Assembly (NCBI RefSeq): GCF_030814995.1
Contig: NZ_JAUSVX010000021.1
Span: forward strand, 62,001-126,000
Direction: 5' to 3'
Length of the DNA stretch: 64,000 bases
Origin: Labrys wisconsinensis
GTDB lineage: Bacteria; Pseudomonadota; Alphaproteobacteria; Rhizobiales; Labraceae
Every line of letters starts with the position of its first letter. Position 1 is the stretch's first letter. The translations under genes and the position numbers were made by a program. This document shows positions 1 to 64,000 of this stretch, piece by piece. The notes under the pieces are model-generated. The model had not been told where the DNA came from. It ran no database searches and saw only the letters and a list, made by a program, of their open reading frames with translations.

Positions 1-206
1 TTGGTGAGGGGGGAGGCGAAGCCCCCGCCGAGATTGATCGGCGACCAGGTCGACAGCGAAATCAGGACGGTGAGGACGATGAAGGCGTAGACGAAGACGA
101 GGGTCGTCGCGACGACGGGCGAGATCAGGATCAACGGCATCAGCCGTTCGAACACAGCGCTTCTGGCGTGCGACGCCGGGTGTGGGGCTTCGGCGGCAAT
201 CGTCAT
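1..206 (-). CDS. Sugar ABC transporter permease (N-terminal part, cut by window edge)
   Basis: Only the first 68 or so codons are present, read from ATG at 206 towards position 1. After a polar N-terminus of about 20 residues comes a long hydrophobic stretch (LMPLILISPVVATTLVFVYA onwards) and then ISLSTWSP, the arrangement of the first transmembrane helix in MalF/UgpA-type inner-membrane permeases. It lies 57 bases downstream of the binding-protein gene on the same strand, so the two are probably co-transcribed as an importer. The ATPase of the set is likely the one at 5039-6178. The second permease is presumably outside the window. Confidence 0.75.
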   Translation of the reverse strand, partial: MTIAAEAPHPASHARSAVFERLMPLILISPVVATTLVFVYAFIVLTVLISLSTWSPINLGGGFASPLT

Positions 207-263
207 GGGCGGCTCTCCCGCGCCGGCAGGACGCGGAGCAGACGGCTGCTCCGCGTGGCTCTG

Positions 264-1547
264 TCAGCCGTTGTTGATGGCTTGCTGCGCGCTCACGAGA
301 GCCGCCGCAAAGCGGTCGACGTTCTTGTTGACGACGAACGATGTGAGGGCGTCGAAATGGGCCTGCACGAACGATGACGGCACCTGCGTGCCGTTGACGC
401 TGGATCCAACGAACTTGTTCTTGGCGAACTTGTCGTAGGACCATTTCAGGTAGGGCGGCAGGGTCGCTTTATCGACGTCGAGACGAGGCGAGACCGACCC
501 CTTCTTCAGGCTGAAGGCAAGCTGCGTTTCGGCCGAACCGATGGTCTTGAGCCAATTGCGGGCCTCCTCCGCATTGGTCGCTCCCTTGGCGATGGGAAAG
601 CAATCGGTGACGATGATGAAGATGTCGTCCGTGCCGGGATGGCTCGTCCATCCGAAGTCTTCGTTGTCCTTCAGGCCCGCCTTCTGGAACTCGCCATAGG
701 CCCAATCGCCGTGCATGTTGAAGGCGGAGCTGCCGTCGATCACCTTGCCCACGGCCTGGTCCCAGCTCAGGGCCGAGTGATCCGGGTTCTGGAATTCCAG
801 GACGCGGAGATGAAGCTTCATGGCTTCCTTCATGTCCGGGGAGTCGAAGGAAAGCTGTCCACTCCAGAGCTTTTGGGTCTGGTCATAGCCCAAGAGGCCG
901 GTGAAGGTATTCTCGAAGAGGCGTGCGTTCGCCCAAATGCCGTTGTCGCCGAGGGACAGGGCATTCACGCCGGCCTTCTTCAGCTTTTCAGCGGCCGGGA
1001 ACCATTGATCCCAGGTAAGGCTGTCGCCAATCTCGATACCGTGCTTGGCGAGAAGCTTCTTGTTGTACCAGACCTCGTTGCAGCGCTGGATGCCGACGTG
1101 CACCGCGTAATACTTGCCATCCTTGCGGATCAGATCCAGGACGGCCGGAGGCACCTTATCCGCCCAGCCCTCGCTCTCGTAGAGACTGGTGATATCTTCG
1201 ACGAAACCGGGGTCGACATACTGGTTCATGAAAGCCGCGCCGGCGTTTCCCTGCCAGGTGTCGGGCGGATTGCCGCCGGCAAGGCGGGCCTGCAACACGG
1301 ATTGCGCATTCGTGCCGCTGCCGCCGGCGACAGCCGCGTTGATCGCCTCGGTTCCCGGAAACCTGGTCTTGTAAGCGTCCATCAGAGCCTTGAGGGCGGC
1401 GGCCTCGCCACCTGACGTCCACCACGAAAAGATCTCGAGCTTGCCTGCCGCCATCGCAGCACGGCCGGCAGCCAGGCCAATCGCCGCCGTACCGGCCAAC
1501 ATAGCGCCGCTCTTCAACAGCGCTCGCCTGCTGAGGTCCCATGTCAT
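264..1547 (-). CDS. Sugar ABC transporter periplasmic substrate-binding protein (family 1), Tat-exported
   Basis: A 427-residue extracellular solute-binding protein, the usual length for UgpB/MalE-like proteins. The N-terminus carries a twin-arginine export motif (SRRALLK, residues 6-12), a hydrophobic segment and an Ala-rich cleavage region ending near AAMAAG, so it is probably exported folded to the periplasm. The mature chain starts KLEIFSWW and has the GGxxPD-type (GGNPPDTWQ) and WDQWFPAAEKL segments common in this family. The ATG at 1547 is preceded by a good ribosome site (GGGAGGGAA). It is the first gene of a unit continuing into the permease at 1-206 and has its own operator-promoter at 1725-1752. 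The sugar class cannot be read from the sequence. Confidence 0.9.
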   Translation of the reverse strand: MTWDLSRRALLKSGAMLAGTAAIGLAAGRAAMAAGKLEIFSWWTSGGEAAALKALMDAYKTRFPGTEAINAAVAGGSGTNAQSVLQARLAGGNPPDTWQGNAGAAFMNQYVDPGFVEDITSLYESEGWADKVPPAVLDLIRKDGKYYAVHVGIQRCNEVWYNKKLLAKHGIEIGDSLTWDQWFPAAEKLKKAGVNALSLGDNGIWANARLFENTFTGLLGYDQTQKLWSGQLSFDSPDMKEAMKLHLRVLEFQNPDHSALSWDQAVGKVIDGSSAFNMHGDWAYGEFQKAGLKDNEDFGWTSHPGTDDIFIIVTDCFPIAKGATNAEEARNWLKTIGSAETQLAFSLKKGSVSPRLDVDKATLPPYLKWSYDKFAKNKFVGSSVNGTQVPSSFVQAHFDALTSFVVNKNVDRFAAALVSAQQAINNG

Positions 1548-1724
1548 GCCTATTCCCTCCCTCTTGGCCGCTCGGACGCTTCAAAAATCCGAAATGCTCG
1601 TGGGTTCAGGCCCTCACCGATCTCTGGCAGGCTCTCGAAAGCCGGACTGCTTCAAGACGGATGAATTCCTGGAACGCGGAGCGTCCGCTCTGGTGACGGT
1701 GCTCTCAGGCCCGCCGGCAAATCA

Positions 1725-1752
1725 TTTGTAAGCGCTTACAGACAGGAGTCAA
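1725..1752 (-). promoter_or_regulatory. Promoter with embedded LacI-family operator
   Basis: The perfect 14-base palindrome TGTAAGCGCTTACA lies at 1727-1740. On the minus strand it sits between a -35 (TTGACT, 1752-1747) and a -10-like TACAAA (1730-1725) separated by 16 bases, so bound repressor would block RNA polymerase directly. The site has the central CG typical of LacI/GalR operators, and the same sequence recurs at 4967-4980. The controlled unit is the binding protein plus permease. The operator is read directly; assigning it to the LacI protein at 2937-4019 is inference. Confidence 0.85.
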
Positions 1753-1760
1753 CGAAATTT

Positions 1761-2927
1761 TCAAGCCATCAGCTGTTGCCATGCTCCACGTGCTGAGCTC
1801 GACCGCAGGGAGGCGTCACAAAGCGCAATTCCCCGCAGGCCGTCTTCCAGCGTTGGGTAAGGGAAGGGCGCCTCCTCTCCCGGGGCCTCCAAGGCGTCCG
1901 CAAAATCGCTGTAGAGAATGGCGAGCGCCTCGTGATAGCCCTCCGGATTGCCGGCCGGCAGGGTCGACTGTCCTGCTCCCACCTCGGTCATCGTGCGTTG
2001 CCCCCTGTAGAGGGTCCGATCGGGCTGGCCCAGCTCGCCGATCAGCAGCGATTCAGGGACGTCCTGGCGCCACTCGATCGAGCCCGTTGTCCCGATGATC
2101 TTGATACGGAGGCAATTGCGATGACCCGGCGCGGCCTGCGTCGCCCATAAGAGGCCCGAAAACCCACGATCGAAGCGCAACTGGATGATGTCGTTGTCGT
2201 CGAGCGCGCGGCCGGGCACCATGGTCATCAGGTTTGCGGACAGTTCGGTGACCTTCGATGCGGTCATGAACTCTGCGAGATTGAAGGCGTGGGTGCCGAC
2301 GTCGCCAAGCGTTCCGGTTGGCCCCGCCTTCGCAGGGTCGGTTCGCCAGCCGCCGGCCTTCGCGCCGAGGTTCTCCGGCTTGTCCGCAAGCCATTCCTGG
2401 AGATACTCGACGTAGACGAAGCGAATATCGCCGAGAGAGCCCTGACCAACGAGCTGGCGGGCCTCCCTGACCATGGGATAGCCGGTGTAGGTGTAAGTCA
2501 TTCCGAAGAAGACGCCGTGGCGTTCCGCCAGCTGCCTGAGCTCGCGGGCCTCCTCCAGAGAGTTCACCAGGGGCTTGTCACAGATCACGCCCATTCCGTG
2601 CTGGATAAGTGTCTTGCACGCATCGAAATGGAGGTGATTGGGCGTGATGACGACGGCAGCCTTGATGCCGTCGCTTCGCGAAGACTCTCCCCTCGCGAGC
2701 GCCCCGACGGTTTCATAGGTGCGATCGGCTTCCACGCCGAGAGCTTCAGCTGCCTCCAGCGACGTCGGCCTGTCGGAGGAGAATACGCCCGCGGCGAGCG
2801 TCCACCGCCCGCTCAGCCGCTGTGCGGCACGATGATAGGGACCAAAGAACGAGCCTCGGCCGCCTCCGATCATGCCGAGAGGTAAGCGCTTCCATCGATC
2901 CAAATCGGACGCCAGCTTATAGACCAT
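1761..2927 (-). CDS. Gfo/Idh/MocA family NAD(P)-dependent oxidoreductase
   Basis: 388 residues, normal for the family. The Rossmann nucleotide-binding loop appears near residue 18 as GMIGGGRGS, followed by VVITPNHLH and the CDKPLV segment that corresponds to the family's EKP catalytic-lysine motif. The C-terminal half has TGTLGDVGTHAFNLAEF with the conserved Asp/His pair. Such enzymes oxidise or reduce a sugar or cyclitol hydroxyl, often at C3. The ATG at 2927 follows TAGGAGATCGCG, a strong ribosome site, 9 bases after the repressor gene stops, so it belongs to the isomerase-repressor-oxidoreductase unit. Substrate unknown; the neighbours suggest a glycoside or sugar derivative. Confidence 0.88.
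   Translation of the reverse strand: MVYKLASDLDRWKRLPLGMIGGGRGSFFGPYHRAAQRLSGRWTLAAGVFSSDRPTSLEAAEALGVEADRTYETVGALARGESSRSDGIKAAVVITPNHLHFDACKTLIQHGMGVICDKPLVNSLEEARELRQLAERHGVFFGMTYTYTGYPMVREARQLVGQGSLGDIRFVYVEYLQEWLADKPENLGAKAGGWRTDPAKAGPTGTLGDVGTHAFNLAEFMTASKVTELSANLMTMVPGRALDDNDIIQLRFDRGFSGLLWATQAAPGHRNCLRIKIIGTTGSIEWRQDVPESLLIGELGQPDRTLYRGQRTMTEVGAGQSTLPAGNPEGYHEALAILYSDFADALEAPGEEAPFPYPTLEDGLRGIALCDASLRSSSARGAWQQLMA
2881..2894. promoter_or_regulatory. Possible weak intragenic operator half-match
   Basis: GGTAAGCGCTTCCA differs from the TGTAAGCGCTTACA operator at two positions and falls within the first codons of the Gfo/Idh gene, just after the repressor gene. It could be an auxiliary site for looping with 1727-1740 or 4967-4980, or chance, since the codons also read sensibly as protein. 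Confidence 0.25.
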
Positions 2928-2936
2928 CGCGATCTC

Positions 2937-4019
2937 CTAAGTTCTTCTGCTTCTCGGTTGCGCGGTCGATCCTCGCACGATGAGCTCCGGCGCAGGCACG
3001 GCTCCGAGCTGGCCGATCTTTCCCTGCAGGACGTCGATGAAGAAGCGACCCGCCATCTCGCCGACGAGCGCATCGGGCACCTTCATCGTCGTGATGCCCG
3101 GTGGAAGCAATCGTGCCAGGTCGATGTCGTCGAACCCTGTGATGGAGACGTCGCCGGGGATGTCGACGCCCATCTCGGACGCCTTGAGCATGCAGCCGAT
3201 CGCCAGGTAATCGTTCCCGCAGATGATGGCCGTCGGTGGCTCGTCCGAGCGCATGACCTTCTCGAAAGCCCTCATGCCGTCTTCGAACTTCCACGCACCT
3301 TCGATGAAATGGCGCGGTCGTATCGCAATCTCGCGTTCAGCCAGCGTGTCCTTCACGCCTTCCCGGCGCGCTCGCGCCCGATCATTGAAGGACGTGTCCT
3401 GTGCGATGAGACCAAAGGACCTGTGCCCCAGATCAAGGAGGTATTCCGTGATCGTCACAAAGGATTGGTAGTTGTCATAGCCGATGACGTTTCGACCGGG
3501 AGCGGTGCCCGGCGCGACATAGACGAGAACGTAGGGCACTCCCTTGTGCTCGAGCATGCCGAGCAGTTCCTCGGGATGATCGGCTCCGACAAGAACCAGG
3601 GCCTCGACGCCCCGTTCGATCATCGCCTGGGCCTGATGTGTCGCAACCTCTCGCGCATAATGCGTGACGCCGACCAGGAGCTCGTACTTCGCCGATGCGA
3701 TCGTCGTCTGCAGGGATTCGACGATGCGGGCGAAGTTCTGATGGTCCAGCGTCGGCATGATGGCGCCGATCGTATGCGTTCGGCTCGTTGCAAGCGCCTT
3801 GGCGGAAGCATTCGGCACCCAATTGAGTTTCCGAATCGCCTGATGAACCCGCTCCTTGACGTCCGGGGAGACCACTTCCGGATTGTTCATGACACGCGAA
3901 ACCGTGGCAGTGCTGACGTTCGCCGCCTTCGCGACATCAGCCAGACGGGCCTGCTGCTGCGTCGCGATCGTTTTTGGCGTCCTTGTCCGCGAAGGCTTGT
4001 CGTCAACGAAGTCGGCCAA
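2937..4019 (-). CDS. LacI/GalR family transcriptional repressor
   Basis: N-terminal LacI helix-turn-helix (LADVAKAANVSTATVSRVMN) with the hinge (ASAKALATSRTHTIG), then a periplasmic-binding-protein-like effector domain running to FIDVLQGK and a short basic tail. About 360 residues. The chosen start is TTG at 4019, preceded by GTGAGG; the frame stays open to a TTG at 4073 that lacks a ribosome site. It is transcribed with the upstream isomerase-like gene and the downstream Gfo/Idh gene from the promoter at 4954-4982, so it is probably autoregulated. Its likely operators are the three TGTAAGCGCTTACA-type sites at 1727, 4967 and 11249. The inducer is presumably the imported compound or its oxidation product. 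Confidence 0.92.
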   Translation of the reverse strand: MADFVDDKPSRTRTPKTIATQQQARLADVAKAANVSTATVSRVMNNPEVVSPDVKERVHQAIRKLNWVPNASAKALATSRTHTIGAIMPTLDHQNFARIVESLQTTIASAKYELLVGVTHYAREVATHQAQAMIERGVEALVLVGADHPEELLGMLEHKGVPYVLVYVAPGTAPGRNVIGYDNYQSFVTITEYLLDLGHRSFGLIAQDTSFNDRARARREGVKDTLAEREIAIRPRHFIEGAWKFEDGMRAFEKVMRSDEPPTAIICGNDYLAIGCMLKASEMGVDIPGDVSITGFDDIDLARLLPPGITTMKVPDALVGEMAGRFFIDVLQGKIGQLGAVPAPELIVRGSTAQPRSRRT

Positions 4020-4073
4020 GGCAACCTCACACTCTATCGAGCCCCAGCTCGGCGAGCCGGCAGACCCAGGCAA

Positions 4074-4943
4074 TCACGCGTCTCGCAGGCGATCCCCCCT
4101 GCTGAGATGCTCTGCTTGCTCCAGACAGGCCATGGCTCGTCCAAGGCAAAGCGCAGTGATCGCTCTGGCGTCCATCGTCCACAAATCATTGCGCGAAAAG
4201 ATCTCGATTTCCATCCACCCGTCGTAGCCCGTCTGCAGCACTGCCGCCGTGAGGCGCGAAACATTCGCCACGCCATCGCCCATCACACCGCGGTCGGCAA
4301 TGGGATCGATCGTATCGAGCCTCCAGTCGCAGAGGTGATGGCCGAAGATCCGCGAGCCGGCGCGTTCGATCGCCCGGTAAACGTTCGGATCCCACCATAT
4401 GTGGAAAATATCGGTGATCACGCCGACATGATCACCGCAGGCTTCGCAGAGATCGAGAGCGAGGTCGAGCGTGTTGACAACGCTTCGCATGGCGGAAAGC
4501 GCGGGATGAAACGGCTCGATCGCCAGCTTGACACCGCAATCGCGGGCAAATTCGACGACTTGTCCAAGACCGTCGGCAACCATTCTGCGCGCCGAGCCGA
4601 TATCTCGGAGCTCGCTCGAAAGCCCGCCTGGAACGATAATGAGGGTTTCGGCCTGCAGCTCGGCCGTCAGCTCGATCTGGCGCCTGGTATGATCGATCGC
4701 GTCCTGGCGTTGCCGCTCCGAGGCGCTTGCAAAGAAACCACCTCGGCTGACGCCGCTGATCTCCAGCCCGAGGCTGCGCACGACCTCTCCGGCCGCGCGT
4801 GGAGACAATCCGTCGAGCCGGTCAGCCCAAAGCCCTACAGCCGATGCGCCGGATTGGCTGACCGCTTCCAGGAAGAGCCGGAATGAGACATCCGGCCCGA
4901 AGGTCGCGTGATTGAAGGAAAAGCGCCGATCGGAATCTGGCAT
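4074..4943 (-). CDS. Sugar phosphate isomerase/epimerase-like TIM-barrel protein (AP endonuclease 2 fold)
   Basis: About 290 residues of the xylose-isomerase-like TIM-barrel superfamily. Metal-ligand segments are visible: LAIEPFHP, ITDIFHIWWDP, GHHLCDW and WMEIEIF, giving the Glu/Asp/His/Glu set expected of a divalent-metal epimerase or lyase. The ATG at 4943 was chosen over an upstream start at 4991 because the operator at 4967-4980 would otherwise lie inside the coding region. The family includes ketose epimerases, inosose dehydratases and 3-keto-glycoside lyases, so beside a Gfo/Idh and a GMC oxidoreductase it may act on a ketosugar or 3-keto-glycoside. The gene ends next to the repressor frame. 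Confidence 0.82.
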   Translation of the reverse strand: MPDSDRRFSFNHATFGPDVSFRLFLEAVSQSGASAVGLWADRLDGLSPRAAGEVVRSLGLEISGVSRGGFFASASERQRQDAIDHTRRQIELTAELQAETLIIVPGGLSSELRDIGSARRMVADGLGQVVEFARDCGVKLAIEPFHPALSAMRSVVNTLDLALDLCEACGDHVGVITDIFHIWWDPNVYRAIERAGSRIFGHHLCDWRLDTIDPIADRGVMGDGVANVSRLTAAVLQTGYDGWMEIEIFSRNDLWTMDARAITALCLGRAMACLEQAEHLSRGDRLRDA

Positions 4944-4953
4944 CGCAAGCCTC

Positions 4954-4982
4954 TGGACAAACGATCTGTAAGCGCTTACAAT
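4954..4982 (+). promoter_or_regulatory. Divergent promoter region with LacI-family operator
   Basis: The perfect palindrome TGTAAGCGCTTACA at 4967-4980 lies between the leftward isomerase gene (starts 4943) and the rightward ATPase gene (starts 5039). On the plus strand it fills the 17-base spacer between TGGACA (4954-4959) and TACAAT (4977-4982). On the minus strand TGTGAC and TACAGA flank the same site with a 16-base gap. One operator can therefore repress both directions, and its geometry matches the promoter at 1725-1752. Confidence 0.87.
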
Positions 4983-5038
4983 AACCGTCACAGCTGGTCA
5001 AGCCGGCAACCCATCAAGAAGAAGGAGGGGCGAGCCCG

Positions 5039-6178
5039 ATGCAAGGCGTCGACCTGGTTGGAATCAACAAGATGTATGGCTCCGTGCATGCGGTCAGGAA
5101 TGTCGACCTGTCGCTCGGGCATGATGAATTCGTTGTCCTGGTCGGCCCGTCGGGTTGTGGGAAGACGACCACCCTGCGTATGGTCGCCGGACTGGAGTCC
5201 ATATCGTCCGGCAGCCTGTCCATTCAGGGGCGCCGCGCCAACGACCTCACGCCCGCGCAACGTGATGTTGCGATGGTCTTCCAGAACTACGCGCTCTACC
5301 CGAACATGAACGTGTATGAAAATATGGCGTTCGGGCTTCGCAACCGAGGCGTCGCCAGAGAGCGGGTCGATCGCGAAATCAGGCGGGCGGCCGAGGTGCT
5401 CGCCCTTGAAAAGCTGCTCGATCGGAAGCCGCGTCAGCTCTCGGGAGGGCAGCAGCAGCGCGTCGCACTGGGCCGCTGCCTGGTCCGGCATCCCAAATTG
5501 TTCCTTTTCGACGAACCTCTGTCGAACCTGGATGCCAAGCTGCGTCTGGAAATGCGGCAGGAACTGAAGCGTCTGAAATCCCGGATCTCGGCGACGTCCA
5601 TCTATGTCACGCACGATCAGATCGAGGCCATGACCCTCGGAGATCGCGTTGTGGTCATGGCAAACGGCGCGGTGCAGCAGGCTGGCACGCCAGAGGACAT
5701 CTATCACCGGCCAAAGAACATCTTCGTCGCGACGTTCATCGGCTCCCCGCCGATGAACATTATCGAGACGACCCTGTCTTCAATGAGCGACAGGCTTTAC
5801 TTCACCGCCGGCGAGCTGAAGCTTCCTGTGCCGGCGCATTTGAAGGAGCCGGTCTCCAAGCTGCCCGGCAAGGCGTTGCTCGGGCTGCGTCCGGAACACA
5901 TCGCGCTCGAGACCGGCCCGGCCCTGGATGCCTTCGTGAAAGGATCCGTCGACATCACCGAACTGCTGGGATCCGAGCAACTGGTGCAGGTTCGTTCGGG
6001 CGAGAGGCAGTTCACGGTCACGCGTGTCGATCCCTTCAGGCGGCTCGCGCCTGGCCAGTCCGTGAGCTTGAGCGTCCCCGCTGAAGAAATCCACGTGTTT
6101 GACCCTCAGACACAGCAACGGATCCGCGCCTCCGCGGTTTGGAACCGTGGTGCAACTCCAAATTCAGACGCTGCTTGA
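5039..6178 (+). CDS. Sugar ABC transporter ATP-binding protein (MalK/UgpC type)
   Basis: 379 residues. Walker A is GPSGCGKTT (about 36-44), the Q-loop follows at FQNYALYP, the signature is LSGGQQQ (134-140), Walker B is LFLFDEP (about 154-160) and the H-loop lies in YVTHDQIEAM. The C-terminal 130 residues form the regulatory OB-like domain of carbohydrate importers (LGLRPEHIAL). The ATG at 5039 has a strong ribosome site (AAGGAGGGG). It should energise the importer whose binding protein and permease are encoded at 1-1547 from a matching operator-promoter. It heads the rightward unit with the CoA-transferase, the DapA-like gene and the GMC gene. Confidence 0.93.
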   Translation: MQGVDLVGINKMYGSVHAVRNVDLSLGHDEFVVLVGPSGCGKTTTLRMVAGLESISSGSLSIQGRRANDLTPAQRDVAMVFQNYALYPNMNVYENMAFGLRNRGVARERVDREIRRAAEVLALEKLLDRKPRQLSGGQQQRVALGRCLVRHPKLFLFDEPLSNLDAKLRLEMRQELKRLKSRISATSIYVTHDQIEAMTLGDRVVVMANGAVQQAGTPEDIYHRPKNIFVATFIGSPPMNIIETTLSSMSDRLYFTAGELKLPVPAHLKEPVSKLPGKALLGLRPEHIALETGPALDAFVKGSVDITELLGSEQLVQVRSGERQFTVTRVDPFRRLAPGQSVSLSVPAEEIHVFDPQTQQRIRASAVWNRGATPNSDAA

Positions 6179-6214
6179 GCTTCGGTTCGGCGCTCGGCGA
6201 GAAGGAATGAGGTT

Positions 6215-7423
6215 ATGCTTCTTCAAGGTATGAAGATCGTGAGTTTCTGCCACTATTTGCAGGGACCATCGGCAACACAATACTTGGCCGACATGGGCGC
6301 TGACGTCATCAAGATCGAGCCGGCGAGGGGGCCGTTTGAGCGAAGCTGGTCCGGCGCCAATGTATTTGTCGGCGGTGTAAGCGGTTTCTTCCTGGCGGGC
6401 AACCGCAACAAGCGAAGCTTCTCCGTCGACTTGAAGAACCCCGAAGGCCGGGAGCTCGTGCTGAAGCTCATCGATCAGGCCGACGCAGTCGTCGAGAACT
6501 TCAGGACGGGTGTGATGGAGAAGCTCGGACTCTCCTACGAGGATCTCAAGAAGAGGAAGCCCGACATCATCTTTGCGAGTGGCACCGGCTGGGGCTTGAA
6601 AGGCCCCATGGTGGGCAGGACCGCGCAGGACCTCATCATCCAGGCTCGTTCGGGCCTGATTGCCGCAACCGGTCCACACGACAAGCCTACTGCGGTCGGT
6701 TGCGCGATTGTCGACCAGCATGGGGGCGCGTTGCTCGCCATGGGCGTGCTGGCTGCTTATGCGAAGAAATTGACCACCGGTCAGGGTACGCATGTCCAAG
6801 GCAGCCTGCTGAATTCCGGGCTCGACCTTCAGACCGAACCTTTGACGAATTACATGTCGAGCCGCCCGGGAAGTGGCGCCTTCAAGCGTCAGGAGAACCT
6901 GATCTCCTGGTATCATGAAGCTCCGACCGGCGTGTACAAGCTCGTCGATGCCGAAGTGGTGATTCCGACAAATGATATTGCGAATATCGCGGAGGCGCTC
7001 GACAGCGACGCGTTGAGGGCTCTGCAGCACCTGGACCGCTACGATGATCGAGACGCGCTTGCGGCCGCCATCGCCGAAGCCGTGCGCGAGTGGACCTACG
7101 AGGATCTCTCGAGGGCTTTTGACGCGCGGAGCGTCTGGTATGGGATCGTTCAGAGCTACGAAGACGTGGCCGCTGACCCTCAAATGCTTGCGAATGACGT
7201 CTTCCGCGAAGTCGATGTGAACGGCGAGACGGCGACGCTCGTCAATCACCCGCTTCGGTACGACGGCAAGGTCCCGGAACTCCACACTCTATCCACCACC
7301 GTAGGTTCGCACACGGCCGAAATTCTTCGTGAGATGGGGATATCGGACGCCGAAGTCGATCGATTGTTCGCAAGGAATATTGTTTTCGGCGCAACGCAAG
7401 CACTCCAGGACGTGGCCGAGTAA
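6215..7423 (+). CDS. Class III CoA-transferase (CaiB/BaiF/FRC family)
   Basis: 402 residues with family hallmarks: an N-terminal Rossmann-like segment (LADMGADVIKIEPA), GNRNKRSFSVDLKNPEGR, VVENFRTGVMEKLGL and the segment GRTAQDLIIQA, whose Asp (about residue 139) aligns with the aspartate that carries the acyl and CoA intermediates in formyl-CoA transferase. Members move CoA between carboxylic acids, here probably activating an acid derived from the imported compound. It follows the ATPase gene by 36 bases and precedes the DapA-like gene by 12, so it is co-transcribed. A CoA-transferase inside a sugar-importer operon is unusual and hints at an acyl or aryl part in the substrate. Confidence 0.9.
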   Translation: MLLQGMKIVSFCHYLQGPSATQYLADMGADVIKIEPARGPFERSWSGANVFVGGVSGFFLAGNRNKRSFSVDLKNPEGRELVLKLIDQADAVVENFRTGVMEKLGLSYEDLKKRKPDIIFASGTGWGLKGPMVGRTAQDLIIQARSGLIAATGPHDKPTAVGCAIVDQHGGALLAMGVLAAYAKKLTTGQGTHVQGSLLNSGLDLQTEPLTNYMSSRPGSGAFKRQENLISWYHEAPTGVYKLVDAEVVIPTNDIANIAEALDSDALRALQHLDRYDDRDALAAAIAEAVREWTYEDLSRAFDARSVWYGIVQSYEDVAADPQMLANDVFREVDVNGETATLVNHPLRYDGKVPELHTLSTTVGSHTAEILREMGISDAEVDRLFARNIVFGATQALQDVAE

Positions 7424-7435
7424 CAGGAGGATTCG

Positions 7436-8401
7436 ATGAAGCTCGACGGCGGCGTGTTGATCGCGAATATCACACCGTTCAAAGACAATCTCGAGGTCGA
7501 TTGGAATGAAATGGCAAGGCGCACGCGCGACCTGGCATCCATCCCCGGCATCCAAGGCTTTGTGGTCAATGCCTTCGCGGCAGAAGCTCCGGCTCTGAGC
7601 CACGACGAGCGTCAGCGCGCCGTGGCCATTCACAAGGACAATATTCGGCCAGGCCAGACGGTGGTTGCTGCCATTCTCGACTGGGCCCCGCCGTCCACGA
7701 TCCGTCGAGGCGAAGAAGCCGGAGAAGCCGGAGCCGACGCGGTCATGGTCTGCTCTCCCTATCTCTCTGCCTATAACGCAAACCACAGCCCGGAATATGC
7801 CTTCCACTTCCACAAGGAAGTCGCGGAAGGTCTGGACATGCCGATCGTCTTGTTCCAGCTCGCCTCGGGTGACCAGCTTTCCTATCCCCACGAGGCCCTC
7901 GTCAAGATGGCTTCGGAGATCGATCAGGTCGTCGGCGTCAAGATGGCGCAGGCGGCAGATTGCGTCCGCTATGACCGGGATTATTACGCTCTCAAGTCGC
8001 TGAACAAGGAGATCATTTGCCTCCCCTCCGTGGGATCGACGTTCTTCCACAACCTCTCGACCGGTGGCGACGGTATCCTTTCGGGGCTCGCCGCCTTTGC
8101 ACCTTACGAGTGCGTCGAGATGCTCAACCTGGTGAAGAACGGGGATCTCAACCGGGCGCAAGCTCTGCACAGGCGCCTCGCGCCGCTTTGCCATGCGATC
8201 TATGGCTTCCCCTACGCGGATCTGCATACCCGCTACAAGGAAGTGGCTTACATGGTCGGAGCCCTTTCCTCTCCGGTGCTGCGGTCGCCCCAGTTGCGCA
8301 TGAAGGCAGCGGAACTCGATCGTCTGTGGAGGGCGGCTCAGATCGCGGACTTGCGTCCGATCCCTGGCGCAGACGAGACCCGTCCTCGCTTGGCTGCCTA
8401 G
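7436..8401 (+). CDS. DapA/NanA superfamily aldolase or dehydratase with variant active site
   Basis: 321 residues of the dihydrodipicolinate synthase/N-acetylneuraminate lyase TIM-barrel family. The N-terminus (GGVLIANITPFKDN) and the Schiff-base lysine region (VVGVKMAQA, Lys169) are clear. The usual GTTGE loop reads NAFAAEAP, and the segment that normally carries the catalytic Tyr (YNxP) reads VLFQLASG, so that Tyr appears to be Phe. Family members cleave or dehydrate 2-keto acids via a lysine imine. The intact lysine argues for activity, while the changed loop and missing Tyr argue for an uncommon substrate or reaction. Ribosome site AGGAGGATTCG; same operon as its neighbours. Confidence 0.85.
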   Translation: MKLDGGVLIANITPFKDNLEVDWNEMARRTRDLASIPGIQGFVVNAFAAEAPALSHDERQRAVAIHKDNIRPGQTVVAAILDWAPPSTIRRGEEAGEAGADAVMVCSPYLSAYNANHSPEYAFHFHKEVAEGLDMPIVLFQLASGDQLSYPHEALVKMASEIDQVVGVKMAQAADCVRYDRDYYALKSLNKEIICLPSVGSTFFHNLSTGGDGILSGLAAFAPYECVEMLNLVKNGDLNRAQALHRRLAPLCHAIYGFPYADLHTRYKEVAYMVGALSSPVLRSPQLRMKAAELDRLWRAAQIADLRPIPGADETRPRLAA

Positions 8402-8510
8402 GTCGGGGCCGACCCGGAACGGCCCGATCCCGCCGCCGCCTCACACGTCAGTCATCCTGCGATCCCGTGCCCTGCCGGTCTTGCCGGCGGGGCGTTCCAT
8501 CGGTGAAAAC

Positions 8511-10175
8511 ATGCGGAAAGAATACGACTACATCATCGTGGGCGCCGGCTCCGCGGGCTGCGTGCTCGCAAGCGAATTGAGCCGCGATCGCGATACCAGG
8601 GTTCTGATCGTCGAGGCTGGACGAGGCGACTGGTCGCCGATGATCCATATGCCCGCCGGCATCCAAAGCCTGATCGAAGGCACGGCGCATAACTGGGCCT
8701 TCCGAACCGTCCCGCAGAAGCACCTCAACAACCGAAGGATGTTCATCCCGCAGGGGAAGGCCATCGGCGGCACCAGCTCGATCAACGGGATGATCTACAT
8801 TCGCGGCAGCAGACAAGACTACGAGAAATGGGCCGCCGAGGGTTGCACCGGGTGGGGTTACCAAGACGTGCTTCCGGTGTTCAAGCGTCTGGAGGCCAAT
8901 ACACGCATACGCGACGAGTATCACGGGAACGACGGTCCGCTGAACGTCACGGATTTCACCTACCTCAATCCGCTCACGGCAACGTTCCTGGAAGCATGCG
9001 ATGAGATCGGACTTCCGAGGAACAAAGACTTCAATGGGGCGACCCAGTTCGGCGCGGGACACTTCCAATATACCGTCAAGGACGGACGAAGGATGAGCGC
9101 TGCGCGCGCTTTCCTGCATCCGGCGCGCAAAAGCCGCCCGAATCTCGATGTCTATGCGAACACCCTCGTATCCAGGATCGTCGTCGAGAATGGACGAGCC
9201 GTCGGCATAGAGCTTGTCGGCAACGACAGGCGTGCCACGACGATTCGTGCGACGCGCGAAGTGATCGTCAGCTCCGGTGCCTTGAATTCGCCCAAGCTTC
9301 TCCTGCTGTCCGGTATCGGTCCGGCTGCCGAACTGAAGCAGGCCGGCGTGAAGGCCATCCACGACTTGCCGGGAGTTGGCAAAGGCCTCCAGGACCACCT
9401 GGACGCCGCCGCGATATGGCACGCATCGACCAGGCTCACCTACGACGACGCGGCGCGGTTCCCATACAAGTACATGCACGGGGCGCGGTATCTGCTTCTT
9501 CGCTCTGGACCCGTGACGTCTTCGGGCTGCGAAGCGGTCGCGTACACCAAGAGTGAGCCGGGCTTGAGCGAGCCGGACGTGTCGGTGCATTTCCTTCCAG
9601 CGTGGGTCATCAACCACGGCTTCACCAAGCCGCCTGGGCACGGGATCACGCTTCACAACAACAATATGCGCCCCGTCAGCCGCGGCGAGGTGAAGCTTGC
9701 GTCGGCTGACCCGCTTGATGCTCCTCTTATCGACCCAAACTTCATGGCCGATCCATTCGACGTGAAGAAGATGATCGGCTGCGTGAAGATCGGACGCGAG
9801 ATCATGGAAACGAAGGCCTTCAGGCCCTATGTGAGCCGCCCCTATGCTCCCCTCGCGGACGTAAGGACCGACGAGCAGATCGTCGAGTTCGTGCGGCAGA
9901 CCGCGGAGACGGATTATCACCCCGTCGGGAGCTGCAGAATGGGCGTCGACGATCTTGCCACTGTGGATCCGAGGCTCAGGGTCAGAGGCTTGGATGGGCT
10001 CCGCGTGGTCGACTCCTCCATCATGCCTCACCTGATCGGAGGCAACACCAACGCTGCCTCTATCATGATCGGTGCGAAGGGGAGCGACATGATCCTTGAA
10101 GACAACGATGGTGGCAGCAGACCCCCTGCGGATCAAAGATCTCGCAGCGTGATGGCGGCCGACGGCGCCGCATGA
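8511..10175 (+). CDS. GMC family FAD-dependent oxidoreductase (choline dehydrogenase-like)
   Basis: 554 residues from ATG 8511; a TTG at 8481 in the same frame has no support. The FAD dinucleotide motif GAGSAG lies at 11-16, the GMC signature QGKAIGGTSSINGMIYIRGS follows, then SGALNSPKLLLLSGIGP, and the catalytic His/Asn pair sits at about 470 (DYHPVGSCRMG) and 514 (GGNTNAASIMIG). Such enzymes oxidise primary or secondary alcohols with FAD, including sugar and glycoside hydroxyls. No signal peptide, so cytoplasmic. It ends the operon starting at 5039 and converges on the enoyl-CoA hydratase gene. Likely role: first oxidation of the imported alcohol or sugar. Confidence 0.92.
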   Translation: MRKEYDYIIVGAGSAGCVLASELSRDRDTRVLIVEAGRGDWSPMIHMPAGIQSLIEGTAHNWAFRTVPQKHLNNRRMFIPQGKAIGGTSSINGMIYIRGSRQDYEKWAAEGCTGWGYQDVLPVFKRLEANTRIRDEYHGNDGPLNVTDFTYLNPLTATFLEACDEIGLPRNKDFNGATQFGAGHFQYTVKDGRRMSAARAFLHPARKSRPNLDVYANTLVSRIVVENGRAVGIELVGNDRRATTIRATREVIVSSGALNSPKLLLLSGIGPAAELKQAGVKAIHDLPGVGKGLQDHLDAAAIWHASTRLTYDDAARFPYKYMHGARYLLLRSGPVTSSGCEAVAYTKSEPGLSEPDVSVHFLPAWVINHGFTKPPGHGITLHNNNMRPVSRGEVKLASADPLDAPLIDPNFMADPFDVKKMIGCVKIGREIMETKAFRPYVSRPYAPLADVRTDEQIVEFVRQTAETDYHPVGSCRMGVDDLATVDPRLRVRGLDGLRVVDSSIMPHLIGGNTNAASIMIGAKGSDMILEDNDGGSRPPADQRSRSVMAADGAA

Positions 10176-10309
10176 CGCTGGGCAGGATCGCATCCGGTGT
10201 GAGGCATGCCGGTGAGGGGCCGTGCCATAACATTGAAGGCGGCCTCATCAGCCCCGGTCCTCGACCGGCGTCGAATGGGTGACGCTCAGGCGTCGCCCGG
10301 GCTTTGGTC

Positions 10310-11095
10310 CTACTCCCACCGTCCCGTGAAACGAGGGGGGCGCTTTTCGAGGAAGGCGTAGCCCCCTTCGGCGGAATCGGGGGATTGTATGATGCTGGCG
10401 AGCAGCTCTCTCTCCAGAGCCAGACCGTTCTCCAGTGTCGCGGCGCTGCACGCGCGAATACAGGCCTTCGTCGCTTGCACAGCCAGCGGCGCCCGGCCGG
10501 CGATCACATTGGCGATCTCGACAGCGCGTGGCACCGTCTGGTCGGTCGGCATCACCTCCCAGACGAGCCCAAGCCTGAACGCTGTCCGGGCATCGATCGG
10601 AAGCCCCGACATGAGCATGAAGGAAGCAGCACCAGATCCGATCAATCGCGGAAGACGCTGAGTGCCGCCGTCGCCCGCAATGCCGCCGATATTGACTTCC
10701 GGTTGGCCAAACCTGGCATTCTCGCCGCAAATGATGAAGTCGCAGGTCATCGCCAGTTCATTGCCGGCGCCGAAGGCGTAGCCGTTCACGGCCGCAATCA
10801 CCGGCTTGGGGAAGCTCTGGATCGTATTCCAGGCTCGGACACGCCTTGGATCGCGTATCGCCTGTCCCGACGTCGCCCGAACCTCCGCAATATCCGCGCC
10901 TGCGCAGAACGCGGCATCTCCGCCAGTCAGAACGACGGCACGGATATCGGCATCCTCCGCCGCGCGGGTGAGATGGTCCGCGATAGCGATGACCATGGAA
11001 TTGGACAGAGCATTGCGCTTTTCCGGTCTATTCAGCCGGACCAGCAACACGTGGTCGGCCAGCCTTTCGTGGCTCACCCAATGCTGGGCCTCCAT
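10310..11095 (-). CDS. Enoyl-CoA hydratase (crotonase family)
   Basis: 261 residues, typical crotonase length. The CoA/oxyanion loop is AAFCAGADI (61-69). Both hydratase glutamates are present, Glu113 in AGNELAMTCD and Glu133 in FGQPEVNIGG, followed by GDGGTQRLPR. With two acid residues it should be a true hydratase or hydratase-lyase rather than an isomerase. It is transcribed divergently from the aldehyde dehydrogenase across a region with the third LacI-type operator (11249-11262). Crotonase, aldehyde dehydrogenase and CoA-transferase together resemble the side-chain shortening of hydroxycinnamoyl-CoA to an aromatic aldehyde and acid, but that substrate is inference. Confidence 0.9.
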   Translation of the reverse strand: MEAQHWVSHERLADHVLLVRLNRPEKRNALSNSMVIAIADHLTRAAEDADIRAVVLTGGDAAFCAGADIAEVRATSGQAIRDPRRVRAWNTIQSFPKPVIAAVNGYAFGAGNELAMTCDFIICGENARFGQPEVNIGGIAGDGGTQRLPRLIGSGAASFMLMSGLPIDARTAFRLGLVWEVMPTDQTVPRAVEIANVIAGRAPLAVQATKACIRACSAATLENGLALERELLASIIQSPDSAEGGYAFLEKRPPRFTGRWE

Positions 11096-11248
11096 TGGAC
11101 GTCTCCGATTTCAAAAGACCGTCCAGGGATAAGCGATTACATTTCGATCATCAATCGGTTTCATGAAACGAACTTGCCATTCTATAAAGATTATATGCGG
11201 CTATGTCGGCTGAAATTCGAACAGCAGACGATAAGGATGAATGCCGCT

Positions 11249-11262
11249 TGTAAGCGCTTTCA
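11249..11262. promoter_or_regulatory. Third LacI-family operator (one mismatch)
   Basis: TGTAAGCGCTTTCA differs by one base from the perfect operator at 1727 and 4967. It lies in the 210-base divergent space between the enoyl-CoA hydratase (starts 11095) and the aldehyde dehydrogenase (starts 11306), 43 bases before the latter. It ties these two genes to the same repressor. No flanking promoter hexamers as clear as at the other two sites were found. Confidence 0.72.
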
Positions 11263-11305
11263 GATCCTGATATCCGTTCAGCGATCACACAGTGCGGAGC
11301 GGCCG

Positions 11306-12787
11306 ATGGCAGCGTTGGGCGAAGACTTTTTGGCGTTCGGCCGCAGCGCGCGGGCCTATTCCGCCCTCATCGATGGCAAGCTGATCGGCGTGGATCAGCG
11401 TGAGCGGCTCGAGCGCGCGAGCCCGGCAACGGGTCGGCCCGTCAGCATCTACCCAAGAGCGACCGACGCGGATGTTCAAGGTGCCATCAAGGCCGCGCGC
11501 CGGGCGGCGGATCTGCGCAGGTGGGCCGCTGTCCCCGGTGCGGAGCGCTCCAGGCTCATTCTTCGGGTCGCCGGGCTCATCGACAAGCATCGCGAGGAGC
11601 TGGGTCTCATCGAGTGCCTGGAGGGAGGCAAGCCGATCTCCGCCGTCGACGGCGAGATTCAGGGGTCGATCGACCTGTGGGAGTACGCGGCAACCCTCGC
11701 TCGTCACATGTATGGCGACACCCACGATCAGCTCGGGGAGCAGACGATGGGTCTCGTCTTCCGCGAGCCGATCGGCGTTGTCGGAATGATCACGCCTTGG
11801 AATTTCCCGCTCCTCATCGCGAGTCAGAAATTGCCGTTCGCGCTGGCGGCCGGCTGCTGCGCGGTCTTGAAGCCCAGCGAGTTCACATCCGGAACGACCC
11901 TGCGGCTCGGCGAGCTTCTGCTGGAGGCAGGTCTTCCCGACGGCGTCGTCAACGTCATCGCCGGCGATGGTCCCACGGCCGGGCGCCCGCTTTGCGAAAG
12001 CGCCGCGGTCGACATGATCTCGTTCACGGGCTCGACCCGAGTCGGTAAGGAAATCCGGACGTTCGGCGACAGCCTGAAACGGATCTCGCTGGAGCTCGGT
12101 GGAAAGTCCGCGCATATCGTCTGCGCGGACGCAGACCTGGACGCCGCTGCGGCGGCGGTCGTTCAGGGTGTCACGATCAACGCGGGGCAGTGCTGTGTCG
12201 CGGGCTCTCGGCTTTTGGTCGAACGGTCCGTGGCGGAGGCATTCTGCGAGCGCGTCGTTGACAAGATGCGGGCTCTGCGCGTCGGCGACCCGACCGACAC
12301 GGCGACCCAGATCGGGCCGCTCATCAACGATGCGCAATTCCAACGTGTAACGTCATATGTCAGGAGAGGCATCGAAGAAGGGGCGACCTTGTTGCTCGGA
12401 GACGATCAACCTCAGGCCGATGGCTATTTCGTATCCCCGGTCGTTTTCGACAAGGTCAATCCGGAAATGGCGATCGCACAGGAGGAAATATTCGGGCCGG
12501 TTCTGTCGGTCTTGCGCTTCGACTCGGCCGATGAAGCGATCGCGATCGCAAATGGAACACGTTACGGCCTGGCGGCAGGCGTCTGGACCAGGAGCCTGGA
12601 CAAGGCCTTCCATTTCGCCCGCCGGCTCAATGCCGGCACCGTCGAAGTCAATACCTATCTAGCCGGCGCGCCGGAGCTGCCCCTGTCAGGCTATGGCGAC
12701 AGCGGACTTGGCCATGAGAAGAGCCGCTTCGCGCTCGATGAGTTCACCAGGGTGAAGACCGTGCAGCTCAAGTTCGGGCACGCCTGA
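11306..12787 (+). CDS. NAD(P)-dependent aldehyde dehydrogenase
   Basis: 493 residues from ATG 11306, which follows GCGGAGCGG; the frame is open far upstream, but there it only runs opposite the hydratase gene. Family landmarks: PWNFP with the oxyanion Asn166, the cofactor loop FTGSTRVGKEI (240-250), the general base Glu263 in LELGGKS, and the nucleophile Cys297 in NAGQCCVAG. The C-terminus has EEIFGPVLSVL. Oxidises an aldehyde to the acid in the cytosol. The operator at 11249-11262 places it in the LacI regulon, where it would take the aldehyde made by the hydratase-lyase, the DapA-like enzyme or GMC oxidation. It marks the right end of the lower-GC block. Confidence 0.93.
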   Translation: MAALGEDFLAFGRSARAYSALIDGKLIGVDQRERLERASPATGRPVSIYPRATDADVQGAIKAARRAADLRRWAAVPGAERSRLILRVAGLIDKHREELGLIECLEGGKPISAVDGEIQGSIDLWEYAATLARHMYGDTHDQLGEQTMGLVFREPIGVVGMITPWNFPLLIASQKLPFALAAGCCAVLKPSEFTSGTTLRLGELLLEAGLPDGVVNVIAGDGPTAGRPLCESAAVDMISFTGSTRVGKEIRTFGDSLKRISLELGGKSAHIVCADADLDAAAAAVVQGVTINAGQCCVAGSRLLVERSVAEAFCERVVDKMRALRVGDPTDTATQIGPLINDAQFQRVTSYVRRGIEEGATLLLGDDQPQADGYFVSPVVFDKVNPEMAIAQEEIFGPVLSVLRFDSADEAIAIANGTRYGLAAGVWTRSLDKAFHFARRLNAGTVEVNTYLAGAPELPLSGYGDSGLGHEKSRFALDEFTRVKTVQLKFGHA

Positions 12788-12836
12788 CCGAAGGTGCGTC
12801 GCGGACGCGGCCGCCGCGATCGGCTATAGGGCGTGC

Positions 12837-14021
12837 ATGTCGCACGCCCCACGCCATCCCTTCGCCTTCGCGCTGCTCGTGTCCGGCACGGTGCTGGGCA
12901 TTGCCGGCACCGACCTGGTGCTGCCGGCCGTGCCCGGCCTGCCGCGCCTCCTCGGCGGCACGCCGGAGGCGGCGCAGCTCGTGCTCGCCGCCTTCACCGG
13001 CGGAGCGGCCGTCGGCCTGGTCCTGTTCGGTGAGCTCGGGGCGCGCTTCGACCAGCGCCGGCTGCTTGTCGGCTCGCTGCTCGCCTATGCCGGGATCTCC
13101 GCCCTGTGCATCTTCAGCCCGTCGCTCGACGTGCTGATCGGCGCCCGCTTCCTGCAGGGCGCCGCGGGATCGGCGGCGGCGGTGTTCGCGCCGGGCATGC
13201 TGCGCGCCCTCTATGGCGATGCCGGCGCCGTGCGCGCGCTCGGCCTGCTCGGCAGTATCGAGGCGCTGACCCCCGCCCTGGCGCCGGTCGCCGGCGTCTG
13301 GCTGTTCGAGCATTTCGGCTGGCGCGCGGCGTTCGACACGATCGCCGTGCTGGCGCTCGTCTGCGCCGTGCTGCTGCAGGCCGGGCGCGCGTCCTTGCCG
13401 GCCCCGCGTGCCCAGAGGGGGCGGGGCGGCTATGGCAGGCTCCTCGCCAGCCCGCCCTTTCTCTGCCTGGCGCTGAGCCAGGCCTTCACGCTGGGCGCGC
13501 TTCTGGTGTTCGTGTTCGGCGCGCCCGCCGTGATCACCACCTCGCTCGGCGGCAGCCTCGGCGATTTCATCGTCATGCAGATGAGCGGTATCGCCCTGTT
13601 CGTCCTCGCCGCGAACCTCACCGGCCGCATCGTGCCGCGCGTCGGCGCCGGGCGGGTGATCCTCGCGGGAACGCTGGTCTCGGCCCTGGGCGGGACGGCG
13701 ATGCTCGCCTATGCGCTGGCCGGCGGCGGCGACATCGCGGTGGTGATCGCCATCTTCCTGCTGCTCAATCTCGGGCTCGGCCTGCGTGGGCCGCCGGGCT
13801 TTCACGCCGCCATCGTCGCGGCGGAGGGAGACGATGCCCGCGGCGCCGCGCTGGTTGTGGTCGCCATCCTGCTCGCCACCGCGCTCGGCACCGCAGCCGT
13901 GGCGCCGTTCATCGCCGGCGGCCTGGTCTCGATCGCCGCCGGGGCGGCGGTCCTGTCGGTCTCGGCCGTCCTGCTGCTGGCGAGGCCGCGGGCCCGGCGC
14001 CTGCCTCAGAGCACGCCGTAG
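12837..14021 (+). CDS. MFS transporter (Bcr/CflA-like drug exporter)
   Basis: 394 residues with about twelve hydrophobic helices. The helix 2-3 loop reads GELGARFDQRRLL, a degenerate MFS motif A, and helix 1 has GTDLVLPAVPGLP, as in Bcr/CflA proton-driven exporters. Inner membrane. The coding sequence is far richer in GC than the preceding aldehyde dehydrogenase, so the composition boundary lies between 12787 and 12837. Its last 16 bases overlap the convergent RraA-type gene. Substrate not predictable. Confidence 0.85.
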   Translation: MSHAPRHPFAFALLVSGTVLGIAGTDLVLPAVPGLPRLLGGTPEAAQLVLAAFTGGAAVGLVLFGELGARFDQRRLLVGSLLAYAGISALCIFSPSLDVLIGARFLQGAAGSAAAVFAPGMLRALYGDAGAVRALGLLGSIEALTPALAPVAGVWLFEHFGWRAAFDTIAVLALVCAVLLQAGRASLPAPRAQRGRGGYGRLLASPPFLCLALSQAFTLGALLVFVFGAPAVITTSLGGSLGDFIVMQMSGIALFVLAANLTGRIVPRVGAGRVILAGTLVSALGGTAMLAYALAGGGDIAVVIAIFLLLNLGLGLRGPPGFHAAIVAAEGDDARGAALVVVAILLATALGTAAVAPFIAGGLVSIAAGAAVLSVSAVLLLARPRARRLPQSTP

Positions 14022-14665
14022 CGGGCATAGACCTCGGCCAGCAGCATGCCCTCCTCGAGGTGCTGGCGGGTCTTGTTCTCCGAGCCGATCTTGGCGAGCG
14101 CCGCCTCGATCACCGCCAGGGCGATGTCCTGCGGGATGACCACGACGCCGTCGACGTCACCGAAGACGAGGTCGCCGGGCCGGACCAGCACGCCGCCGCA
14201 GGCGACCGGCACGTCCCTCGCCATCATCTTGGCGCGCCCGCGCGAATCCAGCGGGCCGATGCCGCCGTGGAACACGGGAAAGCCCATGCGGCGGATGTGC
14301 CTGACGTCGCGCACCAGGCCGTCGGTAACGCAGCCCTCGGCGCCGCGGCAGCGCGCCGCCGTCGACAGGAGCTCGCCCCAGGGCGCGATCCGGTCTGTCG
14401 GCCCGTCGCAGCCGAAGACGGCGACGTCGCCGGGCTGGAGATCGTCGACCAGCGCGATCTCGACCTCGTAGGGGTTCTCGCCTTCGGCCACCGCGTAGGT
14501 GTTCATGTAGAGGCCGGTGCGGGCCCGGCCGAACATCACCAGGTTCTCGTCGAGCGGGCGCACGAAGGGCTTCATCGCCTGCTCGGTGCGGCCGAACTCG
14601 TCGAGCACGTCGGAGAGGACGGGGGAATAGAGCACGCCCTTCAGGGCGGCGAAGTCGAGGGTCAT
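14006..14665 (-). CDS. RraA-type aldolase/decarboxylase family protein
   Basis: 219 residues of the RraA/demethylmenaquinone-methyltransferase-like fold. The pyruvate- and metal-binding region reads WGELLSTAARCRGAEGC followed by TDGLVRD, matching the GELLxxxAxxRGxxGxVxDGxxRD pattern of class II HMG/CHA aldolases, including the conserved Arg-Asp. Such enzymes cleave 4-hydroxy-2-keto acids to pyruvate or decarboxylate oxaloacetate. It starts 19 bases after the second permease gene with ribosome site AAGGAGA, so it is the last gene of the importer operon. With the upstream dehydratase and SDR it probably performs the final carbon-carbon cleavage of a sugar-acid pathway. Confidence 0.85.
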   Translation of the reverse strand: MTLDFAALKGVLYSPVLSDVLDEFGRTEQAMKPFVRPLDENLVMFGRARTGLYMNTYAVAEGENPYEVEIALVDDLQPGDVAVFGCDGPTDRIAPWGELLSTAARCRGAEGCVTDGLVRDVRHIRRMGFPVFHGGIGPLDSRGRAKMMARDVPVACGGVLVRPGDLVFGDVDGVVVIPQDIALAVIEAALAKIGSENKTRQHLEEGMLLAEVYARYGVL

Positions 14666-14684
14666 CGGCGCGTCTCCTTGGCGG

Positions 14685-15494
14685 TTATCCCTGCTCCGTG
14701 CCGGCGAGCGCGCTCGCCGGCATCAGGAAGCGCACGGCCCCCAGGCACAGGGCCGTGGTGAAGAACAGGATCAGCGCCACGAGGGCGTTGATGTCGGGGG
14801 TGAAGCCGAGGCGCATCATCGCCCAGAGCCGGACGGGCAGGGTGCTCTGCGTGCCGGTGACCAGGAGGGTGATCATGGTCTCGTCGAAGGAGAGGGCGAA
14901 GGCGAGGATCGCCGCGCCGGCCATGGCGCTCGACAGGTTGGGCAGCAGCACCAGGCGGAAGGTCTGCCAGCCGCTGGCGCCGAGGTCGTAGGAGGCTTCC
15001 ACCAGGCTGGCGCTGAGCGATTGCAGGCGGGTGAGGATGGTGCGGTAGACCAGCGCCAGCACGAAGACGGTGTGGCCGATGACGATGGTGACGAGCGAGC
15101 GCTCGAAGGCGATCTCGCGGAAGAAGATCAGCAGCGCCAGCCCGGTGATGATCGGCGGCATCAGGAAGGGCAGGAACAGGAGGAACTGCAGGAATTCCCG
15201 CCCCTTCGCCATGGGCGAGGCATAGTAGAGCGCCAGGCCCGTGCCGATCGCGACCGACAGGGCGACGGCGCAGGCGCCGACGACGAGGGTCGTCCACAGC
15301 GCGGCCAGCACGCTCTCGTTGCCCGTGAGCGCGGCATAGGCCGACAGGGTGGGCTGCGACCAGTCGACGGTGCCGTGGCTGACGGCGAAGAACGAGGACA
15401 GGATCGGCACCATCAGCGGGCCGTAGAGCAGCACGAAGACGATCGTCGTGAGGCCGGCGAGCAGCGCGGCGGCGGCGAGGTCGGCGCGGCGCAT
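14685..15494 (-). CDS. ABC transporter permease, PotC type
   Basis: 269 residues with about six hydrophobic helices and the EAA loop EASYDLGASGWQTFRLVLLP that contacts the ATPase. Typical of the second permease in spermidine/putrescine-type (PotABCD) importers. ATG 15494 shares one base with the stop codon of the upstream permease (TGATG), so translation is coupled. Inner membrane. Confidence 0.9.
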   Translation of the reverse strand: MRRADLAAAALLAGLTTIVFVLLYGPLMVPILSSFFAVSHGTVDWSQPTLSAYAALTGNESVLAALWTTLVVGACAVALSVAIGTGLALYYASPMAKGREFLQFLLFLPFLMPPIITGLALLIFFREIAFERSLVTIVIGHTVFVLALVYRTILTRLQSLSASLVEASYDLGASGWQTFRLVLLPNLSSAMAGAAILAFALSFDETMITLLVTGTQSTLPVRLWAMMRLGFTPDINALVALILFFTTALCLGAVRFLMPASALAGTEQG

Positions 15495-16360
15495 CAGCGC
15501 CTCCCCTGCCGGCCGAAGCGGCCGCCGAGGGCGATCGCGGCGATGACCGTCACGGCCAGGATGACCGAGAGCGCGGCGCCGAAGGGCCAGTTGTAGGCGG
15601 TGCCGAACTGGCTGTAGACGATGCGCCCGAAGGTGAAGCCGGACTGGCCGCCGACCATCTGCGGCGTCAGGAAGTCGCCGATGGCCAGCACGAAGACGAA
15701 GCTCGCCGCCGAGGCGGCGCCGGGCAGGCTGAGCGGCACGGTGATGCGCCAGAAGGTCTGCGCGCCGCTGGCGCCGAGGTCGGCCGAGGCATGGCGCAGG
15801 GCCTGCGGGATGCGCTCCAGCGACAGGAAGATCGGCAGCACCGCGAAGGGGATGAGCAGCACGGTGAGGGTGAGCAGCACCGCGTTGAGGTTGAACACGA
15901 ACAGCATCGAGGGCTGGTCGATCAGGCCGAGCGCCATCAGCGCCCGATTGAGCATGCCGTTGCCGCCGAGGATGCTGCGCACGGCGTAGATCTTGATGAC
16001 GTAGCTCATCAGGAGCGGCACCAGCAGCAGCACCAGCAGCACGTAGCGCCGCCGGCCGCGCAGCGTGGTCAGGAAATAGGCGACGGGATAGGCGAGCAGC
16101 ACGCAGAGCACCGCCACCGCCAGGCAGAGCAGGCAGGTGCGCCAGAAGATCGTCGGGAACAGCGGATCGGTGAAGAAGCGGACATAGTTGGCGAGCGTCG
16201 GCCGATAGACGATGTCGCCATGGTCGACGCTGAAGACGCTGGTGGCGAGGAACAGGGCCATCGGCGCCAGCACGAAGCAGACCGGCACGGCGTAGGCCGC
16301 CGCCGTCGTGGCCCATTGCGCGGCCGGGACCGGCAGGTTCGGGGCCGGGCGCGCGCTCAT
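15494..16360 (-). CDS. ABC transporter permease, PotB type
   Basis: 288 residues from ATG 16360, which overlaps the ATPase stop codon by four bases (ATGA). Six predicted helices; the cytoplasmic EAA loop reads [20 protein letters not shown]. The periplasmic segment [18 protein letters not shown] is the usual PotB-like stretch between helices 1 and 2. Forms the channel together with the next gene. Confidence 0.9.
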
Positions 16361-17457
16361 GCCGGCACCAGGCGGCAGGCGGAGGCCGGGACGGCCAGCG
16401 TCACCGTCTCGCCCGGCGTCAGGGCGCTGCCGTCCGGCCGGCTCGGCAGGCGGGCGCGCAGGGAGAGGGCCGGGTCGCGCTCGGCGGTCGCGGTCGCCAT
16501 GGTGGCGGCGCCGGCGAAGGCGACCTGGCCGATGGTGGCGGCGATGCGGTTCTCGCCCGGCGCGGCCTCGCCGATGCCGATCGCCTCCGGCCGGCACATG
16601 GCGAAGGCCCGGCTGCCGGCTGGCGCCGCCGCCATGGCGGGCTGGCCCTCGACCGAGCACAGGATCGGTCCGACGCCGGTCTCGATGCTGCGCAGCGTGC
16701 CCTCGACCGGGCCGAGCGTGCCTGGGATCAGGTTGTTCTCGCCGAAGAATTTCGCCACGAACTCGCAGGACGGCCGGTAATAGACCTCGTGCGGCGAGCC
16801 GATCTGCTGGATGCGCCCGGCATTCATGACGCAGATCCGGTCGGCCATGGCGATCGCCTCCTCTTGGTCGTGGGTGACGAACAGGAAGGTGGTGCGGATC
16901 TCGGTCTGGATCGATTTCAGGAAGCTCTGCATCTGCCGGCGCAACTCGACGTCGAGCGCCGCGAGCGGCTCGTCGAGCAGGATCAGGCGCGGACGGCAGA
17001 TGATGGCGCGGGCCAGCGCCACGCGCTGGCGCTGGCCGCCGGAGAGCTGGGCGGGGTAGCGCTGGCCGAGGCCGCCGAGCTGCACCAGCTCGATGGCGTC
17101 CCTGACGCGGGTGGCGATCTCGGCCCGCGGCGTGCCGCGCACCACGAGGCCGTAGCCGATATTGGCCTCGACGGTGAGGTGCGGGAACAGCGCGTAGTCC
17201 TGGAACACGGTGTTGAACGGGCGGCGGTTGATCGGCACGCCGGCGATGTCGCGCCCGTCGAGCAGGATCTCGCCGCCGGACGGGGCGGTGAAGCCGCCGA
17301 TCAGCCGCAGGATCGTGGTCTTGCCCGAGCCGGAGGGGCCGAGCAGGGTGATGAACTCGCCGTCGCGCACGTCGAGGTCGATGGCGTGCAGGATGGCGAC
17401 CGAACCGTAGGACTTCGATACGGACCGCAGTCTGAGCAGGATGCCGGGCTCGGCCAT
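16357..17457 (-). CDS. ABC transporter ATP-binding protein, PotA type
   Basis: 366 residues from ATG 17457, preceded by CGGAGTGACG; an in-frame codon at 17520 would add an atypical 21-residue leader. Walker [10 protein letters not shown], signature LSGGQRQ, Walker B LILLDEP and the switch His in [12 protein letters not shown] are intact. The C-terminal TOBE-like domain includes [11 protein letters not shown]. It energises the PotB/PotC-like permeases that follow. The binding-protein gene lies upstream beyond an inverted repeat at 17573-17702, which may reduce transcription between the abundant binding protein and the membrane parts. Confidence 0.93.
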
Positions 17458-17572
17458 CGTCACTCCGGGGAGATGGAAGAAGGAGCCGCCCGCGAGAGGG
17501 GCGGGGAGGGATCGGTGCACGAGACTAGGCCGGAATCCGGCCGGGCCGGCAGCAATCGCGCTGGAACCTCAC

Positions 17573-17702
17573 CGTCATGGACGGGCTTGTCCCGTCCATC
17601 CACGCGAACACTGTATTGGCCAGACCTCGCGGCGACGCCGTGGCGTCAGCTGCGGTACCCGCGGTGGTCGCGTGGATGGGCGGATCAAGTCCGCCCATGA
17701 CG
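17573..17702. repeat. Long imperfect inverted repeat (intergenic palindromic element)
   Basis: Left arm 17573-17608 (starts CGTCATGGACGGGC) and right arm 17668-17702 (ends GCCCATGACG) are near-complementary, each also holding a small internal hairpin (ACGGGCTTGTCCCGT; GGCGGATCAAGTCCGCC). The arms are 60 bases apart. Elements with this cgtcatggacggg...cccgtccatccacg style recur between genes of many alphaproteobacteria. Here it separates the binding-protein gene from its ATPase gene in one transcription unit, so it may stabilise the 3' end of the binding-protein mRNA. Confidence 0.75.
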
Positions 17703-17747
17703 CTGGGGCAAACGTCGCGTCTCTAGGAGACGGCGCCGGGGCCCCCC

Positions 17748-18782
17748 TCACGGCGCGGCCTTGACCTCGTTCCACAAGTCCGAGCGCTTCAGCGGGTCCT
17801 CCACCGAGTCGAGCCAGACCAGCTTGTCGCCCTCGTTGGCGCTGGCGCTCGCCACCACCGTGTTGCCGAAGCCGGTGCGCTCGGAGAGGGCGGTGCCGAT
17901 CTTCTTCTGCAGGAGGAAGTTCACCCATTTCTCCGCCGCGGCCTTGTCCTTGACGCCGCTGGTCATCGCCCAGTTGTCGAGCCAGGAGAGGGCGCCTTCC
18001 GACGGGTTGATGTAGGCGACATGCGCGCCGACCTTCTGCAGGGCCTTGAGCTGCTGCTGGCCGTAATTGGCCCAGATCAGCGCCACGTCGTTGTTCTGGT
18101 AGATCTGCTGGGCTTCATCGGCGGTGGTGTAGAAGCTCAGCACGTTCTTCTTCAGGTCGATCAGCTTGGCCTTGGCGGCGGCGAGCTGGTCTGCCGAGAG
18201 GTGGAAGGGGTCGGCGACGCCCATGGTCAGGGCGGTGAAGGAGAAATTGTGCTCGCCATTGTCATAGGCCAGCACCTTGCCCTGGTATTTCGGGTCCCAC
18301 AGCACCGACATCGAGGTCGGGGCGGGCTTGACCTTGTCCGTATCGTAGATCAGGCCGATGGAATCGAAGCAGAAGGGGATGCCGTAGACCTTGCCGTCGC
18401 GGGTCTCGCCCTTGATGGCGGCGAGGTCACGGAAGCGCGGCAAGACCTCCTGCTGGTTGGGAATGGCCGAGAGGTCCCAGGGCGTCACCAGCTTGGCGTC
18501 GATATAACGCTGCAGCTGGGCCGTGTTGACGGCCATGACGTCGAAGTCCTTGCCCTCGCTGCCCTTGATCTTGGCCCAGATCTCGTCGTCGCTGCCGATG
18601 AACACGACATTGACGTCGATGCCGGTCTCCTTGGTGAAGTCCTTCACCCAGTCGGGGTCGGCATAGCCTTCCCAGGCGAGGACGCGCAGGGTCTCGGCGC
18701 TGGCCGCCGTGGCCCACAGGCCGGCCGCGAGCGCGGCGGCGCCCAAAAGATGCTTCAACGAGAGATGCTTCAATCCGATCAC
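17748..18782 (-). CDS. Polyamine-type ABC transporter substrate-binding protein (PotD-like)
   Basis: About 344 residues from GTG 18782, chosen for its strong upstream AGAGGAGAA; the frame extends to 18878 without support. A Sec-type signal is clear: basic start, hydrophobic LLGAAALAAGLWATAASA, cleavage before ETLRVLAWEGY. The mature start LRVLAWEGYADPDWVKDF is the PotD/family-1 polyamine-binding signature. This class also binds 2-aminoethylphosphonate, opines and other small acids, so the substrate may not be a polyamine, and the neighbouring dehydratase, SDR and aldolase suggest a hydroxy or sugar acid. Heads the importer operon. Confidence 0.88.
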   Translation of the reverse strand: MIGLKHLSLKHLLGAAALAAGLWATAASAETLRVLAWEGYADPDWVKDFTKETGIDVNVVFIGSDDEIWAKIKGSEGKDFDVMAVNTAQLQRYIDAKLVTPWDLSAIPNQQEVLPRFRDLAAIKGETRDGKVYGIPFCFDSIGLIYDTDKVKPAPTSMSVLWDPKYQGKVLAYDNGEHNFSFTALTMGVADPFHLSADQLAAAKAKLIDLKKNVLSFYTTADEAQQIYQNNDVALIWANYGQQQLKALQKVGAHVAYINPSEGALSWLDNWAMTSGVKDKAAAEKWVNFLLQKKIGTALSERTGFGNTVVASASANEGDKLVWLDSVEDPLKRSDLWNEVKAAP

Positions 18783-18891
18783 GGCTGTTCTCCTCTGTTG
18801 GTGGGGTGGGGAGCGCCTTGGCCGACGGCGCGGCTGGCGCTCTCGCAGGTTTGTCGGTTCATCCGGACGGCACGGCATGTCCGCCGCCCCG

Positions 18892-19668
18892 TCACACCCA
18901 GCCGCCGTCGACGATGAAGTTCTGCGAGGTGCACATGCGGCTGTCGTCCGCCGCCAGGAACAGCGCCATGCGGGCGATGTCGGGCGCGTGGAGGCGGTCG
19001 GGCAGGCATTGGCGCTCGGCGATCTGGCGCTCGCCCTCCGGGGTGAGCCAGAGCGTCACCTGGCGCTCGGTCATCACCCAGCCCGGGATCATGCAGTTGA
19101 CGCGGATGCGCTCGGGGCCGAACTCGCGGGCCAGCGCCCGGGTCATGCCCGATATCGCCGCCTTGGCGGTGACATAGGCCGGGCAGTCGGGGTCGCCGAC
19201 CATCCAGGTGATCGAGCCGAAATTGACGATCGAGCCGCCGCCGGCATCGCGCATCTGCGGCCGCACCGCCTGCGCCGCGAAGAACTGGTGGCGCAGGTTC
19301 ACCGCCATGCGGTCGTCCCAATAGGCCGGCGTCACGTCCTCGGTGCGGTGCCGGTCGTCATTGCCGGCATTGTTGAGCAGGACGCGGATCGGCCCGTGCG
19401 CCGCCGCGGTCTCGGCGACCGCCCGCTGCAGCGCCTCGACGTCGCGCAGGTCGCAGGGGATGAAGGCCGGCGGGCGATGGCCCGCCGCCGCGACCGAAGC
19501 CACGAGGCGCTGCGCCGGTTCCTCCGCCAGGTCGACGAAGCTGACGACCGCACCCTGGGCGCAGAAATGCTCGACCAGGCTGGCGCCGATGCCGCTGGCC
19601 CCGCCGGTGACGAAGACGGTGCGATCCTTCAGGCTGGGATAGGCCGCGTTGACGAAATCCGTGTCCAT
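18892..19668 (-). CDS. SDR family NAD(P)-dependent oxidoreductase
   Basis: 258 residues from ATG 19668. Cofactor motif TGGASGIG (21-28), NNAG (99-102) and the Ser152, Tyr165, Lys169 triad (FGSITW, CPAYVTAK) are all present, so it is a classical active SDR. An acidic residue after the second strand (FVDLAEEP) favours NAD+. It starts 7 bases after the dehydratase stop, so the two are translationally coupled and probably catalyse consecutive steps, for example dehydration then oxidation of a keto-deoxy sugar acid. Confidence 0.92.
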   Translation of the reverse strand: MDTDFVNAAYPSLKDRTVFVTGGASGIGASLVEHFCAQGAVVSFVDLAEEPAQRLVASVAAAGHRPPAFIPCDLRDVEALQRAVAETAAAHGPIRVLLNNAGNDDRHRTEDVTPAYWDDRMAVNLRHQFFAAQAVRPQMRDAGGGSIVNFGSITWMVGDPDCPAYVTAKAAISGMTRALAREFGPERIRVNCMIPGWVMTERQVTLWLTPEGERQIAERQCLPDRLHAPDIARMALFLAADDSRMCTSQNFIVDGGWV

Positions 19669-19675
19669 GGCCGCC

Positions 19676-21406
19676 TCAATGGGAATGGCGGGGGATGCCG
19701 GCCTCGCGCCGGCCGGTGAGGAAGTCGAAGTCGCAGCCTTCGTCCGCCTGCAGGACATGCTCGACGAAGAGCTTCTGGTAGCCGGTGGCGCCCGGGTTCG
19801 CCGGCGGGCGCCAGTCGCGCCGGCGCGCCGCGAGCTCCTCGTCGGAGACGTCGAGATGCAGGCGCCGCCCGGCGACGTCGAGCGTGATGAGGTCGCCGTC
19901 GCGCACCAGGGCGAGCGGGCCGCCGGCGGCTGCCTCCGGCGCGGTGTGCAGCACCACGGTGCCGTAGGCGGTGCCGCTCATGCGCGCGTCGGAGATGCGC
20001 ACCATGTCGGTGACGCCGCGCTGCAAGAGCTTGGCCGGCAGGGGCATGTTGCCGACCTCGGCCATGCCGGGATAGCCCTTCGGGCCGCAGTTCTTGAGCA
20101 CCATGATCGAGCTCTCGTCGATCTCCAGCGCGGGATCGTCGATGCGGGCGTAGTAGTGCTCGATGGTCTCGAACACCACGGCACGGCCGGTGTGCTGCAT
20201 CAGCGCCGGGGTGGCGGCCGAGGGCTTGATCACCGCGCCGCCGGGGGCGAGGTTGCCGCGCAGCACGGCGATGCCGCCCTGGGGCGTCAGCGGGGCGTCG
20301 AGGCTGCGGATCACCTCGCCGTTGTAGGAGGGCGCATCGCGGATGATCTCGCCGATGCTCGGGCCCGCGACGGTCGGCGCGTCGGCATGGATGAGGCCGG
20401 CTTCGGCCATCGCGCGCATCACCGCGCGCAGGCCGCCGGCATAGTAGAAGTCCTCCATCAGGAATCGGCCCGATGGCATCAGGTCGACGATGGTCGGCAC
20501 GTCGCGGCCGAGCCGGTCCCAGTCGTCGAGGGAGAGGTCGACGCCGAGGCGCCGCGCCACGGCGATGAGATGGATGACCGCATTGGTCGAGCCGCCGATG
20601 GCGCCGTTGACGCGGATGGCGTTCTCGAAGGCCGGGCGGCGCAGGATCTGCGACATGCGCACGTCCTCGCGCACCAGCGCGACGATGCGCCGGCCCGCCT
20701 CCTGCGCCAGGATGGCCCGGCGCGAATCCACCGCCGGGATGGCGGCGTTGTCGGGCATGGCGATGCCGAGCGCCTCGACCATGCTGGCCATCGTCGAGGC
20801 CGTGCCCATGGTCATGCAGCTGCCGGCCGAGCGGCTCTGGCCCTGCTCGGCGGCGAGAAAGTCGTCGACCGACATGCGGCCGGCCTTCACGTCCTCGTAG
20901 AACTTCCAGACATGGGTGCCCGAGCCGATCGGCTTGCCGCGGAAATTGCCGTTCAGCATCGGTCCGCCGGACACGGCGATGGTCGGCAGGTCGCAGCTCG
21001 CCGCGCCCATCAGCAGGGCCGGCGTGGTCTTGTCGCAGCCGACCAGCAGGATGACGCCGTCGATCGGGTTGGCGCGGATCGATTCCTCCACGTCCATGCT
21101 GGCGAGGTTGCGGAACAGCATGGCGGTCGGGCGCATGTTGGATTCGCCCAGCGACATGACGGGGAATTCCAGCGGCAGCCCGCCCATCTCGTAGACGCCG
21201 CGCTTCACGTGCTCGGCGAGGCCGCGCAGATGCGCGTTGCAGGGCGTCAGCTCCGACCAGGTGTTGCAGATGCCGATCACCGGGCGTCCGTCGAACACGT
21301 CGGGCGGATGGCCTTCGTTCTTCATCCAGCTGCGATGCATGAAGGCGTTCTTGCCGGAGCCGCCGAACCAGGCGGTGGACCGCAGCTTGCGTCGCTCGTC
21401 TGCCAT
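19676..21406 (-). CDS. IlvD/Edd family sugar-acid dehydratase (L-arabinonate dehydratase-like)
   Basis: 576 residues. Three cysteines that would bind an Fe-S cluster are at 56 (WSELTPCN), 124 (VGCDKTTPA) and 197 (GSCMTMGTAS); their spacing (68 and 73 residues) equals what I recall for the [2Fe-2S] Rhizobium L-arabinonate dehydratase. The active-site serine region reads SDARMSGTAYGT, the sugar-acid form rather than the branched-chain amino-acid form. It removes water from a sugar acid to give a 2-keto-3-deoxy acid. Ribosome site AAGGTGAGCG at ATG 21406. First gene of the unit, divergent from the IclR regulator. The exact sugar acid is not decided. Confidence 0.9.
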   Translation of the reverse strand: MADERRKLRSTAWFGGSGKNAFMHRSWMKNEGHPPDVFDGRPVIGICNTWSELTPCNAHLRGLAEHVKRGVYEMGGLPLEFPVMSLGESNMRPTAMLFRNLASMDVEESIRANPIDGVILLVGCDKTTPALLMGAASCDLPTIAVSGGPMLNGNFRGKPIGSGTHVWKFYEDVKAGRMSVDDFLAAEQGQSRSAGSCMTMGTASTMASMVEALGIAMPDNAAIPAVDSRRAILAQEAGRRIVALVREDVRMSQILRRPAFENAIRVNGAIGGSTNAVIHLIAVARRLGVDLSLDDWDRLGRDVPTIVDLMPSGRFLMEDFYYAGGLRAVMRAMAEAGLIHADAPTVAGPSIGEIIRDAPSYNGEVIRSLDAPLTPQGGIAVLRGNLAPGGAVIKPSAATPALMQHTGRAVVFETIEHYYARIDDPALEIDESSIMVLKNCGPKGYPGMAEVGNMPLPAKLLQRGVTDMVRISDARMSGTAYGTVVLHTAPEAAAGGPLALVRDGDLITLDVAGRRLHLDVSDEELAARRRDWRPPANPGATGYQKLFVEHVLQADEGCDFDFLTGRREAGIPRHSH

Positions 21407-21430
21407 CGCTCACCTTGCTGGATGTGTTTT

Positions 21431-21460
21431 GTATTGCCAAACAGTGTTTGGTATTGCAAA
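21431..21460. promoter_or_regulatory. Probable IclR operator between divergent genes
   Basis: CCAAACAGTGTTTGG (21437-21451) is a perfect 7-1-7 palindrome, overlapped by a near-direct repeat GTATTGCCAAA / GTATTGCAAA at 21431 and 21451. It lies in the 130-base space between the dehydratase start (21406) and the IclR gene start (21537). It is markedly AT-richer than its surroundings, as expected for a shared promoter-operator. Confidence 0.75.
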
Positions 21461-21536
21461 GATCGTAGTCCCGTTGTTTGCTGGGTGTCAATCGGTCCCG
21501 TGGCGGCACAGGCCGGGCGATCGGGGAGGGGGAGAG

Positions 21537-22379
21537 ATGGGCGACGAGCGCTACCGGGTGCAGAGCCTCGGGCGGGCCTTCGACCTGATCGAGGCGATCG
21601 CCGCCAGCGGCCGGGCCGGGGCCCGGCTGACGGATCTCGCCCGCGATGTCGGCCTGTCCAAGGCCGCCGCCTACGCCATCCTCGTCACCCTGCTGGCGCG
21701 CGGCGTGGTCGTCGACATCGGCGAGGGCATGACGCGGCGCTACCGGCTCGGCATGACCCTGGTGCGGCTCGGCGACCTCGCGGTCTCCGGCACCGGCCTC
21801 GCCGACATCGCCATGCCGATCCTGCGCGACCTGACCCAGGAGATCGGCATGACCTCGCGGGTGGCGATGATGGACGGCGGCTTCGCCGTGGTGGTCGGCC
21901 GCGTCGATGCGCCTGGCGCCATCCGCTTCGACGCGGCGCTCGGCCGGCGCGAGCGGCCGCATTCCTCCGGCGTCGGCAAGGTGCTGCTGGCCTCGCTGCC
22001 CCGGGCCGAGGCTTTTGCCATCCTGGAGCGCGCGGGCTGCGAGGCGCAGACCGCCCGGACGCTGACCACGCTCGACGCCCTCGGCGCCGAGTTCGACCGC
22101 ATCGCCGCCTGCTGCTACGCGGTGGACGACGAGGAGGACCATGAAGGCATCATCTGCGTCGCCGTCGGCATCTTCGGCCATGGCGGCCGCTCGCTCGGCG
22201 CCGTCAGCGTCACGACCCTGAAGCAGCTCCTGCCGCCCGAGGCGATCCCGCCGCTGGCCGGGGCGCTGCTGCGCCATGCCGACCGGATCTCCCTCGCCCT
22301 CGGCGGCCCGACAGCCGCCGACGCCTGGGCGGCGCGAGCCACGGTGCGGCTGCCCCTGGCGGCGGTGGCGGAGGGCTGA
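21537..22379 (+). CDS. IclR family transcriptional regulator
   Basis: 280 residues from ATG 21537 (GGGGAGGGGGAGAG upstream). N-terminal winged helix (residues about 8-65; LTDLARDVGLSKAAAYAILV) followed by the IclR effector-binding domain (HSSGVGKVLLASLP; GIICVAVGIFG). Divergent from the dehydratase-SDR-importer-RraA group and separated from it by the palindrome at 21437-21451, so it very likely controls that group in response to the sugar acid or a keto-acid intermediate. Confidence 0.92.
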   Translation: MGDERYRVQSLGRAFDLIEAIAASGRAGARLTDLARDVGLSKAAAYAILVTLLARGVVVDIGEGMTRRYRLGMTLVRLGDLAVSGTGLADIAMPILRDLTQEIGMTSRVAMMDGGFAVVVGRVDAPGAIRFDAALGRRERPHSSGVGKVLLASLPRAEAFAILERAGCEAQTARTLTTLDALGAEFDRIAACCYAVDDEEDHEGIICVAVGIFGHGGRSLGAVSVTTLKQLLPPEAIPPLAGALLRHADRISLALGGPTAADAWAARATVRLPLAAVAEG

Positions 22380-22397
22380 GAGCGCGCGCCGGCCTCG

Positions 22398-23357
22398 CTA
22401 CGGGGTGTCGGGCGATCCGGCCGCGGGCGGGCCCGTCACGCGGCTTCTGATGCAGACCGCCATCGCGACGACGATGACGATGGCGCAGAGCACGGCGAAG
22501 CGGTCCACCTGCTCGCCGAGAAGGAGCGCCGACCAGGCAAGCGTGGCCAGCGGCTGCATCAGGTTGAGCTGGCCGATGCGGGCGATGCCGCCGGCCGCCA
22601 GCCCGCGATACCAGGCGAGGGAGCCCAGGAACATGCTGACGACACCGGCATACCAGAGGCCGATCCACGCCGCCTCCGGGATCGGCGCCGACCAGTCGTG
22701 CCGGCCGATGGCGACGGCGGCCGGCAGGGCGACAACGGGAACCATGGCGATCATCGCCCAGGACAGGGTCGTCACGCCGCCGATCTCACGCGACACCCGG
22801 CCGCCTTCGACATAGGCGATCCCCAGGCTCAGCAGCGCCAGCAGGAGCCAGCCGTCGGCCGGGTGCAGGCGACCTCCGCCCTGCCGAATCGCGAAGGCGG
22901 CGACAGCGGCCACCCCGGCGATGGATGCGATCCAGAAGGATGGCGGCGGACGCTCGCCCGTTCGCCATGCGGCGATCACCGCCGTCGCCGCCGGGGCCAG
23001 GCCGACCACGACGGCGCCGTGGACGGCGGGAACGTCCTTCAGCGCCATGGCGACGAAAAGGGGATAGCCGACCGCCAATCCGAGACCCATGGCGACGATG
23101 CCGGGCCAATGGCGCGGCGCAGGTGGGCGCCAGCGCCCGGCCAGGAGCAGCGTCAGCGCGCCCAGCAGCGCGGCGATGCCGATGCGTGCGGCCGTGAGGA
23201 TGAGCGGCCCGAATTCCGGGACCGCCGCGCGGGTTGCTGGAAGCGTGCCGCTGAAGGCGAGCATGCCGAGGCTGCCCATGACCAGTCCCGCCGACCATGC
23301 CGGCGCGCGGCGCGGGGCGGCGGTCACGACGGCTTCCGCATCGGGCGTCCCCGTCAT
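22398..23357 (-). CDS. DMT superfamily (EamA) transporter
   Basis: 319 residues, about ten hydrophobic helices in two EamA repeats (first around LVMGSLGMLAFSGTLPATRA, second around SWAMIAMVPVVALPAAVAIG). Inner-membrane exporter or permease of small metabolites. Its ATG overlaps the stop of the next EamA gene by four bases, so the two are co-expressed; two consecutive EamA genes could form a two-component pair, although each is full length. Confidence 0.87.
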   Translation of the reverse strand: MTGTPDAEAVVTAAPRRAPAWSAGLVMGSLGMLAFSGTLPATRAAVPEFGPLILTAARIGIAALLGALTLLLAGRWRPPAPRHWPGIVAMGLGLAVGYPLFVAMALKDVPAVHGAVVVGLAPAATAVIAAWRTGERPPPSFWIASIAGVAAVAAFAIRQGGGRLHPADGWLLLALLSLGIAYVEGGRVSREIGGVTTLSWAMIAMVPVVALPAAVAIGRHDWSAPIPEAAWIGLWYAGVVSMFLGSLAWYRGLAAGGIARIGQLNLMQPLATLAWSALLLGEQVDRFAVLCAIVIVVAMAVCIRSRVTGPPAAGSPDTP

Positions 23358-24256
23358 GCCGCCTGCGCCGGCCGGCCGGACGCTTCCGCGGCCGCCGGCT
23401 TGTGGATTGCGACGCCGGCCATGACGAGGGCCACGCCGGCCACGTCCCGGAGGCCGGGGATCTGCGCCAGCACGAGGATGCCGACCAGGGTCGCGGTCGC
23501 CGGCAGCAAGGCCAGCAGGAGCGCGAAGCTGGCACGCGGCAGCCGCGACATCGCCATCTGGTCGCAGATATAGGGGATGACGGACGAGCAGAGGCCGACG
23601 CCGATGCCGGCGAGAACCAGGGACGGCGAGCCGAACGCCTTCACGGCCTGCATCGCTCCGATCGGCAGGATGACGAGGAAGGCGATCGCCATCGCCGCCC
23701 CGAGCCGCTCGATGCCGCCGCTGGCGCCGTCCTCGGAAATCCTGTGGCCCAGCACGATATAGCCGACGAACAGCGCGCCGTTCAGGAAGGCCCAGGCCAG
23801 CCCGGCCGGATCGCTCGACCATCGCACGTCGATCAGCAGGAAGACGCCGAGCACGGCGAGCCCGAGCGCCGCCACGTTGCGGGCGGTCCTGAGGCCGTAG
23901 AGGGCGACGCCGATCGTCCCGACGAATTCGATCGCCGCGACGAGGCTCATCGGCAGCCGATCGAGGGCGAGGTAGAACGCGGTGTTCATCACGGCGAGGC
24001 AGAGGCCGAGGCCGGCCAGCAGGAGCCGCGTCCTGCCGTCCGCCCGGCTGATGGTCCGCCACGGCCTGGTCCATGGCGCGAAGACCAGCGCGGCGGTGGC
24101 GATCCGCATCCAGGCGACACCGAGCACGCCCACGGCAGGGAACAGCAGCACGGCAAAGGACGGGCCGAGATAATGAAAGACCGCGCTCACCCCGAACCAG
24201 ACATGGGGCGGCGCCGAGCCGGCGATCTTGGTGAACCCTGATCCTGAAGGCGTCAT
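23354..24256 (-). CDS. DMT superfamily (EamA) transporter, RhtA-like
   Basis: 300 residues from ATG 24256 (GGGAGAGCGGC upstream; the open frame reaches 24346 without support). Ten helices in two EamA repeats. LVAAIEFVGTIGVALYG and RTARNVAALGLAVLGVFLL resemble RhtA, the threonine/homoserine exporter. Divergent from the Lrp/AsnC regulator at 24358, a common exporter-regulator pairing that suggests amino-acid export. Confidence 0.87.
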   Translation of the reverse strand: MTPSGSGFTKIAGSAPPHVWFGVSAVFHYLGPSFAVLLFPAVGVLGVAWMRIATAALVFAPWTRPWRTISRADGRTRLLLAGLGLCLAVMNTAFYLALDRLPMSLVAAIEFVGTIGVALYGLRTARNVAALGLAVLGVFLLIDVRWSSDPAGLAWAFLNGALFVGYIVLGHRISEDGASGGIERLGAAMAIAFLVILPIGAMQAVKAFGSPSLVLAGIGVGLCSSVIPYICDQMAMSRLPRASFALLLALLPATATLVGILVLAQIPGLRDVAGVALVMAGVAIHKPAAAEASGRPAQAA

Positions 24257-24357
24257 GCCGCTCTCCCAGCCTTCAGTATGAGAGCCGGACGGGCTGCGGT
24301 ATATGAGGATCAGGGCACCGACGCGGTGGCATTGCCGCGACATCAAAGGATGATCCG

Positions 24358-24834
24358 ATGAAACGCCTTCGATACGAAAATGGTGGGCTGGATGCCGTCG
24401 ATGCCCGCCTCCTCGATATCCTGGCCAGGGACGCGCGGACCAGCCTTGCCCAGCTGGCGCGCGCGGTCGGCCTGTCGCCGCCGAGCGTGTCGGAACGGAT
24501 CGCCCGCCTCGAGGAGGCCGGGGTGATCGAGGGCTACACGCTGGCGATCGATCCGAAGGCGCTCGGCCTGCCGATCGCGGCCTGGCTACGGATCAGGCCC
24601 GTTCCGGGGCAGCTCCACAAGGTCGCGGAGATCCTGCAGGGATTGCCGGAGGTCGTCGAATGCGACCGCGTGACCGGGGAGGACTGCTTCATCGCCCGGG
24701 TCCATCTCGGATCCGTCGACGAGCTGGAAGGGGTGATCGACCAGATCATCCCCTATGCGATGACCAACACCGCGATCATCCAGTCCTCCCCGGTCAAGCG
24801 GCGCCTGCCGCCGATCCCGCGGAGCCAGGGCTGA
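24358..24834 (+). CDS. Lrp/AsnC family transcriptional regulator
   Basis: 158 residues. N-terminal helix-turn-helix (DARTSLAQLARAVGLSPPSV) and C-terminal RAM amino-acid-binding domain (VVECDRVTGEDCFIARVHL). Divergent from the RhtA-like exporter at a 101-base distance, so probably an amino-acid-responsive activator of the two EamA genes. Its C-terminal half closely resembles the Lrp protein at 36813-37256, which also sits beside an EamA gene, suggesting paralogous modules. Confidence 0.92.
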   Translation: MKRLRYENGGLDAVDARLLDILARDARTSLAQLARAVGLSPPSVSERIARLEEAGVIEGYTLAIDPKALGLPIAAWLRIRPVPGQLHKVAEILQGLPEVVECDRVTGEDCFIARVHLGSVDELEGVIDQIIPYAMTNTAIIQSSPVKRRLPPIPRSQG

Positions 24835-24900
24835 TGATGGTCTCTCCGAGAGGCCTCGTTTGGGCATCGTCGGGGATTCAATACTTGAGATGCGACGCCC

Positions 24901-25053
24901 GCCAATCCCCCTTGCGGGGAGGGGTAAGGGGTGGGGTCGTGAGGCCCGCCTCGACGGATCGAGAATCGAGCACGGAGCCTTTCGACCGGTGTAGCGCCCC
25001 AATCTGATGGACCCCCACCCCGTACCCCTCCCCGCAAGGGGGAGGGGATTGGC
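24901..25053. repeat. Imperfect inverted repeat in a 309-base gene-free gap
   Basis: Left arm 24901-24938 (GCCAATCCCCCTTGCGGGGA onwards) pairs with right arm 25009-25053 (ending AGGGGGAGGGGATTGGC), with about 70 bases between. Each arm contains a CCCTTGCGGGG-type mini-hairpin. The surrounding gap 24835-25143 holds no recognisable gene. The element lies between the convergent Lrp and GST genes and could act as a bidirectional transcription end. A related element lies at 35636-35786. Confidence 0.75.
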
Positions 25054-25143
25054 AAGCGTCGCGGGCTCATCGACCAAGGTCGCGTCTCGCTCGACCGCAT
25101 CGGGCCTGCGCCTGCGTCGATTCCCTTGTCTCCGAGCCGCTCC

Positions 25144-25791
25144 TCAATAGTCGAGCCGTCCGGCGAGATCCCCGAACGGGATCATGACGTGCCGGCGATA
25201 GGCCGGCCGGTCCTGCAGCCGCCGATACCAGGCCTCGACCTGCGGCAGGGCGGGGCGCTCGATCTCCAGCTCGAAATAGCGATAGAGCGCGGTGCCGGCC
25301 GGAATGTCGGCGAGGCTGAGGCTGTCGCCGCAGAGATAGGCGCGGCCCTGCAGCCGGCGATCCAGGAGCTCGAAATATCGGGCGCATCGCTCGATGCCGC
25401 GGTTGATCGCCGGCCAGTTCCGCAGATGGTCCGGCGTGCGGTAGAATCCCCAGAAAACCTCTGTCAGGAAGGCCGGCTGCAGCGCCGTCTGGGCCCAGTC
25501 CATCCAGCGGTCCGCCTGCGACCGCTCGCCGGCATCGGCGGGCCAGAAACGGTCCGCGCCGTGTCTCGCCGCGAGGTAGCGCAGGATTGCGTGGGATTCC
25601 CAGACGATCGTGCCGCCGTCATCGATCACCGGCACGCGCCCGTGCGGGTTCATGGCGAGGAAGCCGGGCGTGTCGAGCAGGCCATGGGCGCCGCCGGCGG
25701 GGATGTGCTCATGGGCGAGGCCGAGCTCGCCGACGAGCCACATCACCTTCTGCACGTTGAAGGAATTGCGCCGCCCCCAGATCCTCAGCAT
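25144..25791 (-). CDS. Glutathione S-transferase family protein
   Basis: 215 residues. N-terminal thioredoxin-like domain (1-80: WGRRNSFNVQKVMWLVGELG, the cis-Pro segment GRVPVIDDGG, then ESHAILRYLA) and an all-helical C-terminal domain (LSLADIPAGTALYRYF). The Ser/Asn in the first loop suits a theta- or beta-like enzyme. Cytosolic conjugation or reduction with glutathione; substrate unknown. Monocistronic by appearance. Confidence 0.9.
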   Translation of the reverse strand: MLRIWGRRNSFNVQKVMWLVGELGLAHEHIPAGGAHGLLDTPGFLAMNPHGRVPVIDDGGTIVWESHAILRYLAARHGADRFWPADAGERSQADRWMDWAQTALQPAFLTEVFWGFYRTPDHLRNWPAINRGIERCARYFELLDRRLQGRAYLCGDSLSLADIPAGTALYRYFELEIERPALPQVEAWYRRLQDRPAYRRHVMIPFGDLAGRLDY

Positions 25792-25859
25792 CGTTCGCCT
25801 CTTCTCGCCCGCGGGCCTTGGTTGGCGACCAATGCGGCCTTACGAGGGCGGCGGCCGGC

Positions 25860-26636
25860 TCAGGCGCCGTCGACGACGAGCCGCAGCGAGCCCTCGAACT
25901 GCGGCTGGGTGCGCAGGTGGCCATAGCGCCGGTCCCAGGCGCCGGTCTCGAGGTCGTGTCCGAGCTCGTCCACGAAGCGCCGTCCCACGGCCGGGTCGAC
26001 GAAGCTCCAGGCCGAGTTCGCCAGCCGGGCGCCGGGGTCGAGCAGGCGCTCGGGGCGGCCGTAATAGGCTTCGCTGAAGCCGTCGGTGCAGTGGAGCGGG
26101 ATCGGCACCGGGACGATCCGCGCGGCCCCGCCCAGGCCTTCGACGACGGCAGCCATGGTGGGATAGCGGCGCGCTTCGACCGCGATCATGTCAGGCGCGT
26201 AGGCGGCCAGCCATGACCGGTCCAGCGCCGCGGGGTCGCAGGTCAGGATCAGGACCGGGCCGCGCGTCACCCGCCGCATCTCGGCGAGGCCGGCTTCGAG
26301 ATCCGGCCATTGATGCACGGTGAAGGTCGCCATGCTCGCCTCGAAGCTGCCGTCGGCGAAGGGCAGGGCCTCGGCCACGGCGTCGACGGCGGCCGGCAGA
26401 TGGGCCGGCCGCTGCGCCCGCATCGAGGCGGAGGGCTCCACCGCGGTCACGGCCCGGTCGACCGGCTCGTAGGATCCGGCGCCGGCGCCGACGTTGAGGA
26501 CCGTGCGGGCCTCGCCCAGGGCCGCCCGGATGAACGCCGCGATCTGCGGGTCGGGCTGGCGGTATCTCGTATAGCCGGTGCCGATGGCGCCGTAATCGGC
26601 GTCGCCGGCGCTGCCGTCGTCGTGTCTGTCGGGCAT
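25860..26636 (-). CDS. Class I SAM-dependent methyltransferase
   Basis: 258 residues from ATG 26636 with a clear AGGAGA site. Motif I is VLNVGAGAGSYEP, the acidic end of strand 2 is AVEPS, and later segments (ALPFADGSFEASMATFTVHQ, RVTRGPVLILTC) follow the UbiE/Methyltransf_11 pattern. The open frame continues far upstream, but that is antisense to the next genes. Divergent from the LysR gene at 26814, which may control it. The methyl acceptor is unknown. Confidence 0.88.
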   Translation of the reverse strand: MPDRHDDGSAGDADYGAIGTGYTRYRQPDPQIAAFIRAALGEARTVLNVGAGAGSYEPVDRAVTAVEPSASMRAQRPAHLPAAVDAVAEALPFADGSFEASMATFTVHQWPDLEAGLAEMRRVTRGPVLILTCDPAALDRSWLAAYAPDMIAVEARRYPTMAAVVEGLGGAARIVPVPIPLHCTDGFSEAYYGRPERLLDPGARLANSAWSFVDPAVGRRFVDELGHDLETGAWDRRYGHLRTQPQFEGSLRLVVDGA

Positions 26637-26776
26637 TGTCGCATCTCCTGCTTGAGCGAGACGGCGCGAGGGGCCCTGCGCGCAAGCCCCAGGCCCGCGG
26701 TCTCCCCGTTTGTTCCGTTCCGGAAAATCGCGCCGGTCTCGTGCCGCGATAAACGCCGTGGAACAGAGTGGGAAAA

Positions 26777-26789
26777 GCGATAAGATCGC
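26777..26789. promoter_or_regulatory. Small palindrome, possible LysR-type site
   Basis: GCGATAAGATCGC (5-3-5 inverted repeat) lies 25 bases before the LysR start codon in the 177-base space shared with the divergent methyltransferase gene. Position and size suit an autoregulatory LysR box, but no second copy was found. Confidence 0.35.
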
Positions 26790-26813
26790 ACAAGCATTGT
26801 TCGGAAAAATCAC

Positions 26814-27698
26814 ATGGCTCGCCGCATCCCGTCGCTGAACGCCCTGCGTGCCTTCGAGGCGGCGGGCCGGCATGGGCGGATGACGCTGGCTGCCGACGAG
26901 CTGGCCGTCACGCACAGCGCCGTCAGCCGCCAGGTGCAGCATCTGGAGAACGTCCTGGGCGTGCCGCTGTTCGAGGGGCCGAAGAACGGGCTGCGGCTCA
27001 CCGAGGCTGGAACGCGGCTGCTTTCCGGACTGGTGTCGGCCTTCGACCAGATCGACATGGCCGTCAGGCAGGTGGCCGACATGCCGGACGGTCCGCTCGA
27101 CGTATCCTGCCCCGGCACGTTCACCATGCGCTGGCTCATCCCGAGGCTCTACCGGTTCCAGGCGGCGCATCCCGGCATCGAGGTCCGGCTGACCTCTTCG
27201 TCCAGGCCGGTCGATTTCGCGCGCGACGGCTTCGACGTGGCAATCCGCGTCGGGGCCGGGCCCTGGCCGCAGGGGGCCGAGGTCGTCCCGCTCTTCGGCG
27301 AGCAGACCGGCCCCGTCCTGGCGCCGGCCCTGGCCCAGTCGGCGCCCCGGGACCTGGCGGGTGTCGCGGTGCTGCATTCGCGGACCCGGCGCCGTGCCTG
27401 GCCGGACTGGTGCGCGCGCTCGGGCACGCCGGGCGGCCATGCGCCGGGCATCGAGTACGAGCATTTCTACTTCATGCTGGAGGCGGCCTCCGCCGGGCTC
27501 GGCGTCTGCATCGCGCCCTGGCCGTTCGTCGCCGACGATGTCCGGTCCGGCCGGCTGGCGGCGCCGCGCGGCTTCATCGCCAGCGGGCAGGACTATGTCG
27601 CGCTGCGGCGGGCGCGCCGCCACCGGAAATCGTCGCTGTTCTGCGCGTGGCTTCAGGACGAGGCCCGGGATTTCGCCGCCGCGCCGCCGGGCTCCTGA
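26814..27698 (+). CDS. LysR family transcriptional regulator (GcvA-like)
   Basis: 294 residues. Helix-turn-helix at the N-terminus (AADELAVTHSAVSRQVQHLE), then a type 2 periplasmic-binding effector domain. The opening RRIPSLNALRAFEAAGRHG and the phrase FDVAIRVGAG are typical of the GcvA subgroup. Divergent from the methyltransferase gene and convergent with the EamA gene at 27653-28618, whose 3' end it overlaps by 46 bases. Confidence 0.92.
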   Translation: MARRIPSLNALRAFEAAGRHGRMTLAADELAVTHSAVSRQVQHLENVLGVPLFEGPKNGLRLTEAGTRLLSGLVSAFDQIDMAVRQVADMPDGPLDVSCPGTFTMRWLIPRLYRFQAAHPGIEVRLTSSSRPVDFARDGFDVAIRVGAGPWPQGAEVVPLFGEQTGPVLAPALAQSAPRDLAGVAVLHSRTRRRAWPDWCARSGTPGGHAPGIEYEHFYFMLEAASAGLGVCIAPWPFVADDVRSGRLAAPRGFIASGQDYVALRRARRHRKSSLFCAWLQDEARDFAAAPPGS

Positions 27699-28618
27699 GA
27701 CGGCGAGCTTCGGACCCCTTGCGGGCGTGCGCGGCTGCGCGCCAGGCTGGCGATCTCCTCGCGCGCGGCGAGCAGCGTGCCGCCGGTGATGAGCAGGGCG
27801 GCGACGGCGACCCGCGCGTCGAGAACGCCGTGGCCGGTGGCGATCAGCAGGGCCGTCGAGATCATCGGCGTGGAGAAGGCCATGACGCCGAGCAGCCGGA
27901 TATTGCCGCGCTTGACCCCGATGTCCCAGGCGAAGAAGGCAAGGCCGACCGGACCGATCCCGAGTGCGAGGGTCGCCCACCAGGCGGAGGGGGCGACCGT
28001 GACGACCGTGCCCTCGAACAGGGCGTGGCAGGCGAGCCCCAGGGCCGCCGTCGCCAGGCAGTACCAGCCGACGGTATCCGTGGGGACGGTGCCGACGGCG
28101 CGGCTCGACACGCAGAACGCCGCCCAGACGATGGCGGAGGCGATGGCCAGCAGCTGGCCGGCGAGATGCGCGCCGTCGAACATGGACAGGACGGCCGGTC
28201 CGAGCAGCACCACCGACCCGCCGGCCCCGATCAGGCACCCGGCGATGTGATACCAGCGCAGCCGTTCGCCCGGCAGGAAGCCGGTGAAGAGCACCATCAG
28301 CAGCGGCCAGAGGTTGACCAGGAGCGCGACGTCGACGGCGGGGGCATGCCGGAGCGCGACGTAATAGAGGGCATAATAGCCGAACAGGCCGGCGAGGCCG
28401 ATCGCCCAGACGGCGGCGCCGTGCCTGATATGGCGGAGCATGTCGTCGCCGTTCCAGAGCCATTTTCCCAGCATCACCAGGAAGGCGATGAAGAAGGTCA
28501 TGGCGATGAGCTGGAACGGCGGGAAGGCGACGGCATAGGTGGAGATCAGGACCTGGGCGCCCCATTGCAGGATGGTGGTCATGCCCAGGAGCGTGGCGCC
28601 GCGCTGCGAAAGGGCCAT
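27653..28618 (-). CDS. DMT superfamily (EamA) transporter
   Basis: 321 residues from ATG 28618, preceded by AAGGAGGCACGG; the frame stays open to an ATG at 28675 without a ribosome site. About ten helices (AGLFGYYALYYVALRHAPAV, LLVNLWPLLMVLFTG). Divergent from an ArsR-type regulator at 28714 across an inverted repeat, so likely under its control. The 3' 46 bases are antisense to the LysR gene. Confidence 0.87.
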   Translation of the reverse strand: MALSQRGATLLGMTTILQWGAQVLISTYAVAFPPFQLIAMTFFIAFLVMLGKWLWNGDDMLRHIRHGAAVWAIGLAGLFGYYALYYVALRHAPAVDVALLVNLWPLLMVLFTGFLPGERLRWYHIAGCLIGAGGSVVLLGPAVLSMFDGAHLAGQLLAIASAIVWAAFCVSSRAVGTVPTDTVGWYCLATAALGLACHALFEGTVVTVAPSAWWATLALGIGPVGLAFFAWDIGVKRGNIRLLGVMAFSTPMISTALLIATGHGVLDARVAVAALLITGGTLLAAREEIASLARSRARPQGVRSSPSQEPGGAAAKSRASS

Positions 28619-28690
28619 GGGGAACCGTGCCTCCTTGCCACGACGGCTCGCTGGAGCAGCCCGTGAGTTCAACATGCATGCATCAGCGTG

Positions 28691-28727
28691 TCGTGATATG
28701 TTGATCTAGCGCAATGACACATCACGA
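28691..28727. promoter_or_regulatory. Inverted repeat, candidate ArsR operator
   Basis: TCGTGATATGT (28691-28701) and ACACATCACGA (28717-28727) are complementary at 10 of 11 positions with a 15-base spacer. The repeat lies between the divergent EamA and ArsR genes and covers the first ATG of the regulator (28714), so either the regulator represses its own translation start region or its true start is the ATG at 28732. Confidence 0.6.
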
Positions 28728-29469
28728 GTCAATGATGGATGATATCAAGGCTGCCGCCGAGATCGCCCGCCTGCTGGCGGATCCGGTGCGCCTGACGATC
28801 CTGCATTTCCTGACATGGGGGCCGGCCTCGGTCGCCGAGCTGGTTGCCCTGACCGGGGCGAGCCAGCCGAACGTGTCGAACCACCTGAAGCTGCTGCGCG
28901 AGCGCGGCATGGTGCTGGGGGACAAGACCGGGCGACAGATCGTCTATCGCCTGGCCTCGCCGGCGGTCGCCGAGCTCTTCAACGCGCTGTCCTGGGCGGC
29001 GCTGGGCAAGGCGGAGCCGGCGAGCCTGCCGGCGACGGGCGCGCTGGTGCAGGCGCGCACCTGCTACGACCATCTCGCCGGCCGGCTCGGGGTGGCGCTG
29101 CTGCAGGGGCTGGTCGCGGCGCGAGCCATCACCGAGCCGCGGGAGGCCTGGGACACGATCGAGCCGGGGCCGTCAGCCGATGGCGTGTTGCAGCGGCTCG
29201 GCATCGATCTGGACGAGGCCGGCAGGGACGGGACGAGGCGGCGCTTCGCCTTCGCGTGTCCGGACTGGAGCGAGCATGGTCATTCCCATCTCGGCGGCCT
29301 GCTCGGGGCGGTCCTGTGCGAGCATTGCCGGAAGGCGGGCTGGATCGAGCGCAACGCCGCCACCCGGGCGGTCCAGCTGACCCCTTCGGGGGCGGACGCC
29401 CTCGAATGGCTGATCGGCCGGGACGGCCGATCAGCGGTCGGCGAAGGGGCGCGGACCCGCGCGCCCTGA
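28714..29469 (+). CDS. ArsR family helix-turn-helix regulator with extended C-terminal domain
   Basis: 251 residues, twice the size of a minimal ArsR protein. Winged helix at about 10-80 (LLADPVRLTILHFL, GASQPNVSNHLKLLRERGMV), then a C-terminal part with CPDWSEHGHSHLGG and CEHCRKAGWIERN, a Cys/His-bearing region that might bind a metal or ligand. Start uncertain: ATG 28714 has no ribosome site and overlaps the inverted repeat; 28732 and 28735 are alternatives. Divergent from an EamA exporter, which it probably represses. Confidence 0.85.
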   Translation: MTHHESMMDDIKAAAEIARLLADPVRLTILHFLTWGPASVAELVALTGASQPNVSNHLKLLRERGMVLGDKTGRQIVYRLASPAVAELFNALSWAALGKAEPASLPATGALVQARTCYDHLAGRLGVALLQGLVAARAITEPREAWDTIEPGPSADGVLQRLGIDLDEAGRDGTRRRFAFACPDWSEHGHSHLGGLLGAVLCEHCRKAGWIERNAATRAVQLTPSGADALEWLIGRDGRSAVGEGARTRAP

Positions 29470-29504
29470 CCGACCTGAAGCGTTTGCTTCAACCGCCGAC
29501 GCGC

Positions 29505-30464
29505 TCACGCAAGATCGGCGTCGGCTCCTCCGCGCCCGTCGGATTCGGACACGCCGCTCGCCTCCTGCATCCACTCGCGGAACGCCCGGATCAGCGGGCG
29601 CTCGGCATGGCTCTTGAGGCAGACGACGTAGTAGCGGAATCGCGGCGCGATCTTCAGCGAGAGGTCGAAAGGCCGCACCAGGCGGCCGGCGGCGAGGTCG
29701 TCGCCGACCAGGCTGGTGTTGCCGAGGGCGATGCCCTGGCCGTCGACCGCCGCCTGCAGCGCCAGGGAATGCTGGCTGAAATAGATGCCTCGGGCCGGGT
29801 CGGGCTTGTCCGCCTTCGCCGCCAGCAGCCACATGCGCCAGTCCGGCCACATGTCGTCCTGGGCGTGCCAGTCCAGATGGATCAGCGTGTGGTGGACGAG
29901 GTCGTTGGGCTCGCGCAGCGGCGCCGGGCCGTGCAGCAGCGCCGGGCTGCAGATCGGGAACACCGATTCGGCGAAGAGCGGGTCGGCGCGCAGGCCGGGA
30001 TAGTCGCCATTGCCGAAGCGCACGCCGACATCGGCCTCGCCGCGGGCGAAGTCGGCGGGGTGGTCGGAGATGTCGATGCGGATGTCCACGCCCTGGACCC
30101 GCTCGCGGAAGCGCGACAGGCGGGGGACCAGCCACTTCGCCGCGAACGAGGCGCTGGCGGTCACGGTCAGCGTCTCCGCCTGGCTGGCCCGGACGGCGGC
30201 GGCGAGCGCCGCGTCGATGCTGCGCAGCGGCATCTCCGTCGCGGCATGGAGCGCCTTGCCGGCATTGGTCAGGCCCATGGTGCGGCTGGTGCGCCAGAAC
30301 AGGCGGGTGCCGAGGCGCTGCTCGAAGGCCCGGATCTGGTTGCTGACGGCCGCGGCGGTGACGTCGAGCTCGTCGGCCGCCCGGGCGAAGCTGAGATGGC
30401 GCGCCGCCACCGAGAAGGTCCAGAGCGCGCCCAGTCCGTGATTGGCCTTGGGCATGGCGATCAT
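29505..30464 (-). CDS. LysR family transcriptional regulator (GcvA-like)
   Basis: About 319 residues. N-terminal helix-turn-helix (AADELDVTAAAVSNQIRAFE) and effector domain with FARGEADVGVRFGNGDYPG. ATG 30464 is taken; TTG 30467 and ATG 30455 are equally open and none has a good ribosome site. Divergent from the small protein gene at 30570, the most likely neighbour target. Confidence 0.9.
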   Translation of the reverse strand: MIAMPKANHGLGALWTFSVAARHLSFARAADELDVTAAAVSNQIRAFEQRLGTRLFWRTSRTMGLTNAGKALHAATEMPLRSIDAALAAAVRASQAETLTVTASASFAAKWLVPRLSRFRERVQGVDIRIDISDHPADFARGEADVGVRFGNGDYPGLRADPLFAESVFPICSPALLHGPAPLREPNDLVHHTLIHLDWHAQDDMWPDWRMWLLAAKADKPDPARGIYFSQHSLALQAAVDGQGIALGNTSLVGDDLAAGRLVRPFDLSLKIAPRFRYYVVCLKSHAERPLIRAFREWMQEASGVSESDGRGGADADLA

Positions 30465-30569
30465 CAAGCTTTTGTTGTCGATTCAAACATGATAGCGCCA
30501 TTGATCATTGTGGGCAAATCATTGAAATTATGGAGAAACAAGGAGCACCTCCACGGAGGTCCATCAACA

Positions 30570-30773
30570 ATGTCGATCGTCTCAATCCTCGCTTACGCCT
30601 TCCCTGCCGCCGCTTTCGCCGGCGCCGTCGGTCCCACCAGCCATCCGCGCCGGCGCGGATGGCCGGGCCGCTTCCAGACGCAGGCCGACGCCGAGCTGAC
30701 CGCCGCGCTGTCGCCGGCCGTGCTGTCCAGCGGCCATATCGTCCTCAACGTCTTTCTCCGCCGTCAACCTTGA
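30570..30773 (+). CDS. Small uncharacterised protein (67 aa)
   Basis: Not recognised. ATG 30570 follows GGAGGT at a 9-base distance, an excellent ribosome site, and a strong terminator sits 48 bases after the stop (30821-30850), so a discrete small transcription unit is likely. The first 20 residues are hydrophobic (MSIVSILAYAFPAAAFAGAV) and could be a signal peptide or membrane anchor. Residues 22-38 are basic and Pro/Gly-rich, and the C-terminal part (TAALSPAVLSSGHIVLNV) is mildly hydrophobic. It is divergent from a LysR regulator. Alternatives: a chance frame in a 5' leader. Confidence 0.45.
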   Translation: MSIVSILAYAFPAAAFAGAVGPTSHPRRRGWPGRFQTQADAELTAALSPAVLSSGHIVLNVFLRRQP

Positions 30774-30820
30774 GGCCGGGGCACCGCGCCGTTCCCTGCG
30801 CTCTTCCACCTGTCCCGCCG

Positions 30821-30850
30821 CCGCCGGAACCCAGGTTCCGGCGGTTTTTT
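30821..30850 (+). terminator. Rho-independent terminator
   Basis: A perfect 10-base-pair stem CCGCCGGAAC / GTTCCGGCGG with a CCAG loop, followed by six T residues (30845-30850). It ends the small-protein unit before the glucoamylase operon. Confidence 0.92.
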
Positions 30851-31009
30851 GTGGACGGCAGGCCTTGTCTTTCGCCAGCGTTGCGGCTTTGACTCAAGCG
30901 CACCACCGACGCCGCGCGCGGGCCACCATCGCGTGACAAACGCACCCGGCGCGCGCTTGATAGGCGCAACGGTCCGGCAATGTCCGGATGTCCCAGCGGG
31001 GAGGGTGCC

Positions 31010-33427
31010 TTGGAGAGCTCCGACACGAACGGCGTCGCGCCCGGCGCCCCCGGGCTGCCGGCGCGCTGGACCTCCAGCGCCAAGTCCGGCGTCGGCACGG
31101 CGCTGACCAAGGCGAGCCGGGTCTGGTTCACCCTCAGCCACGGCATCCTCAACGAGGTCTATTATCCGCGCATCGACATGGCCTGCACGCGCGACCTCGG
31201 CCTGATCGTCACCGGCACGGACGGCTATTTCTTCGAAGAGAAGCGCGACGCCGACCATGTGGTCGCCACCCTGCGGGAGGGCGTGCCGGCCTATGTCCTG
31301 ACCAACACGGCGCGCGACGGCGCCGTCCGCATCGAGAAGTCGGTGCTGGTCGATCCCGACCACGATGCGGTGCTGCAGGACATCCGCTTCGTGCCGCTGC
31401 GCGGCAGTCTCGCCGACTACCATGTCCATGCCCTGCTGGCGCCGCATCTGGTCAATGCCGGCATGGGCAACAGCGCCTGGGTCGGCGACTACAAGGGCGT
31501 GCCGATGCTGTTCGCGCAGGGGCGCGACGGCACCTCGCTGGCGCTCGCCTGCGACAAGCCGTGGCGCTGCCTCAGCGTCGGCTATGTCGGCGCCTCCGAC
31601 GGCTGGCGGCAGCTCCAGGATGGCGGCCGGCTCGATCCCGCCCTGCGCGCCGCGCCGGACGGCAATGTCGCCATGGCCGGCGAGGTCGCCCTCGAGGGAG
31701 ACGGCGGCTTCCTCCTCTCCCTCGCCTTCGGCATGAAGCCGGAGGAGGCGGGGTACCGGGCGCTGGCCAGCCTGCAGCGCGGCTTCGAGCCGGCCCGGGC
31801 CGCCTATGTCGCCGGCTGGCGGCACTGGCAGGACAGCCTGATCCCGCTCGGGCCCCCGTCTCCGCCCGACGGGCTCAGCCCCTACCGCGTCAGCACCGCG
31901 GTGCTCGCGACCCATCGGCCGCACTCCTTCCGCGGGCCGGCGGTGGCGAGCCTCTCCATCCCCTGGGGCTTCGAGAAGGGCGACGAGGATCTCGGCGGCT
32001 ATCACCTGGTCTGGCCGCGCGACCTGGTCGAGACCGCCGGCGGCTTCCTGGCGGCAGGGGCGGTCGAGGACGCCGAGTCGATCCTCGCCTATCTCGTCGC
32101 CATCCAGGAAGAGGACGGCCATTGGCCGCAGAACGCCTGGCTCGACGGCACCGCCTACTGGCCGGGGCTGCAGATGGACGAATGCGCCTTCCCCATCCTG
32201 CTGGCCGACGCGCTGCGCCGCGAGGGCGCGATCGATGCGGCGGGGCTCGCCTCGATCGCCACGATGATCGAGCGCGCCGCCGGCTTCATCGTCCGGAACG
32301 GCCCGGTGACCGGTGAGGACCGCTGGGAGGAGGACCCCGGCTATTCCACCTTCACCCTGGCGGTGGAGGTGGCGGCGCTGCTCGCCGCCGGCGATCTGCT
32401 CGCGGCGCTGGGCAAGGGCGATGCCGCCCGCCTGGTGCGCGAGGTCGCCGATTGCTGGAACGAGCAGATCGAACGCTGGACCTTCGTCACCGATACCGAG
32501 ATCGCCCGCAAGTTCGGGGTGAGCGGCTATTACGTCAGGATCGCCCCGCCCGACACGGCCGACGCCGCCTCGCCGCTCGCCGGCTTCGTGCCGATCAAGA
32601 ACCGGCCGCCGGGCGAGGACAGCCGGCCGGCGGCGGCCGTGGTCAGCCCCGACGCCCTCGCCCTGGTGCGCTTCGGCCTGCGCGCCGCCGACGACCCGCG
32701 CATGGTCGACACGGTCAAGGTGATCGACGGGCTGCTCAAGGTCGAGCTGCCGCAGGGGCCGCTCTGGTATCGCTACACCGGCGACGGCTATGGCGAGAAG
32801 GCCGACGGCTCGCCCTTCGACGGCACCGGCATCGGCCGGGCCTGGCCGCTGTTCGCCGGCGAGCGCGCCCATTACGAGATCGCCGCCGGCCGCCTCGACG
32901 CGGCCCAGCGCCTGCTGGCGACCTTCGAGGCCAGCGCCGCGCCGGGCGGCCTGCTGCCCGAGCAGAGCTGGGACCAGCCCGACATCCCCGAGCGCGAGCT
33001 GGTCTTCGGCCGGCCCGCCGGCAGCGCCATGCCGCTGGTCTGGGCCCATGCCGAGCATATCAAGCTCCTGCGCTCGCTGCGCGACGGGGCGGTGTTCGAC
33101 ATGCCGCCCCAGGGCGTCGAGCGCTATCAGAAGGCCAGGACCGGCTCGCCGCTGCGGATCTGGCGCTTCAACGCCAAGCTCGGCGTCATTCCCGCCGGCA
33201 AGACGCTGCGCCTGCAGCTGGACGCGCCGGCGCGGGTGCATTGGAGCCTCGACGGCTGGCTGGACACCCGTGACAGCGACACCGCGCCGGCTCCCTTCGG
33301 CCTGCATGTGCTCGACCTGCCGACAGCGGCCGCTGCCGCCGGCAGCCGCATCGTCTTCACCTTCTGGTGGCCGCAGGCGGAGCGGTGGGAGGGCGCGGAT
33401 TTCGCCGTGGCGATCGTTGCCCCGTGA
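31010..33427 (+). CDS. Glycoside hydrolase family 15 protein (glucoamylase-like), cytosolic
   Basis: About 805 residues. Start taken as TTG 31010 because of GGGGAGGG just before it; ATG 30980 in frame lacks a site. No signal peptide, so intracellular. An N-terminal beta-rich domain (about 1-270) precedes an (alpha/alpha)6 barrel with GH15 landmarks: [15 protein letters not shown], the general-acid region [12 protein letters not shown] and the catalytic-base region GLLPEQSWD, followed by [15 protein letters not shown]. It releases glucose from the non-reducing ends of alpha-glucans; trehalase activity is possible within GH15. Zwf and a glucokinase gene follow on the same strand. Confidence 0.9.
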
Positions 33428-33483
33428 CAAGCCCGCCTCGGGTTGCAATAGTGCCGTTCCCGCAGAGCTGCGCAGGCGTTGCC

Positions 33484-34860
33484 ATGACTGAGACGAAATC
33501 GGACGCCTTCGTGCTGTTCGGCGCGACCGGGGATCTCGCCCACAAGAAGATCTTCCCCGCCCTCTACACCATGATCGAGCACGGCACGCTCGACATTCCG
33601 GTGATCGGCGTCGCCTTCGACGACTGGGACCTCGCCAAGCTGCAGGCGCGGGCGCATGACGGCATCGCCGCCGCGGTCGGCACGGTCGACGAGGAGCGCT
33701 TCGCCAAGCTCGCCGGCCTTCTGCGCTATGTCAGCGGCGACTACCGCAACGGCGCCACCTTCGCCAAGCTGAAGGCCGCCCTCGGCGCGGCCAGCCATCC
33801 GCTGCACTATCTCGCGGTGCCGCCGAGCATGTTCGAAACCGTGGTGCAGGGCCTGGAGCAGTCCGGCTGCGCCGACGGGGCGCGGCTGATGATCGAAAAG
33901 CCCTTCGGCCACGATCTTTCCTCGGCGCGCTGGCTCAACCGGATGCTGCATCTGGCCTTCGAGGAGAAGGCGATCTTCCGCATCGACCACTACGTCGGCA
34001 AGGAAGCGATCCAGAACCTGCTCTATTTCCGTTTCGCCAACGCCTATCTCGAGCCGATCTGGAACCGGACCTATGTCGAGAGCGTGCAGATCACCATGGC
34101 CGAGGATTTCGGCGTGGAGGGCCGCGGGCGCTTCTACGACGAGGTCGGCACCATCCGCGACGTGATCCAGAACCACCTGCTCAACGTGCTGGTGCTGCTG
34201 GCCATGGAGCCGCCCTCCGGCCATCTCAGCGAGGACCTGCTGGAAGAGAAGGTCAAGGTGCTGAAGGCGATCCGGCCGCTCACGGCCGACGACCTGGTGC
34301 GGGGACAGGTCGAGGGCTACCGCCAGATCCAGGGCGTCGCGCCGGCCTCGACCGTGGAAACCTTCGCGGCGCTGCGCCTCTACATCGATTCCTGGCGCTG
34401 GGAGGGCGTGCCCTTCTACATCCGCGCCGGCAAGAACCTGCCGGTGCACGCGACCGAGGTGGTGGTGAGGCTGCGCCGCCCGCCGCTCGACCTGTTCGGG
34501 GAGGGGCCGTCCCTGCCGACCAACTATCTGCGCTTCCGCTTCAACCCGCAGGTGGTCATCGCCGTCGGCTCGCGGCGCAAGGCGCCGGGCGAGGGCCTGG
34601 TGGGCGAGCCGGTCGAGCTCACGGCCGTCGACGACGGCAAGGGCGACCTCGAGCCCTATGAGCGCCTGATCGGCGACGCCATCGCCGGCGACGCCACGCT
34701 GTTCACCCGCCAGGATGCCAGCGAGATCGCCTGGCGGATCTTCGACCCGGTGCTCGCGGCGCCGCCGCCGGTCCATCCCTACAAGCCCGGCGAGTGGGGC
34801 CCGGCCGAGGCGATCGACAACTTCCGGCCGCCGCAGGGCTGGGTCGATCCGGCAGTCTGA
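33484..34860 (+). CDS. zwf: Glucose-6-phosphate 1-dehydrogenase
   Basis: 458 residues from ATG 33484. The NADP-binding motif [15 protein letters not shown] starts at residue 13, the substrate site [13 protein letters not shown] is near 166-178, and [16 protein letters not shown] follows. Converts glucose 6-phosphate to 6-phosphogluconolactone, feeding the Entner-Doudoroff and pentose phosphate routes. It lies 56 bases after the glucoamylase gene and 39 before the glucokinase gene; the 6-phosphogluconolactonase gene usually found beside zwf is absent here. Confidence 0.95.
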
Positions 34861-34899
34861 AAACAGGAAGGGGAGGGGCGGGGACGGAGGGGAGAGCCC

Positions 34900-35616
34900 A
34901 TGGCGAAGGCGACAACGACGACCTTGAAAGCGGTGCCCAACCCCGCGGACCTGACCGTTCTCGCGGTCGATGTCGGCGGCAGTCACGTCAAGATCCGCAC
35001 CAACCGGGAGGAGGAGAAGCGCGTCGCCGCCTCCGGCCCCGACATGACGGCTGCGGGCATGGTCGCGGCGGTGCGCGGCCTGGCACAAGGCCTTGCCTTC
35101 AACGTGGTCTCGATCGGCTATCCCGGTCCGGTGCTGCACAACCGGCCGCTGGCCGAGCCGGCCAATCTCGGCAAGGGCTGGGTCGGCTTCGACTATGCCA
35201 AGGCCTTCGGCGCGCCGGTCAAGATCGTCAACGACGCCTTGATGCAGGCGGTCGGCAGCTACAGGGACGGCCGCATGCTGTTCCTTGGCCTCGGCACCGG
35301 GCTCGGCGCCGCGATGATCGCCGACGGAGTCGCCCTGCCGATGGAGCTGGCGCACCTGCCCTACAAGAAGGGCCGCAGCTACGAGGACTATGTCGGCGTC
35401 GCCGGCCTGGAGCGGCGCGGCAAGAAGAAGTGGCGCGAGTCCGTGTTCGACGTGGTCGAGCGCCTGAAGGCGGCGCTGGAGCCGGACTACGTCGTCATCG
35501 GCGGCGGCAATGTCGAGCTCCTCGAAGACCTGCCGCCCGGCAGCGAGCGCGGCGGCAACGAATTCGCCTTCGCCGGCGGCTTCCGCCTGTGGCAGGACGA
35601 GAAATTGAGGTTCTGA
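34900..35616 (+). CDS. ROK-family glucokinase, polyphosphate glucokinase-like
   Basis: 238 residues. Phosphate-binding loop LAVDVGGSHVKIRTN at about 21-35, catalytic Asp in IVNDALMQAVG, second phosphate loop FLGLGTGLGAAM, and a C-terminal VIGGGNVELL. The combination of short length and YEDYVGVAGLERRGKKKW matches polyphosphate/ATP glucokinases rather than long ROK repressors; the zinc-binding cysteine motif of repressors is absent. Phosphorylates the glucose released by the upstream glucoamylase. Ribosome site GGAGGGGAGAG. Confidence 0.88.
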   Translation: MAKATTTTLKAVPNPADLTVLAVDVGGSHVKIRTNREEEKRVAASGPDMTAAGMVAAVRGLAQGLAFNVVSIGYPGPVLHNRPLAEPANLGKGWVGFDYAKAFGAPVKIVNDALMQAVGSYRDGRMLFLGLGTGLGAAMIADGVALPMELAHLPYKKGRSYEDYVGVAGLERRGKKKWRESVFDVVERLKAALEPDYVVIGGGNVELLEDLPPGSERGGNEFAFAGGFRLWQDEKLRF

Positions 35617-35635
35617 GGAGGGGCGTGAGGCTGGA

Positions 35636-35786
35636 AAATCCCTCTCCCTCCGGGAGAGGGGCAGGGGTGAGGGTCTAAACGCCTCAGCAGATTGCCGAAT
35701 CCTTTTCACTGGCGGGATGCCGAAGCCCTCTCCGGCCGCCGTCTAACCCCTCACCCCTGCCCCTCTCCCGTTGGGAGAGGGGTTCT
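35636..35786. repeat. Imperfect inverted repeat overlapping the end of an EamA gene
   Basis: Left arm AATCCCTCTCCCTCCGGGAG onwards (35636-35680) and right arm ending CTCTCCCGTTGGGAGAGGGG (35742-35783) are near-complementary, each holding a mini-hairpin. It resembles the element at 24901-25053. The right arm lies inside the last 35 codons of the EamA gene on the minus strand. Confidence 0.75.
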
Positions 35787-36682
35787 GCGACGCACCTGCC
35801 ATGGCCCTCGCGCCGCCATAGCGGCCAGCCGAGCGTCATGCCGGCGGCGGCGAGGAGGATGGCGACGCCGCCGGCGAGCTGGAGGGGCTGCAGGCGGTGG
35901 CCGAAGGCGAGGACGTCGACCAGCACGGCGACCAGCGGATAGATGAAGGACAGCGCCCCGGTCAGGTTGGTCGGCAGCCGCTGGATCGCGCCGTAGAGCA
36001 GGATGTAGACGAGGCCGGTGTGGACGATGCCGATGGCGCCGAGCAGGGCCCAGGTGCCGGCATCGGCGGGCAGGTGGCGGAGGTCGGCGAGCGGGGCGAG
36101 CAGGAGGCTGCCGATCAGCACCTGCACCAGGGCGATCAGGTGCGGCCGCACGCCCTTCAGCAGCTTGGCGGCGATGGCCGCCACGGCATAGAAGAAGGCG
36201 GCGCCGAGGGCGAGAAGGATGCCGGCGAGATAGTCGGTGCCCGGCGTGCCGGCGTGGGGCACGGCCGCCACGATCGCCAGCATGCCGGTGAAGGCGACGG
36301 CGAGCCAGCCGAGCTTGGTGGCGGTGATCGTCTCGGCGAAGAAGAGCGCGCCGAGGCCGACCAGCATGAAGGGTTGGGTGTTGTAGACGACCGTGGTGAC
36401 GGCGATCGAGGCGCGGGGATAGGCGGCGAACAGGAGCAGCCAGTTGGCGACGATGGCGATGCCGCCGACGACGGCGACGGCGAGCTGCCGGCCGGTGAGG
36501 GCGTCGCGGCGGATCAGGCCCATGGCGGCGCAGACGACCAGGAGCGTCGCCGCGCCGAACACGCAGCGCCAGAACACCACGTCCGTCACCGGCTGGCCCG
36601 AGACCACCACGAACCAGCCGATCGTGCCCGAGATCGCCATGGCCGTCGTCATCTCGGCCGTGCCGCGCAGCTTCTCCGTCAT
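35684..36682 (-). CDS. DMT superfamily (EamA) transporter with repeat-derived C-terminus
   Basis: 332 residues from ATG 36682. Ten helices in two EamA repeats (AVTTVVYNTQPFMLVGLGAL; LTGALSFIYPLVAVLVDVLA). After the last helix, which ends at GWPLWRREG, the chain continues for about 30 residues rich in Arg, Gly and Glu (PLSQRERGRGEGLDGG) that are translated from the arm of an intergenic repeat, so the original stop was probably overwritten by insertion of the repeat. Divergent from an Lrp/AsnC regulator at 36813. Confidence 0.85.
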   Translation of the reverse strand: MTEKLRGTAEMTTAMAISGTIGWFVVVSGQPVTDVVFWRCVFGAATLLVVCAAMGLIRRDALTGRQLAVAVVGGIAIVANWLLLFAAYPRASIAVTTVVYNTQPFMLVGLGALFFAETITATKLGWLAVAFTGMLAIVAAVPHAGTPGTDYLAGILLALGAAFFYAVAAIAAKLLKGVRPHLIALVQVLIGSLLLAPLADLRHLPADAGTWALLGAIGIVHTGLVYILLYGAIQRLPTNLTGALSFIYPLVAVLVDVLAFGHRLQPLQLAGGVAILLAAAGMTLGWPLWRREGHGRCVAEPLSQRERGRGEGLDGGRRGLRHPASEKDSAIC

Positions 36683-36812
36683 CGCCGCCTCTTCCGCATG
36701 GACGGCCGAAGCATAGGCGGCGCTGTGCCGGCATGATATGGCTTGCGTAAGGACGAAGGCGATCATCACCTTCCGATCTGAGCCGAATACCCTGTCTTGC
36801 CTGAGAACGATC

Positions 36813-37256
36813 ATGCTCGACGACCTGGACCGCCGCATCGTCGAAATCCTGGCGGAGGATGCCCGCATCTCCCTGAAGGCGCTGGCGCAGCGCGTCGGCC
36901 TGTCCTCGCCCAGCGCCTCCGAGCGGCTGAAGCGCCTGGAGGAGCGCGGCGTGATCCGCGGCTTCACCGTCGACCTCGATCCGGCGGCGATCGGCTACGG
37001 CCTGCAGGCGATCGTCCGCATCCGGCCGTTGCCGGGCAAGCTGCACATCGTCCAGAAGCTGATCGAGGAGATCCCGGAATTCTCCGAATGCGACAAGGTG
37101 ACGGGCGACGACTGCTTCATCGGCCGGCTGCACCTGCGCTCCATCGACCAGCTCGACGGCATCCTCGACCGCATCATCGACAAGGCCGAGACCAACACCG
37201 CCATCGTCAAGAGCCAGCCGGTGCGCCGGCGCCTGCCGCCGCTCGGGCCCGCCTGA
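36813..37256 (+). CDS. Lrp/AsnC family transcriptional regulator
   Basis: 147 residues from ATG 36813 (the frame is open to 36738 but the N-terminus LDDLDRRIVEILAEDARISL is the family start). Helix-turn-helix LKALAQRVGLSSPSASERL and RAM domain (FSECDKVTGDDCFIGRLHL). Divergent from the EamA exporter; probably its amino-acid-responsive regulator. It shares the CDxVTGxDCFIxRxHL segment and the VRRRLPP tail with the Lrp at 24358-24834. Confidence 0.92.
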   Translation: MLDDLDRRIVEILAEDARISLKALAQRVGLSSPSASERLKRLEERGVIRGFTVDLDPAAIGYGLQAIVRIRPLPGKLHIVQKLIEEIPEFSECDKVTGDDCFIGRLHLRSIDQLDGILDRIIDKAETNTAIVKSQPVRRRLPPLGPA

Positions 37257-37265
37257 CCCGGCGCC

Positions 37266-38177
37266 TCAGGGGGGATCCGACCCGGTCGCCGCCATGACCC
37301 GTTGCCGCAGCCAGCGGTGGCCCGCGTCGCCGTCGCGGCGCCTGTGCCAGATCTGGCGAAAGGCAAAGGTCGGGATGGCGAAGGGCGGCTCGAACCGGCG
37401 GAGGCCGGCGGCCGATGCGGGATGCGGCAGGATGCGCCGTGCCGCGGTGAGGACGAGGTCGGTGCCGCGGATCAGGTCCGGCGCGATGCCCCAGTGCGGA
37501 AGGACGATGCAGACCCGGCGCCGGTGGCCCGCCGCGGCGAGCGCCGCGTCGATCTCGCTGTCGACGTCGGCCCGGAGCGCCACCAGCGCGTGCGGGCGGG
37601 CGAGATAGGCCGGGAGGTCCAGCGACGGGAGGGCCGCGAGGCTGGCGGCGTCGGCGAGGCAGGCGAAGCTCTCCTCGAACAGCGTCTGGGCGCGCACGCC
37701 GTCGACCGGGCCGGGGAAGACGCCGAATGCCAGGTCGATCTCGCCGTCGATCACCTGCGAGACCATGACCTCGCGGCTCGCCTGGCTCACCACCAGGTCG
37801 ATGGCCGGGGCCTGCCTCCGCAGCATGCGCACCAGGCCCGGCAGGACCACGGCCGCGCCATAGTCCGACATGGCGAGGCGGAATGTCCGGCGCTCCTCGG
37901 CCGGGTCGAAGGCGGAGGGCCCGAGCACCCGGCGCATGCGCTCCAGCGCGCCGGCGAGCTGCGGCGCGATCTCCAGGGCGCGGGCGGTCGGCTCCAGCCG
38001 GCCGGAGCGGCGCACCAGCAGGGGATCGCCGAAGAGGTGGCGCAGCCGCGCCAGCGCGTGACTGACGGCCGGCTGGCTCCGGTTCAGCCGCACCGCAGCC
38101 CGCGTGACATGGCGCTCGGCCAGGAGGGCGTCGAGGACGACGAGCAGGTTGAGGTCGACGGCGCCGAGATTATTCAT
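37266..38177 (-). CDS. LysR family transcriptional regulator
   Basis: About 303 residues; ATG 38177 or 38186, neither with a clear ribosome site. Opens VDLNLLVVLDALLAERHVTR with the helix-turn-helix AVRLNRSQPAVSHALARLRH, the NodD/SyrM-like subgroup. The effector domain contains FRLAMSDYGAAVVLPGLV. Convergent with the Lrp gene (9 bases apart) and divergent from the small DMT transporter at 38268, its likely target. Confidence 0.9.
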   Translation of the reverse strand: MNNLGAVDLNLLVVLDALLAERHVTRAAVRLNRSQPAVSHALARLRHLFGDPLLVRRSGRLEPTARALEIAPQLAGALERMRRVLGPSAFDPAEERRTFRLAMSDYGAAVVLPGLVRMLRRQAPAIDLVVSQASREVMVSQVIDGEIDLAFGVFPGPVDGVRAQTLFEESFACLADAASLAALPSLDLPAYLARPHALVALRADVDSEIDAALAAAGHRRRVCIVLPHWGIAPDLIRGTDLVLTAARRILPHPASAAGLRRFEPPFAIPTFAFRQIWHRRRDGDAGHRWLRQRVMAATGSDPP

Positions 38178-38267
38178 TTCATGCATGTTGCATGTGATGG
38201 ATGAGAATTTCCATAGCCGGCCCGAATGCAGTAGCTCGGTGCCCGTCACCCCTGCCGAGATGTCCCC

Positions 38268-38747
38268 ATGCCGAACGCCGGTCCTCTCTCCCTGCTCGCC
38301 GCGGCCCTGCTGGCCGGAGCCGTGGTCCCGTTCCAGGCCGGCGCGAATGCCGCGCTCGGCCGCCTGCTCGGTCATCCGCTCTGGGCTGCGCTCGTCTCGC
38401 TGGGCGTGAGCGTGGCAGTGATCATCCCCGTGATGGTCGCCTTTCGAATCCCCACCCCGACCCTGGCCGAAACTCTGAAGGGGCCGTGGTGGATCTGGAT
38501 CGGCGGCGCGGCCGGCGTGCTCTACATTACGGCGGCGCTGCTGCTGGCCCCGCGGCTCGGCGCCGCCGGCTTCATCGTCGCCGTGATCGCCGGCCAGATG
38601 CTGGTTTCGGCGGCGATCGACCATTTCGGGCTGATGGGCTTTCCCGAAAAGCCGGTTGGCGCGGCCCGCCTCGCCGGCATCGGGTTGATCGTCGGCGGCG
38701 TGGTGCTGGTCCAGCTTGCCGGCACTCCGGCCGCGCAGGCGCGATGA
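38268..38747 (+). CDS. Small DMT family transporter (YdcZ/DUF606-like)
   Basis: 159 residues with five helices, half the size of EamA proteins. The opening LLAGAVVPFQAGANAALGRL is the DUF606 signature. Works as a dimer of small subunits in the inner membrane; substrate unknown. Divergent from a LysR regulator and followed 23 bases later by a VOC protein gene, probably co-transcribed. Confidence 0.87.
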   Translation: MPNAGPLSLLAAALLAGAVVPFQAGANAALGRLLGHPLWAALVSLGVSVAVIIPVMVAFRIPTPTLAETLKGPWWIWIGGAAGVLYITAALLLAPRLGAAGFIVAVIAGQMLVSAAIDHFGLMGFPEKPVGAARLAGIGLIVGGVVLVQLAGTPAAQAR

Positions 38748-38770
38748 TGATGTCGACAAGGAGATTTCCC

Positions 38771-39190
38771 ATGCAACCCCATGCCGTCCTGCGCGTCGCC
38801 CGCCCGACCAACGACCTGGCGGCCGTCGCCCGCTTCTACCGCGACGGGCTCGGCCTCGAGGAGCTCCACCGCTTCGCGGACCATGACGGATTCGACGGCA
38901 TCATGCTCGGCCATCGCGGCGAGGCTCATCATTTCGAGTTCACCCATGCGCACGGGCACGATGCCGGCCGCGCCCCGACGCAGGACAATCTCGTCGTCTT
39001 CTACCTGCCGGACCGCGGGCAGTGGGAGGCGGCGGTGGCGCGGATGAAGCGGCACGGCTACGCGCCGATGCCCTCGTTCAACGCTTATTGGGACGTCAAC
39101 GGCGTCACCTTCGAGGACCCGGACGGATACCGGGTGGTGCTGCAGAACGCCGACTGGCGGGCCCTGGAGGCGCGCGCGACGAAGGGCTGA
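38771..39190 (+). CDS. VOC (glyoxalase/bleomycin resistance) family protein
   Basis: 139 residues with the paired beta-alpha-beta-beta-beta units of the vicinal-oxygen-chelate fold: LRVARPTNDLAAVARFYRDG at the start and VTFEDPDGYRVVLQNADW at the end. A His-rich stretch (HHFEFTHAHGHDAG) could contribute metal ligands. Strong ribosome site AAGGAGATTTCCC. Function within the family is open (dioxygenase, glyoxalase or resistance protein). Confidence 0.88.
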   Translation: MQPHAVLRVARPTNDLAAVARFYRDGLGLEELHRFADHDGFDGIMLGHRGEAHHFEFTHAHGHDAGRAPTQDNLVVFYLPDRGQWEAAVARMKRHGYAPMPSFNAYWDVNGVTFEDPDGYRVVLQNADWRALEARATKG

Positions 39191-39248
39191 CGGGCGAAGC
39201 GGAGGGCGGGCGCCCGCATCCGACGCAGCCGCCCGTCCGGACATCCCC

Positions 39249-39287
39249 GGAGCAAAGCGCGTTCGGGCGGAAACATGGCCTTGCTCC
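39249..39287. repeat. Dispersed intergenic hairpin element, copy 1
   Basis: GGAGCAA (39249-39255) and TTGCTCC (39281-39287) bracket GCGCGTTCGGGCGGAAAC. The same core, GAGCGCGTTTGGGCGGAAAC, occurs between genes at 46925-46962. The pattern is like the agcgcgttc-type short repeats scattered in Hyphomicrobiales genomes. Confidence 0.7.
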
Positions 39288-39373
39288 AGGGCTGCCCTGA
39301 GCGGCGTCCCGGCGGGCTCGTCGCGCCCGGCCGGGCAATCGATCGCAGCCTCCGCACGTCGGACGCGCCTCCT

Positions 39374-40198
39374 TCAGCTTCCTGCCGGCCGCTTGGGCGC
39401 CGACAAGGACGAGATGGCTTGCGCGACCTCGGTGACCTGCGGCGCGATGCGGTCGCAGGCGTCCTCGAAGCTCCAGCGGGTGACCGGCACGGAGACGCCG
39501 ACGGCTGCGACCGCGGTGCCCTCCATGCCGAACACCGGCGCGGCGATGTTGATGTCGCCGCGATAGAACTCACCCTTGGCATAGGCGAAGCCGGTCTGGC
39601 GCGCCGTGTCCACCAGGCCGATGATCTCATCGCGATCCATCACGGTGGCGGGCGTGTAGCCGCGGATCGTCGAGCGTTGCAGCAGCGCGTCGGCGGCCGG
39701 CTTCGCCAGGCCGGACAGATAGGCGCGGCCGGCCGCGGTGCAGTACATGGGGTAGCGGCCTCCTATCGGCAGTTGCACCGAGATCTGGAAGCGGCCGGGA
39801 AAGCTGGCCACGAACACCATGTCGAGGCCGTCCGGCTCCGACAGGTTGACGGTCTCGCCGCACTTGATGTTGAGGTCGAGAAGGTAGGGATTGGCGCTCT
39901 CGATCAGGCCGCTGGTGGTGGTGTAGCGCATGCCGATTTCGAGTGCTTTCGGCGTCAGCGAGTATTTCTTCGAATAGAGATCCTTCCTGAGGTAGCCGAG
40001 GCTCTCCAGCGTGAAGGTCAGCCTCTGCACCGCGCTCTTGCCGATGCCGGTCGTGGCGGCCAGCTCGGGCAGGTTCATCGCTCGCCGGTCGAGGCCGAAC
40101 GACTCCAGGATCACGAGCGCCTTGGCCAGGGAGTGGTTGAACAAGGGTGAGCTCGCCTGCGACTCCTCGGGCATCCCCACCGTTTCCGACTTCGGCAT
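39374..40198 (-). CDS. IclR family transcriptional regulator
   Basis: 274 residues. Winged helix (about 22-80: NLPELAATTGIGKSAVQRLT) and IclR effector domain (GGRYPMYCTAAGRAYLSGLA; TAVAAVGVSVPVTRWSF). Divergent from the polyamine-type importer starting at 40448, and therefore its probable regulator together with the M24 hydrolase and FAD oxidoreductase genes downstream. Confidence 0.92.
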   Translation of the reverse strand: MPKSETVGMPEESQASSPLFNHSLAKALVILESFGLDRRAMNLPELAATTGIGKSAVQRLTFTLESLGYLRKDLYSKKYSLTPKALEIGMRYTTTSGLIESANPYLLDLNIKCGETVNLSEPDGLDMVFVASFPGRFQISVQLPIGGRYPMYCTAAGRAYLSGLAKPAADALLQRSTIRGYTPATVMDRDEIIGLVDTARQTGFAYAKGEFYRGDINIAAPVFGMEGTAVAAVGVSVPVTRWSFEDACDRIAPQVTEVAQAISSLSAPKRPAGS

Positions 40199-40447
40199 CC
40201 CTCGCCACTCCTGAGACGATTCACGCCCCCTAAGAGGCGCATTGAAAGGGGACTGTCAAACCGAATTATCAATGCATGCATATCGCATGTCGATTTATTA
40301 TCATCGTTGCACAATATGGGTAGATCGAATATGAGAGGGACAGGGCGTGACCACAATGTCTGAACAAGCGCGCCCGGTTTGTCCGAAACCCGGCTGAGGC
40401 CGGCGGCCGAGCGGCCGCCTCGACGCCGTTTGCGACCAGAGGGAACC
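40199..40447. promoter_or_regulatory. Divergent control region between IclR and importer operon
   Basis: This 249-base space is locally AT-rich around 40256-40335. It holds the palindromic cluster TGCATGCATATCGCATG, in which CATGC and GCATG (40275-40289) form a 5-5-5 inverted repeat, a candidate IclR site. No clear -35/-10 pair could be assigned. Confidence 0.45.
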
Positions 40448-41557
40448 ATGACGAAGAGCAAGCTCATTTCGAGCCTTGTCGGCGTCCTGATGATGGGCGG
40501 CGCCATCCTCGCCTCCACATCGACGGCGAGGGCGCAGGACGATGTCTACAGCGGCTATTCCGGCGAGGATTTCCTGTTCAACGGCGCCGGCCACAGCGGC
40601 ACGCTCAAGGGCGGCATCATGGACACGATCGGCGCCGATTTCGCCGAGAAGACCGGCGTCACGATGTCGTTCGACGCCTTCTGCTGCGGCATCGCCAAGC
40701 TGGAAGCCGCGCAGCAGAGCGGCAACGTGCCGTGGCAGATCGTGGCGTTCTCGACCATGAGCGACCTGATCCTGGCCCAGCGCGCCGACCTCCTGCTGAA
40801 GATCGACCCGAAGATCGTGCCGCTCGACCGGCTCGAGCCGGACGGCTACGACGCCTATGCGATCTACGGCTACCCCTATGCCGCCGTGATCGCCTGGAAC
40901 ACCGGGAAATGGCCGCTCTCGGGCAAGCATCCAGAGGCCATCGAGGATGTCTTCGACACCAAGGCCTTCCCGGGCAAGCGCTGCCTCTACAAGTACCCGC
41001 AGTTCGGCGGCACGATGGAAGCTGCGCTGCTGGCCGACGGCGTTCCGGCCGACAAGCTCTACCCGCTCGACACCAGGCGCGCCTTCGCGTCGCTGAACCG
41101 GATCCGCGACGACATCGTCTGGTGGAGCAGCGGTTCACAGGGCGTGCAGCAACTGGTGTCCGGCGCCTGCGACATCGCGCTGGTGTGGAACGGCCCGATC
41201 TCGGAGACCATCCGCGCCAACGACAGTCCCTTCGCCATCGCCTGGGGCCACGCGATCTGGGACTATACGCCGGTCGCGATTCCGAAGGGCGTGCGGAACG
41301 AGAAGGCGGCGCAAGCTTTCCTGAAGATGATGATCGAGAACAAGGCGGCGCAGGAGAAGTTCGTCGCGCAGACAGGATATGTCCTGATGCCGATGAAGGA
41401 GCAGGTCGCCATTCCCGACGACATCAAGCCGTGGGTGCTTGCCGGCGACAACACCAGGACCGCCATCCGGGAAGCCGACAAATACTATACCGACGCCATC
41501 GATAGCATCCTCAAGCAGTTCAACAGCTGGGTGGTGAGCGGCAACCTTCCGCAATAG
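40448..41557 (+). CDS. Polyamine-type ABC transporter substrate-binding protein
   Basis: 369 residues from ATG 40448. Signal peptide: MTKSKLISSLVGVLMMGGAI then a cleavage region near TARAQ. The mature domain is of the PotD/family 1 type (GTLKGGIMDTIGADFAEKTG; WNTGKWPLSGKHPEAIEDVF; GACDIALVWNGPISE). Two adjacent cysteines (AFCCGIA) lie near residue 77. First gene of an operon with a fused permease, ATPase, M24 hydrolase and FAD oxidoreductase. The ligand is probably a small nitrogen-containing compound, judged from the enzymes. Confidence 0.9.
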   Translation: MTKSKLISSLVGVLMMGGAILASTSTARAQDDVYSGYSGEDFLFNGAGHSGTLKGGIMDTIGADFAEKTGVTMSFDAFCCGIAKLEAAQQSGNVPWQIVAFSTMSDLILAQRADLLLKIDPKIVPLDRLEPDGYDAYAIYGYPYAAVIAWNTGKWPLSGKHPEAIEDVFDTKAFPGKRCLYKYPQFGGTMEAALLADGVPADKLYPLDTRRAFASLNRIRDDIVWWSSGSQGVQQLVSGACDIALVWNGPISETIRANDSPFAIAWGHAIWDYTPVAIPKGVRNEKAAQAFLKMMIENKAAQEKFVAQTGYVLMPMKEQVAIPDDIKPWVLAGDNTRTAIREADKYYTDAIDSILKQFNSWVVSGNLPQ

Positions 41558-41663
41558 GCGCTCGTCGGACCGGCGGCGAGCCGCCCCGGTCCGTCCTCCC
41601 CACGACTGGAATGCGATGACGCCTCCGTCGGTCCGCGACCGGTCGGGAGGCGATCGAGGGATC

Positions 41664-43301
41664 ATGCCGGGAAAACCGAACAAGACGGCTCTGCTGGTCC
41701 TGCCCGGGCTGGCCTTCCTTTCGGCGACCTTCATCGTTCCGCTGGCCGGCGTGCTGCTGCGCGGCCTCGATCCGGACGGCCGCCTGTCCTACGCCGCGCC
41801 GCGGCTCAGCCTCGCGAACTATGCCGAGCTCATCCATGATCCGCTCTACCGGATCATCCTGGAGAACACCTTCGCCGTGGCCGCGATCGCCACGCTGGTC
41901 ACCTTGATCCTCGCCTATCCCGCCTGCTTCTTCCTGTCGCGGCTTTCGGGCGGCTGGGGCGGCCGGCTGCTGCTGCTGGCGCTGTTCCCGTTCTGGACGT
42001 CGATCCTCGTCAGGCTCTTCGCCTTCACCCAGATCCTGCCGCCGCTCGGCCTGATGTACACGACGACCGCGACGGTGATCGGCATGGTCTACTACCTCCT
42101 GCCGTACATGATCGCGGTCCTCTATGCGAGCATGCTCACCATCGACAACGAGCTGATCAACGCCGCCCGCACCCTGGGGGCAGGCATGGTGCAGGCGCTG
42201 CGCCGGGTCTTCGTGCCGCTCACCCGATCGGGCGTCTTCGTCGGCTCGACCATGGTCTTCGTGATCAGCCTCGGCTTCTTCCTGACGCCGGCCATTCTCG
42301 GCGGCGGCTCCGACCTCACGGTCGCCACCTACATCCAGCAGCAGGTCAACATCGCCCAATGGGGACCGGCCAGCGCCATGGGAACGGTGCTGCTCGTGCT
42401 GACCCTGGCCATCTTCTTCGGCGCCAACCGGCTTTTCGCCTCCAACGAGCTGTCGGTCGTCGGGGTGGGCAGCCAGAAGGGCACGTCGCGCGTCGAAGGC
42501 CTGCGCTTCACCTGGCCGGTGGTCGTCGGCCTGCTGGTCACGGTCTGCGTGTTCATCTTCCTGCTGGCGCCGCTGGTGATCGTCGTCTTCCTGTCGTTCA
42601 CGCCGACGACCTATCTGGCGTTTCCGCCGTCCGGCTTTTCCGGGCGCTGGTACGCACGCTTCTTCGGCGACCGCGACTGGCTGACCTCGGCCTGGCTGAG
42701 CCTGCAGGTGGCGCTGCTCACCTCTCTCGCCGCGACCTCGCTGGGGCTCCTGACCGCGATCGGGCTCGTCCGGGGCCATATGCCGGGCAAGGCGCTGATC
42801 TCGGCGCTGTTCCTGGCTCCCCTGGTCGTTCCCGTCATCCTGATGGCGGTCGCCCTGTTCGACTTCGCCAACCGCCTGCACCTGGCGGGAAGCCTCGCCG
42901 GCTATGTCGCCGGCCATACTCTGCTGGCCCTGCCGATCACCGTGATGATCGCCACGAATGCGCTGCGCTCGATCGGCACGGAGCTCGAGCAGGCGGCAAG
43001 GACGCTCGGCGCCTCGCCGCGCCATGCCTTCACGGCCGTGACGGCGCGGCTGATCGCGCCCAGCCTCGGCGTGGCGGCGATCTTCTCGTTCGTCACCTCA
43101 TGGGACGAGCCGGTGATCGCGCTGTTCATGTCGACCGGCCGCACGACATTGCCGGTCCACATCTTCAATCACATCCAGACCGAGGTCACGCCGACGGTCG
43201 CGGCCGTGTCGACGATGCTGATGGCGGTGGTGCTGATCGGCGCCCTCGGATTCGGCCTCGTCTCCGCCGCGCGCAAGCGCCGCCTCGCCGCCGGCTATTG
43301 A
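41664..43301 (+). CDS. Fused PotB-PotC ABC transporter permease
   Basis: 545 residues from ATG 41664 (GAGGG just upstream; ATG 41616 is an in-frame alternative). Two complete permease domains in one chain: the first has six helices and EAA loop NAARTLGAGMVQALRRVFVP (encoded near 42160), the second its own helices and EAA loop QAARTLGASPRHAFTAVTAR (near 42990). The linker includes SNELSVVGVGSQKGTSRVEG. Other importers of this type, such as the one at 14685-17457, use two separate genes, so this is a gene fusion giving a single-chain channel. Inner membrane. Confidence 0.9.
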   Translation: MPGKPNKTALLVLPGLAFLSATFIVPLAGVLLRGLDPDGRLSYAAPRLSLANYAELIHDPLYRIILENTFAVAAIATLVTLILAYPACFFLSRLSGGWGGRLLLLALFPFWTSILVRLFAFTQILPPLGLMYTTTATVIGMVYYLLPYMIAVLYASMLTIDNELINAARTLGAGMVQALRRVFVPLTRSGVFVGSTMVFVISLGFFLTPAILGGGSDLTVATYIQQQVNIAQWGPASAMGTVLLVLTLAIFFGANRLFASNELSVVGVGSQKGTSRVEGLRFTWPVVVGLLVTVCVFIFLLAPLVIVVFLSFTPTTYLAFPPSGFSGRWYARFFGDRDWLTSAWLSLQVALLTSLAATSLGLLTAIGLVRGHMPGKALISALFLAPLVVPVILMAVALFDFANRLHLAGSLAGYVAGHTLLALPITVMIATNALRSIGTELEQAARTLGASPRHAFTAVTARLIAPSLGVAAIFSFVTSWDEPVIALFMSTGRTTLPVHIFNHIQTEVTPTVAAVSTMLMAVVLIGALGFGLVSAARKRRLAAGY

Positions 43302-43315
43302 GGAGCATCGGCCTC

Positions 43316-44416
43316 GTGGACACCACACTCCCGCAGGCGGCGCGCGTCGCCGGAAGCGCCCTCGTCATCGAGAACATCAGCCACGCCTACGGGACGATGC
43401 GGGTCCTCGACGCGATCAGCACGGAGATCGGCGCCGGCGAGTTCCTGACGCTGCTCGGCGCCAGCGGGTCGGGCAAGACGACCCTGCTCAGGATCATCGG
43501 CGGGCTGATCACGCCGTCCTCCGGCCGGATCGCCCTTGGCGGGCGCGACATCACCCACCTCGCGCCGGAGCGCCGCGACATCGGCTTCGTCTTCCAGAAC
43601 TACGCCCTGTTTCCCCATCTGACCGTGGCCGAGAACGTCGCCTTCTCCCTCGCCGTGCGCGGGATCGACCGCGCCGAAACGACTCGCCGCGTGACGGAGG
43701 CGCTCGATCTCGTCGGGCTGTCCGGACTTGCCGGCCGCTATCCCGGCCAGCTCTCCGGCGGCCAGCAGCAGCGCGTCGCGCTGGCCAGGGCCATCGTGTT
43801 CCGGCCCGGCATGCTGCTTCTCGACGAGCCGCTGGGAGCGCTCGACCGGCAATTGCGCCAGCAGCTCGCGGTGGAGCTGCGCGGCCTGCAGCGCCGCAGC
43901 GGCATCACGATGATCTACGTCACCCACGACCAGGAAGAGGCGTTCACGATGTCGACGCAGGTCGCCGTCATGCACAACGGCGCGATCCGCCAGATGGCGC
44001 CGCCGTCCGAGCTCTACACCCGCCCCGTCGACCTGATGGTCGCCCGCTTCGTCGGCGAACTGAACTGCGTAGCCGGCACGGTTCGCGGCGTCGAGGGCGG
44101 CAGGACCGTGGTCGAGACGGCGCTCGGCCCCATCCTGTCCGACATGCCGGGCTTCCCGCCGGGAGAGCGGGTGACCTGCGCGGTGCGGCCGGAACATCTG
44201 CGCCTGCGCCGATCCGAGCCGGCCGTCGCCTGCAACGACGTGCCGGCGATGGTCCGCGCCGTGATCTTCGGCGGGAGCTGGCACCGCATCGACTATGTGC
44301 TGCCGTCGGGCGTCGTCATGCGGGCCGAGGGCCGCGGCGAACCTCCGCCCATCACGGAGGGCGACGAGGTCCCCGTCACCTTCGATACCGGTCACGTCAT
44401 GGTGTTCAGAGAGTAG
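43316..44416 (+). CDS. ABC transporter ATP-binding protein, PotA type
   Basis: 366 residues from GTG 43316, with GAGGAGC about 10 bases upstream. Walker [11 protein letters not shown]-loop FQNYALFPH, signature LSGGQQQ, Walker B LLLDEP and H-loop [12 protein letters not shown] are intact; a TOBE domain ([12 protein letters not shown]) closes the chain. Partner of the fused permease. Starts 14 bases after its stop. Confidence 0.92.
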
Positions 44417-44427
44417 GGAGATCCTCG

Positions 44428-45591
44428 ATGCGTGGGAAATTTGCAAGCTTTGCCGAAGACGAACATCGCGCGCGCCTGGCGAAGGCGCGCCGCCTGCTGC
44501 GGGAGCAGGGGATCGACCATTGCATCAGCGTGGCGCCGGAGTCGCTCTACTATTACGGCGGCTATGATTCCTGGGTCAGCGTCAACAGCCCGCAGGCGCT
44601 GATCTTCTCGGCGGACGAGGGCGAGCCGACGATCGTGCTGCGCGACACCGACGTGTCGCTCGCCCATGAAAGCTCCTGGATCAAGGACGTCCGCGCCTAC
44701 CGGCTGATGTTCGACGACATCCCGGGAACGTTCGCGGCCGTCGCCCGCGAGAAGGGCCTGCGCGGCGGCAAGGTCGCCGTCGAGATCCAGTCCTATGCCA
44801 TTCCCCATTCCCTGGGCCTCGCCCTGGCGCAGGCGCTGGCTCCGGCGCAGATCGTCGATGCGACGGTGCTGCTCGGCATGCCGCGCCTGATCAAGTCGCC
44901 GGCGGAAATGGCCTATCTCAGCCAGGCCGCGGCTTACGCGCAGGCCGGCCTCGATGCGGCGCGCCGGACGCTGCGGCCGGGCATCACCGAGATCGCCCTG
45001 GCGGGAGCGATCGAGAACGCCATGCGGACGGCGGGAAGCGACTATTGGGCAATCCCGACGGAGCTCGCCGGCGGGGAACGCTCGGCCGGCGGGCACGCGA
45101 CGCCGCGCGAGCGCATCATCGAGGCCGGCGACATCGTCCATGCGGAGTTCGCCGGCGTCGCCGCCCGCTATCACGCGACGGCGATCCACACGATGGCGGC
45201 CGGCGAGCCGAGCCGGCGCGCGCGTGCCGTCTACGAGGTCGGCCGTGCCTCGCTGGCGGCGGGCATCGCGGCGATCCGGCCCGGGGCAGAGGTCGGCGAC
45301 ATCGAGGAAGCCTCGCTCGAGCCGGTGCGGACCGCCGGCCTGGAGCATGCGGCGGTGATGCGGTTCGGCTACGGCCTCGGCGTCGCCTATCCGCCGATCT
45401 GGCTGGAGCCGCTGCAGATCAGCCGCGGGCCGAACCAGGTCATGCAGGAAGGCATGGTGTTCGTGCTGCACGCCTATCTCCAGCTCGCGGACGAGCAGCT
45501 CGGCATCATCCAGGGCGGCACCTACGCGCTCACCGGACAGGGCGTCGAGATGCTGATCGGCGGCGGCGACGTCGAGCTCGAGGTGATCTGA
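44428..45591 (+). CDS. M24 (pita-bread fold) hydrolase, creatinase/ectoine hydrolase-like
   Basis: 387 residues with a creatinase-type N-terminal domain (about 1-150) and an M24 C-terminal domain. The metal-ligand set of aminopeptidase P/prolidase is broken: the first ligand segment reads GDIVHAEFAG (Glu where Asp is usual), the second Asp position lies in HATAIHT, and the His loop reads RFGYGLGVAYPP. Known metal-free relatives such as creatinase show similar losses, and the GYGLGVAYPP region recalls ectoine hydrolase. So it probably hydrolyses an amidine, guanidine or cyclic amide rather than a peptide. Eleven bases after the ATPase gene; ribosome site AGGGAGATCC. Confidence 0.85.
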   Translation: MRGKFASFAEDEHRARLAKARRLLREQGIDHCISVAPESLYYYGGYDSWVSVNSPQALIFSADEGEPTIVLRDTDVSLAHESSWIKDVRAYRLMFDDIPGTFAAVAREKGLRGGKVAVEIQSYAIPHSLGLALAQALAPAQIVDATVLLGMPRLIKSPAEMAYLSQAAAYAQAGLDAARRTLRPGITEIALAGAIENAMRTAGSDYWAIPTELAGGERSAGGHATPRERIIEAGDIVHAEFAGVAARYHATAIHTMAAGEPSRRARAVYEVGRASLAAGIAAIRPGAEVGDIEEASLEPVRTAGLEHAAVMRFGYGLGVAYPPIWLEPLQISRGPNQVMQEGMVFVLHAYLQLADEQLGIIQGGTYALTGQGVEMLIGGGDVELEVI

Positions 45592-45593
45592 CC

Positions 45594-46919
45594 ATGCCTG
45601 TCGATGTCGACGCCGTCGTTCCGGACGTCGCCCAGCCGCCGCGCGCCGATGTCGTCGTCATCGGCGGCGGCATCATCGGCGTCGCCACCGCCCTGTTCCT
45701 GGCGGAGCAGGGCCTCAAGCCCGTGCTCTGCGAGAAGGGCGTGATCGCCGGCGAGCAATCCAGCCGCAACTGGGGCTGGTGCCGCACCATGGGCCGGGAT
45801 CCGCGCGAGCTGCCGCTGATGCTGGAGAGCCTGCGGCTGTGGCGCGGCATGAACGAGCGCGTCGCGGCCGAGACCGGCTTCCGCCAGCGCGGAACGCTCT
45901 ATATCTGCCCCGACGAGAAGGCCTTCGCCAAGCGCGAGGCGTGGCTGCCCTTCGCCAGGGAGCACGGGGTGAATTCGCGCCTGCTGCGCGGCGCGGCGGT
46001 CAAGCAGACCCTCGAGGGGGCGGCGCAGGACTGGTACGGCGCGCTGCACACGCCGGGTGACGGCGTCGCCGAGCCCGGCATGGCCGTGCCTGCCATGGCC
46101 CGGGCGGCGCAGCGGCTCGGCGCGTCGATCCTGACGCAGTGCGCTGTGCGCGGCCTGGACCTCGCCGCCGGGCGCGTGGCCGGCGTGGTCACCGAACGGG
46201 GGCGCATCGGCTGCGACCGCGTGGTGGTCGCCGGCGGCGTCTGGTCGAGCCTGTTCTGCCGCAGCCTCGGCTTGCGGCTGCCGCAATTGAAGGTGCTCGC
46301 CTCGGTGCTGCGCACGGAGCGGGTCGACGACGGGCCGTCGACGGCCGCCTGGGGTCCGGGGCTGGCCCTCAGGAAGCGTCTCGACGGCGGCTACACGGTC
46401 TCGAACGGCCAGGTGGTGGCCGAGGTGGTGCCCGACAGCGTCCGCTTCCTCGGCGACTTCCTGCCGGTCCTGCGGGCGGAATGGTCCGGCATCTCGTTCG
46501 ATCTCGGCCGGGCCTTCTTCGACGAGCATCGCCTGACGCGGCCGTGGCGGCTCGACGCGGTGTCGCCGTTCGAGCGCATCCGCACGCTCGATCCGAGCCC
46601 GGTGCAGGCGGATATCCGCCGGGCCCGAGCCAACCTCGAACGCGCTTTCCCGGCCTTCCGGGGCATCGGCACGGCCGCGACCTGGGGCGGCATGATCGAC
46701 GCGACGCCGGACCTCCTGCCGGTGATCTCGGAGGTCGCGGCGGTGCCGGGCCTGATCGTCTCGACCGGCTATTCCGGACACGGCTTCGGCATCGGCCCCG
46801 GCGCCGGGAGGCTCACCGCCGACCTCGCCGCCGGCCGTCCGCCGGTGGTCGATCCGGCGCCGTTCCGCTTCTCCCGCTTCACCGACGGCAGCCGGCCGAG
46901 GCCCCTGAGCGGGCTGTGA
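45594..46919 (+). CDS. FAD-dependent oxidoreductase (DadA/sarcosine oxidase-like, DAO family)
   Basis: 441 residues from ATG 45594, two bases after the preceding stop. FAD-binding motif VVVIGGGIIGVATALFLAEQ at about 20-39, then SSRNWGWCRTMGRDP, a pattern of amine-oxidising DAO family members, and the C-terminal flavin segment GLIVSTGYSGHGFGIGPGAG. Likely oxidises a secondary amine or amino acid produced by the M24 hydrolase. Last gene of the operon. Confidence 0.9.
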   Translation: MPVDVDAVVPDVAQPPRADVVVIGGGIIGVATALFLAEQGLKPVLCEKGVIAGEQSSRNWGWCRTMGRDPRELPLMLESLRLWRGMNERVAAETGFRQRGTLYICPDEKAFAKREAWLPFAREHGVNSRLLRGAAVKQTLEGAAQDWYGALHTPGDGVAEPGMAVPAMARAAQRLGASILTQCAVRGLDLAAGRVAGVVTERGRIGCDRVVVAGGVWSSLFCRSLGLRLPQLKVLASVLRTERVDDGPSTAAWGPGLALRKRLDGGYTVSNGQVVAEVVPDSVRFLGDFLPVLRAEWSGISFDLGRAFFDEHRLTRPWRLDAVSPFERIRTLDPSPVQADIRRARANLERAFPAFRGIGTAATWGGMIDATPDLLPVISEVAAVPGLIVSTGYSGHGFGIGPGAGRLTADLAAGRPPVVDPAPFRFSRFTDGSRPRPLSGL

Positions 46920-46924
46920 TCCCT

Positions 46925-46962
46925 GGAGCAGAGCGCGTTTGGGCGGAAACGCTGCTTTGCTC
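46925..46962. repeat. Dispersed intergenic hairpin element, copy 2
   Basis: GGAGCAGAGC (46925-46934) and GCTTTGCTCT (46953-46962) are complementary at 8 of 10 positions and enclose GCGTTTGGGCGGAAAC, matching the element at 39249-39287. It lies between convergent genes in a 158-base gap otherwise without features. Confidence 0.68.
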
Positions 46963-47077
46963 TAAGTCCTTGTTTCGACGCGTCTTTGCGATTCTTGGCG
47001 ATTCCGCCAAATCGCAAGACGCTCTGGCGGAGCGTCGCGGCGGCACGCCTGCCCGGCACGCAGGAGCCGGGCTGCGG

Positions 47078-47821
47078 CTACGGCGCCGAGGGCTTGACGG
47101 TCGCCACCAGCAGGAAGATCGGGCGGCGGCTTTCGTCGCGCATCTCGGGATGGCGGGCCAGCATCTCCGGCGACGGCGCGGGCTCGGCCACCCGGTCGAT
47201 GCGCAGGCCCGCATCGATCAGGGCGTTCAGAATGCTCGCCACGGTGCGGTGATATTTGACCACGTCGTCGACCATCCAGCGCACGTGCCGCTCGCCCTCG
47301 CTCTGGTAGTCGTCGACCGGCCAGTGCAGCCGCTCGCCGTCCGGGCCGTAGTGCCAGTCCTGCGCCGCGCGGGCGGTGAAGACGGGATGCTCGACCGACA
47401 GGACGAAGGCGCCGCCGGGCACGAGGCAACGCTGGATCTGGCGGCAGGTGAGGTCGAGGCGCTCGACATAGTGAAGCGCCAGCGAGCTCAGCACCACGTC
47501 GAAGCTTTCGGGCGGCAGGTCGACGTCCTCGATCGCGGCGCGGCGGTATTCGATGGCGGGATCGTCCGTCATGGCGGCGGCGCGCGCCAGCATCTTTTCC
47601 GACAGGTCGATGCCGAGCACCGCGCGGGCACCCTGGGCCCGGGCATAGCGGCAATGCCAGCCATAGCCGCAGCCGAGGTCGAGCACGCGCTTGCCCGAGA
47701 GGTCCGGCAGCATGGCGCGCAGCACCGGCCATTCGCCAGCGGCCTCCAGCCCGTCGACCGAGCGCGCCATGGCGCCGTAGCCGGCAAAGAAGGCGGGGTC
47801 GTCGTACTTGTTCTGCTTCAT
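47078..47821 (-). CDS. Class I SAM-dependent methyltransferase
   Basis: 247 residues from ATG 47821. Motif I VLDLGCGYGWHCRYA, strand-2 acid GIDLS, motif II region FDVVLSSLALHYV and GGAFVLSVEHPVF are all clear (Methyltransf_11/25). The opening YDDPAFFAGYGAMARS is typical of small cytosolic methyltransferases of unknown acceptor. Convergent with the FAD oxidoreductase gene; no operon partner. Confidence 0.9.
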   Translation of the reverse strand: MKQNKYDDPAFFAGYGAMARSVDGLEAAGEWPVLRAMLPDLSGKRVLDLGCGYGWHCRYARAQGARAVLGIDLSEKMLARAAAMTDDPAIEYRRAAIEDVDLPPESFDVVLSSLALHYVERLDLTCRQIQRCLVPGGAFVLSVEHPVFTARAAQDWHYGPDGERLHWPVDDYQSEGERHVRWMVDDVVKYHRTVASILNALIDAGLRIDRVAEPAPSPEMLARHPEMRDESRRPIFLLVATVKPSAP

Positions 47822-47914
47822 GGCATCCTCCGGCGGCGGGTTTGCCACAGATCCGGCACGCGGGGCAGTCTCTCGCGGCAGCTTGCCCATCCGGAGGGGC
47901 CGAGACGAGAGCGC

Positions 47915-48107
47915 TTGCCCCGGCGATGGGACGCGGGCATAAGAAGCGGACCTTTCCACGGGATGGCCCGATGTCGATCCGTTCCCACGCCCCGCGAATG
48001 CGCGGGCCCGACCAGCAGGAGATCGGCCGGAGGGGTTGAGCGTGTGCTTTTCGCCGCGCGTGTGAGCGTCGGACCCAAGCCCTCCCGGTTCTGCGGAGGG
48101 CTTTTTT
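47915..48107 (+). ncRNA. Short terminated transcript with 22-codon frame, possible leader or small RNA
   Basis: A promoter-like pair TTGCCC (47915-47920) and CATAAG (47938-47943), 17 bases apart, precedes a short frame (ATG 47971 to stop 48039; MSIRSHAPRMRGPDQQEIGR plus two residues). A strong Rho-independent terminator follows: AGCCCTCC / GGAGGGCT with a T-run (48078-48107). The unit ends 51 bases before the methionyl-tRNA synthetase start, so it could be an attenuator, a small RNA or a small basic protein gene. The rest of the gap 47822-48158 holds nothing recognised. Confidence 0.45.
48078..48107 (+). terminator. Rho-independent terminator upstream of metG
   Basis: Stem AGCCCTCC (48078-48085) with GGAGGGCT (48095-48102) around a short loop, followed by TTTTTT to 48107. 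It points in the plus direction and would stop transcription entering metG unless antitermination occurs. Confidence 0.88.
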
Positions 48108-48158
48108 GTATCATCAGGTTCCGGCGCCTCATCCGTGCAATGGCCCCAGGAGGGCATC

Positions 48159-49853
48159 ATGGCGAAGGCACTCATCACCAGCGCGCTCCCCTATATCAAC
48201 GGCATCAAGCATCTCGGCAACCTGGCCGGCTCGTTGCTGCCGGCCGACATCCACGCCCGCCATCGCCGGCAGATCGGCGACGAGGTGCTCTTCATCTGCG
48301 CCACCGACGAGCACGGCACGCCGGCGGAGCTGGCCGCGGCCGAGGCCGGGCTCGACGTCGCGACCTATTGCCGGCGGCAGCACGAGGTCCAGGCGGCGAT
48401 CTACCGCCGGCTCGACCTGTCCTTCGACCATTTCGGCCGGTCGTCCTCGGCCCGCAACCATGCGCTGACCCAGCATTTCTTCCGGAGGCTGGACGAGCGC
48501 GGCCTGATCGAGGAGCGCGTGCTGGCGCAGGTCTATTCGCCCCGGGACGGGCGCTTCCTGCCCGACCGCTACGTCCTCGGCCGCTGTCCGCATTGCGGGT
48601 TCGAGCGTGCCCGCGGCGACCAGTGCGAGAGCTGCACGCGGCCGCTCGATCCCGTCGACCTTCTGGAGCCGCGATCGGCGCTTTCCGGCAGCACGGCCCT
48701 GGAGATCCGGCCGAGCCGGCACCTGTTCCTGCGCCAGTCCGCGCTGGTCGACGACCTGGAACGCTGGATCGCCGGCCGGTCCGGCTGGCCGGCGCTGGTG
48801 ACCTCGATCGCCCGCAAATGGCTCGACGAGGGCATCCAGGACCGCTGCATCACCCGCGACCTCGCCTGGGGCGTGCCGGTGCCCAAGCCCGGCTACGAGG
48901 GCAAGGTGTTCTATGTCTGGTTCGACGCGCCGATCGCCTATATCGCGGCGACGCAGGACTGGGCCGACGCCGACCCCGGGCGACGCGACTGGCGGTCCTG
49001 GTGGTGGCAGGCCGACGACGTCGACTACGTGCAGTTCCTCGGCAAGGACAACGTGCCCTTCCATGCCGTCAGCTTTCCCTGCACCCTGATCGGCTCGGGC
49101 GAGCCGTGGAAGACGGTCGACGTCATCAAGGGGGTGAACTGGCTCACCTATGAGGGCGGCAAGTTCTCGACCAGCGATCGGCGGGGCGTGTTCCTGGACC
49201 AGGCCCTCGACCTGCTACCGGCCGACGTCTGGCGCTGGTGGCTGGCGGCAAATGCGCCCGAAGGCAGCGACACCGATTTCAGCTTCAGGCGTTTCGCCGC
49301 CGACGTGAACCACGACCTTGCCGACACGTTCGGCAACCTGGTCAACCGCATCCTCGCCTTCCTGGCGGCGCGATATGGCGGGATCGTCCCGGACGGCGGT
49401 GTCTCCGCCGCGCCGGAGCAGCAGCTGGCGGCCGAGCTCGATCGTCGTCTCGCGGCGTTGCGTCGCCATCACGCCGGCCCGTCGATCCGCAGGAGCGCCG
49501 AGGAAGTGCGGGCGATCTGGCGCCTCGCCAACACCTATCTCGCCGGCGAGGCGCCGTGGGCGCTGCTGGGCAGCGATCCCGCGCGGGCGGCCGCTGTCGT
49601 CAGGACCGGGGTCAACCTCGTGGCCTTGGCCGCGACGGTGGCATGGCCTTTCATTCCCGGGACGGCGGAGCGGGTGCTGGCGGCACTGGGTCGCCCGGCC
49701 GGCGTGCCGGCATGGCCGGACAGCGCCGCCGCGGCGCTGACGGGCGTGCGGGGCGGCGAGGCGGTCGGCTCCCTGCCGCCCCTCTTCCCCAAGCTCACGC
49801 CGGACTGGGCCGAGGCGAGCAGGGCCCGGTTCGCGGCTGGGCAGGCCCCGTAG
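48159..49853 (+). CDS. metG: Methionine--tRNA ligase (564 aa, zinc-knuckle class)
   Basis: Class I synthetase. N-terminus ALITSALPYINGIKHLGNLA carries the HIGH element as HLGN; TDEHGTPAEL follows. A zinc knuckle is present (CPHCGFERARGDQCESC), and the KMSKS loop reads GGKFSTSDRRG, lacking the second lysine. The anticodon-binding helical domain starts near DLADTFGNLVNRILAF; there is no C-terminal EMAP/tRNA-binding domain. Ribosome site CAGGAGGGC. It attaches methionine to tRNA. The altered KMSKS loop may be a subfamily trait, and this could be a second copy beside a housekeeping gene elsewhere. Confidence 0.9.
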   Translation: MAKALITSALPYINGIKHLGNLAGSLLPADIHARHRRQIGDEVLFICATDEHGTPAELAAAEAGLDVATYCRRQHEVQAAIYRRLDLSFDHFGRSSSARNHALTQHFFRRLDERGLIEERVLAQVYSPRDGRFLPDRYVLGRCPHCGFERARGDQCESCTRPLDPVDLLEPRSALSGSTALEIRPSRHLFLRQSALVDDLERWIAGRSGWPALVTSIARKWLDEGIQDRCITRDLAWGVPVPKPGYEGKVFYVWFDAPIAYIAATQDWADADPGRRDWRSWWWQADDVDYVQFLGKDNVPFHAVSFPCTLIGSGEPWKTVDVIKGVNWLTYEGGKFSTSDRRGVFLDQALDLLPADVWRWWLAANAPEGSDTDFSFRRFAADVNHDLADTFGNLVNRILAFLAARYGGIVPDGGVSAAPEQQLAAELDRRLAALRRHHAGPSIRRSAEEVRAIWRLANTYLAGEAPWALLGSDPARAAAVVRTGVNLVALAATVAWPFIPGTAERVLAALGRPAGVPAWPDSAAAALTGVRGGEAVGSLPPLFPKLTPDWAEASRARFAAGQAP

Positions 49854-49874
49854 CCGCCGGCGCCGGGAGCGGGG

Positions 49875-50777
49875 TCAGTCGATCCCCTCCACGGCGCGCA
49901 GCCGCGGCACCACGAAATCGGCGAAGGCGCGCACCACGGGGCGCATGAACCGGGTCGAGGGATAGGTCAGGAACAGCTCCGTCGGCTTCACCTCCCAGTC
50001 CGGCAGGATGCGCACGAGGCGGCCGTCGGCCAGCTCGTCGCCGACGAGCAGCACCTGCACCGGGCCGGCGCCGCGCCCGGCCTTCAGGCTGTCGGCGATC
50101 ACCTGGGCGTTGTTGGTGCGCAGCGTCGGATGCACCGCCACCTCCGTCACGGTCTCGCCGCGGCAGAGGGCGAGCATGCCGCGCGGCGAGAGGATGGCGA
50201 GGGTCGCGACGGTATCCACCTCCGACAGCCGTTCCAGGCTGTCGATCGGCCCGACCCGCCGGAGATAGGCGGGGGAGGCGACCAGCACCCGCCGGATCGC
50301 CCCGACGCGGCGGATGATCAGGTCCTGCGCTTCCGGCCGGCCATATTGCACGGCGAGGTCGAAATTCTCGTAGACGAGGTCGACATGCCGGTTGTCGAGG
50401 ACGAGATCGACCTGGACGGCGGGGTGCGCGTCCTGGAACGCCGTCACCATGTGGAAGAGATGCCGGGCGCCGAGGCACGAGGGCGCGTGCAAGCGCAGCG
50501 TGCCTTCGATCCCGCCCATGTCGCGGCGCACGCCTTCCATCGCCGCCTCGATCGAGGCGAGGGCCGTGCGGCTGGCTTCGTAGAGCGCCAGGCCCTGGGC
50601 CGTCGGGCGCACGGCGCGGGAGGTGCGCTCCAGCAGGCGGGCGTTGACGTGGTGCTCCAGGTTGCGCAGGTGCTTGGTCACGGCCGGCTGGGAGATCGAC
50701 AGATCGCGCGCCGCGCCGGTCACCGATCCCTTCTCGACGGTGCGGACGAAGGCCTTCAGGGCGGCGGCGATATCCAT
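49875..50777 (-). CDS. LysR family transcriptional regulator
   Basis: 300 residues. Helix-turn-helix at the N-terminus (AARDLSISQPAVTKHLRNLE), then the CrgA/AaeR-like effector domain (GTLRLHAPSCLGARHLFHMV; VDLVYENFDLAVQYGRP). Convergent with metG and divergent from the L,D-transpeptidase gene, with only about 110 bases between. Confidence 0.92.
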   Translation of the reverse strand: MDIAAALKAFVRTVEKGSVTGAARDLSISQPAVTKHLRNLEHHVNARLLERTSRAVRPTAQGLALYEASRTALASIEAAMEGVRRDMGGIEGTLRLHAPSCLGARHLFHMVTAFQDAHPAVQVDLVLDNRHVDLVYENFDLAVQYGRPEAQDLIIRRVGAIRRVLVASPAYLRRVGPIDSLERLSEVDTVATLAILSPRGMLALCRGETVTEVAVHPTLRTNNAQVIADSLKAGRGAGPVQVLLVGDELADGRLVRILPDWEVKPTELFLTYPSTRFMRPVVRAFADFVVPRLRAVEGID

Positions 50778-50887
50778 CCATAGCTCTTGGTTATGGCGGT
50801 CATCACATCATAATGAATGGACGGGGGTGCCGCACGCGCTTTATGCCGGCCGGACGATCAATCGACGGCATGAAGGTGAAGACGGTG

Positions 50888-51556
50888 ATGGACAGGCGTT
50901 GCGTGGTTCTCGGGTTGCCCCTGCTGCTGGGGGCGTGCGTCGCGCGCCAGGGCGAGCCGTCGCTCGCGGCGGCGCCCGCGGTGGACCCCGCCTATCTCGC
51001 GATGTACGCCGCCATCGACGGCGAGCCCTATCCGGTCCCGGCGGTCGACCTCAGCAAGATCAAGCCGCAATATCTGCGCCGCGAGGTCGCCTATGCGACG
51101 AGCGAGGCGCCGGGCACCATCGTCGTCGATCCCAATGCGCGCTTCCTCTATCTCGTGCGCGAGAACGGCCGGGCGCTGCGCTACGGCGTCGGCGTCGGCA
51201 AGGTGGAGGCCTTCAACTTCCAGGGCGAGGCGACGATCGCGCGCAAGGCGGAATGGCCGCGCTGGACGCCGACGTCCGACATGATCGCCCGCGAGCCCGA
51301 GCGCTACGGCCCGGTCCGCGCCGGGCTGCCCGGCGGGCCCGGCAATCCGCTGGGGCCGCGGGCGCTCTATCTCTACCGGGGCGGGCGCGACACGCTCTAC
51401 CGGCTGCACGGCACCACCGAGCCGCACACGATCGGCACCAAGGTCTCCTCCGGCTGCGTCCGCCTGCTCAACCAGGACATCATCGACCTCTACGGCCGTG
51501 TGCCTGTGGGGACGCGGGCCGTGGTCCTGCCGTCCGTCGAGACGCCGGTCGCCTGA
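50888..51556 (+). CDS. L,D-transpeptidase (YkuD domain), probable lipoprotein
   Basis: About 222 residues from ATG 50888; ATG 50870 in frame is an alternative. The N-terminus MDRRCVVLGLPLLLGAC ends in a lipobox (LGAC), so the mature protein should be lipid-anchored. The YkuD domain shows YRLHGTTEPHTIG and the nucleophile motif SSGCVRLLNQDIIDLY. It cross-links peptidoglycan by 3-3 bonds or anchors outer-membrane proteins in the periplasm. Hyphomicrobiales usually carry many such paralogues. Confidence 0.9.
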   Translation: MDRRCVVLGLPLLLGACVARQGEPSLAAAPAVDPAYLAMYAAIDGEPYPVPAVDLSKIKPQYLRREVAYATSEAPGTIVVDPNARFLYLVRENGRALRYGVGVGKVEAFNFQGEATIARKAEWPRWTPTSDMIAREPERYGPVRAGLPGGPGNPLGPRALYLYRGGRDTLYRLHGTTEPHTIGTKVSSGCVRLLNQDIIDLYGRVPVGTRAVVLPSVETPVA

Positions 51557-51631
51557 TCGGCCGGGTCCTTCGGCAAGGGTGGCGAGGGTCAGGCCGCCGA
51601 GCAGGGAAGCCGGGCTCGTGGGCGAGGCCGG

Positions 51632-51985
51632 TCATGCCGCGGCCGACCACACCGCGAGCTCGGTGCCGTCGGGATCGGCGAAATGGAAGCGGCGGCCGCC
51701 GGGGAAAGCGAAGATCGGCCGGACGATGCGCCCGCCGGCCTCCTCCACGCGCCGCTGGGCCAGGGCCAGGTCGTCGGCATAGATGATGACGAGCGGGCCG
51801 CCGGGCCGCGCGGGGCCGAGGGTCAGCCCGCCGCTGAGGCGGCCGTCGCCGAACTCGCAATAGTCCGGGCCGTAATCGGTGAAGCTCCAGCCGAAGGCCC
51901 GGCCGTAGAAGGCCTTGGCTCGGGCAATGTCGGCCACGCTGAACTCGATATAGTCGATCTGCCGGTCCTGTCCGTGCGCGGCCAT
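51632..51985 (-). CDS. VOC family protein
   Basis: 117 residues with the glyoxalase fold: IDYIEFSVADIARAKAFYGR at the start, FGWSFTDYGPDYCEFGDG in the middle and FHFADPDGTELAVW at the end. Probably transcribed with the AraC-type regulator gene upstream on the same strand (73 bases between), a frequent pairing in these bacteria. Confidence 0.88.
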   Translation of the reverse strand: MAAHGQDRQIDYIEFSVADIARAKAFYGRAFGWSFTDYGPDYCEFGDGRLSGGLTLGPARPGGPLVIIYADDLALAQRRVEEAGGRIVRPIFAFPGGRRFHFADPDGTELAVWSAAA

Positions 51986-52058
51986 GGCGGGGTCCTCCGA
52001 TTCTGGGGATCGGACCAGAGCACGGGGCCGGTCCGGACGTCTTGAACGAAACGGCCAG

Positions 52059-52886
52059 TCAGGCTCCGAGCTGGGCGAGCAGCGCCGCGGCGGTCATGCC
52101 GCAGAGCGCCCGGACCTCGCGCGCCAGATGCGCCTGATCGGCATAGCCGGCATCGGCGGCCAGGCCTGCCAGGCCCGAGGCCGGCACCCGACGCGCCAGG
52201 GCCAGGAAGCCCTGGAAGCGCAGGATGCGGTCGAGCGTCTTCGGTCCGTAGCCGAAATGCTCCCGGCTGCGGCGGCGCAGCGTGCGCTCGCTGCAGTCGA
52301 GGCGGTCCGCGAGGCCGGCAAGCTTCGGGCCGGGGGCATGCCGTCGCAGCGCCGCGAAGATCGCCGCGGCCTCGCCGTCGGGCGCCTCGACGGCCGGCGC
52401 GAGCGTGGCCAGCAGCGCGTCGAGGAGCGCCGCCTGCGCGGCGGGGGCGGGGACGTCCTGGAGCCGCGTCGACAAGGCGTGCGCCCGCGGGCCCCACAGG
52501 TCGGCGAGATCGACCGAGCGGCCGACGATCTCGGACATCGGCGGGCCGAGCCAGGGCGCCGCCGCGCCGGGCCGGAAGCGCAGGCCGAGAAGGATCGAGC
52601 CCGGCCGCAGCGTCGGCCGGGCGGCCGTGACGTCCGGCCCGGCCACGGCGAGCCGGCCGTCCTGCCAGAGGAGGTCGACGCAGCCGTCCGGCACGACGGC
52701 GATCGGCAGCGGCGGCCCCTGCGGCACGGCATGGGACCAGGCGCAGCCAAAATGCGGCCGCAGGGCTGCGGACGGCGTCCATTCCCGATAGTGCCCGGCG
52801 CGGCCGGCGAGGACCGGCCCGGCCGGCGGCGCGGCATCCCCGTCACGTCGCGCCTCTGCCATCGCCCCGGCAAGTCCAGCTGTCAT
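52059..52886 (-). CDS. AraC family helix-turn-helix regulator
   Basis: 275 residues from ATG 52886 (M at 52862 is an alternative). N-terminal sensor part with AVVPDGCVDLLWQDGRLAVA and ILLGLRFRPGAAAPWLG, the DUF6597-type domain, then a C-terminal AraC domain (LDCSERTLRRRSREHFGYGP; LAADAGYADQAHLAREV). Upstream of and co-directional with the small VOC gene, which it may regulate. Confidence 0.88.
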   Translation of the reverse strand: MTAGLAGAMAEARRDGDAAPPAGPVLAGRAGHYREWTPSAALRPHFGCAWSHAVPQGPPLPIAVVPDGCVDLLWQDGRLAVAGPDVTAARPTLRPGSILLGLRFRPGAAAPWLGPPMSEIVGRSVDLADLWGPRAHALSTRLQDVPAPAAQAALLDALLATLAPAVEAPDGEAAAIFAALRRHAPGPKLAGLADRLDCSERTLRRRSREHFGYGPKTLDRILRFQGFLALARRVPASGLAGLAADAGYADQAHLAREVRALCGMTAAALLAQLGA

Positions 52887-53009
52887 GGCGTCACCATAGC
52901 GCCGCGGCCGGCCACAGCCCACCCCGGGGCGGCGATGCGGCGTGAATGTCCATGCAATCGATCGACATTGCCTCTTGTGCAGTGCGGTACGATCCGGCAG
53001 GATGGCGGC

Positions 53010-53160
53010 GTTCTCAGGGCGGGGTGAAAGTCCCCACCGGCGGTATGCGGCCTTGCCGCGAGCCCGCGAGCGCCTTTCCCGAGCAGAAGCTGCTTGGGCA
53101 GGGGTCAGCAGACCAGGTGCGAGGCCTGGGCCGACGGTCATAGTCCGGATGAGAGAGAAC
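53010..53160 (+). promoter_or_regulatory. FMN riboswitch (RFN element)
   Basis: The conserved RFN blocks appear in order: TCAGGGCGGGGTGAAAGTCC, CCACCGGCGGTA, GAGCCCGCGAGCGC, GGTCAGCAGACCAGGTG, GGCCGACGGTCATAGTCC and GGATGAGAGAGAAC. Just after it, CCGACCCCTG and CAGGGCCGTCGG (53168-53192) form a hairpin without a T-run. The ribosome site of ribH (AAGGAG, 53233-53238) is downstream. FMN binding should lower ribH expression, through translation or early termination; which one is not decided. Confidence 0.97.
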
Positions 53161-53246
53161 GGGCGGACCGACCCCTGTCGCAGGGCCGTCGGGCCGTGCG
53201 TGATCGCCTTGGGTGACGTGTCGTCGATAGCCAAGGAGATCATGCC

Positions 53247-53681
53247 ATGACACACACCCGCTATGCCTTCGTCAAAGCCAATTGGCACGCCGAGATCGTC
53301 GACCAGGCGCTGGAGGGCTTCCTCGAGCTGATACCGGCCGCCGCGGTCGACGTGTTCGACGTGCCCGGCGCCTTCGAGCTGCCGCTCCTGGCGCGCGACC
53401 TCGCCGCCTCGGGCCGCTATGCTGCCGTCGCCGCGGCGGCCCTGGTGGTCGACGGCGGCATCTACCGCCACGACTTTGTCGCCGCCGCCGTGGTCAACGG
53501 CCTGATGCGCGCCGGCCTCGACACCGGCGTCCCCGTGCTGTCGGTGTCGCTGACGCCGCACCATTTCCAGGAGACGGAGCATCATCGCGGCATCTTCCGG
53601 GCGCATTTCCTGGAGAAGGGGCGCGAGGCCGCCCGGGCGGCGCTGGCGATCGGGCAGACAAGGGCGGCGCTTGCGGCCTAG
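53247..53681 (+). CDS. ribH: 6,7-dimethyl-8-ribityllumazine synthase, RibH2 type
   Basis: 144 residues. The N-terminus YAFVKANWHAEIVDQALEGF has Trp in the substrate pocket, as in Brucella RibH2, and FDVPGAFELPLLARDL, DGGIYRHDFVAAAVVNG and SVSLTPHHFQETEHH complete the active site. Joins the ribitylamino-pyrimidine with dihydroxybutanone phosphate to make lumazine, the last but one step of riboflavin synthesis. It is alone under the FMN riboswitch at 53010-53160; other rib genes are not in the window. Confidence 0.95.
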   Translation: MTHTRYAFVKANWHAEIVDQALEGFLELIPAAAVDVFDVPGAFELPLLARDLAASGRYAAVAAAALVVDGGIYRHDFVAAAVVNGLMRAGLDTGVPVLSVSLTPHHFQETEHHRGIFRAHFLEKGREAARAALAIGQTRAALAA

Positions 53682-53748
53682 ACCTGTCTAGACAGCTCAG
53701 GACAACCCTGCGGCGGACGCGACTGCGCCCGCCGCTCTTCGCCGCGGC

Positions 53749-54522
53749 TCATCGGTAGAAGGCGCCGGGCGGAACGCCGAAGTGCCGGCGGAACATGGCG
53801 GTGAAGGCGCTCTGGCTGGCATAGCCGCTGTCGAGCGCCACGTCGATGATGCGCGCCCCGCCCGCCAGGCGCTCCAGCGCGAAGACGAGGCGGGCCTGCT
53901 GGCGCCATTCGCCGAAGGTCAGGCCGGTCTCGCGCCGGAACAGGCGGTGCAGCGTCTTCGGCGCCATGCCGAGGCGGGCTGCCCAGGCGGCGGCCTTCGA
54001 GGTGTCGTCGGGCCGCCGGATCATCGCCTCGCACACGGTCCGCACAAGCCGGTCCGCCGGCATCGGCAGATGCAGCGGCAGCACGTCGAGCACCCGCAAT
54101 TCATCGAGGATCAGCGCCATCAGCCGCTCGTCGCGCGTGCCCGGCGCATAGTCGAGCGGCACGGCCGTGGCGGCGACGAGGAGCTCGCGCAGCAGGGGCG
54201 ACACCGCGACGACGCAGCTGTCGGCCGGCAGATGCGGCGCCGCGGCGGGATCGACGAAGACGGTGCGGATCTTCACTTCGCCGCACATCCTGACCTCGTG
54301 CTCGAGCCCGGCCGGGAGCCAGGCCGCGCGGTTGGGCGGCACCACCCAGGACCCGGCGGCCGAGCGCACCACCATCACGCCGGCGATGGCATAGAGCAGC
54401 TGGGCGCTGGGATGGGCATGAAGGCCGGTGGACAAGCCGGAGGGATAGTCGATCTCCATCGCCGCCATCGGCCGCGCCGGGGCGTGAAAATCGAGATGGC
54501 GGGTGCTGAGATCGTCGCTCAT
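53749..54522 (-). CDS. AraC family transcriptional regulator with cupin sensor domain
   Basis: 257 residues. N-terminal cupin (LHAHPSAQLLYAIAGVMVV; NRAAWLPAGLEHEVRM) with the His pair typical of small-molecule sensors, then two helix-turn-helix motifs (WAARLGMAPKTLHRLFRRET; ALDSGYASQSAFTAMFRRHF). Divergent from the EamA exporter at 54616 with 93 bases between, so it likely regulates it. Confidence 0.92.
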   Translation of the reverse strand: MSDDLSTRHLDFHAPARPMAAMEIDYPSGLSTGLHAHPSAQLLYAIAGVMVVRSAAGSWVVPPNRAAWLPAGLEHEVRMCGEVKIRTVFVDPAAAPHLPADSCVVAVSPLLRELLVAATAVPLDYAPGTRDERLMALILDELRVLDVLPLHLPMPADRLVRTVCEAMIRRPDDTSKAAAWAARLGMAPKTLHRLFRRETGLTFGEWRQQARLVFALERLAGGARIIDVALDSGYASQSAFTAMFRRHFGVPPGAFYR

Positions 54523-54615
54523 GTCCCAAGCTCTACAGTCTCTGCCATTTTGGCGTGAGACGGACGGGCCGAGAAGGCGGAATTTGCGCGCCCTCGCAAC
54601 CGGAGCCCGCAGCGC

Positions 54616-55521
54616 ATGCCCAGCCTGTCCTTTCTCTATCCCCTGCTCGCCATCGTGCTGTGGGCCGGCAATGTGGTGGTCTCGCGCCTGTCGGCGCACG
54701 CTATCGGGCCGCAGGCGATCACCTTCTACCGCCTGCTGCTCGCCGCGGCGCTCATGAGCCTGTTCGTCGCCGCGCCGGCCTGGCGCAACCGGGCCGCCAT
54801 CATGGCCGAGCTCGGCCGCCTCGGCGTGCTCGGCTTCCTGGCGATGTGCCTGTTCCAGAGCCTGTCCTATCTCGCGGCGGAGACGACCACGGCGACCAGC
54901 ATGGCGGTCATCACCGCGCTGACGCCGCTGCTCACGGTCGGGCTCGGCGCGGCGCTGCTGGGCGAGCCGCCGACCGTCGGCATGGCCGGGGGCGGCGCCC
55001 TGTCGCTCGCCGGCCTCGTCTGGCTCGTCAGCGGCGGCGAGCCGGCCCGGCTCGTCGACGGCGGCCTGCATGCCGGCGACGGGCTCATGCTGCTGGCGGC
55101 CCTGGCCTATGCGCTCTACGGCGTGCTGCTGAAGCGCTGGAGCCTGCCGCTGCCGGTCTGGCAGTCCACCTATGTGCAGGCGCTGTGCGCGCTGGCGATC
55201 ATGCTGCCGGCCTTCCTCGCCACGCCCGAGCCGGCGCGCCGGCTCGATGCGGCGACCCTGCCGCTCGTCGCCTATGCCGGCGTCTGCGCTTCGGTGGTGC
55301 TGCCCTTCCTGTGGATCCGCGGCGTCCAGCGGCTGGGGCCGAGCCGCTGCGCCATCTTCATGAACCTGCTGCCGGTCCTCACCGCGGCAGCGGCCATCGT
55401 CATGCTCGGCGAGCCGGTGCAGCCGTTCCATCTCGTCGGCGGCGCCATGGCCCTGGCGGGCGTGGCCGTGGCGCAGATGCTGCGCCGGCCCCTGGCGCGA
55501 GCGCGGCGGGCCGAGGGATGA
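54616..55521 (+). CDS. DMT superfamily (EamA) transporter
   Basis: 301 residues, ten helices in two EamA repeats (LAIVLWAGNVVVSRLSAHAI; GVCASVVLPFLWIRGVQRLG; LNLLPVLTAAAAIVMLGEPV). Divergent from the cupin-AraC regulator, a common export module. Its stop overlaps the ATG of the next short frame by four bases. Confidence 0.9.
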   Translation: MPSLSFLYPLLAIVLWAGNVVVSRLSAHAIGPQAITFYRLLLAAALMSLFVAAPAWRNRAAIMAELGRLGVLGFLAMCLFQSLSYLAAETTTATSMAVITALTPLLTVGLGAALLGEPPTVGMAGGGALSLAGLVWLVSGGEPARLVDGGLHAGDGLMLLAALAYALYGVLLKRWSLPLPVWQSTYVQALCALAIMLPAFLATPEPARRLDAATLPLVAYAGVCASVVLPFLWIRGVQRLGPSRCAIFMNLLPVLTAAAAIVMLGEPVQPFHLVGGAMALAGVAVAQMLRRPLARARRAEG

Positions 55522-55690
55522 ACGCCATGCACGAGACCGCCGATCACGACCTCCTGCAGCGCATCGCCGAGGCGCTCGAGCGCCTGGCGCCGCCTCTGCG
55601 ACGCAGTGCGGCTCGCGCTCCGGCCGGACGGCCTGGCAGTTCGTGCAGGACCTGGCCGGCCGCCTGCAGGACGCCGCTCTGGACGCGTGA
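55518..55690 (+). pseudogene. Possible frameshifted remnant of a short protein
   Basis: A frame starting at ATG 55518 (MNAMHETADHDLLQRIAEAL) looks like real protein for about 30 codons and overlaps the EamA stop in ATGA fashion. Around 55605-55620 the sensible reading shifts frame and continues as GRTAWQFVQDLAGRLQDAAL to a TGA at 55688-55690. Read without a shift, the frame runs to 55730 with a Pro/Arg-rich tail. I do not recognise the family. A single insertion or deletion in a roughly 57-residue gene would explain it. Confidence 0.35.
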
Positions 55691-55785
55691 GCCCTGGCCG
55701 CTCGCCGCCGCTCCGGGCGGAAGCCCTTGACGGCGGCGGCCGGGAGTCCTTGTCTCCGCATAGCCTGCCGCCGGGACCGATCGCG

Positions 55786-56469
55786 ATGAGGCTGCTTATC
55801 GTCGAGGACAGCGCGCGCCTGCGCGAGCTGCTCACCGACCGCGTCCACGATGCGGGCTGGCGGGTGGACTGCGTCGACACCGCCGCCGGAACGCTCGCCG
55901 CCGCCCGGGCCGTCACCTACGACCTCGCGCTGGTCGATCTCGGCCTGCCCGACGGCGACGGCCTCATTCTGATCCGCGACCTGCGCCGCGGCGGCTTCGC
56001 CGCGCCGATCCTGGTGATCACCGCCCGCGGCTCGATCGGAGACCGGGTCGCGGCGCTCGACGGCGGAGCCGACGACTATCTGGTCAAGCCGTTCAACCAT
56101 GTCGAGCTGCTGGCGCGCTGCCGGGCGCTGCTGCGGCGCCGGCCGAGCCATGTCGGCGAGGTGGTCGAGCTCGGCGGCCTCGCCTTCGACCTCGCCACCG
56201 GCACGGTGTCGGCGGCGGGCCAGCCCCTGCCCATGGCGCCGCGCGAGCGCTCGGTGCTGGAGCTCCTGGTGCGCAATGCCGGGCGCGTCGTCACCAAGCA
56301 GTCGATCGAGACCGCATTGTCGGAGATCGGCGAGGAGATCTCGACCAATGCGGTCGAGCTCGCCGTGTCCCGGCTGCGCCGGCGCCTGCAGCCCTTCGCG
56401 CTCGACGCCGCGATCGAGACGGTGCGCGGCATCGGCTATCTCCTGCGCCGGACCCAGAGCCATGGCTGA
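55786..56469 (+). CDS. Response regulator, OmpR family (TctD/QseB-like)
   Basis: 227 residues. Receiver domain with acidic Asp7/Asp8 pocket (LIVEDSARLRE), phospho-acceptor Asp51 (LVDLGLPDGDG), Thr79 and Lys101 (YLVKPFNHVE), then a winged-helix output domain (FDLATGTVSAAGQPLPMAPR; AVELAVSRLRRRLQP). Overlaps the kinase gene by 8 bases, so the pair is translationally coupled. DNA target not known. Confidence 0.95.
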   Translation: MRLLIVEDSARLRELLTDRVHDAGWRVDCVDTAAGTLAAARAVTYDLALVDLGLPDGDGLILIRDLRRGGFAAPILVITARGSIGDRVAALDGGADDYLVKPFNHVELLARCRALLRRRPSHVGEVVELGGLAFDLATGTVSAAGQPLPMAPRERSVLELLVRNAGRVVTKQSIETALSEIGEEISTNAVELAVSRLRRRLQPFALDAAIETVRGIGYLLRRTQSHG

Positions 56470-57805
56470 CGCCGCCCGCCGATCGCCGTCCCTGACGCGG
56501 ATCGTCGCCCTGCGCATCACCCTGTTCGCGATCCTGGCCGCGGCGGTGCAGGCGGCGATGGTCTTCGCCGATTACTACTTCCGCGACGACAGGCTCGCGG
56601 TGATGATGATCCAGAGCGAGACGGAGGCCCTGGCGGCGGGCGTGACCGGCGTCCGCGGCCGGCTGGCCTACAGCCTGCCGACGGGTCTGGAGCGCTACGG
56701 ACCCCTCGACAGCAACTATGTCGCCCGGATCCGGACGGCATCGGGCCAGATACTCTACACCGACTGCGACAGGCGCTGCGACGACAACCTGCTGCCGCCG
56801 GCAGTGGACCCGCCTGAACTGTGGTCGCGGCGGCTGAACCGGGGCAAGCCGATCGCCGTGGCCGGCGGGCGGTCCTTCACCATCGGCGGCGAGGTGCTCT
56901 TCGTCGAGATCGGCATCCGGGACGATACGCACGGCGTGACCTGGAGGGTGCTGGGCCGCAGGTTCATCGAACGCCTCGCGGTGCCGATGTCGATCATGCT
57001 GGCCTGCATCCTGCTCGGCACGGTGGTCTCGGTGCGCTATGCGCTGCGCCCGGTCGCCCGGGCGGCGCGCGAGGCCGAGCACGTCGACCCGCTCGACCCC
57101 GGCCACCGCATCAGCCAGTCGGGCATGCCGCGCGAGGTCGCCGACCTCGCCGCCGCGGTGAACCGCAGCCTGTCGCGCATCGGGGCGCTGATGACCTCCC
57201 AGCGCCTGTTCACCACCGCCGTCGCCCACGAGATCCGCACGCCGCTCGCCATGATGAAGCTCGAGCTCGGCGCCATCGCCGATCCCGGTGCCCGCAAGGT
57301 CGAGGAGGATATCGACCGGCTCGCCGGCTTCATCGGGCAGATCACCGCCCTCGGCCGGCTGGAGAGCACCGACCGCACGGTGTTCCGGCCGGTGGACCTG
57401 GCGGAGACCGCGCGCCGGGTCGTCGCCGACATCGCGCCCTGGGTGTACGACCAGGACCACGCCATCGCCTTCTTCGACGCCGGCGCCGCGCCGGTCGACG
57501 GCCATGCGGCGCTGCTCGACGACGCGGTGCGCAACCTGGTGGAGAACGCGGTGCGGCATACCCCCGCCGGCACCGCGGTCGAGGTGACCGCCGGTCCGGG
57601 CGCGGCGCTGTCGGTCAGCGACAATGCCGGCCTGTTCGGCGCCGAGCGCAGAGACGAGGCCGCCGCACGGCCTGCCGGCGTCGGCCTCGAGATCGTGCGG
57701 CGGATCATGGTGCTGCACAAGGGGCGGCTCGTCGTCGCGGTGGCGCCCGCCCGACGGACGGCGATGCGCCTCGACTTCGAGGCCGACGGCGGCGCGGCGG
57801 CATAG
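56462..57805 (+). CDS. Sensor histidine kinase (TctE/QseC-like)
   Basis: 447 residues. Helix 1 at about 14-36, a periplasmic sensor (about 37-175, containing TDCDRRCDDNLLPP with two Cys), helix 2 around IMLACILLGTVVS, HAMP, then the dimerisation His256 (VAHEIRTPLAMM). The N box is VRNLVENAVRH. The ATP-lid region is short: the usual DxGxG reads SDNAGLFG and there is no clear F box, although GVGLEIVRRIM (G2) remains. So it can probably autophosphorylate, with reduced certainty. The signal is unknown. Confidence 0.93.
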   Translation: MADAARRSPSLTRIVALRITLFAILAAAVQAAMVFADYYFRDDRLAVMMIQSETEALAAGVTGVRGRLAYSLPTGLERYGPLDSNYVARIRTASGQILYTDCDRRCDDNLLPPAVDPPELWSRRLNRGKPIAVAGGRSFTIGGEVLFVEIGIRDDTHGVTWRVLGRRFIERLAVPMSIMLACILLGTVVSVRYALRPVARAAREAEHVDPLDPGHRISQSGMPREVADLAAAVNRSLSRIGALMTSQRLFTTAVAHEIRTPLAMMKLELGAIADPGARKVEEDIDRLAGFIGQITALGRLESTDRTVFRPVDLAETARRVVADIAPWVYDQDHAIAFFDAGAAPVDGHAALLDDAVRNLVENAVRHTPAGTAVEVTAGPGAALSVSDNAGLFGAERRDEAAARPAGVGLEIVRRIMVLHKGRLVVAVAPARRTAMRLDFEADGGAAA

Positions 57806-57902
57806 CGGGCACCGCCGCCGGCCTGACGGCCGACCGCCGTTCCACGGCAAACCGGCCTTCGCCCTTTCCAGGCCGGGCCACAGGCTCTAAGCTGCATCCG
57901 TC

Positions 57903-57950
57903 ATGATGAGCACCTTGAACATCGCCACGGTCTTCTTCCTCAGCCGCTGA
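57903..57950 (+). CDS. Candidate leader peptide (15 aa, Phe-Phe-Leu)
   Basis: ATG ATG start at 57903 encodes MMSTLNIATVFFLSR and stops at 57948-57950, 137 bases before the PhyH-like gene. Its layout, short polar start then a run of one amino acid type and a final Arg, is like rhizobial attenuator peptides such as TrpL. The following 130 bases contain strong stems (GCAGCCGTCCGGCTG; GCGCCGGCCCGCGAAG onward) without an obvious T-run. No ribosome site is visible. The rest of 57806-58087 holds nothing else recognised. Confidence 0.35.
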   Translation: MMSTLNIATVFFLSR

Positions 57951-58087
57951 GGCCGCCGTTCCCGGCGAGAGGATGTGAGAGGCCTTGCCGCGCAGCCGTC
58001 CGGCTGGCGGCACGGCCATGGACCGACCGTGACCGCGCCGGCCCGCGAAGGGGCCGCCGGCATGGATCTGGCGACAGAGAGGATATC

Positions 58088-58900
58088 ATGACCGACGAAG
58101 GACGAGCGCCCGCGCTGAGCGCAGGGCAGGTCGAGCATTTCATTCGAGACGGATTCGTGCGGATCGACGGCGCCTTTCCGCGCGCGCTGGCGGAGCAGGG
58201 GCGCGCCATCCTGTGGCGCGACATGCCCTGCGATCCCGACGATCCCGCGACCTGGACGCGGCCGGTGATCCGGCTCGGCTGGTACGGGCAGGAGCCGTTC
58301 CGGCAGGCGGCGAACACGCCCGTCCTGCGCGGCGCCATCGACCGGCTGGTCGGCAAGGGGCGCTGGGGCCCGCGATCGGATCTCGGGACCTTTCCGGTGC
58401 GCTTCCCGCATCCGGGCGAGCCCGGCGACACCGGCTGGCACGTCGACCTCAGCTTTGCCGGCGAGGGCGGCGACCCGCACGAGCGGCAGGACTTCTCCGC
58501 CTGGCGGGTGAACGTCACCTCGCGCTGCCGGGCGCTCCTGATGCTGTTCCTGTTCTCCGATGTCGGCGAGCACGACGCGCCGACGCGGATCCGGGCCGGC
58601 TCCCATCTCGACATGGCACGTTTCCTGGCACCCGCGGGGGAGGCGGGCCGCTCGCATATGCGGCTGGAGGGGATGGGCGCGAACCGGCCGGAGGTTCTGG
58701 CCACGGGAGAGGCCGGCACGGTCTATCTCTGCCATCCCTTCCTGGTGCACGCCGCGCAGCCCCACCGCGGCTCGGTGCCGCGCTTCGTGGCGCAGCCCTC
58801 GCTCGGGCTCGTCGAGCCCTACCGGCTCGATCGCCCGGAGGCCGAGGCCTCGCCGGTGGAGATCGCCATCCGGCGGGCGCTGGCGGAGAGCCAGGCCTGA
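58088..58900 (+). CDS. Phytanoyl-CoA dioxygenase (PhyH) family Fe(II)/2-oxoglutarate oxygenase
   Basis: 270 residues. The iron-binding triad is visible: His118 and Asp120 in GWHVDLSF and His221 in HPFLVHAAQPHRG, with the 2-oxoglutarate Arg about ten residues later (HRGSVPRF). Non-haem iron hydroxylase of the cytosol; the substrate may be a free small molecule, since bacterial PhyH proteins are diverse (ectoine, halogenated or phosphonate substrates). Ribosome site AGAGGATATC. Follows a structured leader. Confidence 0.88.
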   Translation: MTDEGRAPALSAGQVEHFIRDGFVRIDGAFPRALAEQGRAILWRDMPCDPDDPATWTRPVIRLGWYGQEPFRQAANTPVLRGAIDRLVGKGRWGPRSDLGTFPVRFPHPGEPGDTGWHVDLSFAGEGGDPHERQDFSAWRVNVTSRCRALLMLFLFSDVGEHDAPTRIRAGSHLDMARFLAPAGEAGRSHMRLEGMGANRPEVLATGEAGTVYLCHPFLVHAAQPHRGSVPRFVAQPSLGLVEPYRLDRPEAEASPVEIAIRRALAESQA

Positions 58901-58910
58901 CGGGCGCGAG

Positions 58911-58944
58911 GGCCGCCCGGCCCGGAATCGCGGGCCGGGCGGCC
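58911..58944. terminator. Perfect 14-bp hairpin after the PhyH-like gene
   Basis: GGCCGCCCGGCCCG (58911-58924) and CGGGCCGGGCGGCC (58931-58944) are fully complementary around GAATCG. It starts 11 bases after the stop. No T-run follows, so it may be an RNA-stabilising or factor-dependent end rather than a canonical terminator. Confidence 0.6.
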
Positions 58945-59032
58945 ATTGATCGATCGACACATCCGAGGACGCGTCGTCACCTTCCGGCTGCCGTCGTGAG
59001 GTCCGACGCCGGGCGCCTCCGTATGACGGCGA

Positions 59033-59725
59033 TCACAGGGAGGTGCCTATCAGTGCGCCGACGCCGGCCGTGACGGCCATCGCGATGGCGCCCCAGAAGG
59101 CGACACGGACCATGGGCTTGACCATCTCGGCGCCCCCGGCTCTGGCGCCGACGGCCCCCAGCAGCGCGAGGACGACGAGCGACACACCGAACATCGCGGG
59201 AACGAGGATGGCCTTCGGCGCGGCGAGAGCAGCCAGGATAGGGAGGATCGCCCCCGAAGCGAAAGTCGCCGCCGAGGTCAGCGCCGCCTGGATCGGATTG
59301 GCCGAGATCGCGTCGGAGATGCCCAGTTCGTCACGAGCGTGAGCCGTCAGGGCGTCCTTGGCCATGAGCTGCTCGGCAACCTGCACGGCGAGCGCGGGCT
59401 CGACGCCGCGTCCGACATAGATGGATGCGAGCTCCTTGACCTCCGCCGCGCGGTCGGCCGCAAGTTCGCGTTTCTCGCGCGCGAGATCGGCCCGCTCCGT
59501 GTCGGCCTGAGAACTCACGGAAACATACTCGCCGGCAGCCATGGACATCGAGCCGGCCACGAGACCGGCAATACCGGTCATCAGGACCGCGCTCGATGAC
59601 GTTGCGGCCGATGCAACGCCGACCATCAGGCTGGCGGTGGATATGATCCCGTCGTTGGCGCCGAGAACGGCGGCTCGAAGCCAGCCGATGCGGTTGATGA
59701 AATGACGTTCCGCTTGAGGGCTCAT
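59033..59725 (-). CDS. VIT1/CCC1 family membrane transporter
   Basis: 230 residues from ATG 59725 (AAGGATGTCGG upstream; GTG 59740 is a longer alternative). Five helices with ERHFINRIGWLRAAVLGAND and GSMSMAAGEYVSVSSQADTE, the hallmark of vacuolar iron/manganese transporter relatives; the charged cytoplasmic loop (ERADLAREKRELAADRAAEV) corresponds to the metal-binding helices. Probably moves Fe2+ or Mn2+. The 265 bases upstream (59726-59990) show no gene. Confidence 0.92.
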   Translation of the reverse strand: MSPQAERHFINRIGWLRAAVLGANDGIISTASLMVGVASAATSSSAVLMTGIAGLVAGSMSMAAGEYVSVSSQADTERADLAREKRELAADRAAEVKELASIYVGRGVEPALAVQVAEQLMAKDALTAHARDELGISDAISANPIQAALTSAATFASGAILPILAALAAPKAILVPAMFGVSLVVLALLGAVGARAGGAEMVKPMVRVAFWGAIAMAVTAGVGALIGTSL

Positions 59726-59990
59726 CCGACATCCTTCCACGAGGGCCGACGGGCGTCGTTCACCGGCATGTCCTACTGCACATCGATCACGATCTCACGT
59801 CCCGTTGCGGCCCGATGCCGGAGCAGGCCGAGCCGTGCGATGGTACTCTCGTTCCCCCTTGATCGACAGGCTCCGGCCGGTCCATGCCCGTCAGCCGCGA
59901 AAGGGCCTCGTCCATTCCGGCGACCGGTCCGATGGCTCTTGGCATGGTCGGCATCCAGGGTCGGCGCCGCGTCCCGCCGGCAAGGGCTCA

Positions 59991-61505
59991 TCAAACCGGA
60001 GCCAGGGCCGAGGCGGGCATGGGCGGCTCCCGGCGGCGCTGCAGCAGGCCGCGCAGGGCCTTGCCGAGGCGCTCGGCGCCGGCCGGGATCTCCTCCGGCG
60101 CCGGGGCGGCGTAGCACAGGCGGATGTGGCGGGAGGGGCCGCCCTCGGGCAGGAACAGGTCGCCGGCGCGCACCGACACGCCTTCGTCCGCCGCGGCCGT
60201 TTCCAGCTCGCGCGCGGCAAGCCCCGCCGGCAGCGCGGCCCAGAGATAGAGCCCGCCCGCTGGGGCGGCGAGGCGCAGCTCCGGGGCATGGACGGCGAGG
60301 CCGGCGATCAGGGCATCGCGCCGGGTGCGCAGCTCGGCGCGCAGGCGCGGGAGATGGCGGGCATAGGCGCCGGTGCGCAGGAACTCGGCCAGGATCGCCT
60401 GCGGCAGGGCCGGGGTCGACAGGTCGAGGCTCGCCTTGGCCGGCGCCAGCAGGGCCATGGCCGGGCGCGGCGCCACCAGCCATCCCAGGCGCAGGGCGGC
60501 GCCGATGGTCTTGGAGGCGCTGCCCTGCTGGATGACGATCCCGGCCTCGTCGAGGCTCTTGAGCGAGGGCGGCGGCGGCGCGCCGAAGGCAGGATCATCC
60601 GACTTGCCGAAGGCGATGTCGCCATAGACATGGCTCTCGACGATCGGCGTGCGGAAGCGGGCGCAGAGCTCCAGGACGCGCCGCCGCCGCTCCAGGCCGA
60701 GCAGGCGGCCGGTCGGGCAGTGGAAGCTCGGGATGAGGTAGACGAATTTTGGGCGCAGGCGGATCAGGACATCCTCCAGCGCATCGGGATCGACACCCTC
60801 CCGGTCCGTGGCGACGCCCGCCACCTCGGCTCCGACCGCGCGGAACGCCCGGAAGGCGCCGTGCCAGCTCGGGCTCTCGCAGGCGACGGCATCGCCGGGC
60901 GAGAGCAGGGCGCGGGCGAGGACGTTGAGCCCCTGCTGGGCGCCACCGGTGACCAGGATCTCGTCCGGCGACGCCCGCACGCCGCCGGCGCGCAGGCTGC
61001 CGGCCAACGCCTCGCGCAGCGCCGGGCTGCCGAGGATCGGGGCCGAGCGGGTCAGGAGGTCGGGCGAGGCCGCGGCCTTCGCGGCGCAGGCCCTCAGGGC
61101 CGCGCGGGGGGCGAGATCGGGATGCAGCCAGCCGTCGGCGAGGGGGATCGCCTGCGCCGGCGCCGGAAGGGGCAGGGCAGGGCGGGCGAGGCGCGAGGCG
61201 AGCAGCGGCCAGGCGACGGCTGCCGGCGTGCCGTCCGGGTCGTCGGCGATCACCGTCGCGCCGCGACCGACATGGCCGCGCACCAGCCCGGCCGCCTTCA
61301 GCTCCTGGTAGGCGGCAGTGACCGTGGTGCGGCTGAGGCCGAGCGCCTGGGCATGCAGCCGCTCCGACGGCAGCCGCGTGCCGACGGCGATGCGGCCGGC
61401 GCGGATCGCCTCGGCCAGGGCGGCGCCCAGCTGCAGATAGAGCGGCCGGTCGGAGGCGGGGTCCGGCCGGAATCCGGGCAGGAGCGGCCTGTTCGCCTGG
61501 GGCAT
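59991..61505 (-). CDS. MocR/PdxR-type regulator (GntR helix-turn-helix fused to aminotransferase fold)
   Basis: 504 residues from ATG 61505 (GAGGGACTCGCG upstream). N-terminal GntR winged helix (LPSERLHAQALGLSRTTVTA), a linker, then a class I aminotransferase-like domain with the PLP lysine Lys332 in GSASKTIGAALRLGW. Binds PLP or an amino compound to control transcription. Divergent from the PhzF gene across a palindromic site; such neighbour control is usual for MocR proteins. Confidence 0.93.
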   Translation of the reverse strand: MPQANRPLLPGFRPDPASDRPLYLQLGAALAEAIRAGRIAVGTRLPSERLHAQALGLSRTTVTAAYQELKAAGLVRGHVGRGATVIADDPDGTPAAVAWPLLASRLARPALPLPAPAQAIPLADGWLHPDLAPRAALRACAAKAAASPDLLTRSAPILGSPALREALAGSLRAGGVRASPDEILVTGGAQQGLNVLARALLSPGDAVACESPSWHGAFRAFRAVGAEVAGVATDREGVDPDALEDVLIRLRPKFVYLIPSFHCPTGRLLGLERRRRVLELCARFRTPIVESHVYGDIAFGKSDDPAFGAPPPPSLKSLDEAGIVIQQGSASKTIGAALRLGWLVAPRPAMALLAPAKASLDLSTPALPQAILAEFLRTGAYARHLPRLRAELRTRRDALIAGLAVHAPELRLAAPAGGLYLWAALPAGLAARELETAAADEGVSVRAGDLFLPEGGPSRHIRLCYAAPAPEEIPAGAERLGKALRGLLQRRREPPMPASALAPV

Positions 61506-61526
61506 CGCGAGTCCCTCACCAGTCCA

Positions 61527-61594
61527 ATCCAAAATTGGATATTAACATCGATCAAGAAGATCGCTAACAGGCAGGGCCATCGACGAAATTGGAT
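61527..61594. promoter_or_regulatory. Candidate MocR operator sites
   Basis: ATCCAAAATTGGAT at 61527-61540 is an inverted repeat (ATCCAA-AA-TTGGAT), and AAATTGGAT recurs directly at 61586-61594, 54 bases further on. MocR regulators are known to bind two spaced direct repeats between divergent genes, which fits the space between 61505 and 61612. Confidence 0.65.
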
Positions 61595-61611
61595 GCCGAT
61601 CCGAGGTCCTC

Positions 61612-62397
61612 ATGCGCGCGCCGATCTTCCAGCTCGATGCCTTCACCGACCGCCGCTTCGCCGGCAATCCCGCCGCCGTCATGCCGATGGAGCGCTTCCC
61701 CGAGGACGCGGTGCTGCAGGCGCTCGCGGCCGAGAACAACCTGGCCGAGACGGCCTTCCTGGTGCGCCAGGGCGGCGATTACCGCCTGCGCTGGTTCACG
61801 CCCACCGTCGAGGTGCCGCTGTGCGGCCATGCCACGCTGGCGAGCGCCGCGGTGGTGATGGAACGGCTGGAGCCGGGACGCGATCAGGTGGTCTTCCACT
61901 CCGCCAGCGGGCTGCTGACGGTGAAGCGGGCCGCCGCCGGCTACGTCATGGATTTCCCGGTGCGGCCGTCCAAGCCGGTGGCGGAACCGGAGGGCCTCGC
62001 CGCCGCGCTGGGTGCGCCGCTGGCGGCGGTCCATGTCAATCCGTTCAACTATATGGCGGTCCTGGCCGACCCGGCCGTGCTGCGCCGGCTCAGCCCCGAC
62101 CTGGCGGCGATCGCGGGCTTCGACCGCGCCGGCGTGATCGTCACCGCGCCGGGTGACGGGCCCTACGACTTCGTCAGCCGCTACTTCGCGCCGGCCAAGG
62201 GCATTCCCGAGGATCCCGTCACCGGCTCCGCCCATTGCATGCTGGCGCCCTACTGGGCCGGTCGCCTCGGCAAGACGGCTTTCCGCGCCTTCCAGGCTTC
62301 GCCGCGCGGCGGCGAGGTGGTGTGCCGGCTGGTCGGCGAGCGCGTCGAGCTCGAAGGGGCCTGCGTCTTCTATCTCGAGGGCCACGCGGAGTTCTGA
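61612..62397 (+). CDS. PhzF family isomerase/epimerase
   Basis: 261 residues. Catalytic Glu46 in ENNLAETAFL, CGHATLASAAVVME, and the second half-domain with EDPVTGSAHCMLAPYW; overall a diaminopimelate-epimerase-like two-lobe fold. Bacterial PhzF-like proteins outside phenazine operons act as isomerases or hydrolases of unclear substrates. No other phenazine gene is present. Likely under the MocR regulator. Confidence 0.92.
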   Translation: MRAPIFQLDAFTDRRFAGNPAAVMPMERFPEDAVLQALAAENNLAETAFLVRQGGDYRLRWFTPTVEVPLCGHATLASAAVVMERLEPGRDQVVFHSASGLLTVKRAAAGYVMDFPVRPSKPVAEPEGLAAALGAPLAAVHVNPFNYMAVLADPAVLRRLSPDLAAIAGFDRAGVIVTAPGDGPYDFVSRYFAPAKGIPEDPVTGSAHCMLAPYWAGRLGKTAFRAFQASPRGGEVVCRLVGERVELEGACVFYLEGHAEF

Positions 62398-62416
62398 GAG
62401 GGCGGTCCGGGCGGGA

Positions 62417-63322
62417 TCAGGCCGCGTCGGAGCGGCTGGCGCCCTCGATATGGCGGCGCAGCAGCGCCTCGGCGAAGGCGATGTCCCCCTCTGCGATGGC
62501 ATCGAGGATGGCGATGTGCTCGCTGCAGACGCGGCGGATCCGTGCCTCGGGCAACCGGTCGAACCAGGCATATTCGGTGAGGCGCCGCAGGCTGTTCTGC
62601 TGGCGCACGGCCTGGACCAGGAAGCGGTTGCCGGACCAGGCCGCCAGCGCCTCGTGGAACGCGGCATTGGCTTCGAACCATCGGTCCCGGTGCAGGGCGG
62701 GCAGCGGCATCGCCATCACCTCGGCCAGGCCGGCCCGAATGGCGGCGAGCTCGGCCGCGTCGGCGCGGAAGCCGGGATGGCGCAGGGCGCCGCATTCGAC
62801 GATGAGACGGAACTGGTAGCTCTCCTCCTCGACGCGGTCGGTGTCGAGGCTGCCGGCGAAGGCCCAGCCGTGGCCGCGCTGGCGCTGCACCAGGCCTTCG
62901 GCCGCAAAGCGCAGCAGCAGCTTGCGGATGGTGCCGCGCGGCGCGCCGTAGCGCTCCGCCAGCAGGGCTTCCGAGACGTCGGCGGGCACGGCGCCGGTCG
63001 CCCGATCCGCCATCAGCCGCCTTTGCAGGTGCTCGAGCTCCGACGGCGGGGCGACGCCCTCGACGTCGCCGTTGCCGGGCTGGCGCGCCAGGCGAAAGCC
63101 CCGGCCTTCGCCGCGGCGCAGAATGCCGCGCTCGGCCAGCCAGGCCAGGGCCGAGCGCACCGGCGAGCGCGACACCGCCAGCTGCCGGGCCAGGGCCGAG
63201 TCCGAGACGCGCCTGCCGACCGGCCAGCGCTCGGCGGCGGCCAGGGCGACGATCTGGCGGACAATCTCCCTCTGCAGGTCGCTTCCAACCACCGTCGCCC
63301 CCTGGTCAGACGTCTTTTGCAT
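62417..63322 (-). CDS. GntR/FCD regulator with two winged-helix domains
   Basis: 301 residues from ATG 63322. A first winged helix spans about 15-75 (VSDSALARQLAVSRSPVRSA), a second about 100-150 (LLAERYGAPRGTIRKLLLRF) and then a helical FCD effector domain (EEESYQFRLIVECGALRHPG; EANAAFHEALAAWSGNRFLV; EHIAILDAIAEGDIAFAEAL). Ordinary FadR-like proteins have only one. Divergent from the C45 acyltransferase gene (80 bases between). The start has no clear ribosome site. Confidence 0.88.
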   Translation of the reverse strand: MQKTSDQGATVVGSDLQREIVRQIVALAAAERWPVGRRVSDSALARQLAVSRSPVRSALAWLAERGILRRGEGRGFRLARQPGNGDVEGVAPPSELEHLQRRLMADRATGAVPADVSEALLAERYGAPRGTIRKLLLRFAAEGLVQRQRGHGWAFAGSLDTDRVEEESYQFRLIVECGALRHPGFRADAAELAAIRAGLAEVMAMPLPALHRDRWFEANAAFHEALAAWSGNRFLVQAVRQQNSLRRLTEYAWFDRLPEARIRRVCSEHIAILDAIAEGDIAFAEALLRRHIEGASRSDAA

Positions 63323-63401
63323 GAGTGAAATACGATTGACAGGCAAGCCATGGGCGATAGCATGGATGGTAGCTATCCAAAAACCATCTTGGCGACGTCG
63401 C

Positions 63402-64000
63402 ATGAGCCCCTATCCCGCCGCCTTTCCCTTCGTCTCGGTCTCGGGAACGCCGTTCGAGCGCGGGCTGCGCTACGGTGCGGCGGTTCCGGAGCGGATCGAG
63501 GCCAGCGCCGCGCTCTATCGGCACCAGCTCGGCGCCATCGGCTACGGCCCGTCCGAGAAGACACGCCTGATCGACAGCTTCGCGGCCGAGATCGCGCGGT
63601 TCGGCGAGGCCTATCTGGAGGAGATGCGCGGCATTGCCCAGGGAGCGGGCGTGTCCTTCGCCGACATCGTGATGATCAACGCCCGCACCGAGGTCGTCGC
63701 CCGGGCCCGGCTGGAGCAGGGCCTGACCGCGGTCGAGGAGGACGAGCCCGAGGAAGGCTGCACCGGTGCCATCGTGCTGCCCGAGCGCAGCCGGGACGGG
63801 GCGCTGATCCATGCCCAGAACTGGGACTGGCGCACCGAATGCGCCGGCACCGGCATCGTGCTGCGGGTGCAGCGGGACGACGGGCCCGACATCCTGACCT
63901 TCGTCGAGGCCGGGGGCCTCGCCCGCAACGGCATGAACAGTGCCGGTGTCGCCATCACCGCCAACTATCTGGAATCGGACCGCGACTATCGCCAGCCGGG
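63402..64000 (+). CDS. C45-type autoproteolytic acyltransferase/hydrolase (N-terminal part, cut by window end)
   Basis: The first 199 codons of a protein like acyl-CoA:6-aminopenicillanic acid acyltransferase. An N-terminal helical part (GTPFERGLRYGAAVPERIEA; LEEMRGIAQGAGVSFADIVM; INARTEVVARAR) leads to EEGCTGAIV, where Cys120 would become the nucleophile after self-cleavage before it (Ntn hydrolase). HAQNWDWR follows as usual. Cleaves or transfers an amide-linked acyl group. Divergent from the double-winged-helix GntR regulator. Confidence 0.88.
   Translation, partial: MSPYPAAFPFVSVSGTPFERGLRYGAAVPERIEASAALYRHQLGAIGYGPSEKTRLIDSFAAEIARFGEAYLEEMRGIAQGAGVSFADIVMINARTEVVARARLEQGLTAVEEDEPEEGCTGAIVLPERSRDGALIHAQNWDWRTECAGTGIVLRVQRDDGPDILTFVEAGGLARNGMNSAGVAITANYLESDRDYRQP

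Follow-up and report, generated by a model that had tools for sequence, protein, structure and literature searches.

The window (the whole stretch of 64,000 nucleotides from Labrys wisconsinensis that was analysed) carries at its left end a catabolic island of 13 genes and about 15.3 kb. The products of all 13 genes were scanned against Pfam and NCBIfam, and for the ten proteins of the window the scans backed all family names given in an earlier note made from the sequence alone. The genes which that note had placed in 1..12787 are real, but a start at base 1 proved wrong, as the island runs beyond the left window edge: in the upstream contig stretch (L004) the solute-binding operon goes on as malF, malG and a short-chain dehydrogenase/reductase (SDR) gene, ending near contig position C21:59,536. 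The GC content is 0.617 in window 1-12787 and 0.608 in L004 15500-18000, both parts of the island, and 0.707 and 0.718 in the flanks (window 12787-64000 and L004 1-14000, respectively). No near relative of the island CoA-transferase (CaiB) or DapA-like protein was found in the four congeners searched, and because of this result and the GC step at the edges the island was probably acquired horizontally from elsewhere.

The importer comprises a CUT1 sugar-type solute-binding protein (264..1547, minus strand; PF13416), a malF-like permease with its N-terminal part at window 1..140 (minus strand) and the rest left of the window (L004 17181-18140), MalG in the same operon (L004 16315-17181) and a MalK/UgpC-type ATPase (5039..6178, plus strand). 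The ATPase scored above the cut-off of the subfamily model NF008653 (462.5 vs 432), and the best NCBIfam models for the solute-binding protein and MalG were GlcS (97 bits, cut-off 500) and GlcU (192.5 bits, cut-off 340), both below cut-off. A Gfo/Idh/MocA oxidoreductase (1761..2927, minus strand) has 3v5n as its nearest solved relative (336.5 bits). Its NCBIfam family matches were sugar or inositol dehydrogenases; it reached no cut-off among the 7 models listed and stayed below the glycoside-dehydrogenase-type models NF058561 (33.8 vs 750) and NF052479 (105.4 vs 650). The xylose-isomerase-like TIM barrel (AP_endonuc_2, PF01261; 4074..4943, minus strand) has 3ju2 as its nearest solved relative (225.6 bits), followed by 3qc0 and 7vpf, and contains the motifs EPF, DIFH, HLCDW and EIEIF, which we take to hold likely metal ligands.

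A LacI-family regulator, assigned by Pfam and NCBIfam, is encoded on the minus strand at 2937..~4019, the start codon being uncertain. The earlier claim that three near-identical operators link all the named genes was borne out. Operator 1 (1727..1740, upstream of the solute-binding operon) and operator 2 (4967..4980, between the divergent TIM and malK genes) are perfect palindromes, TGTAAGCGCTTACA, and operator 3 (11249..11262, between the divergent enoyl-CoA hydratase and aldehyde dehydrogenase genes), TGTAAGCGCTTTCA, has one mismatch to the perfect palindrome; every operon is headed by one of them, and all 13 genes sit downstream of one of the three. The pattern TGTAAGCGCTTNCA occurs in the whole 8.93 Mb genome at these three places only, and the backwards pattern used as a control gave zero matches there. 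With up to 3 mismatches, 6 matches were found in the window (the three operators and sites at 2881, 6376 and 11128) against 0.61 expected, and the highest count in 100 shuffles was 4. The weak site at 2881..2894 has 2 mismatches and lies within the Gfo/Idh gene; it is possibly an auxiliary operator and may also have arisen by chance. Judging from spacing and strand, transcripts would be continuous through each operon. The locus shows the arrangement of a local LacI sugar regulon, that is, a LacI gene with a palindrome before its own operon and before importer genes (operators 1 and 2). The sugar regulons of the excerpted text of PMC4052901 likewise tie LacI, importer and catabolic genes together by repeated palindromes, whereas the targets in the island include a CoA-transferase, a crotonase and a GMC flavoenzyme; 'CoA' occurs 0 times in the main text of that paper. 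The joining of importer, Gfo/Idh and TIM barrel to a CoA-dependent set in one regulon, also proposed earlier, is supported.

The CoA-dependent set includes the class III CoA-transferase CaiB (6215..7423, plus strand; PF02515), in which Asp167, presumably the nucleophile, is invariant in a 7-sequence alignment and whose best NCBIfam score was 186.2 against a cut-off of 750. The enoyl-CoA hydratase (ECH; 10310..11095, minus strand; PF00378) has both glutamate motifs of crotonases, NELAM and GQPE, the residues of which we assume to play their crotonase catalytic roles. The SDR (L004 15536-16303), in the malF/malG operon, is the sole catabolic enzyme of the island that reached an equivalog cut-off (NF009386, 3-ketoacyl-ACP reductase, 317.6 vs 250). 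A FAD-dependent GMC alcohol oxidase/dehydrogenase (8511..10175, plus strand) with HPVGS and NTNA motifs and an aldehyde dehydrogenase (ALDH; 11306..12787, plus strand; PF00171) with its catalytic motifs, the last gene of the island, complete the set. The GMC protein exceeded the cut-off of the choline-dehydrogenase subfamily (NF002550, 625.8 vs 605), and the best NCBIfam model for ALDH was BADH. One could accordingly imagine a quaternary-amine or choline-like pathway with GMC and ALDH as BetA and BetB and with CaiB and ECH as carnitine CoA enzymes, but all three proteins fell short of the equivalogs (betA 543.1 vs 732.1, BADH 441.5 vs 668.6, L-carnitine CoA-transferase 89.6 vs 413), and the sugar importer, Gfo/Idh and LacI are a misfit, so that such a pathway seems very improbable. 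Genes for a CoA ligase, ring cleavage and an acyl-CoA dehydrogenase were all absent from the 13.

The DapA-like protein (7436..8401, plus strand) belongs to a distinct clade of the DHDPS/DapA family, and its structure model is a TIM barrel (pLDDT 89.4, pTM 0.89). The clade has the fold and the Schiff-base lysine in common with the aldolases of the superfamily (DHDPS, NAL, KDG aldolase and HOGA), Lys169 being invariant in 19/19 aligned sequences, as is F140. Unlike those aldolases, it lacks the equivalents of Thr44/Thr45 and Tyr133 of the pyruvate aldolases in all 19; scored by residue against E. coli DapA, none of 7 DapA-like rows kept either Thr, and Tyr133 was replaced by Phe in 7/7. Loss of these residues could indicate a non-aldolase role. 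No cut-off was reached among the 7 NCBIfam models listed, and members of the clade in plasmid records, where annotated, are named 'dihydrodipicolinate synthase family'.

In a class sample of 387 genomes, the CaiB clade was found in 20, the DapA-like clade in 40 and both in 19 (Fisher p 3e-20). The two lie within 10 kb of each other in 14 of the 20 CaiB-positive genomes; among the other 6, the DapA-like gene is on another contig in 5, and G341 has none. A second CoA core in the same genome (G000:C2) stands beside a LacI gene with a CUT2 (ribose-type) importer, its proteins being 53 (CaiB), 47 and 51 (GMC), 47 (ALDH), 45 (SDR) and 29 % (DapA-like) identical to those of the window, with ECH at 47 % over a 217-residue piece. 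The core recurs in another genome at G049:C4, and G049:C6 of that genome has a variant with a weaker ECH (31 %) in which SDR was not found; the stretches fetched for the own-genome copy and G049 gave no BLAST match to the window Gfo/Idh or TIM barrel. G207 combines LacI, ECH (60 %), ALDH (61 %), CaiB (51 %), a distant GMC (30 %), the DapA-like gene, Gfo/Idh and TRAP-like genes. Of the 24 CaiB regions in the class sample, only 3 have the full five-gene core (CaiB, DapA-like, ECH, GMC and ALDH), and two of these 3 come from the genome of the window; both G049 regions have it as well. Since importer genes of TRAP, Liv or polar-amino-acid type occur in relatives, the core need not serve sugars. 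CaiB, the DapA-like protein and a hydratase appear as the most conserved part, with import and the oxidation of sugar and alcohol as a changeable front end. Other clusters, too, have LacI-type palindromes next to their CaiB or importer genes, and exact copies of the window operator are present in L113 and L114.

On an Agrobacterium plasmid the LacI-TIM-Gfo/Idh-CUT1 half stands alone, CoA genes being absent from the 15 kb shown. The island looks like two joined and separable modules, a sugar half and a CoA half, because each is also found without the other. The place of the GMC enzyme can be seen in two ways: it may oxidise the CoA-receiving part and not the sugar, because it accompanies the CoA core in four clusters, or it may instead be part of the sugar half, because the nearest plasmid relative of the window Gfo/Idh (53 %), on an Ensifer plasmid, directly adjoins another GMC gene, and the 19 kb shown there contain no CoA gene. 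A GMC relative in G072 (86 % identical) adjoins a mere DapA-like fragment in a different context, as might be expected if unrelated genes had simply gathered on the island and the operators were not functional for all of them; we consider this hardly credible, as the operators all lie ahead of island genes and nowhere else in the genome, and this genome has the same CoA set a second time, again next to a LacI gene.

The substrate might be a single compound without an aglycone, namely a sugar (plain or rare), a polyol, a cyclitol or a sugar acid, converted from sugar to acid to CoA thioester, much like deoxyribonate, the breakdown of which reportedly goes through glyceryl-CoA. To our knowledge, no sugar pathway that depends on CoA has this gene set, and it is hard to see what ECH and a choline-type GMC would do with a polyhydroxy acid. 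The regulator of the LacI family, an importer nearest to glucose ABC systems, the sugar and inositol dehydrogenase matches of Gfo/Idh and the sugar-acid-type dehydratases of related CaiB regions (MR_MLE in 4/26; IlvD in G207 by BLAST to an in-house labelled reference) all agree with it, and CoA-linked deoxyribonate catabolism is on record in the excerpt of PMC6365646; on balance this explanation is possible, if somewhat unlikely. Among the titles and abstract beginnings retrieved from the literature, no orthologous cluster tied to a plain sugar or polyol was found, and none described a pathway with this exact set, in line with the earlier note.

That note had favoured import of an aryl or acyl glycoside, oxidative deglycosylation and CoA-dependent breakdown of the aglycone. 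In the form considered here, this would mean import of an aryl glycoside, deglycosylation by oxidation and elimination (Gfo/Idh or GMC with the TIM barrel) and CoA-dependent shortening of the side chain of a phenylpropanoid-like aglycone by GMC, ALDH, CaiB and ECH, which now appears quite unlikely. Hydroxycinnamate shortening by Fcs-Ech-Vdh proceeds through a CoA thioester, a crotonase and an aldehyde dehydrogenase, and the succession of ECH and ALDH in the island fits this logic; the island differs in having a CoA-transferase for the ligase, additional GMC, DapA-like and SDR enzymes, a sugar importer and LacI. Nothing points to an aryl aglycone, as neither a CoA ligase nor an aromatic-ring gene is among the 13. 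A chloramphenicol-inactivating oxidoreductase is the second-best solved relative of the GMC enzyme (386.5 bits), and the Gfo/Idh and GMC pair of the Ensifer plasmid comes with a sugar importer, but GMC also goes with the CoA core in clusters that gave no match to Gfo/Idh or the TIM barrel. In the excerpted text of PMC11837543, HpvY of Novosphingobium, a choline-dehydrogenase-like enzyme, is described as oxidising an aryl alcohol derived from lignin, and beta-HPV oxidation by HpvZ/HpvY and then VceA/VceB (Sphingobium/Novosphingobium) resembles the island in its use of a GMC enzyme, ALDH and a CoA-linked conversion; a LacI/sugar regulon is a feature of the island that this text does not contain. 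The excerpt of PMC9618137 does not state whether VceA/VceB belong to the CaiB or DapA family.

As regards deglycosylation, the glycoside oxidation-elimination operons (AtOGE of Agrobacterium, puerarin DgpABC/CGE and levoglucosan Lgd) likewise have Gfo/Idh next to a xylose-isomerase-fold TIM barrel; such oxidoreductase and TIM operons are known for O- and C-glycosides, the Agrobacterium operon having two oxidoreductases and two sugar phosphate isomerase/epimerase proteins (excerpt of PMC10628242). The island differs in its single TIM barrel and its additional CoA enzymes, and the Gfo/Idh score of 105.4 lies far below the levoglucosan dehydrogenase cut-off of 650. The TIM barrel gave no match to the solved structures 8BVK (O-glycoside eliminase) and 7DNN, 7EXB and 7EXZ (C-glycoside enzymes) (phmmer, E 10, 21 sequences listed), which is weak evidence against oxidative deglycosylation, the eliminase families being themselves dissimilar in sequence; AtOGE itself has no sequence similarity to C-glycoside enzymes (excerpt of PMC10628242). 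The scans of the 13 gene products showed neither a second TIM barrel nor a CGE beta subunit, and an extra eliminase subunit gene would not fit, since by the gene coordinates no intergenic space of the island exceeds 213 bases (1548-1760).

Our best explanation is that the island was probably acquired horizontally, is repressed by LacI and serves the catabolism of a single imported compound that is sugar-like or glycosylated. We hold it tentatively, at somewhat less than even confidence, which was lowered because the Ensifer Gfo/Idh adjoins GMC without CoA genes. We ordered the steps by the enzyme families involved. The compound would enter through the CUT1 importer, and the imported ligand or a derivative would free LacI; Gfo/Idh and the TIM barrel would oxidise and then rearrange or release the sugar part. 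A CH2OH group of the remaining part would be turned into an aldehyde by GMC and into an acid by ALDH, and CaiB would transfer CoA onto this acid. ECH would then hydrate the enoyl-CoA and SDR take the 3-hydroxyacyl-CoA to the 3-ketoacyl-CoA; as the island has no acyl-CoA dehydrogenase gene, either the substrate would bring the double bond with it, as an allylic alcohol or the corresponding acid, or the bond would form by dehydration. Finally, the DapA-like enzyme would form a Schiff base on a ketone unlike pyruvate and cleave a C-C or C-O bond in place of a thiolase or classical aldolase. A further-reaching proposal, which we regard as doubtful, is that the DapA-like clade is an undescribed class of Schiff-base lyases whose targets are intermediates of CoA pathways and not adducts of pyruvate. 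On this view, the clade and its CaiB partner would make up a transferable cassette for degradation that takes the place of thiolase or ligase chemistry, and bacteria would attach varied sugar-releasing and import front ends to it under LacI control, the window being one such composite.

LacI loci are usually read as simple sugar operons, whereas this LacI regulon holds a CoA-transferase, a crotonase and a choline-type flavoenzyme, and with so few operators it can be tested directly by one LacI deletion. If true, the proposal would assign a role to the DapA-like clade, which plasmid records, where they annotate it, name 'dihydrodipicolinate synthase family'; it would also put many automatic names right and offer a way to break down sugar-linked natural products.

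The ten genes that an earlier note had named, running from a sugar-type importer to CoA-dependent enzymes, were all recovered with the families as named when Pfam and NCBIfam scans were applied, and its three LacI-type operators proved to be two perfect palindromes (window 1727 and 4967) and one with a single mismatch (11249). The operator pattern TGTAAGCGCTTNCA occurs nowhere else in the 8.93 Mb genome. The sites lie ahead of the solute-binding protein operon, between the genes for the TIM-barrel protein and MalK, and between those for the enoyl-CoA hydratase (ECH) and the aldehyde dehydrogenase (ALDH), so that each island gene stands behind an operator. To the left of the window the solute-binding operon is completed by genes for MalF, MalG and a short-chain dehydrogenase (SDR), and the island thereby spans about 15.3 kb (contig C21, about 59,536-74,787) and comprises 13 genes, presumably transcribed as five units. 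The single regulon that had been proposed, joining a sugar-type front end with a CoA core, is supported, and the island is larger than first described.

Within the island the GC content is 0.617 over window 1-12787 and 0.608 over the part left of the window, compared with 0.707 in the right and 0.718 in the left flank. Four congeneric genomes were searched with the class III CoA-transferase (CaiB) and the DapA-like protein of the island, and no near relative of either was found there (best E 1.6e-72 vs 3.0e-271 for CaiB and 6.1e-16 for the DapA-like protein). The GC step and these two absences suggest that the island is an acquired unit. The insertion point could not be demonstrated, because one flanking gene had no match in the congeners and the other matched only distant family members; no tRNA genes were found in the window or the locus to its left. 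A search of the 8.93 Mb host assembly (55 contigs) for the bacterial 16S rRNA family had no hit. Adjoining the island is a catabolic-looking cluster of host-like GC (window 14006-21406) which, as read from translations, holds genes for a polyamine-type ABC importer, an SDR, an IlvD/Edd-like dehydratase and an RraA-like protein. An IclR-like gene lies by this cluster (window 21537), and no operator match with up to three mismatches was found in the cluster.

Comparison with related clusters makes the island look like two joined modules, a sugar half and a CoA half. An Agrobacterium sp. T29 plasmid combines LacI and a CUT1 importer with Gfo/Idh (44 % identical) and TIM-type genes (sugar phosphate isomerase/epimerase), and the 15 kb inspected contain no CoA gene. 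A second cluster of the host genome (L066/L067) holds LacI, CaiB (53 %), SDR (45 %), ALDH (47 %), a DapA-like gene (29 %), two GMC oxidoreductases (47 and 51 %), MaoC, a ribose-type importer and an ECH gene cut at the stretch boundary (47 % over the piece fetched); no BLAST match to the Gfo/Idh or TIM-barrel protein of the window occurred in this stretch. The same gene set is present in one cluster of genome G049 (C4), and another cluster there (C6) encodes two CaiB, a DapA-like protein, ECH (31 %), ALDH, three GMC and a GH88-like protein; an SDR was not found there. Genome G207 combines LacI, TRAP-like genes, ECH (60 %), CaiB (51 %), ALDH (61 %), a DapA-like gene, Gfo/Idh, an IlvD-like gene and a distant GMC (30 % identity). 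A partial set in genome G044 (L072) includes CaiB, GMC (48 %), ALDH (46 %) and a ribose-type ATPase, with no DapA or ECH match in the stretch inspected. The nearest plasmid relative of the Gfo/Idh of the window (53 % identical), on Ensifer canadensis pT173c (L131 8995-11900), has as its neighbours a GMC gene and genes of a ribose-type importer, and the 19 kb inspected contain no CoA gene; GMC can therefore also accompany Gfo/Idh, which counts against a clean split between the modules. In a genome of another family (L075, G072:C61, 8010-9934) a GMC gene 86 % identical to that of the window lies beside just a DapA-like fragment (83 % identical, matching residues 273-320), and both adjoin a ribose-type importer, SDRs and a class II aldolase, an arrangement that we read as indicating recent transfer and decay.

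Profiles of the CaiB clade and of the DapA-like clade (DapA*) were used to survey 387 genomes of the class. With a limit of E 1e-105, our own choice, the CaiB clade was present in 20 genomes, and DapA* in 40 at more than 350 bits, a cut supported by the lack of any score between 356 and 294. Both occurred in 19 genomes (Fisher p about 3e-20; 3e-19 when the host is excluded); these p-values take no account of phylogeny, and some of the proteins behind the DapA* profile had been found beside CaiB at these very loci. In 14 of the 20 CaiB-positive genomes no more than 10 kb separates the two genes; among the remaining six, DapA* is on another contig in five and one (G341) is without it. A scan of named genomes for DapA* gave one distant Chloroflexi match and nothing else. 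Gene content near CaiB was tabulated for 24 regions, namely the 26 listed minus those of G049, which were left out because they had been chosen for holding both genes (G049 is also outside the 20-genome count). With gene labels assigned by ad hoc limits from a reference set of our own, and with no background rate, these regions, among which L119, L122 and L123 are short contigs, contained ECH in 18, DapA* in 15, SDR in 13, MaoC in 12, LacI in nine, and GMC and ALDH in four each. Loci L072, L073, L074, L075, L076 and L077 are outside the counts, L073 and L077 having been used in alignments alone. The five-gene set of CaiB, DapA*, ECH, GMC and ALDH was found in only three of the 24 regions, two of them from the host genome, which makes it the minority variant; what generally goes together is CaiB, DapA* and a hydratase. 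Two GGDEF-EAL proteins flank a DapA*-CaiB-MaoC group in L111 (3037-5334 and 11547-13553), and in L112 a BLAST relative adjoins the same group. In L126 a few kb separate a sulfatase-family gene (12880-14505) from CaiB, MaoC and DapA*, which suggests sulfated substrates in that lineage.

Other clusters, too, have LacI-type palindromes next to importer or CaiB genes, all of them pattern matches with no chance control. L113 and L114 each contain an exact copy of the island operator, placed between LacI and a 431-residue gene that adjoins MalF/MalG/MalK-like genes and presumably encodes a solute-binding protein. The perfect palindrome TGAAATCGATTTCA stands at CaiB/LacI and at ECH/MFS in genome G039 and in plasmid p4_1 of Bradyrhizobium sp. 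4 (L071 10524 and 16646; L080 5971 and 11926); a GH88-like gene and a DapA-like gene of a different kind are present as well. Six TGAAAGCGCTTTCA-type sites were matched in G049:C6, and the sole match in L115 has two mismatches; at the limits used, L067, L075, L117, L118 and L122 gave none. In L113, L115, L118, L120, L122 and L126, DapA* and CaiB are accompanied by a protein of the old-yellow-enzyme family. That of L113, the one scanned, is nearest to bile-acid BaiCD, with a score of 340.6 below the cut-off of 825; an FAD protein like fumarate reductase and CUT1-like importer genes are further members of L113, and the set resembles a bile-acid operon under sugar-type control.

Among the NCBIfam models listed (up to 25 per protein), the SDR alone of the catabolic enzymes passes an equivalog cut-off, and GMC and MalK pass subfamily cut-offs. 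A BetAB/carnitine reading was rejected, since the equivalog cut-offs were not reached among those models. The TIM-barrel protein has no sequence match to solved glycoside eliminases, a result of little weight because AtOGE and the C-glycoside enzymes are likewise unlike each other by sequence (PMC10628242). Judged from titles and the beginnings of abstracts, no description of the island gene set was found in the openly licensed literature searched.

The catalytic motifs of GMC and ALDH are present, as are both glutamates of ECH, and the SDR scores above the cut-off of a 3-ketoacyl reductase model. From these protein families we infer a chain in which import and the Gfo/Idh/TIM pair would form the front end, GMC and ALDH would convert a primary alcohol to an acid, CaiB would activate the acid, ECH would hydrate an enoyl-CoA, and DapA* would then break a bond adjacent to the ketone. 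No acyl-CoA dehydrogenase is among the 13 island genes, and none would be needed if the substrate were an allylic alcohol. Degradation of a plain sugar comes close behind, because sugar-acid dehydratases occur in related regions and glucose systems are the nearest relatives of the importer. The interpretation in the earlier note is half supported, its oxidative deglycosylation and aryl aglycone being guesses.

The Schiff-base lysine (K169) is kept in all 19 aligned DapA* members, and an invariant phenylalanine (F140) replaces Tyr133 of E. coli DapA in all of them. The carboxylate-binding motif GTTGE of DapA becomes GHASE-like in DapA* and AFAAE in the window protein (7436-8401), and a solved relative, 3si9, has the same replacements in a profile alignment. 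In the AlphaFold model, which forms a good barrel (pLDDT 89.4, pTM 0.89), K169 stands at the end of strand 165-170, a position that we take to resemble that in class I aldolases. A plain pyruvate/KDG aldolase was rejected, as the catalytic residues are lost; these replacements therefore make a pyruvate-type aldol reaction unlikely and allow for Schiff-base chemistry on another ketone. The conserved pair of CaiB and DapA*, with its non-canonical DapA active site, is the most interesting lead from this analysis.
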